Assembly (NCBI GenBank): GCA_950295325.1
Contig: OX485809.1
Coordinates: forward strand, 10,728,001-10,792,000
Direction: 5' to 3'
Source of the DNA: Polytrichum commune
Taxonomy: Eukaryota; Streptophyta; Polytrichopsida; Polytrichales; Polytrichaceae
DNA length: 64,000 nt
This document shows, piece after piece, positions 1-64,000 of the stretch (position 1 is the first letter of the stretch; every line of letters starts with the position of its first letter). The notes beneath the pieces were generated by a model. It had not been told where the DNA came from. It did no database searches and saw only the letters and a program-made list of their open reading frames with translations. Position numbers and translations under genes: made by a program.

Positions 1-99
1 ATCCACACCATGGAAGCCCACTGTGAACTTTGCAATGAGCTCAAAATCAACACATTTCGGATTATCCGCCGCATTATCCGCCGGATTTTGAGGGTTTTA

Positions 100-1370
100 G
101 TGTGACTCTTATCAGGTTTGGGTCGGTCGACCCAAACCCCTCCGCTAGTGTGGGCGGGTTTCAGCCTGACCCTGATCAGGTTTGGGTCAGTCGACCCAAA
201 CCCCTCCACTAGTGTGGGCGGGTTTCAGCCTGACCCAAACCTATCCCCTCGTGAGGCAGGTACTAGAGTGGACAAGGAGCCCATCCTGGCCCTCAAGGTT
301 TGGGTCGGTCGACCCAAACCTATACCCTCCTGAGGCAGGTACTATGGTGGACACAAACCCCATCTTGCCCCTTAAGGTTTGGGTCAGTCGACCCAAACCT
401 TTACTCTCATGAGGCAGGTACTAGGGTGGACACGGAGTCCATCCTGCCCCTGTTGGTTTGGGTCGGTCGACCCAAACCCACCCTCACATGGGGCAGGTAC
501 TAGGGTGCACACGGAGCCCATCCTGCCCCTCAATGTTTGGGTTGGTCGACCCAAACCTATACCCTCATGAGGCAGGTACTAGGGTGGACACGGAGTCCAT
601 CTTGCCCCTCAAGGTTTGGGTCGGTCGACCCAAACCTATACGCTCATGAGGCAGGTACTAGGGTGGACACGGAGTCCATCCTGCCCCTCAAGGTTTGGGT
701 CGGTCGACCCAAACCTATCCCCTCGTGAGGCAGGTACTAGGGTGGACAAGGAGCCCATCCTGGCCCTCAAGGTTTGGGTCGGTCGACCCAAACCTATACC
801 CTCATGAGGCAGGTACTAGGGTGGACACGGAGTCCATCTTGCCCCTCAAGGTTTGGGTCGGTCGACCCAAACCTATACGCTCATGAGGCAGGTACTAGGG
901 TGGACACGGAGTCCATCTTACCCCTCAAGGTTTGGGTCGGTCGACCCAAACCCACCTTCACATGAGGCAGGTACTACGGTGCACACGGAGCCCATCCTGC
1001 CCCTGAAGGTTTGGGTCGGTCGACCCAAACCCACCCCCACGTGAGGCAGGTACTAGGGTGGACTTTGAGCCCTTCCTGCCCTATAAGGTTTGGGTCGGTC
1101 GACCCAAACCTTATCCCACAGTGGGCATGTACTAGGTTTGACCCATCCCATTGCCCTTACATAATTTGGGACGGTCTACCCAATCCATCCCCACTGTGTG
1201 GGTGCTCTCTGTTATGAGCCTGAACCCATCTTGCGAAAAGGTTTGGGTCGCTCGACCCAATTTATCCCCACTGTTTGGATGGAGTCTGGATGACCATGAT
1301 CCCATCGTGCCACAAGGTTTGGGTAGGTCGACCCAAACCCAGACCCACCGTGTGGATGGGCTCTAAATGA
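100..1370 (+). repeat. 79-bp tandem array with a palindromic core
   Basis: About 16 units, spaced exactly 79 bp from about 297 to 1087 and more degenerate at both ends. Each carries a 24-nt inverted repeat: arms GGTTTGGGTC and GACCCAAACC around a 4-nt centre (usually GGTC), so most contain GTCGAC. Between cores is a conserved stretch with GAGGCAGGTACTAGGGTGGA. The period is not a multiple of three and the short ORFs hop frame from unit to unit, so the array is not coding. It ends about 160 bp before the DUF7869-like transposase gene. Subterminal transposase-binding repeats are a reasonable inference, unproved. Confidence 0.9.
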
Positions 1371-1530
1371 TAGTGTGTCCACTGGCCAACCCAAACCTTT
1401 ACAAAACCAATGGCATAGCAGTCATATGAACATGTATGAACACTGAGTATTTGCAATATCGTTTATATAAGATGGTTTTTGTATTATTCGATTGGAACCT
1501 ACAATTTTTGTGGTTTCTTGACAAGGTTCA

Positions 1531-3303
1531 ATGTTCATGTGTGTAGGCAGAATGAATGGGTTTAGTGAAAGAGGGGATTGGTCATCTGAAGATATGGCCA
1601 CTTGGCCATCTGCATCTGAGGATGAGATAGACATTGTCGGGGAGGATACTATGGCTGACAGTGCAGATGAAGATCATTTGGATTTACCCTCGCCTTCCGT
1701 ACCGCAATGTCCCATTGCTGAATGTACGGGACTTTCAAGGGCTTCATGGGTGAATTTGGAGGTGGTACTTCTTAATGACAGTGGAGTTGTTGTGGCGGAG
1801 GGGATTTGTTGCAACACCCATCCACAAGACTGCATTGATGAAAACCCGATTGGCACCGAGGACGTTGGGGTTGTCATATTGGAGTCGCTCGTTCATTCCG
1901 AGGTGGATCCCACTCATAGGTTCTCCCTCCGGAGGTGGCCATTGAGGAATGTCACGGTTGATGGAGTTAGTTTGTGTGAACATGAGCAACGACACTTGCA
2001 AATCAAAAAAGAGCAGCAATCAAACATGCGGCCACGCAAGGGTCAAAGAAAGTACGATACATTGGTACGTCCTGCTCCGTCTGCAACTGATTGTAAACGT
2101 CAAAGGTTGCTCGGGGAGAAGTCCATTAGAGAAGTTGCCACAAAGGATTGTTGTGTGCATCGTTGTTGCCAATTGTTTCCAAGGGATAAATTGAAGGCCA
2201 TCCGCGAAGAAATGTGGCTTGGAGATTTCCGTCTAAGATCCACAAGAAAACTTGATGTCCATAAGGCGATACATGTGAATGGGACGGGTCGCAAGGTCAT
2301 CACCATTGAAAGCATAGACGTGTGTTATAAGGCATGGTACACCATTCACGGTGTGTCGAAAGCGGACTTTTATAGACAAGCTGCTTATGCCAAGGAAGGC
2401 CGCCGGTCCCGTCACCATGGTAACGTAGGTTTAAAGAAGCCTACGGAAGCAACAAGGCAAGCAACAGCCACTCTAGCAACCATCATTGTCCCCCTTGCCG
2501 ATGCAATGCCGCACAAAACACGCACACTCACAACCAGTGAAAAGGTTGTGGAGAAAGTTCTTCCCACAGGCACAAAATGGAAAGACATATTGTTGGACGT
2601 GAATGCAGTTGGCGAGAAGATTGGGTTGGAGCCAATTTCATTGTCAAAATTGAGTGCAATCAAGAAACAAAACTTTAGCGAATACATTACAAAAAGACAA
2701 GGGGACAAATTTGCCAGGTGCTCTAATTGCGAGAAGTTGAAGCGCCTCCGGGATGCACACACGATGGGTACCGAGTCATATGCAGCGCATCAATTGAACT
2801 ATTTCAAGCACGTAAACATGCAAGAGGCACACCGTAATGATTACTACACAAATAGAGCTTTGTCCATCTCCAGGTCCTTGGAGGTTCTTACGATCATCCA
2901 TGACAAAATGGACCATGCCAAAACAGCCTCCCCATGTTTTGCAAATCGAATCAAGGCCACGGATGGGTTTTTTAAGTTGCCTATATCGGTTACAGGTGAA
3001 CTTCGAAACAATGTCATGACATACCCTAAATGTTGTGGTTTTTTATTCCGCGATGTACTTGAGAACATGGATTCACTCAAAATGGTTTAGTTATATCTAA
3101 TCACGTTGGGTTGGCATTGCAGGAATGATTGCACATGGACACGGTGATGTCAAGTTTGCTCATTATGCTCTTGATTTGTATCCAGCGGATTCAAACCACA
3201 CGATAGGGTCATTTGCAAGGCTTTTATGTGATTTAGAGAAACCGCCAGCCTATTCTTCAGGATTGTTATTTGAAAACACGGGTTCAACACCTCTATATGA
3301 AGC
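1531..3303 (+). pseudogene. DUF7869-like transposase gene, 5' part (two exons)
   Basis: The N-terminal and central part of a transposon-encoded protein of the DUF7869 type (RNase H-like fold presumed). The first open stretch starts at ATG 1531; a second ATG at 1552 is equally plausible. It has an acidic N-terminus, a basic region with Cys/His pairs (CCVHRCC, CSNCEKLKRLRD), and near residue 457 the motif HDKMDHAKTASP, which I recall as the start of the catalytic core in this family. I infer an intron from 2996 to 3122 (GT..AG): reading through it hits a stop at 3090, while splicing gives SVTG followed by MIAHGHGDVKFAHYALDLYP. The frame then runs to LYEA at 3303, where a solo LTR is inserted. 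The 79-bp array lies just upstream. The family name is from memory. Confidence 0.7.
2996..3122 (+). other. inferred intron of the DUF7869-like gene
   Basis: Donor G|GTGAAC and acceptor TTGCAG|GA. Removing it keeps the frame and joins SVTG to MIAHGHGD, the order I remember for the family; retaining it gives an in-frame stop. Confidence 0.6.
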
Positions 3304-4305
3304 TGTCGCAACCCTTGCTAGCCCTCCTTGACCATCTTGCCAATTTTCATTTCCTAGCAAAGGTTACGAGCGCTAACCATTCGCATACCGCCATGCTAAT
3401 GGTTAGCTCCTCTCACCCCGGACCTTATAGTTCATAGGAGGGGAACCAACCCTCCTACTTTGCTTTCGGGACTCACCCCTTCAATCGCTAACCAACCCCT
3501 TTAATCGGTAACCAATCCTTAGATGTGGACTTCCATTCATGGAAGTCCAATCTTATGTTGATCATCGCGTTGCCGGAGCAACACTACAACAACCCGAACC
3601 ATACTAGGCAACTATGGCCTCACATTAGGCCAATGCCCATGGAGGCCGTGCCGTTCGGCCTCGGGTGGGTGAGGCCACACCACCTCACCCATATAAGCCT
3701 CTAGGACTTCACGCGGGGCCCCTACCCCACCGTCAACCAACCTCTTGTCTCTCTACCAAAGAGTTGGGGCCAAGTGGACATTTTCCTTTAGCTGCTGGGC
3801 CTAGAACCCCCCAGCAGCTTCAGACCATCATAACTTCCTTGTTTGATGTTGGATCATAACAACCAACCACTCCATCTTCATCTACGTTTCACGTAGATGC
3901 CGATGAACTCCTCACTTGCCCCATTCGGGCAAGTTATGAGGACGTTATGCCTCTTTGAACCTTGGCAGTCCCGGGAGTCACTCCCAGGCACTGCTGCACC
4001 AGGGCGCTGTCCCGGGACAGCGCCCCACTCAAATGGCCATAACTCCTAGCTCACACCTCCGATTGAGGTGTTCTTGAGCATTCTAGAATCGCCACGCCAT
4101 GAGCTACGCATAGCTCATGGCCTTGCCCTTGTGCCTCCTAGTCTTCGTGGGTGGGAGGCGTTCCCAACGCCCGGGGCCCTCACCCACACTAGGATCACTT
4201 GGGCCCTCTCACCAACGGCGCCACAAGTCCCGGGTGTCACTCCGGGGTCCCCCTTGTGCCCATGGTGTTTCGGGCACTCCTCATGGAGAGGTGCGCGACA
4301 GAAGC
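3299..4305 (+). mobile_element. solo LTR, family 1, copy 1, with 5-bp TSD GAAGC
   Basis: The LTR proper is 3304-4300 (997 bp), starting TGTCGCAACC and ending GTGCGCGACA, so it has TG..CA ends. GAAGC occurs exactly on both sides (3299-3303 and 4301-4305). It interrupts the DUF7869-like gene in mid-codon, and the protein frame resumes correctly after the second GAAGC. A TATA-like ATATAAG at 3691-3697 marks the transcriptional orientation. It contains perfect palindromes at 4002-4025 and 4096-4121. No primer-binding site, gag or pol is present. A non-autonomous TG..CA element with no internal region is the alternative. Confidence 0.92.
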
Positions 4306-5612
4306 GTTGTTGGATGGAAAAGATGTACGCTTCCATTCGTTGCCAGAGCCACCCAATGAACCCGTGATAGCCAAGAAATTGCCTCCCATTTTGCGTGTCC
4401 AATTGGACAATTGTGCCAAGGACAATAAAAGTAGATATGTATTTGCATATTGGTCATTGTTGGTTGGGAAAGGCATTTTCAAGGAGGTTTTTGTGTCCTT
4501 CCTATTGGTAGGCCACACGCACGATGATATTGATGCATCTTTTGGGCGGTGGAGCATGAAGTTGCAGGAGGAGGATTTTCCTACAATCTCGTTATTGATG
4601 AAGCCGTACATGGATTTGGATAACGTTCCGGTCATCTCCCATATGATTGAGGAGGTGCCAGACTTCAAGGCATTTATAGAACCTTATATTCGAAGTGGAG
4701 CTCACCGATTGATCGGGCATACGAAGGCACAACAATTCCGCTTCTATATGCGTGACGATGGTGTCCCGGCCATGCAATACAAGTTGTTGTGCACGATACA
4801 AGACTGGAGCCCGCCGGAGGGTCTTCTTGTGTGGCGCGTGCATGCGGATGGAAAGACCATGTTACCGGATGGGGAGCCTAGGCCTTGCAAGCCAATAGCC
4901 ATGAAGAATTTGGAGGATATTTTGAAAGGTATATCAGGCTTCATACAATATTGGGAGAGTTTGAAAATAGCGGATGTTGGCGGATCATGTTGGCATCGTT
5001 ATGGGAGTTGGATACATTATTGGACACGTGTTCGTGCCGCCTTGGCAGACCTCCACCAAGATAGCCCTCATACTTTGAGGCATGGATTTTGGCCACAAAC
5101 ACGAGTCGATGTACAAGCTTCGGAGCCTAGTCTTTTTGGGAAATGGAGAGGTTCGAGAGGAGTTTGATGTGGACGACCATTACGTGGGGCCTGCTAGTAG
5201 TCGTCCCCCACCATCTTTCCGCATTGCAATGGATTGTCATGAAGGTTATATGCTCATTTTGCGTCCTGGAGACGAGACATATGCGAAGCCAGTGTGGGTG
5301 GCAAGAGCTTTGTCCAAACCCAATTTTGTACCTTCCAGCTTTCATTTTCGACAAATACAAGTGGAGTACTATCGACCGACAACAAAGAATGAAGATGTGA
5401 TTCGGCATTATACAAGTTGGGATACAAACCCTAACTTTCGGTGGAAGGTGGATTCTGAGCATGGTCCATCTTGGGTAGATACAGATTCCATATTCATAGC
5501 ATGGAAATCACGGAAAAACCATAGTGGATCAGTGTCCATCCCTCAAAAGTACATAACTTTTGCAAAAGACAACATTGCTCGGATTGCACAAGAAGCAACC
5601 CACGTTGAATGA
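4306..5612 (+). pseudogene. DUF7869-like transposase gene, 3' part (frameshifted)
   Basis: Continues the frame of the 5' part directly after the LTR and its TSD. The probable catalytic region shows LRVQLDNCAKDNKSRY (Asp of QLDN) followed by VGHTHDDIDASFGRW; with the earlier HDKMDH these give a plausible three-acid triad, which is inference. The first frame runs to a stop near 5167. The family's C-terminal sequence (VREEFDVDDHYVGP, then RPGDETYAKPVWVARALS) continues in another frame to 5612. A one-base change in the T-run at about 5132-5136 explains the switch. With the LTR insertion and this frameshift, the gene should not make a full-length transposase. Confidence 0.72.
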
Positions 5613-6440
5613 GAAGTTGGTAGGATTGTGTTAGCATGATTATAGTTTAATGCGTAATTATAGCAATATAAATTACACATATGTGTGCTCTTCAAAATTG
5701 GGGCAGAGTTTGGGTAGAACTTACGAATACTATATTGTTTGGAGTTGGATGAATATTCATTTACTATATTTTAAAAAAATGAAGTTCATCTTATTATTAT
5801 GTTTGGGACTATATTGTCGAATGAAGAAATATGCATTTATTACATGCACTTTGTATGTTGCAATGTCTATATTCTATTGAGCATGCTAATAATAGAAATC
5901 ATTTTATATATTTTTTGGGTGAAACTTGTTTGGAGTGCTCTACCCAATGTGTTTTTGTTGATGAAATTGGTGTCGAGTGCTCTACCATATGTGCTTATGT
6001 CCGCACATCATAGATTTGGGATATTAGAACATATAATATAATTGAGTTTGTTGACAATATAGTTTCGGGCCTCTTCAAGTTCTTTGATCCATATATTAAT
6101 TTGAGACTAGAGAAAGTCTCAATTTAACGAATATAGTGTTATCTATACAATAATTTGTCATAAGGATAAATACACTAAAATACACATATTTGCTACTCTA
6201 TATATAACATTAAAATTTCAAATTTTGTAAGACAACGATGAACATGCATAAAAGTATACAATAATAAACGATTGGTTGAATTTTTAAATAAAAATAAAAA
6301 ATTCTGAAAGTGGTACAACATATTGTACAAGTAATAACTTTATTATTGGGACAATGGTTCAAAATCCCTTTATAAATCACATACATAAACAAACCATACA
6401 CAATCTAATATTCCATTTCATTCCGTCAACTTGACTTCCG
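5613..6440. other. AT-rich gap, no gene seen
   Basis: Lies between the convergent ends of the DUF7869-like gene and the MGEK gene. Only short chance ORFs, AT-rich with many stops. It may hold the 3' regions of both genes. Confidence 0.5.
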
Positions 6441-7004
6441 TCATGGCAACCTCGTAAATGTTTGTGGCTTCCGTCGAGGGTCCAATCTTGGCGGAAGAGG
6501 ATCCGGCCTAAGTAAATCAAAATAGCTAATCGTTCGGTCTTTCATCCGTTCCTTCAACGGTAGCCGATGAGGCGATAATCCTTTCATCTTCTTACGAAAA
6601 GGCAAAGTCCTTGTAGATTCTTCTGTTATCTTGACTTCTTCAACATCGATTGAATTATCATCCATATTCACATCCCCGGGCTTCCGTAAAATATCTGTGC
6701 TTAAATCAACCATATCATTTGGATCTTCACCCATGTTTTTTGTTAGGTCTTTTTTCGCCGCATCGATCTCAAATTTGACCGCATATCGTCATTGGTCCTC
6801 CTTCGCTCTCAACTTCCATGCTTGTGTAGATTGTGAAAAGGGGGTCATCACATAGTCATTACGAAATCGATCTCTAGCACTTCTCTCATCTCTCTCACGC
6901 TCGGGTGATGGATTGAATGGAATATGGGGTTCTCCTAAATTCTCTATCTCCTCATCACATCCTAGACCCTCAAACATGTCTTTCTTCTCTCCCATCCTAT
7001 CCAT
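6441..7004 (-). pseudogene. MGEK gene, copy 1: unrecognised small transposon-associated gene
   Basis: Reads on the minus strand from ATG at 7004 (MGEKKDMFEGLG) to a stop at 6441, about 187 codons. One in-frame TGA lies after KLRAKEDQ, at about 6786-6788; the frame then goes on unchanged. The protein is highly charged, and the best-kept segment is near the C-terminus: LSPHRLPLKERMKDR, then TISYFDLLRPDPLPP. A second copy at 51092-52540 matches across the whole length (MGEKRDMFAGLG, STQAW, RYA, LSPYRRPLKDRMRDK, DLLRP). I do not recognise the family. It is convergent with the DUF7869-like transposase gene, while copy 2 is convergent with a different transposase. A second transposon protein, for example DNA-binding, is possible but only inferred. 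Confidence 0.6.
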
Positions 7005-7149
7005 GATATTCTACCGTCGTTATATGTGTGAGTCTAAAGGCTCTACTAATATACTGAGCTCAAAGGACTTCATGAAATATACAATAATTGATGTAATCCA
7101 AGATATAGAGCATCCAATTCTCGTTGGTAAAATATAGACAACACTATAG

Positions 7150-7278
7150 GAATAAAAAAAAATTGGTGAAGTCAAAAAGTTAGTTGCACTTTTTGAAAAA
7201 ATCCCTCGACACCCGCATTGAAAACCTCTTTGATACTTTTTTTAAGCTTCTATATTTGATTAGTTATCGATTCATTCA
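7150..7278 (-). repeat. truncated MITE fragment related to 8576-8984
   Basis: Reverse complement of the internal part of the 8576 and 34131 elements (shared CGACACCCGCATTG, CTTCTATATTTGATTA, ATTCATTCA). It has no terminal repeats and ends where the 84-bp array begins. Confidence 0.65.
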
Positions 7279-7279
7279 A

Positions 7280-8230
7280 CGAATCATAAATTTGTACTTC
7301 AACCTTAGTGGTTCATATGGTTTTACAACCCATGTCACGCATCTGAATGCCACTCTCATTTAACAAATCACAAATTTGTGCTTCAACCTTAGTGGTTCAT
7401 ATGGTTTCACAGCCAATGTCACGTATCTGAATGCCATTCTCATTTAACATATCACAAATTTGTGTTTCAACCTTAGTGGTTCATATGGTTTTACAACCCA
7501 TACGCATCCGAAGGCCACTCTCATTCAACAAATCACAAATTTGTGCTTCAACCTTAGTGGTTCATATGGTTTCACAGCCAATGTCACGTATCTAAATGTC
7601 ATTCTCATTCAACATATCACAAATTTGTGTTTCAACCTTAGTGGTTCATATGGTTTTACAACCCATACGCATCCGAAGGCCACTCTCTTTCAACAAATCA
7701 CAAATTTGTGCTTCAACCTTAGTGGTTCATATGGTTTTACAACCCACACGCATCCGAATGCCACTCTCATTCAACAAATTACAAATTTGTGCTTCAACCT
7801 TAGTGGTTCATATGGTTTTACAACCCATATCACGCATCCGAATGCCACCTTCATTCAACAAATCACAAATTTATGCTTCAACCTTAGTGGTTCATATGGT
7901 ATCACAACCCATGTCACGTATTCGAATGCCACTCTCATTCAACAAATCACAAATTTGTGCTTCAACCTTAGTGGTTCATATAGTTTTACAACCCATGTCA
8001 CGTATCCGAATGCCACTCTCATTCAACAAATTACAAATTTGTTCTTCAACCTTAGTGGTTTATATGATTTCACAACCCACGTATATTCGAAGGCCACTAT
8101 CATTCAACAAATCACAAATTTGTGCTTCAACCTTAGTGGTTCATATGGTTTCACAACCCATATCACGCATCCGAATGCCACTCTCATTCAACAATCACAT
8201 ATTTGTGCTTCAATATTCGTGGTTCATAAA
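7280..8230 (+). repeat. 84-bp minisatellite, about 11 copies
   Basis: Unit of 78-84 bp with constant parts CTTCAACCTTAGTGGTTCAT and CACTCTCATTCAACAAATCA. Length steps are mostly multiples of three, so it stays open in two frames over more than 200 codons. Both translations are just the repeat, with no start context, so I take it as a non-coding minisatellite. The right end decays into AAAGCCTAAAGCCT. Confidence 0.9.
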
Positions 8231-8575
8231 GCCTAAAGCCTAAAGCCTAAACCCCTAAACCATTTCAAATTGCTACCACATATGTGCCATTGTTTTATTC
8301 TCACACTCATGTAGAAGTGTTTCCATAAATACCAATAGTTCTCCTTTACACATGTCATTTTCTTCTTCACTGTATTAAAACCCCAACAATATCCTTTTGA
8401 GCCACAATTCGGTATTTGTGTTTTGATCACTATCATCGCTTGGATATTTACGAGGATTAGAAGATTTGTTTGCATTGAATATTGGGAGGTATGGGAAACG
8501 ATCATTCAAAGTATGAACAAACTTTTCCACACAAGATGCACCCAATAATATGAATGGTTGTAGTTCATTGGGCCC
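8231..8575. other. gap, nothing recognised
   Basis: Begins with a short CCTAAAGCCTAAA run and continues as AT-rich sequence without a convincing ORF. Confidence 0.4.
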
Positions 8576-8984
8576 ATAATATCAAGTAGCAAGGCTAGGA
8601 GGGTACCCTTTGAGTACCCGCAAATTTACCTTAACAAGAAGGGAAAAGCTTGCAAAACAAGGGTGAATGAATGGATAATTAATCAAATATAGAAACTTCA
8701 AAAAGATATCAAAGATGTTTCCAATGCGGGTGTCGGGAGACTTTTCAAAGTGTGCAACTACCTTTTTGACCTCACCAAGTTTTTCGTTGCTATATAGCTA
8801 TTAAGATTTGTTTAGATCGTAATTTAGCCTAGATTAGAACCTTTACCACCACTTGGCATTAGTTTTGTCCTACAAACCGACATATTAATTTTAAACATTG
8901 AAAGTAACTATCCAAATAGTTTAAGCACGCGCCGGTTTGATGCTCTTTTGAGAAGGTCAATGCGGGTTTGCTACTTAATATTAT
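8576..8984 (+). mobile_element. MITE, family with ATAATATYAAGTAGCAA ends, copy 1
   Basis: Ends ATAATATCAAGTAGCAA and TTTGCTACTTAATATTAT form terminal inverted repeats of about 17 bp. The interior matches 34131-34602 along its length (GAGGGTACCCTTTGAGTACC, GCGGGTGTCGGGAGAC). GCCC on both sides could be a 4-bp TSD. The superfamily is not clear. Confidence 0.75.
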
Positions 8985-9530
8985 GCCCATCAGTTGCCAA
9001 TGCATGAACAACACAATATCTTGTATTGTTTTCATAACTCAACTGAAGATTTCTTGCAAATTTCCTCAAGAATTTTCCCAAATTCTTGCTTGTACGACCC
9101 AACATAGGTCCATTCCTAGATTTTAAATTGACGTGATATATTTAAATTTCATATTCAATTTATTCAACTCTTGTAAAACATCTTCAAGCTAGTTCAAATA
9201 AAAATATAATTAAAAAAAACCTATGATCTCATACCAATGCTGCTCTTCATCTTTGAATATTCCAATAGCGCCAGCATGCATTGTAGGGAGTAGGTCATGA
9301 CATTACCGAATTGCATGAATGTCTAAAACCACTACATAATATTCTTCAAATACATCCTTCAACAATCGTTTCAGCTCGTTGCGTCGATTTGTGCTAAGGT
9401 AGAGACACCTATTCATGACAACGACCTAATTCTGCCAACTTTCAATATATACATGAACATTTCTCGCCATCATTTGTGTTGCTTCACAATTGTTCCTTTG
9501 TTTCTTTTGGATAAGTCTATGGGTCATGAA
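8985..9530. other. gap, nothing recognised
   Basis: AT-rich; no ORF or repeat that I could support. Confidence 0.35.
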
Positions 9531-9534
9531 TGGG

Positions 9535-9690
9535 TCTATGTTCCCCGTTCCCGTCCCCGTCCGCCCCATTCCCCCCCCCCCCGTTCCCCCCCGTTCCCCC
9601 CCGTCCACCCCCACGTTCCCCCCTGTCCGCCCCACCCCCCTCCCCCGTCTGCCCCACCCTCGTCCCCCGTCCGCCCCACACCCTCCTTAG
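9535..9690 (+). repeat. C-rich array (CCCGTTCCC / CCGTCCGCCCCA)
   Basis: About 155 bp of almost uninterrupted pyrimidine-type repeats built from CCCGTTCCC and CCGTCCGCCCC, with a run of 12 C. The proline-rich ORFs across it are low-complexity artefacts. A reverse-complement array lies at 11606-11775. The opposite strand could form G-quadruplex-like structures. Confidence 0.85.
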
Positions 9691-9876
9691 TCGTTTTTTA
9701 CTACTTTGATTTTAACAAAATGGTAAACAGAATGGCAAAATGGTTTACCTGGCGCTAGGCATATCCACGTCCACGTCGGCGTTTTCTGCCACATAGGACG
9801 CCACCTTGGCAAGAAGGTAAGTATTTTACCCACCCTACTCCATTCCCCCTATGTTGACCATATGTGGACCCTATTG

Positions 9877-9904
9877 TGTCGTGACGGAGGGGTCCGTCAC
9901 GACA
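9877..9904. repeat. perfect hairpin, 12-bp arms
   Basis: TGTCGTGACGGA, a GGGG loop, TCCGTCACGACA. It sits in a cluster of CGACAC motifs ending in ATAGACAACCCTG, a tail also found after the 11.9-kb hairpin. Confidence 0.85.
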
Positions 9905-9959
9905 CGACACGTCATGACGGCACGACACCGTCATAACAACGGGATAGACAACCCTGCCC

Positions 9960-10853
9960 ATGTTTTATGTTCATCTAACTTACTTATAATGGGATTGTCT
10001 ACATTTAATGGGCCCTTCATTGTTTAGAATTCCTTTATAATTTTTATTTCAAATGATTTTAATCCTCTTTATATAATTATGCCGCACGTTGTTTTTAAAA
10101 TGCACTAAGTGATCTATCCGTGTTATTTCTCCCATAAGGGTACCTGAAATGGAATGAACAATAGTTATGGGAATTGTGTGCACTTAATCATTCCTCCTCC
10201 TAGCTTGTAACTGCCGGCACTACCCGACACTCCCTCAAACAAGTGATCTCACAAGATGTCCACACAAGTGTGATGACACTGCAAAATGGCAAGTTACCTG
10301 AAGCTTAGGAGATGCAACAAAGTGGATGAGATGCGATGAAGTGGACGAAAATGCAAACTCCACCGCTGCGGAATGGAAGTTGTGACGGGAAGCACGTAAC
10401 CCTAAACCACAAGCCAACAAGGCATAGTCTCCAAATATGCATAGTATTGAAAAAATTACCTAAAATATATATATATTTGGTCGGTTGCCCGCCATGAAAA
10501 TAAATTTTCAATCGGTAATTTGCGGTGGGTACTCTAGGGCAGCTTGCCTTAATGCTGGCATTTTTTTTCTTCTAATTGGCCCATTTCCGTAAACCTTGAT
10601 TTTCTTCCGAAACCCCTTCCTAAACTTTCCAATTGCATTCAGAAATTCTCAAAATCAACCGGCTAGCTTGTAACTAACTGCCGGCACTACCCGTTCATTG
10701 TTGTGGTCTCTAAAGTTCATCATCTGCCAAAAATGTTTTGGAATGGCATGGAGTTGGGTGGTTTTCTTGTAGGCAAGATGTTAGTGACTGATTGGTGTGG
10801 GTGTTGGCATTTAGTCTAAGGGCCATGACCTTACCCTCATAAAAGGTTTTGAC
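9960..10853. other. gap, nothing recognised
   Basis: AT-rich, with two occurrences of a short motif AACTGCCGGCACTACCCG (about 10.21 and 10.68 kb). No supported gene. Confidence 0.4.
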
Positions 10854-11272
10854 TTAAGGTAGAAATACCATAACCCGTTAATCACCTTCAAGCCATGCAC
10901 TAGACCGCCGTCATAATGGTGAGGTGCCATTTCTAAAACTGATCATGGCTCGGTGACAACTTCAATGCGTGTAACTTACACTTAGTGTAGCCAATGGGAG
11001 TCAAGTGTTAATGTACTCATGAGGTAACCGATTTAGGCAATGTTTTGAATGGAATTGCGGAATACCGTGTTTGGTGTAGGGAGAATCTAGTGAACGAGTA
11101 GGGGTTTGGACAACTTTCCACTTTGAAAAATAGTCGCATTTTTTGTATACTAATCAAAAATCTCCATAGCGGTGATAATTTGTTGGTCATCCTACTACAT
11201 TGGTTATTTTGTTGCTTAAGGGATCCCTAATTAGTTTTGTATGGATAAGTAAACCGGTTATGGTATTTAGTG
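10854..11272 (+). mobile_element. MITE with TTAAGGTAGAAATACCAT end, copy 1
   Basis: Left end TTAAGGTAGAAATACCATAA; the right end, read in reverse complement, gives AAATACCATAACCGG. The interior matches 18087-18540 in the opposite orientation (for example AATGTACTCATGAG and GAATCTAGTGAACGAGTAGG). No coding capacity. The TSD is not resolved. Confidence 0.65.
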
Positions 11273-11605
11273 TCACATATATTATTTGCGAAGGGCCTAA
11301 GATAGATGCCTAGAGGACTCAAAGTGCCAATATGACATTATTTATGAACATTAGTAACTTCATAAAATGGAAAAGTATTTACATTATAACATTTAGCATT
11401 GCACATTGGAATACTTCAGATGGTAGCTTGCGTTTTAGTATCAAGGATACTATTGAGCATACTAATGAAAAGTGTCATATGCTTCCATTTTAGTGTGCAA
11501 GTGATAGATATTCTTAATTCATTTGAATACATGGGTGGCTATTACGATGTATTTTGGTGGATGGATGAATTCGGAAGGCAGGGCGTTAGTTAGTTAGGAG
11601 AAAAA

Positions 11606-11775
11606 AGAGCGGACGGGGTGGACGGGTGGGAACGCGGGGGCGGACGGGTTGGGAATGGGGCGGGTAACGGGAGCGGAGGGGGGGGGGGGAACGGGGACGG
11701 ACGGGAGGGCGGACGGAGGGGGGCGGACCGGGTGTGGGAACGGGTGGGAACGGGGGCGGACGGGGGTTGGATTGG
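11606..11775 (-). repeat. G-rich array, reverse complement of the 9.5-kb array
   Basis: Runs of GGGGCGGACGGG and GGGAACGGG, including a run of 10 G. Same repeat as at 9535-9690 in the other orientation. Confidence 0.85.
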
Positions 11776-11923
11776 GGGCTAGTATTTTTTTCCCAACTTT
11801 ACCTCTACTTTGCTGACATGTCATCACACGTGGACATCTTACATCCTACGTGTCTGAAATGGGGTAATGTAATTACACACAAAATTCAGTAAAATTCAAG
11901 TCCCTCAGGATAAAGACAGCATC

Positions 11924-11973
11924 CGGCATAATGTCGTGACAGATACGTGTCGTGATGGCACGACATTATGCCG
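11924..11973. repeat. perfect 15-bp inverted repeat
   Basis: Arms CGGCATAATGTCGTG and CACGACATTATGCCG with a 20-nt spacer. Followed by CATCACGACACAATAGACAACC, matching the tail of the 9.88-kb cluster. Confidence 0.85.
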
Positions 11974-12940
11974 AGATTAGCCTCCATCACGACACAATAG
12001 ACAACCCTGAACGTGGGCCATTATTTTTTTGTAAAATTAATATAGGGGCTGAAGATAAGGATCCTAGAAGGTATGTTTAATATGTTTGCTGTGGTCTCCT
12101 ATGTGTCTTCTTCATAACTTTGTTTGCAATGGTATTATTGTTTGCATCTTTCTTTGTTTCCATGCTTTCCCTCAACACTCGTTAATTGCGTTAGGAAATA
12201 GATTAGTTTTTATTATTTAAAAGGAATATAAAGTACAAAAAATTGCAGTAACTTGGACAATATAAATAATGAAAGGGTGCAAACAAATGGGCCATTTTTT
12301 AAATTTAAATAATTATAGGAAGACTTTAATTCAACCCTTGAAGGTAAATAGCCCCAAAACAAAAAAACCCCTAGTTGCACGTGGTGCACTAAAATGCCTT
12401 AGAGTGATCTACCCGTGAAAAAAAAAACGGAGAAGGAGAAGGAGAAGGGTTGGTGCTCAGGTACGTTATTTTATTTTTTGCTTTGTTTCCATTCTGCATA
12501 GTTAATTGCGATGGTATGAACCTTATGTCAAACCTCTGATTTCTTCTAGTCTTGGAGCAAACACGAGCTAACCCTGTACTAACTATGTCGGAAGCCGTCA
12601 CAAAGCTCCTCCATGCTAGTTCACCTCGTTCAATCTTGTTGTCAGGATGCTTAATATGTACTCCGCCTGTAATCCGAGAAACATAGCACTTGCTAATTAC
12701 ACTAATTACAGTGTTCATTTCCGCTTTCAGGTTCTTTCAATGACTAAAAGACAGATTTTGATCCGAGATTCCTACTTTGGAATATCGCGTGAGACGAATT
12801 TTTCTACAAGTGATAACATCATATCCGTTTAGAGCCCGGATACAAAACAAGTAACCCATTCGCAAATGGAATTGGCGTGAACTTTGTAGAAGGAATAATG
12901 GGCAAGTCAATTCCAGTGGCTAGATTATTCTACGTCCGGA
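11974..12940. other. gap, nothing certain
   Basis: AT-rich sequence. The last 100 bp may be a degraded N-terminus of the hAT transposase, but I cannot read it. Confidence 0.35.
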
Positions 12941-12943
12941 GGT

Positions 12944-13490
12944 AAAATCGTTTACAATTTTTGTAGGGAGAAAGAAGGCCGCTCAGTATACGCTAAGGAT
13001 GGGTCAAAAAATTTCAAGGTGAGTGCATTTATAGACCATTCTCGTTCAAATGAACACCACATGCTTGCTTGGGCCTCTACCAGCAGAGAGAAACCATGGA
13101 AAAAACAATTTCCAATGGTCGGCGTGCTTGTGATGAGGCTTTGCAAATCCTCTTCAAAGCAACCTAATTTACAATGAAGCCATCTCTTCCATATTCAAAA
13201 TTCCCTGTATTGTCTAAATTGTTGATGTCTGTGAATGCTCCTATTACATCTAGCATATATTAAGAAAAAAAAACTTGCAGTGATTTAATAAGGTGCATTT
13301 CCGTAGTAATCCAAAAGAAAATAATTTGTAGGATTCAAAGTTCTCCATTCTTTGGCATTATGATTGATGAATCTACATATATTAGTGTCACTGGACATCT
13401 TGTCATGTTTGCAACAATTATACAGGAGGATTTGCCCAAAACTATTTTTTTAGGTCTGCTACAGTTGGATGGCGGTGTCGTGATGTGGGC
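12944..13490 (+). pseudogene. hAT transposase remnant, N-terminal part
   Basis: The first recognisable block (12944-13166) reads GKIVYNFCREKEGRSVYAKD and then GSKNFKVSAFIDHSRSNEH, as in the N-terminal zinc-finger region of hAT proteins of the ZNF862-like type. After a gap without readable frame, 13330-13490 gives FFGIMIDESTYISVTGHLVM, then PKTIFLGLLQLDGG, the block around the first catalytic Asp. Homology stops at about 13490, where unrelated DNA carrying a solo LTR begins; the middle and end of the protein resume at about 16.2 kb. Frames are broken by stops, so it cannot be functional. Confidence 0.75.
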
Positions 13491-13953
13491 CGACTACTAG
13501 TTAAAATTTAGGCATTTTATATGTTATTGTTATTTTCAAATTAATATTTATATGATGATGTAAGTTAGTTGAGAACCGGTCTTAAGTTCAAGACCGGGTG
13601 ACTCGGTAGATGGATGTGGTAGGTAGGATTTGAAAAAGATAGGATTTACCGGCGGACCGTTACCTAATTACCTAGAGGTTCTAGAAGGCCTAACCTTTTA
13701 GTTTCCTATTTGTTAGCGGGATAATGTTTCTAGAAGCCTTTAACCCAAACTTTCCTATTTGTTAGTGGGATAATGTCTCTAGAAGCCTTTAACCCAAACT
13801 TTCATATTGGCTTGCCGGATTAGCCTTTAACCCAAAATTTTCCTATTTCTAGTGGGATAATCCTTATCCCAATGGTTTTCTATTGGCCGAAAGGGGCAAA
13901 GAAGAAAAATATTTAAGGGGTGTTAGAAGTGTGTTAAGGGGGGGAACGTTAGC
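13491..13953 (+). other. left part of an unidentified insertion in the hAT gene
   Basis: No homology to the hAT protein. It contains a tandem duplication of about 54 bp (unit with GGGATAATGT and CTAGAAGCCTTTAACCCAAA, about 13.70-13.81 kb). Together with 14934-16150 it may be one older insertion into which the solo LTR landed. Confidence 0.45.
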
Positions 13954-14933
13954 ATTTGTGTCGCAACCCTTGCTAGCCCATTTAGCAATCTTGCCAATTT
14001 TCCTTTCTAGCAAAGGTTACAAGCGCTAACCGTTCGCATACCGCCATGCTAATGGATAGCTCCTCTTACCCCGGACCTATAGTTCATAGAAGGGAACCAA
14101 CCCTCCTACTTTGCTTTCGGGACTCACCCCTTAATCGGTAACCCATTCCTAAATGTGGACTTCCATCCATGGAAGTCCAATCCCATGTTGATCATCGCGT
14201 TGCCGGAGCAACACTACAACAACCCGAACCATACTAGGCCACTATGGCCTCACAATTGGCCAATGCCCATGGAGGCCGTGCCGTTCGGCCTCGGGTGGGT
14301 GAGGCCACACCACCTCACCCATATAAGCCTTTAGGACTCTACGCGGGGCCCCTACCCCACCGTCAACCAACCACTTGTCTCTCTACCAAGAGTTGGGGCC
14401 AAGTAGACATTTTCCCTTAGTTGCTGGGTCTAGAAGCCCCTAGCAGCTTCAGACCATCATAACTTCCTTGTATGATGTCTGATTCCAACAATCCACCACT
14501 CCATCTTCATCTAGGCTTCACGTAGATGCCGATGGACTCCTCGCTTGCCCCATTCAGGCAAGTATTGAGGAAGTTATGCCTCTTTGAACCTTGGCAGTCC
14601 CGGGAATCCCTCCCAGGCACTGCTGTACCAGGGTGCTGTCCCGGGACAGCGCCCCACTCAAATGGCCATAATTCCTAGCTCACACCTCCGATTGAGGTGT
14701 TCTTGAGCGTTCTAGAATCACCACGCCATGAGCTACGCATAGCTCATGGCCTCACCCTCATGCCTCCTAGTCTCCGTGGGTGGGAGGCGTTCCCAACGCC
14801 CGGGGCGCTCACCCACACTAGGATCACTTGGGCCCTTTCGCAACGGCGCCACAAGTCCCGGGTGTCATTCCGGGGTCCCCCTTGTGCCCATGGTGTTTCG
14901 GGCACTCCTCATGGAGAGGTGTGCGACAATTTG
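13954..14933 (+). mobile_element. solo LTR, family 1, copy 2, TSD ATTTG
   Basis: LTR 13959-14928 (970 bp) starting TGTCGCAACC and ending GTGTGCGACA, with exact ATTTG at 13954-13958 and 14929-14933. Near-identical by eye to the other family members, including the palindromes and the ATATAAG box. No internal region. Confidence 0.92.
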
Positions 14934-16150
14934 GAATTAGTACTTATGTAGAGTTGAAGGAGTTTTGAACATTTTGAGAAGAAGAAGTGTTTAGGAAGCT
15001 CATTTATACAAGAAGGTGAGGGGGTGAGAGTTTTAGAATGACTAGGTTGCACTAAATGTATTATTTGTATTGTTTCATTCAGTATTAAGTGAGCAGAACT
15101 TTTGAATGAAGGATTTGTAAATTGTGGATGATTAGACTGTTCGATTGTTATAAAAATTTGAGAGGATGTTCTTTATGAGATATAAAAGTTGAGGTAAAAA
15201 TTTGCAAGGTTCAGTCTTTGAGGAGAAAAAGTTGTGAAGGGTTGAAGTGAAGGATGTCTAGGAACAAAGGCAATTAGGATAACAAGGTTTGAAAATATAG
15301 ATCTTTTTGAATATTATAGCTATGGCTACAAAAATTTGATACTACGTTTTGATCTTATTTATCTATTATATGTCAAAATTTGAGAATAATTGGACTTAAT
15401 GGTTAGAAGTTATTAGAGTTTTAGTGACCGGATGTTATACCACAACATTCATGCTAGGAAGATAGTGTTAGGAAAACATGCATAAGTTTTAAGTTTGAGC
15501 TCCGTTTGTGCTGAAATTTGGTGTGGATATTTTTAGTAAGGTACTTAATACGTGTATTAAGTTTCACTTTAAGATATTGAATTAGGTGAGAGTTATATTA
15601 TTCTGAAGTTTAGGTGGACAACATTGAGAGGGATTTACAACAAGGATGTAGGAGAAGGGAAAGGTACTATAAAATTTTAAACACTACCATAAAAAAAACC
15701 CCGTGTTTACCGAATAGTGCACATTTTTCTTGACAGCGGTAAAAAAAATTTCTGCTTCAATTTTTTATTGCGTGATATATTAGTTGCGGTTGTGGAATTT
15801 AGATTTGTGCAAGTTAGTGACCTTTGGTAGTAATGGAGCAAACAACATGATTGGGTTTTAGACCGGTGTTTCAACGCGAATTAGCAAAGATGTAAATCTG
15901 TTTCTTATAACATGTCATTGTGTAGCTCATTAGACCAACCTTGTTGTTTTGAATGTTGCCAAAACATTGGATTGTAAGGTTTTGTTCACTGAAATAGATG
16001 TTTTGATAAATTTGATTTAAAATTTTTTTGCACAAATTGAGTAAGCGCAAGCATACATTAACGACTTTGTAGGAACAATTATTTGATTCCAAAAAAACTA
16101 TGAAACGCTATCACAAAATTCGTTGATTAAGTAGATAATAGGCAATCAAT
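14934..16150 (+). other. right part of an unidentified insertion in the hAT gene
   Basis: AT-rich DNA without a supportable ORF. A CACTACCATAAAAA stretch at about 15.69 kb resembles a CACTA terminus, but no matching second end was found. Confidence 0.4.
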
Positions 16151-16199
16151 GCCCTTTGTGATTCACTTGAATCTGTTCTTATTTGTTTTTAAGAGGTTG

Positions 16200-17270
16200 A
16201 TGAAAATGAAAATGAAATCTGTTATAAAGTTTGTTTTGGTAAAATTGGGTTCGTTCAAGTATATTTATATCTTATATTTTTTGGCTGATATTCTTCACTC
16301 GTTGGCTATGCTATCAAAGGTATTTCAACTGAAGTTTGTGGATGTCATCACTTTGGGAAATATTGTGTGTATTGAGGTGGCTCAAATTCGTATGATGTTC
16401 ATTGTCGATTCTTGTGATTTGAGTGTTGATGTCTTTAATGAATTCACTGATTATCATGTTTTGTCTGGTTACGGTCCTCACGGTGGGTACTTGAAGAGGT
16501 TGCAATTTGAAGTAAGGGGTTTCATGTTTCACAATTTCTAGATGACACGGTCTAGGCTTGGCATTGACTTGGAAAAAATATTGACGTTCTAAATTTTTTT
16601 TACACAAGCTGTTTGTTCCGCCCTTGATGCACGTTTTTGTGACAATGATTTGATTTCTTGTTTTAAGATTTTGAATCCGACTAATATGCCTTTAGGGCAA
16701 GTGGGCTTACAAAATTGGTGTATTTCTGAATTGGATATTTTGTTGTGTCATTATGGAGTAAAGCGCTTACATAGAAGCTTTAAACTTCCTCCTCTTGTGG
16801 ACCAAACAACATGTAAGCGTGAAGTTTTAGCCTTCAAGTTTCAGTGTACTACAGAATGGAGGAATAAGAATTTCAAGGATTTGTGGGGTATGATAACTTA
16901 GAATCATGCTTTGCAAACACAGTACCCTAACCTCCTTATTCTTGCAAAGTTAGCTCATGTGCAATGTGTTTTTACATCGACATGTGAACGTGCTTTCAGT
17001 GTGCAGAATTTGATCAAGACCAAAGTTAGAAATAGGTTGGGTAGTAAGAATTTCGATGCAATGTTGCGAATTGCCTTAGAAGGGCCAAATGAGGAGGTAG
17101 ATGATATAATTGGTGACGCTATCCCACTTTGGAAGAAAGACAGTAAGTACCGTTTTTTGTATGCTAATCCCTTTTCTTATTTGAATTCTCCTAATATAGT
17201 GAGTGTGAGTGATGTGTCTTGTTCGTTTGGGGCAATTGATAATAACGGCAATGATACGCAAATTTTGTGA
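16200..17270 (+). pseudogene. hAT transposase remnant, central and C-terminal part
   Basis: Continues the hAT protein. 16260-16390 reads FLADILHSLAMLSKVFQLKF, then VDVITLGNIV and EVAQIRMMFI; 16470-16540 gives YGPHGGYLKRLQFEVRG. After stops, 16640-16900 continues ARFCDNDLISCFKILNP. The last piece, 16911-17270, is the dimerisation domain: KLAHVQCVFTSTCERAFSVQ, then NLIKTKVRNRLGSKNFDAML, then the end at NDTQIL and a stop. The Cys-Glu-Arg-x-Phe-Ser signature is typical of hAT C-termini. At least three in-frame stops mark it as dead. Confidence 0.8.
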
Positions 17271-18086
17271 TTTTTCAATACTAACTAGCCTCCGGATAAT
17301 ACTTGGACCCTTTTGTGGTGCTTGTATTTTCTGAAGGCTAAATCCTTAGCCCTAATATGGTAGGGGCTTTGCCAGGTTCAACTCTTGCTAAGGATATTAT
17401 TTAGACGAAAAAAAATGAAGAGTGAATGCCCACATTATTTAATCCTAAGCACTTGAAAAGAAAGAAAGAATAAATGACAATGACACATCCACCACCAAAA
17501 TATAAAACCGGCCCCACTTTAGACCTTTCGGAAATTGCATAAATGAAAAAACAAATGTCGGCTAATTGCCTAAATACATTAGGAAATGGGGGCTATCAAC
17601 CGATAAATTTTGCACTCTCTAGGCCCACTTCCGGGTAAAAATTGAAAAATCCAAGCCACTTGCAGAAAGCTCGGCAATTAGCCGTTTTTTTCTACAGAAA
17701 TCCCCGGACTCTGGTCACCATAGTCACTATCATTATTGTCAAAGCAAAGTTACAGGTATCATCATCTGAATTTTTGATTAATTAATGACCTTGCTGTCTG
17801 CTTGTGAATCATCATGGACTCCACATGTCCTTCAATTTCTCATTTTTTGGGAAGAGCGACATACCTGAGCAATTACTGCAGCAATTTCGAGGTCACTTCT
17901 CCATCACTTGCTCGGGGAGAACCGGGGCGGTTAGTTGCAGATGAATAGGCTGAGTGTGAGAAATAACCGGTTGAAGTTGGAGACTTCAGGAGGATTACTG
18001 ATCATTTTCGAGGAATCTACACAAGAATATACCTCAAATGAATGAAAGCAAAACCGAAGATGTCGTCAACATGTAACCGGCTAGAT
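17271..18086. other. gap, nothing recognised
   Basis: AT-rich. Some motifs (AATTAGCC, ACCGGCTAG) recall 10.55-10.68 kb, but not enough to define an element. Confidence 0.35.
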
Positions 18087-18540
18087 TTAAGGTAGAAATA
18101 CCATGAACCGTGAAAATAAGGTGATTCGCATTGGAGATAGGATGATCTTCAAATCATGAGATGATTTTCCAAGATAGAAGAGAAGGATACATGAAGAATG
18201 CAAGTTGTTTCATATTTTTATTCCTTGTAAAAAAAAATCTACATTGTTTCAAAGTGGAAAGATTGTCAAACCCCCTACTCGTTCACTAGATTCTTCTTAA
18301 ACCGAACATGGTAATGCTCATTTCCACACTGAACATCACCTAAACCGGTTAACTCATGAGTACATTAAACTGTGATTGATGATAGTCAAACATGACTAAA
18401 TTTGACTAAAACGGATTGTACACGCATATCATGCTGCCAACCTCGCGATTATCAGTTTCAGAAATGGCACTTCACTATTTTGATAGAAGTCTAGTACACG
18501 GGTAGAGGGTAGTTCACAGTTTGTAATATTCCTACCTTAG
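18087..18540 (-). mobile_element. MITE with TTAAGGTAGAAATACCAT end, copy 2 (inverted)
   Basis: Left end TTAAGGTAGAAATACCATGA. Right end CAGTTTGTAATATTCCTACC is its imperfect reverse complement. The interior matches 10854-11272 in reverse complement, so the two copies stand inverted on either side of the hAT remnant. Confidence 0.65.
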
Positions 18541-19582
18541 AATCACATGGATTTGGACTGACTATGCCCACAAACTTCCCGGGCACAAATGTTCTTCATG
18601 TTGTGCACAAATGGAGCTGGAGAACTTCAAAAGACTTGCTTGACTTTCAGTTGCTGAAATTCGGCTCTCAGGTTGAACTTCCGATGCCTGCAGGGAACTC
18701 ATGAAGTCCACCCTAAGTTAGTGTTTCATTCAGTAAATATATTTGGATGCTGAGTCAACTAGATGTGGTTGTAGGTGTGGCGTTGTGGAATCCATTTTAG
18801 AATGCAAACCTAGTAGTTTTGCTCTCTAACTTTGAAGCAGAAGTCAACTTTATTCGTGACTCATCATTGGACACGAAAATCATGGTCAAAGGGGTCGATC
18901 ACACCGTTCGTTGGAATCTCCGGCTGCTATAGTGTCAAAAGTGGTTGGCTAGTATCTATTTCTCAACATAATCCCCAACAATTTCAACGCTGGAACCGGA
19001 AGGCAAGTTTGGTGTGATGAGGATGTGAGTTGACAATGTAGTTGTGGGTGTAGCTTTTAGTGGTGATCTAAGATTCATGGGTTGTTTTTACAAAAGTCAA
19101 ATCGCATGTCAAGTGTATGGGCCATTTGACACAGGAATAGTACACGCAATCAATCGACAAATAAATCAATAAATAAAGATTACATGTTGATTGACACAGA
19201 TGGGGTTAGATCTCATGTTATTTGGAAGGGCCCCAGCTGGCCGAGCCATACCCCATCATGGGGGGAAGGGGGTGTCAGCTTAGGGCTCGCGATCCAGCAC
19301 CCTTGTGCAATCCCGCCCAAAAAAATAATTTAAAAAAACCCGACCAACAACCATTTCCTATCCTGCCTGATTCTGAAATAAAAGTCGCCCTCGCATTCTC
19401 TTCAAGGTCGCTTGTCCACAAATCCCATATTGAGTGCATGTCGCCTTGAAGGCCCAAAATATACTTGAAGTGAATCATCCCTCGATTTTGTGGGGGACTT
19501 GTCTTTATTGGAAACCCTTCATCCATGATGGTTGAGTTTATATATATGTCACAAATCTCAACAATGAACCGGGAGAACTGAC
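18541..19582. other. gap, nothing recognised
   Basis: Only short ORFs of 60-83 codons on both strands with no recognisable content. Confidence 0.35.
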
Positions 19583-19810
19583 CACTACACTAATTATCCC
19601 AATGAGTGCATCTTACTATTCAAAGTTATGCAGTGTTGTAACTATTAATGAAAACGTAACATTTTTTCAAGCAAAGCCATCTATGTTCCATCATATCCGA
19701 ACAACCTATTGAACTTTTGTTAGTAAAAATTTGAAATCATGCGTACAATGTTATTGCATTTGCATAACTCCGAATAGTAACACGGAGTAATTGGGATAAT
19801 CACTGTAGTT
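19583..19810. repeat. small foldback element with CACTAC-like ends
   Basis: Left CACTACACTAATTATCCC and right GGGATAATCACTGTAGTT are imperfect inverted repeats (about 17 of 20 match), with further inverted matches inside (TTACTATTC and GAATAGTAA). No TSD visible. Possibly a CACTA-type MITE. Confidence 0.5.
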
Positions 19811-20068
19811 TGGAGTTTGTAATTCCAAGTTAACTCCAAACTTCGTCCATTAGATGTTTTGAAACTCGGTGTCACACAACATGTGCAAATGAGCTGCCGC
19901 TTTCATTAGTTTAGTGACACCCCACCTCAAAGGTGACTATTTCCCAAGGAAAACCAAAATATTAATTTGAAACGTCTAGACCCAATGTTGCGTTCTTATT
20001 GGCTCCCCAAATGATGGGCCGTGTTGTCCCCCTACCCCAATTCAATTATTCAAGAGTTGGCCCAGAGT

Positions 20069-20770
20069 CTAAGGTAGAGGGTGCTAAAACCAACACCCCA
20101 TCGAAAACCAACACCTATAAACGCCTCCCAATTGCCAACACTCTACAACCTTGAACCGTACCCGGCGGTGTGGGAGTGTCTGGGCCCACGGAGTGACGGT
20201 TTTAGGTGCCATTAGTGGTGCCACCTCATAGCGGCCTCCATGACCTTCATGTAGGGTATGTAACGGGCTCCACTCTATCTCGGGTTGGTTCAAGGTGGGA
20301 TTAGGGTGGCTTGTCAATGCCTATTCTAGTCATTCTATTCACAACACCAAGGAGGTAGGCCCACAAAGCACAAAAGGGTCATTTCCCGGGATGCAAGGTG
20401 ATGGTTTTGCAAGCGAACCGGGAGGGATCATGGAGGTAGCCGTGTGGCTTTGCATACCCTTACTACTTGGGCTTTGATGTAGTTTGGGTCTAGCACCCAG
20501 CTATGTTGTGTTGGTTCTAGGCAATGAAGGTGGGGGTCCTCATCATATGCGAGGTTGCCATACACGGGGCCTATGGATTGGTATAAGGAAGCTAGTAGTT
20601 TTGACTTTGAATATTCATCAAATATTCAATTGAGACTAAAAATATTTTTTCTTTCTTGATACCTATGTTTAGCCCAAAGGCTAATATGAATATATATTTT
20701 ATATATCAACCACATAGCCATATGTATGTGCAATAGCTTAAAGTGTTGGTTTAAGCACCCTCTACCTTAG
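20069..20770. mobile_element. MITE-like element with 28-bp terminal inverted repeats
   Basis: CTAAGGTAGAGGGTGCTAAA at the left and its reverse complement TTAAGCACCCTCTACCTTAG at the right; the inverted repeat extends to 28 bp with about one mismatch. About 700 bp, no transposase. The GGTAG ends resemble those of the 10.85-kb family, but the TSD is unresolved. Confidence 0.75.
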
Positions 20771-20830
20771 AGGCAAACCCCCTTCCGAGCTGCTAGTTCA
20801 ATGAAGAATCGAACTTTATATTTAGCTCCC

Positions 20831-21095
20831 ATGGCCTTATCAACTAAAATGAGCCAATTGGTCCACTCAATATAATGTAGGGAATGTGATGGGAACGTAA
20901 TGATTGTTAGTTGGTACAAGAGAATACCCATTGAGGGTTCTTAAAATACAACTCAACCATTCCAATACACCCACACATGTTTATAAAACTTTGCAAATAA
21001 TCAATTGTAATATGGAAGATCTCATCAATTATGACAGTACGGATTGTCTCATAATGGCCCAATTGGCTCATTTTAATTTTAGTTGATAAGGCCAT
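20831..21095. mobile_element. foldback MITE just upstream of the ACX4 gene
   Basis: Arms begin ATGGCCTTATCAACTAAAAT (20831-20861) and end AGTTGATAAGGCCAT (21059-21095); the right arm has an extra TTAAAT-type insertion. Total 265 bp. It ends about 80 bp before the TATA box of the ACX4-like gene. Confidence 0.75.
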
Positions 21096-21175
21096 CCCCG
21101 GCCGGAACGCTGAGAATAATTTGACCCTAGCCTGAAATTCTGGGTCACCTCGATTGTGAGCCACCTCGATCGGCC

Positions 21176-21183
21176 TATATAAG
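21176..21183 (+). promoter_or_regulatory. TATA box of the ACX4-like gene
   Basis: TATATAAG, 155 bp before the chosen ATG; transcription would be expected to start near 21.21 kb. Placed by motif and distance only. Confidence 0.55.
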
Positions 21184-21337
21184 CTACACTCGGTGGTGGT
21201 GCTGGTTGAGCAGATTGAACATTACAGTTTCTGCAGGAGAGCTAGCTGCTACTCTTGGTAGCTTGTTGCTGGAGCTTGCAATCGGAAGTTCGAAGTGACG
21301 ATTGATTAAGTGATTAAGATCTTTGAGGACAGATTTC

Positions 21338-24300
21338 ATGAGCAAAATCATGGCCCAGAGAAGCCGAGACCGGTTGGCGCACATTCATCAGCACCTGCAG
21401 CCTTCCTCGTTCAGGAGTACTGATACAACAGCGGGCCCAGCTGGTACGGTGATGAATCCTTCCGAAGTCTCTTTTAACTTTTGTTTCTCTCTAATCACTC
21501 TCAATCTCCTGGTTTTTCACGTCATGATCTGGACCTGGAATTGGATCTCCAACAGGCCACATGATTTCAGAGGCTACTACCTGTCACTGCGCGCTGTCGG
21601 ATTGCGAATCCGTTAACATAGTTCACTTGGAGTATTCTACATTGTTGCTTGGATGTTTCGCCTCTCAGATTTTCTTCCTAGGAAATGCTTTTTCAAGATT
21701 TCAAGCTTGATGTCGATTGTGCTTCCAAGCTTCTAACTTTGTCTCACCTTCAACTTCAAGTTTCGACTGTTATTTCAACTACAGAGCACCCATTCAAGCT
21801 TGAAAGCACACATGAATCCAGAGCTTTTCAATGACATTTCAAACACATTTCACTGACATTTTGACAGGAGTTTGACATTTCAATGGCATTTTCAACTTCC
21901 AAACACACGTCAATGACAATTTTGACAGGATTTGCAGGAATCTTATTATTTACCTTTATTGTGAGGGATTTTGTTCTCATCATCAAGGCCGTGTGCTCGC
22001 TCCGGGAGAGATGATATTAAGGCCTAGGCTTGGTAGCTTGCAATTTAAAAAAAATAAAATCATATTTTGATGATCTGTCAATCCACATCCAGATCTCAAA
22101 TAAATAGCTGTTTTAGAAGAATGAGTAGTTGAAACAAAAGTCCGTAGAAAGGTGAATTCATACTAACTCGTCCAAAGTATTTGGTTCCAAATAAAACTTC
22201 CAGCAGGTCAGCTTGAGAGCATCGAGTGTGCGGGTATTCATGAAACTCGAGCGGTGCTTGCGGCGTCATTGCCCTTGAAAACTTCTTTTCCGCAAGCAAC
22301 AACCCTTCCCACATTTCCGCCGTCAGGTACTACAAGTCATTGGCATCAAGACATTTTTTATTTAATAAAGTCTACGGATTCATCAAATAGTTGAAACTTG
22401 CGGGTGGGAAAGAAAGTCGGGTGGGTAGAGCTCGTTTGGTGGATGAATTTTCCCTGACTTTGGTTTTGGTGCACCATCTATGATGAAATACGATAATGTG
22501 CGAGATCCTTTTTGTGGATGGAGGCAATTCATTAAGGTGGGATGCGTTGATGTCATATATACATATATGGTTTTTTTTAAAATAAATCTTAAATTCTTCA
22601 TAATCCTGGGTCCTGTGGGGACAGTTTCCGATTATCTACAGTTGGACGAACTGTTGTTGGTGGAAGATGTAGAGCTTCGGAAACGCGCACGAGAGATGAT
22701 GGAGAAGCATGTGGCGCCTGTGATGACCGAGGTCGAAATTCGGCTTCTCCGTTATTTCCAAATTCGTTTTTGTGCAATCGACACTACAAGGATCACGGGT
22801 CTTTGCCACTTCAAGATAGATTTCAGAGGTCCGAATCCATCTAAGATGCTAAAAGATTTGGATACCTAATATCTAGCTTGTGGTGGCGAAGAAGCAGTGG
22901 CAAAGACCCGTGATCCTTGTAGTCGGATCTGCTGTTCTCATCAACTTGATCAACTTTTGAGTGCTTAATTTTTTTCCTTGTAAGATGGATAAGTAAGTGA
23001 TTACAGATTGTCTAATATGCTGAAACGGTATAGAGCTTCTGACATGTTTAATTTATTTCTTTATTTTGGGTCTTTTTTTATTGTTTTGCGATTGGTTTGG
23101 CAGTACTGTGAGAAACAAGAGTTCCCGTTTCAAGTTGTGCCCCACATTGCGAGCCTTTCGATCGGTGGCTCCTGGACCAAGGTCAGTAGCATGCCACATA
23201 ATTAACTATTCACAATCTCTAGTTCTCAAATATCGTTGTGGAGTTCTCTCATCATCCTCCAACTCTTAATTAGCTCCTGTGATTACAAGTGTTGCATATT
23301 ATTGCTGGAATCAACTGCAACTTTTGTGGGTTAAGACCAACTTTATCAGGAACTGTCAATGGATTGTCAGAAAGACACCACTAAGTCCCAACAAGGATTT
23401 GATACTTGTAATCTCACCTACAATTTGAAGGAAGAGTTAGCAATTGTCTATATATATATATGAAAATGAGGTGGTTTTCAATAAGTTTTACATTCACAGG
23501 GCCTAGCAGGTTGATAGTATAATTCATGAGATGCTAGGATTTTGATTGACTTGTGAACTATTCCACTAATTAACCTTAAACCCATGAGCGATGTACACAT
23601 ACACTGTGAGGCGATAGTCTGGTAGATGGTGATTGCTTGTTGCCTTGCAAGGTTATTTTCTTCTCAACATCTAGACACAAAGTAACTTGGAAAGTGTTCA
23701 ATGAAAATTTCGTACCGTCTAAATGATCTAAAGAGAATACAAAATTCATATGACCATGCTAACAATGTAGATTTGGGGGTTAGGATTGGCCCATTTGAAT
23801 TAGTCCAAGTGTAGGAATTGATCTTGTGAGTGTGTGATTCCAGGGCTATGGGTGTGCAGGGCTCTCTAAATTGAGCAACGGTGTGGCACTGGCAGAAATT
23901 GCCCGGGTCGATGCTAGCATTGCCTCTTTTGTGCTTATACACTCCCACTTGGTTGTAAATACAATCGGTAAATTTATAGTTGCAAGCAACTCACTTCTTC
24001 TTCTTCTTCTTCTTCTTTCTTTTTTTAATATAAAATAATTTTAATAATGATCTCTAATTATCAATGCTAGTTTTGAAGTGCTCTACCACTTAGTTTGTTA
24101 TTTCCATGATTCTAGTGTACAATTCTATCTAGGGCATGAACCAACCCTCCATATATTTCTAGGTGACTTTGGTTAACTTACTTTCATTTACATGTCCAAG
24201 CCTCACATGTTACAAGATTAAGAACTACGTGACTTCCTTGAATCCCATTTTGACTCCATCTTCCACTCACATGGGAAATTTGGACAACTTACGAATGCGT

Positions 24301-27300
24301 ACGCATTACACTAAGTATGGTCATTAGTGTGGCTAACACTAATTTCTCTAACAATTTATAAATATCTACAATACTCACTTCTACTATGATAATTTTTGTA
24401 ATATGAATGGACCAAAGTTATTGAAGAAAAAATTTATTTAATCAAATAAGTACGAAGACACTCACATGCTTCGACATGTCTCCACATGTTAAAAGCGAAA
24501 TTCATTTTATTTTAGAAACTTGTAACCGCGAGTCAACATAGTAACTTGTCACTCTATTCAAAAGTTCACACTAATTTGTCCCTATTTAGTGTAGGTTTGG
24601 GCTTCCTACCACTTTACCGTATGTTTCCTAGATGGTAAACTACCCAAAGTTCCTATGTTGTGAGTAAGTTCTTGAAGTGATCTAGAGGATGATCTTAGAT
24701 AAGCTAACAAAAGAGTTATACGAAAAGTCCCTTGAAAAGGGATGAAACATGGAGTTTGACTAGCCCCACTTTGAGAGCATTTTCCAATAGGAGCTTGTAG
24801 TGAGTCAAAGCCTAATTTTGAATTTTCGGAAACTCTTTGCAACCCCTTTATTCAAATACAAAACTTTGAAAGAACTCCCTAAACCCAAATAAGATCTTGT
24901 CATGGATCTTGGACCAACAAAATCCCTCAAGGGGTGACCTTTTTCATATCATGTACGAATAACGTGAGTGAAAAAGGGGTCTTATTTGAAGCAATAGCAT
25001 ACATACTATACATAAGGGAGAGGTATTGTTTTTCTCTAATGTGCACATTTTAAAAGGCTAATTTTTGAATTTTGAAGTGAAGGTAGATGTGCAAAAGGGC
25101 CCTAAGATTTAGATAAAGCAGTGACAATGGATGTGCTAATTTCATTCAGTTTACATTTTCTACCAATGTTGTGATGTGGTAATAGTCCTCAATGACTACC
25201 CAACCCATTCTTGTTGGGTTTGCATTTAGGTTCTAGGTTTCTCCAAAGTGGAGGCTCTTGGAGCACTCATGGGCTCCTTGGTATTTTGTTCTCCAGATTG
25301 TGGCTAAGTTATTATGCACTTGTCTTTGTTTGTCGAACGTAATCTATGAATGACAAGGTGTTCAATGACTTTCTCATTGGAAAGTGAAAGTGGAATATAT
25401 ATGTAACAGAGGCCAACTTATTTCATCTTTATCTTGTGTATTTAATGAAGGCTTTTATCACACCAAATTGAAAAGCTTAGCATAAACACACGAGTCCATT
25501 TCTAGCCTATTATCAGTTCATATACAATTGGTCTCCTTTGTAAGGTTCTTGTGCACGGGGGTTTTAATTTCATAGTCAATCACGTGCGTCATTTAAGTTT
25601 CGAATGAAGAGTCCACCCCGGGGCTAACTTTTAGATCGACTGAAGCAAGACTTGTTTGGTCTCACCCATCCAAGTATGACAAGCTAAACACATTGTTTGC
25701 TTTATAACTCGACACCACTCTTTGAGCATGTTAATATAAGCCTTGCTCATAAAAATTGGGTGACTTTATGGCTACGCTTTCAACATTTCCCCCTTTTTTT
25801 CCATTATGGAAACTCCATCATGTCGAGGTTTGGGCCCAAGATTTTTGGGATAACACCAATGAATTGGTGCATTTGTGCAGCTATGTTGGGCAATGAGGAG
25901 CAAAAATTGAAGTACCTACCCAGTCTCGCCCGCTTTGATACTATTGGATGTTGGGTATGATCTACATCTTTTATGGTTCTTGAAATTGAATTTGAAGTGA
26001 TTGCTAAAGCACATGCATCATGTTCTTGAAGATGTAATTTGCCTCCTATTGAAGAGGTAAGGTAAATGTGTCTAATTTGGTTACTTTTCTCTCTACATCC
26101 ATTTCTAAGTCTTTGTAAGATATTGAACACGTGATTAGTGCGCGATTATTAGCAATTTCAAATCGTGTCCGTAGGCATTTGGGTGCAAGCATGGTAAAGC
26201 AGACCAAAAAAATGCTATGGGGTCTTAAAACCATAGTTTTTCAGATTGAGCCCCTAAAAGTAGTACCAAAATGTTGTATAAATTGAATGTTTTTTTCATG
26301 GTGACCTCTACTATTGTGTTAAGTACTAAAATGTAAAACATCAAGATGAGATCTTCTGAAGTTTGTCATCAAAAGTAATGCTCAAAAGCAAATGGCTAGA
26401 TCTAGTTTTGTACTTAAATTTCGTGACCTTAATTATTTTGAACTTGGTTTTCTTTCATATTCCTTGAATCCACTATACACTTGAGTTCATCATCACATAT
26501 TTTTGTAGAAAATAATCAATTCAATGTAGTTTTATCATATTTAAAACAAAATTTGACAATCACTTGTTCAATATCACCACTTGCACACCGACTTGCACCA
26601 TCTTCTAAAATATGTAGACTTCTTTGGAGATTTTTTTTTTCAACATAAATTGCTTGGCTTCGTAAATCAATGTGTTTTTTAAGATATTCATTGTCTTTTT
26701 TCACAAAATTCAAAGTTAATATATCGTTATGAATCAACTTTCACTTAAACATGTGCAAGGATCAAGAGCTGTCCACTTTACCATGCTTGCACTCATTTGT
26801 CTCATAATTATGACTATCTTATTCATTGTCAAAATGAATCTACATTGAGCTCATTAAGTGGTCATATATGTCCCCTCAAATCTTGTTCAAGGTTATTGAA
26901 CCTAGAATGGTTAACATAGTGTAAGCACGTAATCCAACCTCTTTTAGACACATGTCTTTCTAGTGTCCGTTCTTAGATCCACACCTAACCACATACCACT
27001 CAAAGTTAGGTGTCCACATTATTGGAATGTGGCATGTCTACCTCACATCATTAGGGAAGAGACAACTACTAATGGTGATAGGTCACTTATCTGAAGCTCA
27101 CTTTTTCCGTTGTCATGGCAGGCCATGACAGAGCCTGGATATGGAAGTGATGCGAGCTCGATGAGTGCAACTGCAACCAAGGTTTGTAACATTCAAACAT
27201 CTAGTTCCAGATTTTCATGCAAATTTCTTATGTTCAAATGACAAATAAACCATTCAAAATGACTATCCAATGGTATCGTTTCAACATCTCAATCAGGCAA

Positions 27301-30300
27301 CCGATATTCATCATAAGTATAAGATTAGGTTTAGGGTTCACCATTGATAGGACCCTAAACCCTCAAGAGTTAGTTCTTTGATACCATTGATAAGTGATGT
27401 TGGTCATTGATAGGTCTCATGCAATCATGGATAGGACCCTAAACCCTAAACCTAATGATTTAGGTTCAAGGTGAGAGGATCTTTGCATACCCGAGTTATT
27501 ATTTGGATCGCTACCATTCCAAACCGTATTGAAACTAAGGTGACTTTAGGCTAGGTATAAGATTCTTGCATGGTACATATACTAGTGTCAAGGGAAATTT
27601 TTGGGCAAAATAAGTCGAGATCCTAGTGTTTGCAATATCAACTAGTTACATGTTGACATCTTTGGGTTTTCCTTTTTAAATTGAGGAATACTCTATAAAT
27701 TCCTCTAAATCAATCAGTAGTTTCCTTCAAGTCTTGATTTTGAATTGATCTTTTCTCAAATTCAAACCGTTCATCTGCATCTAGTTCTCCCCATTCATTG
27801 GTACATATAGACCCAAGTGATATCGAAAACACAAATAATGTCTAAAACCCATACTCTATTAGTATAAAAAATGTAATCCTCATTTTTGATACCCAAACGG
27901 TATCAAAGAAAAACTATACTAGTCCAACACTGGTAGGCAACATTGATTTATCAAGAACTTCTTTATTATTATTATTATTATTATGTGTGGAAGCTACAGG
28001 TGGAAGGGGGTTGGTTATTAAATGGGCAAAAACGATGGCCTGGAAACTGCACATTTGCAGATATAGCAGTTGTTTTCGCACGCAACACCACCACCAACCA
28101 AATCAACGGGTAATCAATTCACTCATTTCCTAATTGGCTCTTACGATTAGTGCATGAATTTACAAAGAACAGTGATTAGTGTTTGAAGGTGTTTCCACTT
28201 GTGGACTTTAGCAGTTCCTACCTTATGGTTCACAAACAAAACTCGGCTGAATTTTCCCTTAGGTTCATCGTCAAGAATGACACACCTGGATATCAAGCCG
28301 CCAAAATAAAGAACAAAATCGCGATGAGGATCATGCAAAATGGTGACATTACTTTGAAAGATGTCTTTGTGAGCGAGGAGGACCGCATCCCCGGAGTCAA
28401 AGCATTCCAAGACATAAATGAGGCAAGTGAATTACGTGTTTTATTATCATCATCAGGCTCACTTATATTATTTTGTTGTTGTGCCATTGAAATCAGCATT
28501 CACCAAAAATATATAACCTTTGTTATACCCTTTCTTTGTTGTAAGGCACTCCACTTGCTTAGGGCCACTTCACACACGACCCAAGAGCCATGACGGTGAA
28601 ATTGTGAGAGCCCAAAAGAAAGTGTCCAAAGGCCGTCCCAAGACACCCCCAAAATCATGTAGTGTGGTCACGGACCCTCAAGTGTAGTGTGAAGTCACAT
28701 GTGACCGTGCCCTCAACCAAATGTTATTTCAATGAATTTGGATTCATGCGGGTCCTCACACATGATAAATTAAAATAAATCAACGGTTGTGAGCGTTTGG
28801 AGTGCCATGGTCTCCCGGTTTATTGTTAGGCCTATCTACAAGAGGTGGTTTTTGAAAATAGTCCAAGTGACCATGAAACATGGTCCATTTGATGCCATGT
28901 AGGAATCCATGTTGACTTTACATCCATCTTGCATTCACATTCCACTCTGTTGGTCCCTCAAGCGTAGTGTGAAGCGAAGTTGGACCGGCTCCACCGTTTG
29001 CACCAATGAGAGTGGTTGAAGTGTAATTGTCATGGGCTCTCAGTCTTGTGTGTGAAGCGGCTCTTAATTCAAAAGTTTGTTGATGATTTCTTCATACATC
29101 TTAAAGAATCATTCGACTGGCTCAAAAGAGTAATGCTTGAAATCAAGAATACCCTATTTTCTGGAATATGGGTAGCTTCATTGTTTATCACACGAAATCT
29201 AACTTGCACTGCTGGTAGTAATCGTGTGATGTGTTTTAATGCATGCATTGGTGATCTGTAGATCTTATGGATAGCTCGAATCATGGTGATGTGGCAAGCA
29301 CTCGGCATTTCCATGGGGGTTTATGATGCGTGCTTCAGGTCAGTTATAGTGAGCTTCTAATTTAAACCCTAAACCCTTAATAACTGTCAATTAATGGGTG
29401 CCATACTTTGGAAAGTAAAATGACTTCACAATGACAGGATTGCAATGCTAGAATCATGTTGTTTTACATTGAAAGCAAAGTTGCTAAAATCCACTTACAG
29501 AATTTCCATAGTGGTAGGATTGGAGCTCCTTCATGTCCTTGTCTGCACTCTGACATCAACCTATTTCAATTTTTATGAGAGGATCTCATTAGAAGAATAT
29601 AGTTATATTTTCAACAAGGGTTACAATTCTGTAAGAAATGATTGAAGATGTCGAAGTCAGTAACAAAAAAAAAAAAAAAAAAAAAAAATTAAACAAAAGA
29701 GGGGAACTTTCATTGGAGAGTTCTTGACTTCTGAGGGTTTGACGAGCATACTGATTCCTAGAACACAAGTCAGATTATACTAGATGCTGAAACGAGAGAA
29801 TTATCTGAGACTTGGTGATTCAGGTACTTGCAAGAGCGGCATCAATTCAAAGTCCCATTGGCTTCGTTTCAGATTTGTCAAGAAAAACTCGTGCGGATGT
29901 TGGGAAACATCCAGGCCATATCCCTCATGAGTTGGAGGGTCACTAACATGTATGATGCTGGCAAGATGAGTCCTGGCCAAGCCAGTCTTGGCAAAGTAAG
30001 TACCACTTCAAGCAAGAATAAGAATATTCAATGTGGTCAAAATATTTAATCCCAGAGGAGCATGTCATGCACAAAAAACTAATGAAACCCAATGTGATGT
30101 GTAATTTTAGGGAGCATTTGAAGCCAACGTCTCTTTAAAATCACTCCAATTACTCCCAACTTTCTTTAAGAAGTTTTCAATTTTACACAAGACAGCTTTC
30201 GCTTCACGATTGATCCAGAATCCCCTTTAAAATAACCCCCAAGGTAATAAGGGGTTAATAACCCAGTAGTTTCAAACTGAAAAATTATGACAATCTCAAT

Positions 30301-31321
30301 ATACAGTTTATGTTGAAAACAACATAAGCGTACAGTTTATGTTGAAAACAACTTTCAGTAGTCATAATCCACTGCTTTATGAAGTTACAACCCCTAGACG
30401 TCTTGGGATTCTTCAGAATCACGTGCAGCATTGGAAGATTTAAGGGTGAAAGTTCAATTCAGCTCAATGCAAATCTACTGGTCTAATTCGTTGAAATACG
30501 TACTAACTCCGAACAATTTTTTGACTGTGTTTTCTTGAACACCAAAACAGAGTGATATAGACACAAGCAAGGAAATTCTGAGTGTGGACATCAAGGGACA
30601 ACTACACATGAAACACCCTAGTGAATCATGACTTTTGGGACTGAAAATTTTGCAGGCATGGACAACACTTCGAGCTCGAGAGACTGTTGCATTAGGACGG
30701 GAGCTTATGGGAGCCAATGGAATACTTCTTGACTTTCATGTTGCGAAGGTCAGTCATCACCCATCATGTTTTGATTCCACCCCATTTTTTATTCTTTTGC
30801 ACGCGGTTCTTGATATCTTACAAAGAGTGATCTTCCCAGGCCTCCTGGAATGGTGTCCATGTTTTGAGCACATACATTCGAAGTTCAACCTCAACTAAAT
30901 ACGTGTCTTTTTGCGTCCATTATAAACTTAGTCAATTGCTGACAAATGCAGTTTCGTAGCAAATGAAGTCATCATCACTACAAATCAAATGCAATTAAGT
31001 TATTGACTCTCAACATCTCCTTTCACCTGACCTGTACATGTATGAACAATTGAAGATGTTCACGGTGAACAAACTTCATTGAAAGTAGTATGAGAATCTT
31101 ACTCCAAACCTCATTTCAAATGTGCATCTACAAAGATTTTGATTTCTATACGAATCGTATGGTTGTAGGCATTCTGTGACTTGGAGGTAATCTACACGTA
31201 TGACGGATCATATGAGATCAACACCCTCATCACAGGGCGAGAAATCACGGGGATTTCATGTATAAAACCAGCTCCTCAATCCACACCGAAACCAAAGGAA
31301 CATCTGGTATCTCTGATGTGA
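21338..31321 (+). CDS. ACX4: acyl-CoA oxidase 4-like (peroxisomal, short-chain), 12 coding exons
   Basis: ACX4 enzymes oxidise short-chain acyl-CoA to enoyl-CoA with FAD and O2 in the last turns of peroxisomal beta-oxidation. Exons: 21338-21443, 22625-22731, 23104-23181, 23844-23967, 25881-25954, 27122-27181, 28000-28109, 28263-28422, 29262-29338, 29824-29995, 30656-30748, 31169-31321. They sum to 1314 nt, 437 residues plus stop, all phases matching; Arabidopsis ACX4 has 436. Conserved blocks: [103 protein letters not shown]. The position of the catalytic Glu (E408 in Arabidopsis) is Asp399 here (TYDGSYE). [13 protein letters not shown] and GANGI also depart from usual RWIGN, QFG and GGNGI. 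It ends in SLM, a possible PTS1-like tripeptide where Arabidopsis has SRL. Intron 8 has a GC donor; the others are GT-AG. Start: first ATG in frame upstream of the conserved region. Confidence 0.9.
22782..22924. mobile_element. hairpin CACTA-type MITE in ACX4 intron 2
   Basis: Begins CACTACAAGGATCACGGG and ends CCCGTGATCCTTGTAGTC. Apart from the outermost base the arms match perfectly for about 28 bp, giving a 143-bp foldback. Flanks CGA and GGA could be a mutated 3-bp TSD. It starts 50 bp after exon 2. Confidence 0.75.
23998..24021 (+). repeat. (CTT)n microsatellite
   Basis: About seven CTT units followed by T-rich sequence, in ACX4 intron 4. Confidence 0.8.
28423..28428 (+). other. GC-type 5' splice site of ACX4 intron 8
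   Basis: Exon 8 ends ..AATGAG, followed by GCAAGT. The acceptor is CTGTAG at 29256-29261. Joining at these points gives [16 protein letters not shown], the length expected from the family, and no GT donor nearby keeps the frame. AG|GCAAGT is the usual strong context of GC-AG introns. Confidence 0.75.
28559..29066 (+). mobile_element. Harbinger-like MITE, copy A, TSD TTA (ACX4 intron 8)
   Basis: Element 28562-29063 with ends GGGCCACTTCACACA and GTGTGTGAAGCGGCTC and TTA on both sides. Contains internal direct copies of CTCAAGYGTAGTGTGAAG. Closely matches 36383-36885 (inverted) and 40586-41089. The 3-bp TTA TSD and GGG.. ends suggest PIF/Harbinger, by inference. Confidence 0.85.
29662..29689 (+). 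repeat. poly(A) tract
   Basis: About 27 consecutive A in ACX4 intron 9. Confidence 0.85.
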
Positions 31322-32288
31322 CGTAAAGCAACAATGACACCCTGGAATTTATTTTGAAAAAATTGATCAGATTTACATGGATGGGACATTGATATCCTAT
31401 TGATCTTCAGTGAAGGAGTGGACTTTGATTTTATTGTACATGGAACTTCTCTCAACTGTTTCTGGAATTAGCATAGATTTCCATCGTAGAAACAGTCTTG
31501 GATTTAGGAGGGGCAGTTCAAAGAATTTTCCAATGCTGATCTACGAAGGTAAACACTACAAAGATTTCAGGGTCATTATTATTATTGGGTTTCTCCAAAA
31601 TGGGTTTCCTGCCCATGATTTTAATCTTTGGCGAACTTCCATCAATCTATACATAAAATATAAGCAATAGGGTTTAGGGTTAGGGGTATATGGTATTTAT
31701 TATACTTTTCAGTTGATGATGGAGCAGGTTATATCCACCTCCTTGCAGATTGTTCACTGTAGGCTTTCCCGCTCTGCCTGCTCATACACAATTGAAATGT
31801 AACAGAAGTAAAAAAAATCTTCTTCTTTGGTGTTACAATATCTGGCTATGCCTGACAATTCTCGAACAAGAAAAACTAAGTGAATAACACCTGCACACCT
31901 TAGTATCTGCTGAGGATGGCATAGGTTTTGCAATCTCAGATATTGAGATTCACCAATGACCGACAAACCTCACTAAAGTTCTTATCCTTCAGTTAGTTAC
32001 CCATCTCTTCAGTGTGTGCCAAAAACAATCTGGGGGTTAGACACACTCAAAGAAAAACATTGAAATGGAACTTGAAATCGCAGCGAATGGAGCCACTTGA
32101 CATGTAAACTCCTCACCAACGTTAGTAGAGGACTTGGCAGATTCTTTTGAATGTTTCAATATATGATGAATGAGAACACATGGTTTTTGAACTGTCACTG
32201 TAAGTGTCATTTGACACATTTCTGAATTTGCAAAATTTCAGGTCGTTCTTCTTTGGGTTCTAATTAAGAATCTAGCATTCTTGCGTGT
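31322..32288. other. downstream of ACX4; no gene seen
   Basis: Presumably includes the ACX4 3' UTR. Only short chance ORFs; one GGGTTTAGGGTTAGGG stretch at about 31.67 kb. Confidence 0.45.
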
Positions 32289-32403
32289 CATACTAGGATC
32301 TCGGGGGGTGCACTGTACTAAACATGTACGAGTATACGTGAGTGCACAGGAGGGGTATTGATTTGGACCTTGCCGTATTACATATACATATGGTATACAT
32401 GTT

Positions 32404-32667
32404 ATAATTTATGGCCAGGGATTCGTGGCACTCAAGTAAAATCATCCGTGCGGATGAAAAAAACACAGGAATCATCTAAATGGCTATTTTTGGGGAATTT
32501 GATTCCGGAAATAGAGTCAAAGGCCCCGAATTAGTCTAGTGACGTCACATTCGAATGAATCGGCCCTCAACCCCATAGGGGGGCTTTTTTTATTGGAGCC
32601 ACTTCATCCACGATATCTTGGATGGATGATTTTACTTGAGTGCCACGAATCCCCAGCCATAATTTAT
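32404..32667. mobile_element. foldback element with 44-bp arms
   Basis: Left arm 32404-32447 starts ATAATTTATGGCCAGGGATT; right arm 32624-32667 ends GAATCCCCAGCCATAATTTAT. The arms are nearly perfect reverse complements around a 176-bp spacer. No TSD resolved. Confidence 0.8.
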
Positions 32668-32759
32668 AGTTACGTACATATATGGAAGGCCTTTAAAAAG
32701 TATACAATAATTGTACTTGTATGGTACTGTTACTGTACTACATATCATAAGTTTTCATA

Positions 32760-33035
32760 TTGGATGAAATCGTTTGGAAATCGTTTGGTAATCGTTGGGT
32801 GGAGTATAGGGATCCAATTGACTTGATGGACCATCCATCAAACGTGGAGATTGGTTTATGTTGGTATCAAAAAGGGGCTAACAACAAGTGGACATATGAT
32901 CTTACTGATCATTTGATGGTAGACTTAGAGACAATAATTGCATTGGCTACAATGACATATATTGGTGAATCAAATGTTTATGAGTTACATCCGGGAGATG
33001 AAAAAAATTTCAACGACTTTGCTGATGAAAGCTAG
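32760..33035 (+). CDS. unrecognised 91-codon ORF
   Basis: Reads MDEIVWKSFGNRWVEYRDP at the start and VYELHPGDEKNFNDFADES at the end. Composition is protein-like (acidic, few runs), but I recognise no domain and see no splice partners. It lies between short inverted motifs, TCTCGGGGGGTGCAC (about 32.30 kb) and GTGCACTCCCCGAGA (about 33.27 kb), so it may belong to a 1-kb transposon. May well be chance. Confidence 0.25.
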   Translation: MDEIVWKSFGNRWVEYRDPIDLMDHPSNVEIGLCWYQKGANNKWTYDLTDHLMVDLETIIALATMTYIGESNVYELHPGDEKNFNDFADES

Positions 33036-33289
33036 GACATTTTGTTATACATATTATAGGGGTTGATTATTGTTCAAAAGTATATTTGTATACTTATGTT
33101 AATGACTATATATGAATGGATGTTTTTTGTGTATACATATTGTCACTTGTATATTTGTTGTTGCAATTCTATGTGTATTACTTCATTTCACAAAAAATAA
33201 CTTGTATATAGGGGGTTTTTAGAGTATGCAGTGAACGCACGTGATTCTAGGTTTTAATGAAAGGTGCACTCCCCGAGACTAGGATTCGT

Positions 33290-33814
33290 GGGCCAAACTA
33301 GCTCAATTGCGAGGTGGAATTCAAAGCGACGGATACCACGTTTTGTTCGCTTGTCTTGTTCTCTATCAAATTCACGTCTTCAAAGTCTTGTGGTATTTGC
33401 AAATCTATGATGAAACATGAACAAGAATCTTATTGCAATGTGGACCTCCACTTATTTAATTATGGTTCTTGGAAGTGCACGTTTGTTGATTTCTTAACTG
33501 AATACATAGGGAAGCAGAGGATTGGTTTGAGAACCCTAAACCCTAGACCCAAACCTTGGACCTCACATCTCAAATCAATCCTCCACTCCCCATCACAAAT
33601 CCCCAACTCACCTCACAAGACTACCAAAAGGTAAAGGAGAAATGAGAATACTCACACTCAAGAGGCAAAAGAATTCGAATGGAAACCGGCCCCTCTCATG
33701 GCTCAAACATCCGAATCCCCTATTCATGAACTTGCACAATTAGCCCAAGGGAACGAGGAGATGGACTCAATCTATCAACAAGGCTAGGCGCTCTTCATTT
33801 GCACCCTATAAGGA
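33290..33814. other. gap, nothing recognised
   Basis: One 106-codon ORF (33314-33634) without recognisable content; includes a short AACCCTAAACCCTAGA motif. Confidence 0.35.
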
Positions 33815-34000
33815 CCTAGCACATGAGCAAAGGGAGGATGGTTGTGTCACAAGGGCGACCCATGAACCCAAGAGAGGAGGCTTCGTCAGTAGGGCGCCCC
33901 ATGAACCCAAGGAGGACGGCTCTGTCACTATGACGACCCATGAACCCCAAGGGAGGACGGCTATTTCACTAGGGTGCCCCATGAGCCCAAGGACAAATGC
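33815..34000 (+). repeat. tandem repeat of about 56 bp, three to four copies
   Basis: Repeated core of GGGCGACCCATGAACCCAAG type followed by GGAGGACGGCTnTGTCAC. Copies have diverged. Confidence 0.75.
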
Positions 34001-34130
34001 AATTTGGACCATAGGGGCGCCCTTGGTGAATGGACGGTCATAATTTTTTTCCCGGGCAACTAGACTTGGCTATGGACAGAGGCTCTGGGGGCACGCGCCC
34101 ACGGAGGAGCACAATTAAATGGATTCAAAC

Positions 34131-34602
34131 ATAACATTAAGTAGCAATGCTAAGAGGGTACCCTTTGAGTACCCGCAAATTTACCTCAACAAGAAGGGAA
34201 AAGCTTGCAAAGCAAGGGTGAATGAATGGATAATTAATCAAATATAGAAGCTTCAAAAAGGTATCAAAGAGGTTTCCAATGCGGGTGTCGGGAGACTCTT
34301 CCAAAAAGTGCAACTACCTTTTTGACCTCACCAACTTTCCCGTTGCTTTATAGCTATTTAAATTTGTTTAGATCATAATTTAGCCTAGATTAGAACCTTT
34401 ATCACCACTTAGCATTAGTTTTGTCCTAGAAACCGACTTAATTAATACTAAGCATTGAAAGTAACTACCCAAATAGATCTAAAATAGCCTAAGCAAAACT
34501 CAAACTTAGTGTTACTTTTGCTCTTGAAAGAGCATCAAACCGGCACGCGACGGTTTGATGCTCTTTCGAGAAGGTCAATTCGGGCTTGCTACTTAATGTT
34601 AT
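34131..34602 (+). mobile_element. MITE, ATAACATTAAGTAGCAA ends, copy 2
   Basis: Ends ATAACATTAAGTAGCAA and TTGCTACTTAATGTTAT are perfect 17-bp inverted repeats. The interior is collinear with 8576-8984 and somewhat longer near the right end. Flanks do not show a matching TSD. Confidence 0.8.
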
Positions 34603-36382
34603 GAATACATGATACTATAATTAATATCAAATAATTTGATGACATTGCCACAATTGTGGAGCAAATGGGTGCAAAGCTCGGTAAAGGGATCCCTACTTAG
34701 TGTTAAGTGAAAGTGATTCAAAGCTATACACTTTGAAGTATTGAAATCTTTGAATTTTGTGAAAAAAAAATCAGAGATCTTTATTTTTAATATTAAAATA
34801 TTGATCCACAAAGCCAAGCAATTTATGATGACAATAAAAATTCCAAGAAAAGTCTACATAATCAAGAAGACGATGCACGTAGGTGATGTTAAACAAGCAA
34901 CTATCTAAACTGTGTTTAAAAATACTATAAGATTACATAAAATTGGTGTTTTTCTACAAATTTTTGTGATGATGCCCCTCCAGTGGATAATGAATTCAAG
35001 GATTACAATAAAATTCCAACTTTAAAATACTTAAGGTCATGAAATCTACATGCAAAACTAGACCCAACCATTTGCTTGGGAGCATCACTTTTAATAATAA
35101 TTTTTGAAGATCTCAAATTGATATCCTACATTAAAATATTTAAAACTACAATAGAGGTCATCGTGAAAATAATAATAATAATAATAATAATCCAAATTAA
35201 ACATCACTGTGCTACAACTTCTAGTTATGCTTTTAGTTTACCGGAGCATTATTTCAGTCCACTTTACCGTGCTTGTACCCAAATATAATATATTCATCAA
35301 GCCAGGTGATTCCAGAGATGGTTTCACCATTATGTTGAACTAGAATGGTGAAAGATTGTGCATCTTTTCCAACTTTTGTGTTGACTAGTTTTGCTAATTA
35401 CCATATAATATTTGTGTTCTCGTTGTAAAACTCCACCATCTTCCCAACATGGAAAATTGTCCATCCCAATCAAACTAGTTTGAGGCTCACGCCGTATAAT
35501 TGCATTCCCACAATTATGACAATTTCTTGGTTTGCTCCCCCCTCACACAACATGTTGTGATCTCCACAAACACGACATTTGTCCTAATACAATTTACGAG
35601 ATTTGAAGGATAGGAACAAATTGGTTTCAACGCTCACCATTTTCAAAGTTGAAGTAAAAATTGGAAGTGCAAGTACAAGTAGTCTCCGTTTTTGGAGTCA
35701 ACAATGTTGACAAACTTGGCCATTCCGGAAACACGTACTTCCAAAATGTACCTCACAATTGCACCAAAATCCCGGGTACGCAACTCCCATATTATACGCA
35801 GGGGGCATCGTACTTAAAACGGCTTAGAGGACGGCTTTTGTAAAAATTATATCAAATTATATCAAATTAAAATGATCAAAAAGTTGGGTGAAGACCAAAT
35901 TAAACAAAATGAAATGAAATGAAATGAAAAAGAAGTTGGGTAAAGACCAAATTAAATAAAATGAGATGAAAAAAAAGTTGGGTTGCATATTTATTAAGCC
36001 TCTCATTAAAATTATAAGTTACGAATAGTTGCCTCCCATTAAAATTATAATTCATTCACAATGTTAAAATTTTATTAAAAAGTCCAAAAAGTTGGGTAGT
36101 TTGATCTATGGTACCTGTATTAAAAAAATCATATAATTAGGTTTTTAATGCAATTATATGCTTCAAAATATATTCATTTCCTATATATAATTACATTTTT
36201 GGATTCCTTGTTAGAAGGGCTACAAGGGTTTCCTACATTAAAACAAATTGTATCACTCAATATTGGACTAAAACGCATTATAAGTGATTATAATCAGGAC
36301 CATATAATACGGGCGTTGCGTACCCGGGACCAAAATCTGGCTAGTGTCAGGTTATTGGTCCCCATTACCGACATTTTACTTT
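34603..36382. other. AT-rich gap
   Basis: Contains an (AAT)n run at about 35.17-35.19 kb and GAAATGAAAT repeats at about 35.91 kb. No gene supported. Confidence 0.45.
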
Positions 36383-36885
36383 GGGCCACTTCACACACGA
36401 GACTGAGAGCCCATGACCATTACACTACAAGCACCCTCATTGGTGGAAAAGGTAGAGCCGGTCCAGCTTCGCTTCACACTACGCTTGAGGGACCAACAGA
36501 CTGGATATGTGAATGCAAGATGGATGTGAAGTCAACATGGATTCCTACATGGCATCAAATGGACCATGTTTCATGGTCACTTGGACTATTTTCAAAAACC
36601 ACTTCTTGTAGATAGGCCTAACAATAAACCGGGAGACCATGGCACTCCAAACGCTCACAACTGTTGATTTATTTTAATTTATCATGTGTGAGGACCCGCA
36701 TGAATCCAAATTCATTGAAATAACATTTGGTTGAGGGCACGGTCACATGTGACTTCACACTACACTTGAGGGTCCGTGACCACACTACATGATTTTGGAG
36801 GTGTCTTGGGGCGGCCTTTGGACACTTTCTTTTGGGCTCTCACAATTTCATGGTCACAGCTCTTGGCTCGTGTGTGAAGTGACCC
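36383..36885 (-). mobile_element. Harbinger-like MITE, copy B (inverted)
   Basis: Ends GGGCCACTTCACACACGAGA and TCGTGTGTGAAGTGACCC. Its sequence is the reverse complement of copy A along its length. The flanks TTT and TCA are not a clean TSD. Confidence 0.85.
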
Positions 36886-38950
36886 TCAATGCCAATGCCA
36901 GGGAGGTGTTTGGGCATAATCAATTAAAATCTTCTAGCATAAGTGTTTTCAAATCCAACAGGTTATGTATACATTGTGATCTTTCAGTCTTTTTAATAAT
37001 AATTTGAAGTATATTCCATAGATTCTTCTATAATGATATGTAGTTTTCCTGAAACCTTGACTTTCAACCTGTGCTCCAGTGTGAAAATTTAGTGTGGGTT
37101 TTTTTTTTCATTTGCATGTTTCAATGAAAGTGAAAATTTTCATCCAATTGTATGTTGCAATTATTCTCAGTTGAACATGTACATTTCCAAGAAATGTTGG
37201 AAAATCAAAGATGAGCAATATTGATAACCAAAATCCAATAAGTTCAAACATCCCCACATACAACCCAATACATGACCTTTTTATCTATCAAAGATCAAAA
37301 TTACAAGTGCCACTTAACAATAAAGATGAGTTGAAAGACCAAAAGTACAACATTGAAGATACATACCTACTTACTTCAGTTGGTGTAAAGTGGCTCCTCC
37401 TCCTCCTCCTCCTACGTTAAGCTTGGCAACAAAGAAAAGACGGACATTAAAGTTTGTGCTCAAACCTAATATCTGTCTAATGGCACACCATAAAGAACCC
37501 TAACGCACATGGATGAAGTGTCTAGGATGATGATACAAATTTCATCCAAAATGATGTTAACAAATGCAAGCACTAAAAAGTTGATGTGGGCCACACTAAT
37601 TTCCAACATGAATTTCCCACCCACTCTAATTAGACAAACAATGTAGTTCATGAACCTTCCAACCAATGTTACTAGTGTATTCTACCAATGTTATTAACCC
37701 TCTAAATTAGTTCATGGTTAATCCAAACCGACTTGACATGCGGCTCACCTCAATTTCATGAATCTTCCAAACCAATTTCATAAAGCTTTCCCCACTATGT
37801 GATTTTTGTATTCTTAACTTCTCCCCTCCTTGTTTTGCATTCTTTGCCTTCTTGTTATTCATTGGTTCCTATTTGTTACGTGTTTAGCTAGAATAAGCAC
37901 AAATGTCGCATTATCCGTTATGTGATGGATGCCTCCACTACATATACAAAATATAAATCATGTATTGCTTGAGTCTTTATTAAGTCTATGAAACTCACTT
38001 TTGCTTTCCAATGAGAAAGTCGTTGAACTTCTTTTTTTCATACATAGCAAGTAACTCATCGATTGCAACAAACAAGCAAAGGCAAGAGCCCCACAAGAGC
38101 ACAATCACTTAGCTGCAATTTGGTGAGCAAAACTTAAGGTAGCCCATGAGCGCTCTAAGAGTATCCAATCAGTATAAGCCCTATAACCCAATTGCAAACC
38201 ATGACAAAAATGGACAAGGTAGTCATTGACGACTACTGCCATATGACAACAATAGATGAAGACATGAATCGGATGAAACAAACACATCTACTGTTGATAC
38301 AATTCTCAAACCTCAAGGTCCCCTTTTGTACATCTACACTTACTTAAAATCTCTTAATAACCTTTTTAAATGTACACTCTAGAGATTAAAGGATACATCC
38401 TCTTACACTCACATTAGTTCGTATGTGGTATGAAGAGTCCACCCTCCAATATGAGGCCCGATTTTAGTTCCCGATGTTCTTGAGGGGAATGTTTAGTGAA
38501 GAGAATCAACCTTCTGTGGATTGACGGTAGAGATGTTAATTATCCAAAAGATGAGCCCGATCCTCATCCCGCCCATGTTGCGAGTTCAAGCCAAGGAGAA
38601 CCTCGTCCTGGTTTTTTCAACCCGGCCCAAAGATTTGACACCAAGTTTTTGCCACCTAAGACGCCACATAAGATGACTAATGTTCAGACCCAACCCTAGT
38701 ATGAAACCCTTGGACCAGGTTGGATGAAACTAGGCGATCCTATTAGTTAAAATTCTTAGAGTTCAAGCCAGCCCTCAATCCGGCCCTTGAGGATAAAATG
38801 GGCCTTAGTCAACACCATTGGACCGAATCGAGACGAATTTCTTATCCAATCCCACAAGTGCCGAAAGGTCACGTTACACAGGCGGTGCTCTAAAGTCTTC
38901 CCCGTACTCATCACAAGTGGTTCAACTTTCAAGTGGAGGGGGCCGGCCAA
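36886..38950. other. gap, nothing recognised
   Basis: AT-rich with a (CTC)n run at about 37.40 kb. Short ORFs only. Confidence 0.4.
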
Positions 38951-40245
38951 TATAGTCTAACCTTGATAATGTCACCCTTGTTAATAGAACACCTTGATAT
39001 TGCCACCTAAAAGTTTGAAACCGATTTTCATAGTGTAAAACTCCCTCGTTATTATCCCTATCACCCTTGGTAATGTCACTATTTTTTTCCAAAATCCGTA
39101 GTGTAAATGTGATAATACCAAGTATGGATGGATTGTATGTGATGGTTGGATGGACAGATTATTAGGCATTTTTGCAACTGTGATAGTGAAAGTTATAGAT
39201 GGGTTTAATGCTTTTGTACTCTCCCATATCACTATCTTGTTCCTTCCACCAAATGTGACTTCAGTTGTTTAGCCTTTGGATCAAGGAGTGATTGCAACAT
39301 TCAAAATGTGCTATAAGCGCAAGCTTGTTGCCTGGACTTTGCAACAAATTAATAACAACTCAAATGAAGTTTTGGGGAAACTGAATGTTGATCTATTTCA
39401 AGCTATGCTATGGTGTGTGGCGGCATGGCATGAATTAGATGATCAAACCATTAGAAATTGTTGGAGAAAGTCCGCCATATTGCCTACATAGTGGAATGCA
39501 AATATCAACAATTTTGATGAACGTATGAAGTCCAAAATGGAGGAAGCAACTTTGGAATTGGGCAATCTCATCGCCGCATTGAATTTGGGTTTGGATGTCG
39601 AAGGCAAGCCTGTAGAAAACCTTTGTCCTTTGGAGTACATAAACATGGAAGGTGAAGATGATTTTGAGGTGGAATATTCTACTAAGGAGCTTGTGCAATT
39701 AGTGCAAGATGGCGAATAGGTTCTTGATTCCATGGAAGTAGACCCATTGATTGTTGATAGCAATGATGACGAGTCTAAAGTAGTGAAGCTAAGCGATGCA
39801 CAAAAATATGCTAAAGATGTTTTGAATTTTATGGCTAGCCAAGGTGTTCAGATTTTCAACACTCTGGAGTTGTTAGGAATGGAAAAAATCCATGACAAAC
39901 TCATTAGAATTGGTGTTGCACATTTAACATCAACAAAACAATGTGACATTAGAAGCTTCTTTGTCTCTAGTGAGAGGTCTTTACCTGATCTCAATGACAC
40001 ATTATGATGTGCTCTTGTTGTTATTCATAATTTTAAATTAGATTTTACATTCAAAAACATTGAAGTCTCATATTTTTTATTTTCTTTTTTACATTGTAAT
40101 TTTATTTTAATTTTCTACCTATTTTTTGATAATATCACATTATGCACAAATCTTCAAAATGTGACATTATCAAATATGTCACACCTTGTTTATATCACTC
40201 TTTTGGGTGAAACGGATGGTGTGACATTATCAAGGTTAGACTGTA
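38951..40245 (+). mobile_element. pogo-like Tc1/mariner element, TSD TA
   Basis: Element 38953-40243 (1291 bp), ends TAGTCTAACCTTGATAATGT and its reverse complement ACATTATCAAGGTTAGACTG, identical apart from the outermost base, flanked by TA. It carries only the C-terminal third of a Tigger/pogo transposase, so it is an internally deleted, non-autonomous copy. Confidence 0.88.
39198..40007 (+). pseudogene. pogo/Tigger-like transposase, C-terminal fragment
   Basis: Reads LSHITILFLPPNVTSVV, a stop (TAG, probably once CAG), then PLDQGVIATFKMCYKRKLVA, the block around the third acidic residue of Tigger/CENP-B-like DDE transposases. It continues ETIRNCWRK-like as DQTIRNCWRKSAILP, a second stop, then FDERMKSKMEEATLELGNLI and, after a third stop near 39720, an acidic tail to NDTL at 40007. 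The DNA-binding half and the first catalytic Asp residues are missing. It lies inside the TIR-flanked element 38953-40243. Confidence 0.8.
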
Positions 40246-40585
40246 TGAACAACTAGATGTCAGTTGAAAGCCCTCATGAGAGTGTAAGTTCGAGGATGTG
40301 CATTGTATTGTGTACATCTCGAAAAGCTCCTAGTAAGTTTTTTTTTCAACAAGTACGAGTGGCATCGATAGATAAATTAGACTTACTTCAAATTGAAATT
40401 TTACTTACGGATGCATATTAAAACCATGGCTTGGGTGAACCAAGGTTCATGGTTCCTTGGAGGCTAGGATTCATGCATCTAGCAAGGAACGAGTGTATGG
40501 GTTGGTTCACCCAAATCTTAAAACCATGTACAGCTGCAGTTACATAATCTGCTATGAGCTCCAAACTTCAAGTTATAATTACTAA

Positions 40586-41089
40586 GGGCCACTTCGCACA
40601 TGAGCTAAGCGCCGTGACCATGAAATTGTGAGAGCTCAAAAGAGAGTGTCCAAAGACCGTCCCAACGCACCTCCAAAATCATGTAGTGTGGTCACAGATC
40701 CTCAAGTGTAGTGTGAAGCCATATGTGACCGGGCCCTCAACCAAATCCTATTTCATTATATTTCTATTCATACAAGTTCTCACACATGATAAAAAAAAAT
40801 AGAATAAATCAACGGTTGTGAGTGTTCGGAGTGCCATGGTCTCCCAGTTTTGTATTAGACCTACCTCCAAGAGGTGGTATTTGAAAATAGTCCAAGTGAC
40901 CATGAAACATGGTCCAATGGGTGCCATGTAGCAACCCATGTGGACTTTACATCCATCTTGTATTCACATACTCCGTTGGTCTCTCAAGCGTAGTGTGAAG
41001 CGAACTTGGACCAGCTCCGCCTTTTCCACCAATGAGAGTGCTTGAAGTGTAATGGTCACGGGCTCTCAGTCTCAAGTGTGAAGTGGCCC
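40586..41089 (+). mobile_element. Harbinger-like MITE, copy C
   Basis: Ends GGGCCACTTCGCACATGAG and CTCAAGTGTGAAGTGGCCC, collinear with copy A. Flanked by TAA on the left and TTA on the right. Confidence 0.85.
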
Positions 41090-41579
41090 TTAGTTACTGC
41101 ATTATCTCTCTCTCTCTCTCTCATATGGGAATGCAGTGACAGATGAACTAAAGCCTCAAAATCTTATAAATATAATGACATACAAAGGGTGGGGTATGTG
41201 TCATGAGCATGCTCAGACTTCACACATGAAAGTTGCCACAGATTTTGAAGAGGAGTCAGAATGCTCTTTTCAGGTGTAACTACACATGTAATTGTCTTCT
41301 CAAGCATATGCGCATTGAGCACAACTATGATTGTAAATCATCTTGCTATTTGTTGGGCCTTGTTGGTAATTGAAAGGGGATTTCAACGGATCTTATATTG
41401 TAGCTTTTGAAAACTGTAGGAATAAATCATTTGTTGGCTTTGTTTGTAGGACAGAGGCTATGCATCAACTTCTTCGTTTCAAGAGCAAATTTCCTAACCA
41501 CTTTGCGTTCACACTTGAACGTTACTTGTTCTTGTTATTTTTGGTCCACTTTATTTAATGTGGATGTTAACTATAATTT

Positions 41580-41586
<7 letters not shown>

Positions 41587-41665
<79 letters not shown>
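41587..41665 (+). repeat. (AT)n(GT)n(AT)n microsatellite
   Basis: About 29 GT units between short AT runs. Confidence 0.9.
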
Positions 41666-43269
41666 GAACTATAATTGCTCCCTAAAATGCATTGAAAGAA
41701 ATCTAGTTAACTATAGTTATTTCGGCAATTCTTGATTATTTATTCTAAAAACTTCGGGTGATATCAAAATCCTTGACCTGCATTTGAGAAGAAGGTGCAC
41801 AAAATCCAAGAAAGGTTTGGTATAGTAAATAGCCATGGATTGGCATGAGCAAAGTGGACAACTATAATTGTAGTCTTTCATAGTAAAGGACAGAGCCTCA
41901 CAGTTCTACCGTTTTCTTGTTTTCAAGAATTGTTGATTATAAGTGTGTTTATAACTGATTTTAAGCTCTCATGTTCGAGTCATGAAAGAATTTAAAATGG
42001 TCGTTTTTGGGTAAGAATCGCAATAAGGGGTAGTTATCACATGCTTTGTCTTGCAAGGAATCGCTCCTCATGCAGACATAGCATTCTGGTAGCATTGAGA
42101 ACGTTGTATCTTTGAAAATCACTTTTGAGGAAATTCAACATGTTGCAAAAGTAGTCAATGTTGTGTACGACAAGTTGACAACAAATGTGACGTTTATCTT
42201 TGGAAATTGATGACAAGTTCCTTATTGGTAGAATCCAATCTAGAGTCGTATGCTATAGAGATATGTTATTATGAGCAATATGGAATTCGTTCTTACTTAT
42301 TTGAATGAAACGACAACATTCTAGGGAAGGTCAAAGTGTTTTGGACCAAAGAAGTTCTCACACATTTTCAAAGAATGCTACCCAATCCGCCTCCTTCACA
42401 ACTGTGCTTCATTCGAGGTCAAGGGTCGGGAATGACTAACAATAATAATGCAACATTAGAACTTATAGGGCTTTTGGAGATTTTTTGAGACAAAACTCCC
42501 TATGCATTGAACCACACATGGACCATATACTTTCACAAAAGCTCAACTTTTAGAATGCATGTATTGCATGAGCAAAGACACTCATTGTAAAGAAATTTTG
42601 AATTCTGTATATTGAAAACTCTTTAGAACATTTCAACATATGTAGGCCATGAGAGAGGACCCCAAGTGGGCCAATGCGAGTAAAGGCACTTTTTGGTCAT
42701 ATGTGTCCATGTCTAATATTGACTCATTCTTCAAGTGCACTATTCTAATAAGTTGGATACCTTAATAAGCTTGAAACCTTGGGTTCAAGTACCCAAAATG
42801 TGTGCCCTTGGATGCAAAACTTACTTAGTATTTTGATGACATCATTTGGGAAGGCTTGATTTGGTTTGCAAGAGAGATTTGAGAATTATCCAGGGGCACA
42901 TATTTTGGGTAATGAAACCCAAGGTTTCAAGTTTATTAAGATATCCAACCAATCGAAAGAGAGATTTCTATCTCTTGGTTTGATGAAGAGAACAAGTGCC
43001 CATCTTTGTCTTAGTCCCTCTATAACTTTGTTGAACACACATGGAGAAAAATGTGACAGGATGCGATGATGATCATTATGCCCTTGTCCTCTCTAAAGTA
43101 GTTTTAGAAGGAGACATGGAAGCATTTATGGAGATGCTCAAAGGCATTAGTTGTCTTCGGTAGGCACCATTGGTTGCTTTGGTACATGTGCACCTTGTGA
43201 TAGGCATGAAATATCAATTACTATTAGAAATACTACAATGTTTCAACTTTAACATGTAGATTGTACTTC
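41666..43269. other. gap, nothing recognised
   Basis: No ORF with recognisable content, and no repeat found by eye. Confidence 0.35.
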
Positions 43270-43741
43270 TTAGGGCCGCTTCACTATGGCCGAAGGTCAA
43301 GAGGCTATCGATTTCGACCAATGAGATTGCAAGAATCCAAGAATTCGGCCTCTCACTAGAGGCTAAAGTCCAAAGGCCGTCGCATTTTAAAATGCCTACA
43401 TGGCAATATTCTTTTACAAAGGCGACATTGACAAGATCTTGGCCATTAGATGGGAGGGGTCGTTTTGACCACATAATAAAGTGGGATGCTCCTTCTTCCT
43501 TTGGACTTTGGGATTGGTCTTTGCAGGCTTCATATTATGGTTGTCCAAGTGGAGAGGTTGTGGGAGTTCATGGCCAAAGGTTTGGACTTTGGGCTTGACC
43601 TTCACACTGTGCCCGGCCGAAGGCTCTAATTCCTATATTTTATTGGCTATTTCAACCCAATTCTTTGGACTCTCAACAAAGTTTGGCCATTCAATCCCAC
43701 GGCCAATCGACTTGGACGGCCATAGTGTGAAGCGGCCCTTA
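43270..43741 (+). mobile_element. Harbinger-like MITE, copy D, TSD TTA
   Basis: Element 43273-43738 with ends GGGCCGCTTCACTATGGCCG and CGGCCATAGTGTGAAGCGGC (then CC), flanked by TTA twice. The interior differs from copies A-C, so this is a sister subfamily sharing the ends. Confidence 0.85.
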
Positions 43742-43991
43742 CATAAAACATAGGAATTTACTTGAAAATAAGATAACATTCTATGCCAAAAGTAGTAGCA
43801 TTGTGTAACTGCGAATAGTTAGTAACACTAGACACCACAAATTGAATAGTGGTTGCATGGTAGTATTGGCTCCACACACTGTCTCCTTGAATTAAGGTCT
43901 TTGTTATGTTATACAATCCTGATTTGTTTGGAAAACCACAATCCACCCTTGTTATATTAACCCCAATAAGTGTTAAAATTGCATATATGTT

Positions 43992-44140
43992 AGGGCCACT
44001 TCACACACGAGCCAAGAGCTATGACCTTGTAATGGTGAGGACCCTTGACTCTCATCTAAAGGTTGTACCATGGGTGTTGGGAAAGCCGTTTTATGTAGAT
44101 CGGGGCCTCAAGTATAGTATGAAGTGAGAATGGACCATGT
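43992..44140 (+). repeat. truncated Harbinger-like MITE, copy E
   Basis: Starts TTAGGGCCACTTCACACA and follows copy A in outline up to CTCAAGTATAGTATGAAG, then loses similarity. No right end. Confidence 0.65.
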
Positions 44141-44309
44141 TGCGGGACCATTGCATATTTTGTTGGTAGAAAAAGAGGGGAGGATTTGGTTCAATATAAT
44201 ATGTCTCAAACTTTATCAAACCCTAAACCCATACATAGTCTATATAGTACATTTAGAACGACATATGCATATAGATATTGTTTTTGTCGTGTGACCTCCC
44301 TTCCTAGTG

Positions 44310-44573
44310 TTAGACAACATCATTTTCCAAATCTATATCCTCCTCCACAACTTCAAACGCTTTGCTGACATCTTCTGTAGTTAGAACCATGCATTCCCTC
44401 AATACAAGGGTGACAAATGTCATGTTTATGGCAGTGGATATGTCCCTTAGGTTGTGATGTTTTGCGTCCTTGCCTATTTGCAGTGTCTGCATTCCAGGTC
44501 CTCCATCTACCTTTGATAATACTCTACAGCTTCGTGGCTCTCCCCGTAAAACAATTTTCCACCCATCATCCAC
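44310..44573 (-). CDS. unrecognised 87-codon ORF
   Basis: Protein-like: MDDGWKIVLRGEPRSCRVL at the start and DVSKAFEVVEEDIDLENDVV at the end. No domain recognised. It may be an exon fragment or chance; it lies between a MITE fragment and a solo LTR. Confidence 0.25.
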   Translation of the reverse strand: MDDGWKIVLRGEPRSCRVLSKVDGGPGMQTLQIGKDAKHHNLRDISTAINMTFVTLVLRECMVLTTEDVSKAFEVVEEDIDLENDVV

Positions 44574-44649
44574 AAAAAAACTTGTTGCAAATGAAGGAGA
44601 AATGCAAATGAATGTGTTGAATAAGGAATCAATCGATTAAATTTGAAGA

Positions 44650-46134
44650 GTGTGTGTGAGGCCAAACCCACCACCCTTAAGCGTCCTAGTCCGGGTGATG
44701 GTTTTGAGAATCACATATGTCATACCAAAGCTCGTGGTAACATGGAATATACTTCCATCTCAACGAGCTCCCAATTCCCTTGAAGTCATGATGCTTTATT
44801 AATGCTAGCCTCTTGAATACGTGGAGCATTGGCCTTCTCAAGGGTCCACCCCGCGGCCTTGGCTACACATGCCCTTGAGGATTTTCCTCTTGAAACCTTA
44901 GTCTTGGTCAATGTTTTCTCATTAGTGCTCGTGATCTCGTTGAGGCCATGGCTTGTCGGCTCCATGTAGCACATGAGTCTCTAATACAAATGTTAAAAAA
45001 CACTTATATCACTTATCATTGCTTCCTCTTCCAGAAGTCCTTCACAACCCTTCCCAAGTTCACACCTTAATGCGGCCCCCAACTCAATTGGCCTAATCCA
45101 ACTAGCCTAACCCACTTAGCCTAACCCACTAGCCTTAACCCAACTAGCCTAAACCCAACTAGCCTAATCCCAAGTTTAACTTAGCTGGTCCATCTCAGCA
45201 AGCTTCGGCAGTTCAGTCTAGCAAGCTTCGGTTCAGCAGTTTCAGTCCAGCAAGCTCTCGGCAATCCAGTCTAGCAAGCTCTCGGCAGTCCAGTCCAGCA
45301 AGCTTCGGCAGTTCAGTCCAGCAAGCTTCGGCAGTCCAGTCCAGTAAGCTTCGGTTCAGCAATTTAGTCCAGCAAGCTTCGGCAGTCCAGTCCAGCAAGC
45401 TCTCGGCTAAATACTAACCAACAAACTTAAGTGCCACTCATCTAACATAAATCTAAATGCCATAAATCCAAATACTATGAGTCTAAATACTATAAATCTA
45501 AATACTATGAATCTAAGTACTATGAATCTAAATATTATGAACTAAATGCTCATCTCTAAATGCCTTGAATCAAATGCTACATCTAAACAATGTAAAACTA
45601 CCTTTAAAACTAGTTGGCCTTGATTCTCCACCTAGAAACCTTGTACCACCACGTGCCCTCTCTTGCTCCACACACGCCCATACTTACACTACATGGAATG
45701 CCAAGGGAGCAAGAAGAAAAGAGAGCGAGAGAGAGAGAAGGGAGAGTGAGGATTATATAGGGAGAGGAAAGGGAAGAGGTGAGCACCCCCGAAGCTCAAG
45801 ATAAGCCTTTTGATCATTTCCTACTTCGTAGGCTCTTATCCTATCCTCTAAGCCTTCAACTCCTAAACCAACAAGATGGATCATAATTCAAACATTTAAC
45901 TCAAGGAGCTCCCCTCGGTCCACCACACACTACACTCACCTAACCAAAGAACTTCTTCATGTCACTAAGCTTCTAATCAACTACACCACATAAGCCTAAG
46001 GCCTAAACATAACTTCACACCAAGCCTCACTCTTTTTATATTTTTGAGAATAATTATAAAACGTCAAAATGCAACTCCTAATGGTTTCAAAGGGTTAATA
46101 ACACATGTGGGCACCATTTTGGGCTTACAGTGTG
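44650..46134 (+). mobile_element. solo LTR, family 2, copy 1, TSD GTGTG
   Basis: LTR 44655-46129 (1475 bp), beginning TGTGAGGCCAAACCCACC and ending CACCATTTTGGGCTTACA; GTGTG occurs exactly at 44650-44654 and 46130-46134. Collinear with 47621-49316. Contains a CAGCAAGCTTCGGCAG-type tandem array. No internal region. Confidence 0.88.
45186..45412 (+). repeat. short tandem repeats inside the family-2 LTR
   Basis: About nine units built from TCCAGCAAGCTTCGGCAGTT (some with CTCTCGGC), 24-27 bp each. Confidence 0.85.
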
Positions 46135-47615
46135 AATTCATATTCATCGCATTTTATTGTGGCACGAGCTCCAATCATGTTTGCTTGTACCCATGTGCAA
46201 TACAACACAACGACCTCGAATTCTTTGTAGTCTATCGAGGTCACCTTCAACCCTCAGCCTTAGACAAAGTAACCCTCTGCTGACCGGTTTACATGGATAT
46301 CACTCCCACCAAAATTAGAATGCTCTAGGTTTCCATTTCTTTGAAGGTGTTCATTTGAATCCTATTAACTTCATATTAGTTTTGTAATACGTTCTTCTCT
46401 CAAGTTCTTATGGATCCTCAAGGGGTAGATGTCCTAGGTTTCTAAGTTTATGTTCCCTTAAATCCTAATGTCAAGGTTAAGTATTTTGGAGTGGAATTTA
46501 TCCCTATATCTAACATCATGTAAAGTTACTTGAATATCTTTCATGGTTTGAATGGCCTGTAACGATATTTATTCATCCAACTCAAATGTGCTTCATAATG
46601 CAAGATCTTTATAATTATGGTTTGAGTGCTTCCTTATTTGCTTATACCTAATCTACTTAGATTGGTATGAATTATGCTATGATAAGGTGTCTTAGTCTCA
46701 AAAGCATGGATAGGATGAAACATGTTTTGATTTATTTGACAGTTTTTCATGGGCATCTATTACCTTGTCCTCCTTATTCTCGAATGATGGCCTCCATGCA
46801 TCTCAACTTGACTTCATATGTCGTACTTGAACTACCTTAAGATTTCAATTCCGTTGCTAAGTGAAAATGCTTTGTTGGTAGTTTATGGATGCAAAGTTTC
46901 CACATTTCCACCTTGCATGATGTTTGGCATAATTCAATTCCTTGATAAGTTTGGCATTCTCTAACTCTTGACTTCATGCATCCTTGTTCTAATTGCTAAA
47001 TTCGATATTTCTGGGTTTGTAATTGTGGTACATCTCCTTACTCCTCTTGTTCGGATTTCCTATCTCATTTTGCTTCACCTCTTTCCTTGTGAGAATTTCG
47101 GTAAGTAATTCTTTTGTTTGGTTTGCCTATTTTTACTTGGGTTGATTTTTCAATCATTCCTACTTTCTTTAAATCGTAGAGCATTTTGTCATTCCCGGCA
47201 ATCTAGATATTTTGTTATATCTCTAGGTCTAAGTTTTTTCTCATGTTGCACATACTTTCATGATTTTTTTGTTTTTGTTGATAACTCAATTTTCATGTGA
47301 ATTCTTGATTTAAGTACTTTCATAATATTTCGTAATTCAAGTCATCTTGCTATCTTTCTAAGTTTCACGTAATTCCCATGATTCAAGTCTTTTTGCTATC
47401 TTTTTGAGGTTCACGTAATTCCTGTGATTCAAATTCTTTTGCTTTCGGTAGACCCTTCGGTCATTTCCATTATATTCTAATTTGTTTCGACCTTTCGATC
47501 TTTTGAAACTATCTTCTTCTAGAATCCTAGTGTTTGGCTAAGCCTTTAAGATGGTCTTCAAGAAGTCTTCAAAAGAGTCTTCGAATAGGTCTTGAGAATA
47601 ATACCCTTGATAAGC
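46135..47615. other. DNA between the two family-2 LTRs
   Basis: T-rich, no coding potential recognised. Because each LTR has its own TSD, this is not the internal region of one element. Confidence 0.55.
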
Positions 47616-49321
47616 TTCCATGTGAGGCCAAACCCACCACCCTTAAGCGTCCTAGTCCGGGTGATGGTTTTGAGAATCACATGTATTGTTTGTGTATTGA
47701 AAATGCTCCCTTCACATCCCAAGGCATTCATGTCATCTTAATTCACCGTGCTTTATTAATATTAGCCTCTTGGCTTATGGTAGAGTTTGATTTCTCAAGA
47801 GTCCAACCCGCGGCTTTGGCCACACATGCCCTCAAGGAAATTCCCCTTGCACCCTTAGTCTTGATTTCCTTTGTCTGGCCATCGCTAGAGTTGTTAACAT
47901 TCTCCATCACTTGTGCACTTGATTTATGTTGACTTGGGAGTGTGAAAGTGTTAAGAAACACTTTACTTCATAGTCAACGTTACATGCAATCACGTATGAC
48001 TTCCACACATACATCACCTATCCTATTGAGCTTTAACCCTTGTCTAGGAACTATTTTAATCTACAATTAGTCTAACACCCTCATGACTAGTTTTTAGTGG
48101 CACCCTCTACTTTATCCTAGCCTTGGCTTGCTAAACCGACCACCCGGCTAATTAACCTATTGGTCCAAATCCGGCTTATTTACCGGCAGTCCCTTGGTTA
48201 ACATGGAAGCAACAACTAAGTAGATTCAGTCTCAGCTGCCAGCAGCAACTAGGGCAGCAACTAAGTCGAGTTCAGTCCAGCTGCCCAGCAGCAACTAAGT
48301 AGATTTCAGTCCCAGCTACCCAGCAGCAACTAAGTAGATTCAGGCTCAGCTGCCCAGCAGCAACTAAGTCGAGTTCAGTCCAGCTGCCCAGCAACAACTA
48401 AGTAGATTTCAGTCCCAGCTGCCCAGCAACAACTAAGTAGATTCAGGCTCAGCTGCCCAGCATCAACTAAGTCGAGTTCATTCCAGCTGCCCAACAGCAA
48501 CTAAGTAGATTTCAGGCTCAGCTGCCCAGCAGCAACTAAGTCGAGTTCAGTCCAGCTGCCCAGCAGCCTAAATCCCACAAAGTTCCAACGCCTAAATAGG
48601 CAACCCAGCTACTAGTTGCACCTTAATACAAACCCCTTCATTTACTAAGCAAATGTTTTCTAGGTCCTTCTTCTTCTTCTTCTGTTCTTTGCTCCTAAGT
48701 CATGAACTAATCTAACACACTAATTTCACTAACTACTACCTAATCACCACGTGCAATCTTAGCTCTAAGAGCTCACTCACTTGGGAGGTATTGGGAGAGA
48801 GAGCTTAACTAATTAACTTCACTAAAAACTAATGTCCCACACACGTGGCTCAAGCTCTTAAGAGCTTGCTCCCTTGAGAGCGCTTGATGGAGAGAGTTGT
48901 AAATGAGAGAGAAAGCACCTTAAGTAGCAAAGAGGGAGAGAGGGAGAGAGAGGTGAGGATAGGGTGAGAGGATTAGCACCTCCAATCACAATCCCTTAAC
49001 CTTCACCTTCAAAGTAGGGACTAATCCCCTTCCACCAAGCTTCCTTCTTCCTAAACTAACAAAGTGGATCCAAAAGTGGGCATTTAACCCGCGGAGCTCA
49101 CCTTGCCTCACCTTACCCCCTACTCACATAATCAAGGCATCCTCTTATTGAATTCAACCTTGAAATAATCACACAACATATTCTAAAGCCTAAACTTAAA
49201 TCCAAACCACACTTCACTCTTTTTATGTTTTGTGAATAATCATAACACATCAAAGTCAAACTAAAATTGGTTTCGAAGAGTTAATCACCACATGTGGGCA
49301 CCATTTTGGGCTCACATTCCA
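47616..49321 (+). mobile_element. solo LTR, family 2, copy 2, TSD TTCCA
   Basis: LTR 47621-49316 (1696 bp), TGTGAGGCCAAACCCACC at the start and CACCATTTTGGGCTCACA at the end, with TTCCA at 47616-47620 and 49317-49321. Its tandem array uses a different unit from copy 1, which explains the 221-bp length difference. Confidence 0.88.
48212..48570 (+). repeat. tandem repeat CAGCAACTAAGT.. inside the family-2 LTR
   Basis: About 11 units of 30-33 bp alternating CAACTAAGTAGATTTCAGTC and CAACTAAGTCGAGTTCAGTC, separated by CAGCTGCCCAGCAG. Confidence 0.85.
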
Positions 49322-50050
49322 TGACACGCACGTGAGTTGTTCGTTTGTAAATGAGGTGTCTTAAGGGCCTCAAGTGCCCTCTTATATAGGGTCCTAAATC
49401 GAGGAATTCTTCATGTAGCGGTTATGCGTCTTTCCCCTATTTTCAAATGTTCAAGTTTCTTAATTTAAACTATAAATGTTATGAAAATCCTAAAATAGTT
49501 TGACTGGTCTATTTTTGGTATTAGACATGTGTTTAATTCATATGTAGCGTTGAGAGACATGGGACGACACAGCTATGTGAGCGTAGAGCGGAGAGCGGAG
49601 ATGTGGAGAGCGGAAAGCGGAAAGGAATTAAATTTAGTAAACTTCTCATACCAAATTTAGAAGCATTTTTTAAATGATCGAATATTCTCAATATATTCCA
49701 GATTCTCCTTAAAATAGAATATAATCGTGACCTATTTCCGTGGAATATTTAGGTCAAAAAATAAAACAAAAGGCCCTGAATTTGAAAGGGTCTCATTACA
49801 TTTGGAAATCAGGAAGAGATAAAATTAAGATAAAACAGAAAAATATATGATAAAACCAATGATGAACCAAGAAAGAACGAATGAAAATAATTATATGGAG
49901 GTTGGTATAATTGAAGAATGAGTCAATCAAAATACAAAGGACGATCAACTTGCTTCGTTTTTATTCCATCAATTTTGTCTTTGTCCTATGCGTGAGTCAA
50001 CTCTAGAACTTGGACTCCAACAATTATTGTTTGTGATATTATCTTCAGCT
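49322..50050. other. gap, nothing recognised
   Basis: AT-rich; a short GAGAGCGGAGA-type repeat at about 49.59-49.62 kb. Confidence 0.35.
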
Positions 50051-51034
50051 GTATATGTCGCAACCCTTGCTAGCCCCCTTAGCAATCTTGCCAATTTTCC
50101 TTTCTAGCAAAGGTTACGAGCGCTAACCCTTCGCATACCGCCATGCTAATGGTTAGCTCCTCTTACCCTGGACCATATAATTCAATGGAGGGGAACCAAC
50201 CCTCCTACTTTGCTTTCGGGACTCACCCCTTAATCGGTATCCCATTCCTAGATGTGGACTTCCATCCATGGAAGTCCAATCCCATGTTGATCATCGCGTT
50301 GCCGGAGCAACACTACAACAACCCGAAGCATACTAGGCAACTATGGCCTCACATTGGGCCAATGCCCATGGAGGCCGTGCCGTTCGGCCTCGGGTGGGTG
50401 AGGCCACACCACCTCACCCATATAAGCCTCTAGGACTTCACGCGGGGCCCCTACCCCACCGTCAACCAACCTCTTGTCTCTCTACCAAGAGTTGGGGCCA
50501 AGTGGACATTTTCCTTTAGCTGCTGGGCCTAGAACCCCCCAGCAGCTTCAGACCATCATAACTTCCTTGTATGATGTCTGATCATAACAAACAACCACTC
50601 CATCTTCATCTACGCTTCACGTACATGCCGATGGACTCCTCACTTGCTCCATTCGGGCAAGTATTGAGGAAGTTATGCCTGTTTGAACCTTGGCAGTCCC
50701 GGGAATCACTCCCAGGGCACTGCTGTACCAGGGCGCTGTCCCGGGACAGCGCCCCACTCAAATGGCCATAACTCCTAGCTCACACCTCCGATTGAGGTGT
50801 TCTTGAGCATTCTAGAATCACCACGCCATGAGCTACGCATAGCTTATGGCCTTACCCTTGTGCCTCCTAGTCTTCGTGGGTGGGAGGCGTTCCCAACGCC
50901 CGGGGCCCTCACCCGCACTAGGATCACTTGGGCCCTCTCACCAATGGCGCCACAAGTCCCGGGTGTCACTCCGGGGTCCCCCTTGTGCCCATGGTGTTTC
51001 GGGCACTCCTCATGGAGAGGTGCGCGACAGTATA
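50051..51034 (+). mobile_element. solo LTR, family 1, copy 3, TSD GTATA
   Basis: LTR 50056-51029 (974 bp), TGTCGCAACC to GTGCGCGACA, GTATA on both sides. Perfect palindromes at 50255-50278 and 50731-50754. It sits about 60 bp upstream of copy 2 of the MGEK gene. Confidence 0.92.
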
Positions 51035-51091
51035 TAAATGAGGACATAAGTTATACTCGCATCCAATACGGATGTAGAGACATATGCACAC

Positions 51092-52540
51092 AATGGGAGA
51101 GAAGAGAGACATGTTTGCTGGCCTAGGATGGGAGAAAGAAATTAGAAGTCTAGGAGATCCCCATGTTCTCTTTAATACATCGTCGAAACATGACATAGGT
51201 GCTGGAAATCAACATAGTGATGACTACGAGCTCACTTCATTTTCGTAGTCCACACAAGCATGGAGGTGGAGGATGCAGGATGTCGCGCACCTCTCCATGA
51301 GGAGTGCCCGAAACACCATGGGCACAGGGGGGACCCCGGAGTGACACCCGGGACTTGTGGCGCCATTGGTGAGAGGGCCCAAGTGATCCTAGTGTGGGTG
51401 AGGGCCCCGGGCGTTGGGAACGCCTCCCACCCACGGAGACTAGGAGGCATGAGGGTAAGGCCATGAGCTATGCGTAGCTCATGGCGTGGTGATTCTAGAA
51501 TGCTCAAGATCACCTCAATCGGAGGTGTGAGCTAGGAGTTATGGCCATTTGAGTGGGGAGCTGTCCCGGGACAGCGCCCTGGTACAGCAGTGCCTGGGAG
51601 GGATTCCCGGGACTGCCAAGGTTCAAACAGGCATAACTTCCTCAAGACTTGCTCGAATGGAGCAAGTGAGGAGTCCATCGGCATCTACGTGAAGCGTAGA
51701 TGAGGATGGAGTGGTTGGTTGTTATGATCAGACATCATACAAGGAAGTTATGATGGTCTGAAGCTGCTGGGGGGTTCTAGGCCCAGCAGCTAAAGGAAAA
51801 TGTCCACTTGGCCCCAACTCTTGGTAGGGAGACAAGAGGTTGGTTGACGGTGGGGTAGGGGCCCCGCGTGAAGTCCTAGAGGCTTATATGGGTGAGGTGG
51901 TGTGGCCTCACCCACCCGAGGCCGAACGGCAAGGCCTCCATGGGCTTTGGCCTATTGTGAGGCCATAGTTGCCTAGTATGGTTCGGGTTGTTGTAGTGTT
52001 GCTCTGGCAACGCGATGATCAACATAGGATTGGACTTCCATGGATGGAAGTCCACATTGGGGAAATGGGTTACCGATTAAGGGGTGAGTCCCGAAAGCAA
52101 AGTAGGAGGGTTGGTTCCCTCCTATGAACTATTGGTCCGGGGTAAGAGGAGCTATCCATTAGCATGGCGGAATGCGAATGGTTAGCGCTCATAACCTTTG
52201 CTAGAAACGAAAATTGGCAAGATTGTTAAGGGAGCTAGCAAGGGTTGCGACACAGGAGGAGCAGAAACGATATGCAAAAAAAGATAAAAGGCGAGGTGAT
52301 GTGCAGGAGAAGGAGGAAACAAGGTGCATGAATAGTGAGGCAAATGATGCGGCTAATTTGAATGAAGACAAGGCAATCGACATGGAGCAGGAAGTCAAGA
52401 TGGTAGGCGAATCTTCGAGGTCTTTGTCATTTCACGATAGAATGAGAGGATTATCACCGTATCGTCGTCCATTGAAGGATCGAATGAGGGATAAAACGGT
52501 TTCGTACGTTGATTTGCTTCGACCGGGTCCACCTCCATAA
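51092..52540 (+). pseudogene. MGEK gene, copy 2, split by a solo LTR
   Basis: Part 1 (51092-51280) reads MGEKRDMFAGLGWEKEIRSL and ends ..STQAWRWRMQ; part 2 (52258-52540) continues EEQKRYAKKDKRRGD and ends DLLRPGPPP. Between them lie the family-1 LTR 51281-52252 and the second TSD copy; removing LTR plus one TSD restores one frame. One TAG lies at LTSFS-stop-STQAW, where copy 1 (6441-7004) has Gln. Copy 1's own stop falls at a codon that is Lys here. The two copies are strongly alike near the C-terminus. Function unknown; convergent with the MULE-SWIM transposase gene. Confidence 0.62.
51276..52257 (-). mobile_element. solo LTR, family 1, copy 4, TSD CAGGA
   Basis: LTR 51281-52252 (972 bp) in minus orientation (TGTCGCGCAC to GGTTGCGACA on the + strand), CAGGA at 51276-51280 and 52253-52257. 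It interrupts the MGEK gene. Confidence 0.92.
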
Positions 52541-52774
52541 AAAAGGGACGATGAAAAGAAATTCGAAGCATGTAGGAGGATGGAAACACGGAAGTATAGT
52601 TGATAGACATAGTAGGCATGCTTGATACAATTCCGTATTGTAATAAAAGATCTTGAAGGGAATAAAAACAATGCATGGGATTTTATTTATTATAGCAAAC
52701 AATTATGAGTTCACATGATATTCACAATTGGCACGTCTAGTAGGACCCAATGTATTGGTAGGCTGAGATGAATT

Positions 52775-54042
52775 CTAGGAAGTAGAATGTGTCAGAAGAC
52801 CCCCTTCGAGGATGAGTTTGACTTCATTGAAGCTAAAGGTCGGGGTGTGAATGAACAAATTCACTTCAGGATCCAAATTAGAAACCTTAATGAAGATGTA
52901 ATAGAGATGCTTACAATTCAGATAAGGATTTCGTTTGCGGCCGAACTTGGAAATCATATCCAAGAAAAATGCGCAATTGCACTCTGGAAGAGAACTGACT
53001 ATCACTTGGTAGATGGGGGGTTGCGGTTTTGCCTTGGACTGCAGAGTGATAATGCAACCAAATCCCGGTTGAGGGATCATTGTTAACTTCAGAACAGTAC
53101 CATGCATAGCTTCAGCAGAGGCAACCATCTGCCTCTGCTTTGCCGAAGGTGCGCTGGTGGATCGTCGAACAACCTTGTCGGAGGGATGAAGTCTGGGTTG
53201 TCTGGAATATGGATTCCAGACATATCCAGTGGGGGAGCGGAATTGGTGAAGAGTTGAGTTGGTGTGATGCGGTCCTTTGGTGGGAGTTGAAAACCTGCGT
53301 TTTCAAGCGCGAAGATCTCCGAACGGGTGAGGTTGGTCCCAATCTTGACGGGCCAAATTGGGGGAATATGAGGTTTCTGATCATCAGCAAAGAACGGTAT
53401 GACCCATTTCCGACGAGGGCCCTTTACACAACGCTCGATGTCATCTGGGCAAAAGACGAATTCCATTCGCTTCTCCGCTTGGAGTGTGTAATGATGCCAC
53501 ATACCGGTGTAGGTCGGTGCAGGGACGCTCTTATTATTGGTGATGATTCTTGCGGTGCACTTCTTCTTCGTGCCAGCATGATTAGCCCAACAAGATTTTC
53601 CTGAGGTATGGGGTATGCGGGCAATATGCCAAAGAGAGACATCTACTTTAGTTTCTTGTACGGCAGTGACACGCTGAAAACCAATTCATGCTGGAGAAGG
53701 CACTTGAACCTCTTGAACACACGGGGAGAACTCCTCAATGATAGTAGGTAGTGATACAGGTTGAGATCGAGTGATGCGCTTCGCGGGGGGAGGGCGAGAG
53801 AAGTTGACGGTATCGGGGCGGTGGGTCTCGCCATCATCGCCAATTGGAGTGTCGGGTCTTCGTTTCTGCGATCCAAACACCTCGGCGCCTTCAAGGTGTG
53901 GATCGCGAGTGCAAAATTCTTCCCCACCATGCATGTCAAGCAACACCTTCTACAACACTGTGGGGTCGCCAGTACGCTGAGCTCGACGTTGAGCTCCCCT
54001 AAGCTTGAGTTCTTCTTTGCTTGGACCATCACCGCCAACTCC
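52775..54042 (-). pseudogene. MULE-type transposase, C-terminal part with SWIM zinc finger
   Basis: Minus strand, continuing the gene piece at 61268-62156 after a CACTA insertion. From 54042 it reads VGGDGPSKEELKLRGAQRR, then a stop (TAG, probably once CAG), then LLDMHGGEEFCTRDPHLEGA and a basic linker (KRRPD, AKRITRSQP). After an inferred 3' splice site near 53675 comes VDVSLWHIARIPHT, KSCWANHAGTKKKCTARI and WHHYTLQAEKRMEFVFCPDD. A frameshift near 53.16 kb leads to the SWIM region: PECNCAFFLDMISKF then NPYLNCKHLYYIF (CxC..CxH), ending at 52775. SWIM fingers are common C-terminal domains of MULE transposases. Confidence 0.68.
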
Positions 54043-55079
54043 CACTACTACAAAACACGTCTTTTACAACTGGGTTTTTTTAACTCCTACGAGTGAAAAA
54101 ATCCAGACTTTACTAACGTGGAAAACGACCAGTCGCTCCGGACAAGCAGTAAAGGAATATCGGACATGATGTTCCCAATGGATACGTTCCCAATGGCAGT
54201 GAAGTTGGACTAGCTCCGCGTGCTTTACTTCATAGAGTCATGTCCTATTTCACTATGTTTTGGCAATATAAGTAAGATACGACACACGTCAATATAACTC
54301 ATCGAAGAGATATAATGTCACTGCCACTAGTCATGGTCGGGTTTTTTTACTTCACTACACAGAGTAATACAAAGTAAAATACGTATACATACATTCCAAA
54401 TTACTAGTGAACCATAACAACGTGGTTGAAACAAATATGTAACCACGTGGCTAAGATTAATTGAATTAATTTTCACACATTACTTATTCCAGTAATCGCG
54501 GACAACCAAGTGGGTAGTGAATAACGTTGCATAGTTAGCATCTTTGACTTTTGGTAGTAAATACATACAACAACTGCATAATTTCTTACTCCACGTCGTC
54601 ATGTGAACTTCACTGGCTGGAGTGATATTTACCTCAAGCAGTGGTCTATAGCCTACGTTGTTAGGTCATGTGGTTCACGGATGTTTTTTTTGTGTATTAC
54701 TACCAGTGAAGTATTCATGTCCTTGCCAAGTGTCTGTGTAACTGTACGTAGTAAGTGTCTGTGACTACCAAGAGTGAATACATATTTAGATGGCATATAT
54801 TTGTTACTTAAAGTCGTAATATCTATATTACTATGTAACGTAATGTAGACAACAAACTCTAGTATTTTGTGTTTGTTGTGAGGTTATGTGGTCTTCACAT
54901 GTCTTTAATGTATATTACTGGTACTACAGTGAATATCGACTGCGCTAAGTGCCGTGATTAGGATGCAACTGTGCGCATTTACAACAACTAATAACATGGG
55001 GCTAACTCAACATAGTCATAAATTTGTGACATGTACCAAATGTCGCCATTGCCAAATGTAGCCATTACCAAATGTAGCC

Positions 55080-56390
55080 ATTGCTAAAAACCAAATCATA
55101 TTTATCCAATATTGTGTCATGAATGTTTCACAATTTGGTTCTAACAATATTAAACACTGAACTCCAAATGTTTGCAAATCAACCTAGGTCTACAAATCCA
55201 CTCCACACTCACGTAGCCGCACATGACTTTATATATTCGTTTGACCAAATAATGTAATGGCCCTTCGCTTTGCCAATAGTAGTCACTGGAGGGTCGTCTC
55301 CACTGAGAGGTTCAAGCAAAGATAGTCATCTTCAAGTGACTCCGTGATGGCCAATGATACATAGCCATTGCCAATCACCTTCCCGTGCAACATCCCACCT
55401 GCTATATACTGAATAACACCCTTCCCAACGAACTTCGCCTTCGACTCCTCCGAATCATACCCACACAAGTAAACGTCGTCCCCCTTAGTCTGCACAAATG
55501 CCACGATTACTTCAGCCAAATTAAATAAACAAATTGCTTTTTAAATCCATAATGAAGTAGAAACTTGAATTAATGTGCTTACTTGCACTTAGCTACTAGT
55601 CTTAAGTAGTTGGACCAAATGCTCACCAAATCATGAATAGGGTGGGTCTTCTTTGGAGCCTTCGTGCCAAGGGGAGGTTTGTCTCCCCTACGCTTATCCG
55701 CCATTTCTTTCTCTCATTCTTTGTCCGTTTTCTTCGAGCCCTTTTTTAATGGGCTGCCCCTGGATTTCTCTGCAATGTGCAATATGGTCCGGGAGAGTGG
55801 AGAGTTAGACAAATGAACCGGTTGAGTTTCAGTAATGTCCAATGATACATAGTCATTGTCAATCACACTAACTTCATGTTCAATTTGCTAAGTGTCATGT
55901 TTATGATGCAAATGATTGCGTTTACTGCAACTAGTAACATGAGGATGACTCAATAAGGTCATATGCTTGTGGCATGCACCATATATTTCCACTTATCATA
56001 CAAAATACAATCACCTACAAAATGTAGTCACACAAATATGGTAATGATGTTAAAAAACCAAATCATATTTATACAATAGTATGTCATGAATGTTTCACAA
56101 ATCGCTACTGACAATGGTAAGCACTAAACTCCAAAGGGGTCAATATCTAAAAATCAACATAGGTCTACAAATCCACTCCACACTCACGTATCCGCACACA
56201 ACCTTATCCAATCACCTGCCCAAAGAATAAAATGGCCCTTTGTTTGGCCAATTGTAACCTCCCCTTCGTGGCAATGGGAGGTTTATCACCCCGACGCTTA
56301 TCCATCAATTTTTTGTCTCCTTCTTTCTCCATTTTCTTCGAGCCATTTTTTGATGGGCTAGACCTCAATTTCTCTGCAATGTTTATTCAA
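55080..56390. repeat. internal tandem duplication in the CACTA element
   Basis: 55086-55270 corresponds to 56052-56250 (shared ACCAAATCATATTTAT, GTCTACAAATCCACTCCACA), and 55650-55790 to 56262-56385 (shared CGCTTATCC, TTTTCTTCGAGCC, TTTCTCTGCAATGT). The offset drops from about 970 to about 600 bp, so the second copy lost roughly 370 bp, including the longer ORF. Confidence 0.75.
55283..55704 (-). pseudogene. En/Spm-associated gene remnant inside the CACTA element
   Basis: Minus strand. A first piece (55704 to about 55590) reads MADKRRGDKPPLGTKAPKK followed by HPIHDLVSIWSNYL. A second (55519-55283) reads EVIVAFVQTKGDDVYLCGYD, then GKGVIQYIAGGMLHGKVIGN and a stop. The G(R/K)G..HG pattern loosely recalls the accessory plant En/Spm transposase domain, but I am not sure. 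An intron between the pieces is likely. Confidence 0.45.
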
Positions 56391-56893
56391 CCATTTTAGC
56401 CTTACATTGATTAATGCATTGTAAACTAATGTAGAAAATGACATTAATGTTAGTTCTACCGAACATGGCCGAAAGTTTTAGAATTTCCTAGTTTTAGAAT
56501 TTCCTACAGCTGGTTCTTAGTATGCACCACTTCTTACATAAATGTATATCTCTTGAAATCCATCTCTAATGTCTAAACACTCCACGGCTTTATGGCTATC
56601 ACATTACTGCTTCTAGTAATATAGGACAACTATGTTGCAGGCCAATAACTATATGTAGTAAGCGTCAGTGACTACGGGTAGTAAAAAAATACGACAATGG
56701 CCATTATTGCATACTGGCTACAGTGATACTTCACCATGTGGAGTTATGTTTACATAAAAATATAACTTAGCATAAACACTCAGAATAATGCAACCCCCCT
56801 TCGTGAGAACGTAACCTTTCTGCAGCATTGCATCGGCCTCCAAAGTTAATTTTTTGTCTTCACTCAGACGTATACGCTTTGGTTTAGGTCCCC

Positions 56894-57570
<677 letters not shown>

Positions 57571-58253
57571 CATTTATTTCCTTACACATTTATGGTAAAC
57601 CCTAATATTGCAAATATTGGGTTCCACACTCTAAGTTCCTCACTTTTGGCTTGTTTCTTATATCCACACTTACACTTGTTGAGTAACAACATTATAAGAG
57701 AGAAAAGAGGCATAATGGAGAAGCCAACGATAACATACATCACCAAGAGGAGAAAGAAATCACCACCAAAACGAAAAATGAGCACCGAAGACAAGAGGAA
57801 CTTGGAGAGCCCTCGGCCACGGTTTTAGGCCCCCTTTCCACGGATATACAAGGAAGTCGCGCGGTTATAGGGCCCCTTACCCACGGCAATGGGTCCCCAG
57901 CGGCCTAGTGAAGGAAACTTAGAACTTAAAGATAGAAGATCACTATGTAAGTATGAAAGGTCTTATATGAGGAATATATAGGAGTATATAGGGATATTAG
58001 AAAGTATATAGGACTAGGATTACATTCCATTAGTATGAGTATACGAGATTTTGTTCAAGGACAATTATGAAAGAAGAATATTTAAGCAATTACGAGGAGT
58101 ATATAAGTATTAAGGAGTATATAGGAATATGGTACATTCTACTAGTATGATCATTGGAATTTAAATCAATCAATATGAAGATTTGATGGATTCTCAAAAA
58201 GAATTTGGAATGTAGCCACGACAAAGATATAGTGGAATCTTAGAAAGACGAAC
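57571..58253. other. CACTA interior, left of the nested LTR
   Basis: No gene. TATAAGGA-type short repeats (AGGAGTATATAGG) at about 57.98-58.12 kb. An older insertion, together with 59236-60700, is possible but its ends were not found. Confidence 0.4.
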
Positions 58254-59235
58254 ATTAGTGTCGCGCACCTCTCCATGAGGAGTGCCTGAAACACCATGGG
58301 CACAAGGGGGACCCCGGAGTGACACCCGGGACTTGTGGCGCCGTTGGTGAGAGGGCCCAAGTGATCCTAGTGTGGGTGAGGGCCCCGGGCGTTGGGAACG
58401 CCTCCCACCCACGAAGACTAGGAGGCACAAGGGTAAGGCCATGAGCTATGCGTAGCTCATGGCGTGGTGATTCTAGAAAGCTCAAGAACACCTCAATCGG
58501 AGGTGTGAGCTAGGAGTTATGGCCATTTGAGTGGGGCGCTGTCCCGGGACAGCGCCCTGGTACAGCAGTGCCTGGGAGTGATTCCCGGGACTGCCAAGGT
58601 TCAAACAGGCATAACGTCCTCAATACTTGTCCGAATGGGGCAAGTGAGGAGTCCATCGGCATCTACGTGAAGCGTAGATGAAGATGGAGTGGTTGGTTGT
58701 TATGATCAGACATCATACAAGGAAGTTATGATGGTCTGAAGCTGCTAGTGGGTTCTAGGCCCAGCAGCTAAAGGAAAATGTCCACTTGGCCCCAACTCTT
58801 GGTAGAGAGACAAGAGGTTGGTTGACGGTGGGGTAGGGGCCCCGCGTGAAGTCCTAGAGGCTTATATGGGTGAGGTGGTGTGGCCTCACCCACCCGAGGC
58901 CGAACGGCACGGCCTCCATGGGCATTGGCCCATTGTGAGGCCACAGTTGCCTAGTATGCTTCGGGTTGTTGTAGTGTTGCTCCGGCAACGCGATGATCAA
59001 CATAGGATTGGACTTCCATGGATGGAAGTCCACATTGGGGAAATGGGTTACCGATTAAGGGGTGAGTCCCGAAAGCAAAGTAGGAGGGTTGGTTCCCTCC
59101 TATGAACTATTGGTCCGGGGTAAGAGGAGCTATCCATTAGCATGGCGGAATGCGAAGGGTTAGCGCTCGTAACCTTTGCTAGAAACGAAAATTGGCAAGA
59201 TTATTAAGGGACCTAGCAAGGGTTGCGACAATTAG
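58254..59235 (-). mobile_element. solo LTR, family 1, copy 5, TSD ATTAG
   Basis: LTR 58259-59230 (972 bp), minus orientation, ATTAG at 58254-58258 and 59231-59235. Nested inside the CACTA element. Confidence 0.92.
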
Positions 59236-60700
59236 AGTGGTAAAACGGTTATAACCGTTTATAATAGATATCATCTACCTATGTCGGAGATAGGTAGTTA
59301 TCTAGGAAAGTGGAGTTAACAACCATTTTAAATATAGATTTTGGGTTAGGAAGAAAAGACTATATAAAGGGAACACTTTTAGGAGACTACACCTCATTTT
59401 CAATACGACGAAGCTATCTTAAATTTGAGTGTCAAAAACACTTGAGTTCCTTTTGTATCTCTCCTCTCGGAGTACTTTTGCAATATACTATCTTTTCCAC
59501 AAATATGTGTGATCTATCTTTCTCTCTCAATTGGACTTACAAGTTGTTAAGCGGTACTTGGAACTTAAGTGATTAAGCAACCGAGAGAAGAGTAGACTCT
59601 TTTGAGCAAGAACTCAAAAGATTAGTGTGTGAGGGTGAGAACAAAGCGCTCAAGGATATTCGGAGAATCAATGGAACTTTGAGAGATGTTGTTATGATGA
59701 AGTAACGTCAATTCATACAACGTGAATGAAGAAAACAAGATTGTCTCTTAAAAGTGGAAGTTATCATTGAACTCCTCAAAAGGGAATTATCCAAATATAA
59801 AGTGATAGAGTGATTAAGATTGAGTTGATAAGACTTGCATGCATATTTCAATTAAATTGAGAGTAAGACTTTTTAAATATTTCTAAGAAAGAGATACAAT
59901 TAATTGAGAGAAACTTCTCAATATAAACTACCTATATATATTATGTGACTTATGGATGATAGTTGAACTTATTCATATTCAATTCTTTAAATAAATTGTA
60001 AGGATAGTAATAAAGATTGATTGATTAACTATTCACAACAATTGTTATTGAAACTTCTTACCTTTAAAATTCTTGTGAGTTGTTGGATGTCATTACAAGT
60101 GAAAGATTAACTATCAAAGAGAAGAGTTCTCTCTCTTGAGCAAAATTCAAGAGAGTTATAATTACTCTCGTCATCAAGAAACACTTTAAAGTAAAAACGT
60201 GACATTGCAAAACAATCAATGGTGTTTTGGATATAAAGTTATAACCACTATATGTTATACATATCAAAGTTACAATACTATAAGTAGTAACACTTGAGCT
60301 TAAAAAGGAAGATTCAATAACACAATATCTTTCTTATTATTATAAGTTATGGAGCAATATTATAAAGTATGTGATTGACGTTTATGAACTACGAACTTAA
60401 CTCCTTGAAGACTTATATAACCTATTGAAAATTATATTGTTATCAACGATATTGTTATACCTCTTGAAACCTTCTCTAATCTAATTGTTCTTATTATCAA
60501 TGATGCCTTACATTGAGAGTGAGAATATATGATAATGAGAATGTGTTCACTCCAATAATTATATTCATATCACAAGGAGAAGAGAGAGATTACTAATTCG
60601 AGACCGAACATATTAATGAGACACGGTAGTTCTCAAGCAAATATAAATTTACATGATGTCTCATCGTGAGTCTTCTTAGCTAATTACAAAGAAACGACCC
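59236..60700. other. CACTA interior, right of the nested LTR
   Basis: AT-rich. An ACTATATAAAGGG box at about 59.36 kb could be the TATA of an older retroelement LTR, which I cannot delimit. Confidence 0.35.
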
Positions 60701-60960
60701 ACGGCGTCCATCAACACTTCCATTCTCACACTCACAACTACATTTTCACTCCTACCCACATACACATTCTTACTCACATTCTTACACTAACACACACATT
60801 ATCACATATTCTCATTCACACTCTCACACTCTCACACTCTCATACTCACACACATACATTGTCATTCACACTCTCAAACACATTCTCATTCATACTTTCA
60901 CATATTCCCTCACACTCACACACACTCACACTCTCACACTCACACACTCATACAGACTAA
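60701..60960 (+). repeat. CACTCA/CACACT-rich simple repeat
   Basis: Degenerate CACTCTCACACTC repeats at the right side of the CACTA element, resembling the tracts at 57.2-57.6 kb. Confidence 0.7.
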
Positions 60961-61267
60961 CGGGTCATTTTTTGTGAGTATTCTGTCTAAAACCCTGAAA
61001 AACATGACAATTGGACTTAACATTCTCTCCATGTGGACCACTTCACTACCCACAGTCATGCACGTTCTACTGGACGTTCCCAAACACATTTACAAGAGCG
61101 TTCCCAACTGAATTGTTGTCCCACTTCACTACTATGACTCCGCAAAGTTAATTCGGACATCAAATGAGCCCATGTAGATTTCTATTATTCCTCCAATCAC
61201 TGTTTATAGTAGTAAAAGACATGTAGTGAAGTAGGTGTTGGAATAAAAGACGTGTTTTGTAGTAGTG

Positions 61268-62156
61268 TCCACCTTTAAGGAATTGGAAGTATGCAACAAC
61301 TTGTAAGAAGGCGCGAATGTAGTCGTCCACGGTAGCAACGTATAGGTCTCCACCCTTGTTGCCGGAGGCTTGAAGCCACTTGTTGTGGACGGACTCCGCA
61401 AGATTGCACGACGGCATCTCGGCCAACTGGTCTGGGGTCAATACCTTTTCCTGATTGAAAAAATGGAGTATTAGAGCAAGCACAGAAACATGAAAATAAT
61501 GAAAGGAAAAAACAAGAAAGAAAGAGAAGGGAGATGTACCAGTTCCATGAAACCACCCCATTGAAGGTAGCGGAAGTGCCAAAAAGCAAGCCATAGCTGG
61601 AGGTGCTTGAGACCGTCTTCACTTGTACAATTCGACGAAGACCACCAAGCCTTGATAGCTAGGTACCTAGTCTCGGCCTCTTCCATAGACGACGCATTCC
61701 GATATTGAAGGCAAAGGTGTCTATGTTGGTCTTGTAACTCATGTTTAATATACGATTTTGTATGTTTCTCGAGCGATTGTTTCCAATGAAAATAACAGGT
61801 GCGCTCACGGCCCTCCAGTGGAACTTTAGGATCTCCTGAACCATACACAATTCGCACAGCGTTCCAATTGGCTTGGGCACTGTCTGCCATGAAGCCAATG
61901 AAGTTTGGATGTGGGACACCGTGCCGGGCCATGACTTGGTTGAGGTTCTGCCAGAAAAGAACTTGAGCATCCTTGTCCTCGGATTGGAAGTCGCAGCAAG
62001 CGATGGTCATGATGCGCTGGTAGGTACCGTCGTATACGTGGCAGGCCATGGTGGTCCACTTGGCGACGCGTTTGACATGGTCAGACATCATCCAAGCATG
62101 CTCGATATCCCCACCAGGTTGCATACGCTTAACCAAGTCGACCCCACTACCAAGGC
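61268..62156 (-). pseudogene. MULE-type transposase, catalytic part
   Basis: Minus strand. From 62156: SGVDLVKRMQPGGDIEHAWM, then KWTTMACHVYDGTYQRIMTI and ACCDFQSEDKDAQ (probable Asp), NFIGFMADSAQANWNAVRIV (Asp of MADSAQ), RERTCYFHWKQSLEKHTKSY (Cys..His). An 89-bp intron (61451-61539, GT..AG) is inferred between GGFMEL and EKVLTPDQLAEM; the next exon gives NLAESVHNKWLQASG and VATVDDYIRAFLQVVAYFQF, then LKGG at the CACTA insertion. The pattern is that of MULE-like RNase H transposases. The 5' end is cut by an LTR at 62157, so the N-terminus is missing. Confidence 0.75.
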
Positions 62157-63130
62157 TGTCGCAACCCTTGCTAGGTCCCTTAATAATCTTGCCAATTTTC
62201 AATTCTAGCAAAGGTTACGAGTTGCTAACCCTTCGCATTCCGCCATGCTAATGGATAGCTCCTCTTACCCCGGACCAATAGTTCATAGGAGGGAACCAAC
62301 CCTCCTACTTTGCTTTCGGGACTCACCCCTTAATCGGTAACCCATTTCCCCAATGTGGACTTCCATCCATGGAAGTCCAATCCCATGTTGATCATCGCGT
62401 TGCCGGAGCAACACTACAACAACCCGAACCATACTAGGCAACTATGTCCTCACAATGGGCCAATGCCCATGGAGGCCGTGCCGTTCGGCCTCGGGTGGGT
62501 GAGGCCACACCACCTCACCCATATAAGCCTCTAGGACTCTACACGGAGCCCCTACCCCACCGCCAACCAACCTCTTGTCTCTCTACCAAGAGTTGGGGCC
62601 AAGTGGACATTTTCCCTTAGCTGCTGGGCCTAGAACCCCCCCAGCAGCTTCAGACCATCATAACTTCCTTGTATGATGTCTGATCATAACAACCAACCAC
62701 TCCATCCTCATCTACGCTTCACGTAGATGCCGATGGACTCCTTGCTTGCCCCATTCGGGCAAGGCTTGAGGAAGTTATGCCTGTTTGAACCTTGGCAGTC
62801 CCGGGAATCACTCCCAGGCACTGCTGTACCAGGGCGCTGTCCCGGGACAGCACCCCACTCAAATGGCCATAACTCCTAGCTCACACCTCCGATTGAGGTG
62901 ATCTTGAGCATTCTAGAATCACCACGCCATGAGCTACGCATAGCTCATGGCCTCACCCTCATGCCTCCTAGTCTTTGTGGGTGGGAGGCGTTCCCAACGC
63001 CCGGGGCCCTCACCCACACTAGGATCACTTGGGCCCTCTCACCAACGGCGCCACAAGTCCCGGGTGTCACTCCGGGGTCCCCCTTGTGCCCATGGTGTTT
63101 CGGGCACTCCTCATGGAGAGGTGCGCGACA
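62157..63130 (+). mobile_element. LTR, family 1, copy 6, without matching TSD
   Basis: 974 bp, TGTCGCAACC to GTGCGCGACA, all family palindromes present. Flanking 5-mers AAGGC (left) and CTCAC (right) differ, and the interrupted MULE reading frame does not resume on the right. It may be the left LTR of a longer element running out of the window, or a product of recombination between copies. The first bases to its right (CTCACCCCCACC) do not look like a usual TGG.. primer-binding site. Confidence 0.85.
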
Positions 63131-64000
63131 CTCACCCCCACCAAACGGAGTCGATGCCCTCATCGACTATACTCGTAGTCGGCACACCAATTCTCAAGTT
63201 GCCATCCTCTATGGTGCGGCATTGTGTTTACCTTAGGGCGCGACCCCCACAATGCATCTTCAAATTTGGCATGGTCCCAAAGGTGTCGTTCCTAGGTGGT
63301 CCGTTAGCGACCTTGGATCTCTCATCCAAGGACCTAACCTATACTAGACCCACCTACTTTGGGACTCACTTGGGTTGCCCCTCCTTTGGGGCCTCCCCCG
63401 TTAGGCTCCACTAGCCTAACATGACACATCTAGGCGAGACCTCAACGCTTCCACTAAGTTGTCTCGGTTGCAACTCCGAGATGGCTTTCCATTGTTAAGC
63501 CACGCCTCGATCGCACGGGGGTGATGCCAAGTCCCGCCCGACTCGGTTCCCACTTTGCTCTTTCGAGACATGGGTTCATGACTCCCATGCGCCAACTCTC
63601 GTTAGCTCGCGGGTAGCACTTTTATGAGCACGCGCCATCACCTTGTCCCCGCCCGGACAAGCCCACAACTAAGAAGTTTCTTGGTTTTATCCAAGGCCCC
63701 TCCAAGCCATGGCCCCCAATTACTCGGCTTACCCAACCTAGTTTGGCATGTCTATTCCCCCTCTTCCATTAACCAAACACAAGTACAAGACTAGGACCTC
63801 ATCTCATACTTTTCTCTTTGCACCACTAAAGTTTGGACTTTATTCCCTCAAGCCAAAGAACAAGTTCATGTTGTGGAGCAATTAACCTCGAAGCTAAGTG
63901 TGCTAGTAGCGTCTCTCCCCCACTAAAGGAGATTGATGTCCTCATCAATGCCTACGCTTCATTTTATTGGAATGTCTAGCCTTAGTTTCTTCAAAGTGCT
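63131..64000 (+). other. GC-richer DNA of unknown nature up to the window end
   Basis: Distinctly richer in C than the rest of the window. CCCCCACCAAACGGAGTCGATG at its start resembles CCCCCACTAAAGGAGATTGATG at about 63.92 kb in part (core CCCCCAC, GGAG, TGATG or CGATG). No ORF recognised. It could be the internal region of the retrotransposon whose LTR precedes it. Confidence 0.4.

Follow-up and report, generated by a model that had tools for sequence, protein, structure and literature searches.

We find that a small gene, which we call MGEK, occurs in Polytrichum commune in two types that are carried by two kinds of DNA transposon, hAT elements (A type) and MULE-like elements (B type). The reading we prefer, to which we assign a probability of about 0.75, is that MGEK is a DNA-transposon accessory gene that has been passed, together with about 150-165 bp of promoter, between two kinds of element with unrelated transposases. 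An earlier sequence-only reading of the window (the whole stretch analyzed, 64,000 nucleotides of contig OX485809.1) had proposed one gene in two unrelated transposon types; this idea holds, with the correction that the second type is a hAT element and not the DUF7869 element that had been named.

Two diverged copies of MGEK in the window

The two copies, and the solo LTRs that have inserted in copy B, are as follows.

6444..7004, minus strand: MGEK gene, copy A, 187 codons with one internal TGA (own frame and tblastn matches)
51084..52540, plus strand: copy B of the MGEK gene, with one internal TAG, interrupted by the solo LTR at 51281-52252 (tblastn)
51281..52252, minus strand: solo LTR of 972 bp inserted in the copy B coding sequence, flanked by CAGGA duplications
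50056..51029, plus strand: solo LTR inserted in the copy B TATA region, flanked by GTATA duplications

When the window was searched by tblastn with copy A, the query returned, besides itself, copy B as two separate matches (E 2.4e-21 and 1.2e-16) and a single further match at E 2.2. Copies A and B are homologues with 51% identity, and the start, STQAW and LSPxRxPLKxRM...DLLRP blocks all align, bearing out the common start, middle and C-terminal block claimed by the sequence-only reading; equally sound was its claim of one nonsense codon per copy at differing places (TGA in A, TAG in B). In two coding segments, 189 and 146 bp long, the copies are 71% similar at the DNA level, and across the 154 codons compared the changes at codon positions 1/2/3 number 43/39/64, a third-position count reached in 0.09% of random placements. 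Copy B had been placed at 51092-52540 on the plus strand, and both the homologue and the strand are correct; the ATG lies at 51093, or at 51084 for MHTMGEK, the frame from 51092 being out of phase, and the coding sequence is not continuous, being interrupted by the 972-bp solo LTR. The window contains four solo LTRs of about 970-1,000 bp, each with 5-bp duplications, two of them in copy B (coding sequence and TATA region); one LTR word had no exact match in the viral_contigs or genome_contigs collections.

A-type copies are carried by hAT elements

A search of the genome (407.8 Mb, 64 contigs) with MGEK A gave at least 151 matches (501 candidates, 150 scored). Neighboring genes were examined around 20 MGEK copies in stretches of 9.9 kb, comprising 16 A-type stretches, hand-picked at intervals among the first 86 matches listed, and 4 B-type stretches; ten further B-type loci were covered as short stretches, and the 14 B-type loci are the best-ranked matches of 47-54% identity in the search with MGEK A.

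The transposon partner of A-type MGEK is a hAT element. At 1750-6211 of stretch L013 lies a complete element of 4,462 bp with CAGGGTTGTC at both ends, identical 8-bp flanks (GTTGTGGC) and MGEK inside. A 16,790-bp element with the same ends, TGGAACAT on either side and MGEK inside is present in C6; here MGEK occupies element bases 7875-8432 and a RING-type ORF 9758-11680, and the opposite strand holds an open hAT frame of 1,084 codons, or 1,065 from the first MPRR methionine (12814-16065). Because TGGAACAT recurs in a tandem array around the C6 element, the duplication there is weaker evidence than that of L013. The copy in C3, where the stretch read excludes the left end, has the same ORFs as the C6 element. 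The C6 hAT frame is 98% identical to that of L019, and the domains were read on two homologous frames, L019 (Pfam DUF659 5.6e-35, Dimer_Tnp_hAT 4.2e-9) and L025 (DUF659 2.3e-31, Dimer_Tnp_hAT 4.1e-10). The A-type carrier displays the features of a hAT element, namely an 8-bp duplication, short terminal inverted repeats (CAGGGTTGTCTAT at both ends) and a transposase with DUF659 and a dimerization region. The same ends, flanked by exact 8-bp duplications, also bound two small elements that lack MGEK (L015, L026).

Of the 16 A-type stretches, 6 contain hAT coding sequence, three of these only its last 66-84 codons, and 11 contain RING. In C6 the hAT gene lies about 4.4 kb beyond MGEK and the stretches reach about 4.7 kb, so that most A-type stretches end near the start of the hAT gene. 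The layout is not uniform, as hAT lies on the other side of MGEK in L025 and L026. A hAT query had no match in the four B-type stretches or the window at 1e-5, and MULE/SWIM queries had none in the 16 A-type stretches at 1e-4.

Several apparent passenger genes were also noticed in one hAT element, in the form of kinase-like and RING-type ORFs (L021, L022, L019 set); their Pfam matches, Pkinase at 4.7e-7 and 2e-6 and RING at 2e-5, are below the cut-off.

The DUF7869 gene beside copy A is a nested insertion

In the window, copy A lies in the remains of a hAT element, adjoining a DUF7869 element.

6141..9956, minus strand: hAT element carrying copy A, larger part, inverted, with its CAGGGTTGTC end at 9956 (colinear with positions 1-3692 of the L013 element)
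11153..12009, plus strand: smaller part of this hAT element, from a break at about 11153-11158 to its other end at 12009
9957..9964: target duplication AACATGGG (read inverted), pairing with 12010-12017, 7 of 8 alike
12010..12017: target duplication AACGTGGG
7272..8228: 84-bp tandem array upstream of MGEK, matched in A-type stretches
1552..6140, plus strand: DUF7869 gene and 3' part of the DUF7869 element, ending at 6140, a separate insertion (Pfam, element comparison)
3304..4300, plus strand: solo LTR inserted in the DUF7869 gene, flanked by GAAGC duplications

Pfam assigns the neighboring gene of copy A to DUF7869 (PF25273, E 1.4e-39), and its adjacency and tail-to-tail order are as originally described. 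Their pairing is an accident of nested insertion. Copy A and its surroundings form two blocks colinear with L013, one starting at the DUF7869 end, and since the rest of the broken repeat (11153-12009) lies in the opposite sense, about 6141-11157 has been inverted. Four of five other fetched DUF7869 elements match the window to 6140-6142 and have unrelated flanks thereafter, the fifth (L032) being cut earlier, at 5993, by an LTR; conversely, A-type stretches L011-L014 and L017 match the window from 6139-6141, and the other 11 from 6247-6324. The coincidence of DUF7869 ends with A-type starts identifies 6140/6141 as a transposon end against a broken repeat, and it is the DUF7869 insertion and the inversion that broke the hAT element of the window. 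We accordingly rejected MGEK as an accessory gene of the DUF7869 element, as the gene lies outside the ends of that element.

The sampled genomic neighborhoods agree, with DUF7869 or MULE/SWIM-like sequence in none of the 16 other A-type stretches (9.9 kb each). Among the 150 x 137 MGEK and DUF7869 places listed, one pair lies within 5 kb, that of the window, where 0.50 would be expected under uniform placement, and two pairs among the listed matches lie within 10 kb, with 1.01 expected. DUF7869 elements are numerous, the core query giving 1,511 candidates and at least 137 matches; those listed are, besides the query itself, 92-96% identical and mostly without stops. What the sampled loci overturn is the DUF7869 pairing and not the gene as such.

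One break of the approximately 5-kb inversion is the end of the DUF7869 element, and at the other break its sequence (TTGTATA..AT) recurs as a short, imperfect inverted copy, such as aberrant transposition would leave. The right end of the DUF7869 element reads ...AATATAGTGTT(A) in four fetched copies. The DUF7869 core gave chance-level matches only in a PDB sequence search, DUF7869 had no relatives in viral_contigs, and the name 'DUF7869' did not occur in the open-licence papers searched.

B-type copies are carried by MULE-like elements

The element around copy B is dispersed by later insertions into the following parts.

49562..50055, plus strand: MULE-like element, MGEK-side end (GGACGACACAGC...) and upstream region, including the shared promoter
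52775..54042, minus strand: MULE/SWIM-like transposase gene, 3' half, CxC...CxH motif (open-frame relative in L029)
54043..61267: CACTA-like element of 7,225 bp inserted in the MULE-like gene, with 24-bp ends CACTACTACAAAACACGTCTTTTA and a TCC duplication
58259..59230: solo LTR, duplication ATTAG
61268..62156, minus strand: MULE-like transposase gene, core part
62157..63130, plus strand: LTR of an element leaving the window, nested in the MULE-like gene, right side without target duplication

The transposase gene lies tail to tail with copy B and is broken twice, by the CACTA-like element at 54043-61267 and by the LTR element from 62157; once the former is set aside, the MULE-like frame is continuous across it ('FLKGGVGGDGPSKEELK'). 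In L029 both genes are open, with a 182-codon MGEK frame and a 596-codon frame holding the MULE-like core. The arrangement is a regular one: a SWIM-like gene convergent with MGEK was found at 12 of the 14 B-type loci (4 of 4 long and 8 of 10 short stretches), about 2.5 kb from MGEK in L027 and close by in the other three long stretches, while L036 and L043 have no SWIM within about 1.4 kb. This supports the convergent pairing that had been described for copy B, and the listing of transposases beside sampled genomic copies that had been suggested confirms it for the B type, in contrast to the absence of DUF7869 beside the A type (0 of 16).

The name of the partner is a matter of motifs. We assigned it from DGT, ADSAQANW, RTCYFHW and CxC...CxH, which we take to be characteristic of MULE and SWIM proteins. 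Pfam recognized no MULE or SWIM domain in either the gene next to copy B or its L029 relative; the CxC...CxH pattern is present in the window, L028 and L029 proteins with SWIM having no Pfam match. Given the silence of Pfam, we call the partner "MULE-like" rather than MULE-SWIM, as it had been named. The core gave only chance-level matches in a PDB sequence search and no relatives in viral_contigs. Position 49562 is where the window, L028, L029 and L030 begin to match, their flanks being different, and it defines one end of the element in four copies; the far end was not found, and neither a terminal inverted repeat nor a target duplication was detected.

The two types have a common promoter

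The upstream DNA of the two types aligns over about 150-165 bp, represented beside copy A by one further feature.

7005..7158, minus strand: promoter-proximal DNA common with copy B, including a TATA-like box (local alignment against shuffles)

For the window pair the upstream alignment scored 57.5, against a best of 38 in 200 shuffles, and for the upstream consensuses (16 A-type and 4 B-type flanks) 65.5 against a maximum of 45.5, a score that none of 300 shuffles reached. Downstream homology between the types is absent, as the corresponding scores were reached by 72 of 200 shuffles (window pair) and 150 of 300 (consensuses). A TATA-like box about 50 bp ahead of the M-x-x-MGE start can be seen directly in both copies, and the share of the common promoter retained by copy B is 49958-50055, upstream of the solo LTR. 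A search around the A pair for promoters in MuDR-like terminal repeats found none, with 51 of 200 and 93 of 100 shuffles reaching the scores. The boundary at -155 was considered as an element end and rejected, because B-type homology runs on to 49562. A 17-bp near-identical inverted repeat was also seen to flank copy B (49951-49967 and 52659-52675).

MGEK product, constraint and relationships

The MGEK product is probably a small, highly charged, unfolded protein, conserved in two blocks, MGE..DMF.GLG and GLSPHR.PLK.RM.D.T.SY.DLLRP. Charged residues make up 40% and 35% of the two proteins, and hydropathy falls below what we take to be the boundary between folded and unfolded proteins. No Pfam domain scored above the cut-off, and a match to WDR11 (0.0013, 0.0076), which is below it, was discounted. 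Neither tblastn against the viral_contigs and genome_contigs collections nor a narrow literature search of open-licence papers found a relative or an account of an MGEK-like gene.

The dN/dS comparison between copies, which had been suggested along with the original observation, was run on 29 of 30 fetched copies (L038, with its start missing, was excluded). No internal stop is present in 16 of the 29, and the other 13 have stops. Among A-type copies the median dN/dS is 0.66 (the 112 of 120 pairs that lie within the limits set for dN and for dS), implying that selection on the protein is weak there, and within the B type it is 0.47 (78 pairs). Between the types the median dN is 0.343, the median dS 0.814 and the median ratio 0.43 (208 pairs). 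In a tree of 31 proteins, again without L038 and with L036 and L043 labelled MULE-type though no SWIM was seen beside them, the A and B types fall on opposite sides of one branch with support of 100/100. Given two such clean clades, a single old transfer suffices, and no recent swapping is visible.

Possible role of MGEK and alternative explanations

In the MULE-like elements MGEK is the second gene, tail to tail with the transposase gene in a mudrA/mudrB layout, and in the large hAT elements (C6, C3) the kinase-like, MGEK and RING-type genes point towards a hAT transposase gene near the other end. We infer that the probable target of MGEK is a host process shared by the two kinds of transposon, with a host factor, silencing, nuclear entry and expression as candidates. 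As the transposases are unrelated and hAT and MULE-like queries did not cross-match the sampled loci, a host target appears likelier than the element ends or the transposition complex. More speculatively, and with a good deal of doubt, MGEK could be a small, disordered and portable helper, independent of any particular transposase and driven by its own promoter, which would work in unrelated DNA transposons by blocking or bypassing a defence of the host, in which case the hAT and MULE-like elements of one genome would share a single counter-defence. The role of second genes such as mudrB in plant transposons is still unsettled, and a gene and promoter under some constraint in two carriers would argue that the target is a shared host obstacle rather than the transposase. 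With more than 100 copies in one genome, many of them without stops, the host-target idea is testable.

It is also possible, if somewhat unlikely in our view, that the hAT and MULE-like lineages separately captured MGEK from the host, as a gene or a fragment with its promoter, and amplified it as a passenger without use. Gene capture is common in plant transposons (excerpts of PMC2528002), and the captured-looking kinase-like and RING-type ORFs of the hAT elements, the stops in 13 of 29 copies and the A-type ratio of 0.66 are what would be expected of a passenger. Against this, the frame and both blocks survive at 51% identity, third positions have changed more than the others (43/39/64 of 154 codons), the ratio between types is 0.43, the promoter stays with the frame, and the partner is stable across B-type loci (12 of 14). 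Confinement of the homology between types to promoter and coding sequence might instead be explained if MGEK were its own small mobile unit, inserted into both transposons. A word, TTTTTATTCC, occurs five times in the window (reached by 0 of 100 shuffles), with three of these places flanking the two copies, the 17-bp near-repeat flanks copy B in inverted orientation, and the best inverted matches around MGEK alone were reached by only 5 of 100 (B) and 4 of 100 (A) shuffles. Yet the region downstream of copy A lacks a match to the 17-bp repeat, 11 of 100 shuffles attained the 3-mismatch count of that repeat, no target duplication was apparent (without a systematic search), and B-type homology continues beyond the promoter to the element end at 49562, leaving an independent unit highly improbable. 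The original proposal of the sequence-only reading, that MGEK serves DUF7869 transposons and MULEs, drew on adjacency and tail-to-tail order in the window; with the DUF7869 element ending at 6140 and MGEK beyond it, the ends meeting at 6140/6141, no DUF7869 in the 16 other A-type stretches and one pair within 5 kb against 0.50 expected, it is scarcely credible.

Comparison with known systems

The accessory gene reading can be set beside several described systems. In MuDR, as excerpts of PMC3440606 and PMC6446971 describe it, the transposase gene mudrA and a second gene of unknown function, mudrB, are convergently transcribed, and the MULE-like element is likened to it by layout, MGEK and the transposase gene being tail to tail. 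Unlike MuDR, whose promoters lie in terminal inverted repeats, no such repeats were found around MGEK, and MGEK is also present in hAT elements. VANC, a MULE accessory protein of Arabidopsis VANDAL elements, counters silencing, its targets are often tandem repeats, and VANC proteins carry DUF1985/DUF287 (excerpts of PMC5735166). The likeness lies in an accessory gene of MULEs and in the 84-bp tandem array beside MGEK in A-type hAT copies; DUF1985 and DUF287 are, however, absent among the Pfam matches of MGEK. ULP1 genes occur in MULEs and CACTA elements of grapevine and others (excerpts of PMC2528002), a precedent for one type of accessory gene in two transposon superfamilies, although ULP1 is a recognized protease domain, whereas MGEK has no known domain and a promoter common to both carriers. 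Finally, the A-type carriers resemble hAT elements with DUF659 and Dimer_Tnp_hAT in their 8-bp duplications, CAGGG-type ends and transposase domains, and differ in reaching 16.8 kb with several extra ORFs, including MGEK.

Other features of the window

A remnant of another hAT transposase, with no MGEK nearby, lies at about 16914-17066 (Dimer_Tnp_hAT E 3e-4, 21.0 bits against a cut-off of 21.4). A small repeat with near-inverted ends AAGTAGCA/TTGCTACTT is present at 8575-8985 and 34130-34603, and part of it is matched in each of the 16 A-type stretches; repeat R, tried as the left end of the A element, was rejected, as it is an internal piece of this small repeat. Upstream of the DUF7869 gene, at 232-1136, a 79-bp unit that contains the palindrome TTTGGGTCGGTCGACCCAAA is repeated in 11.5 copies.
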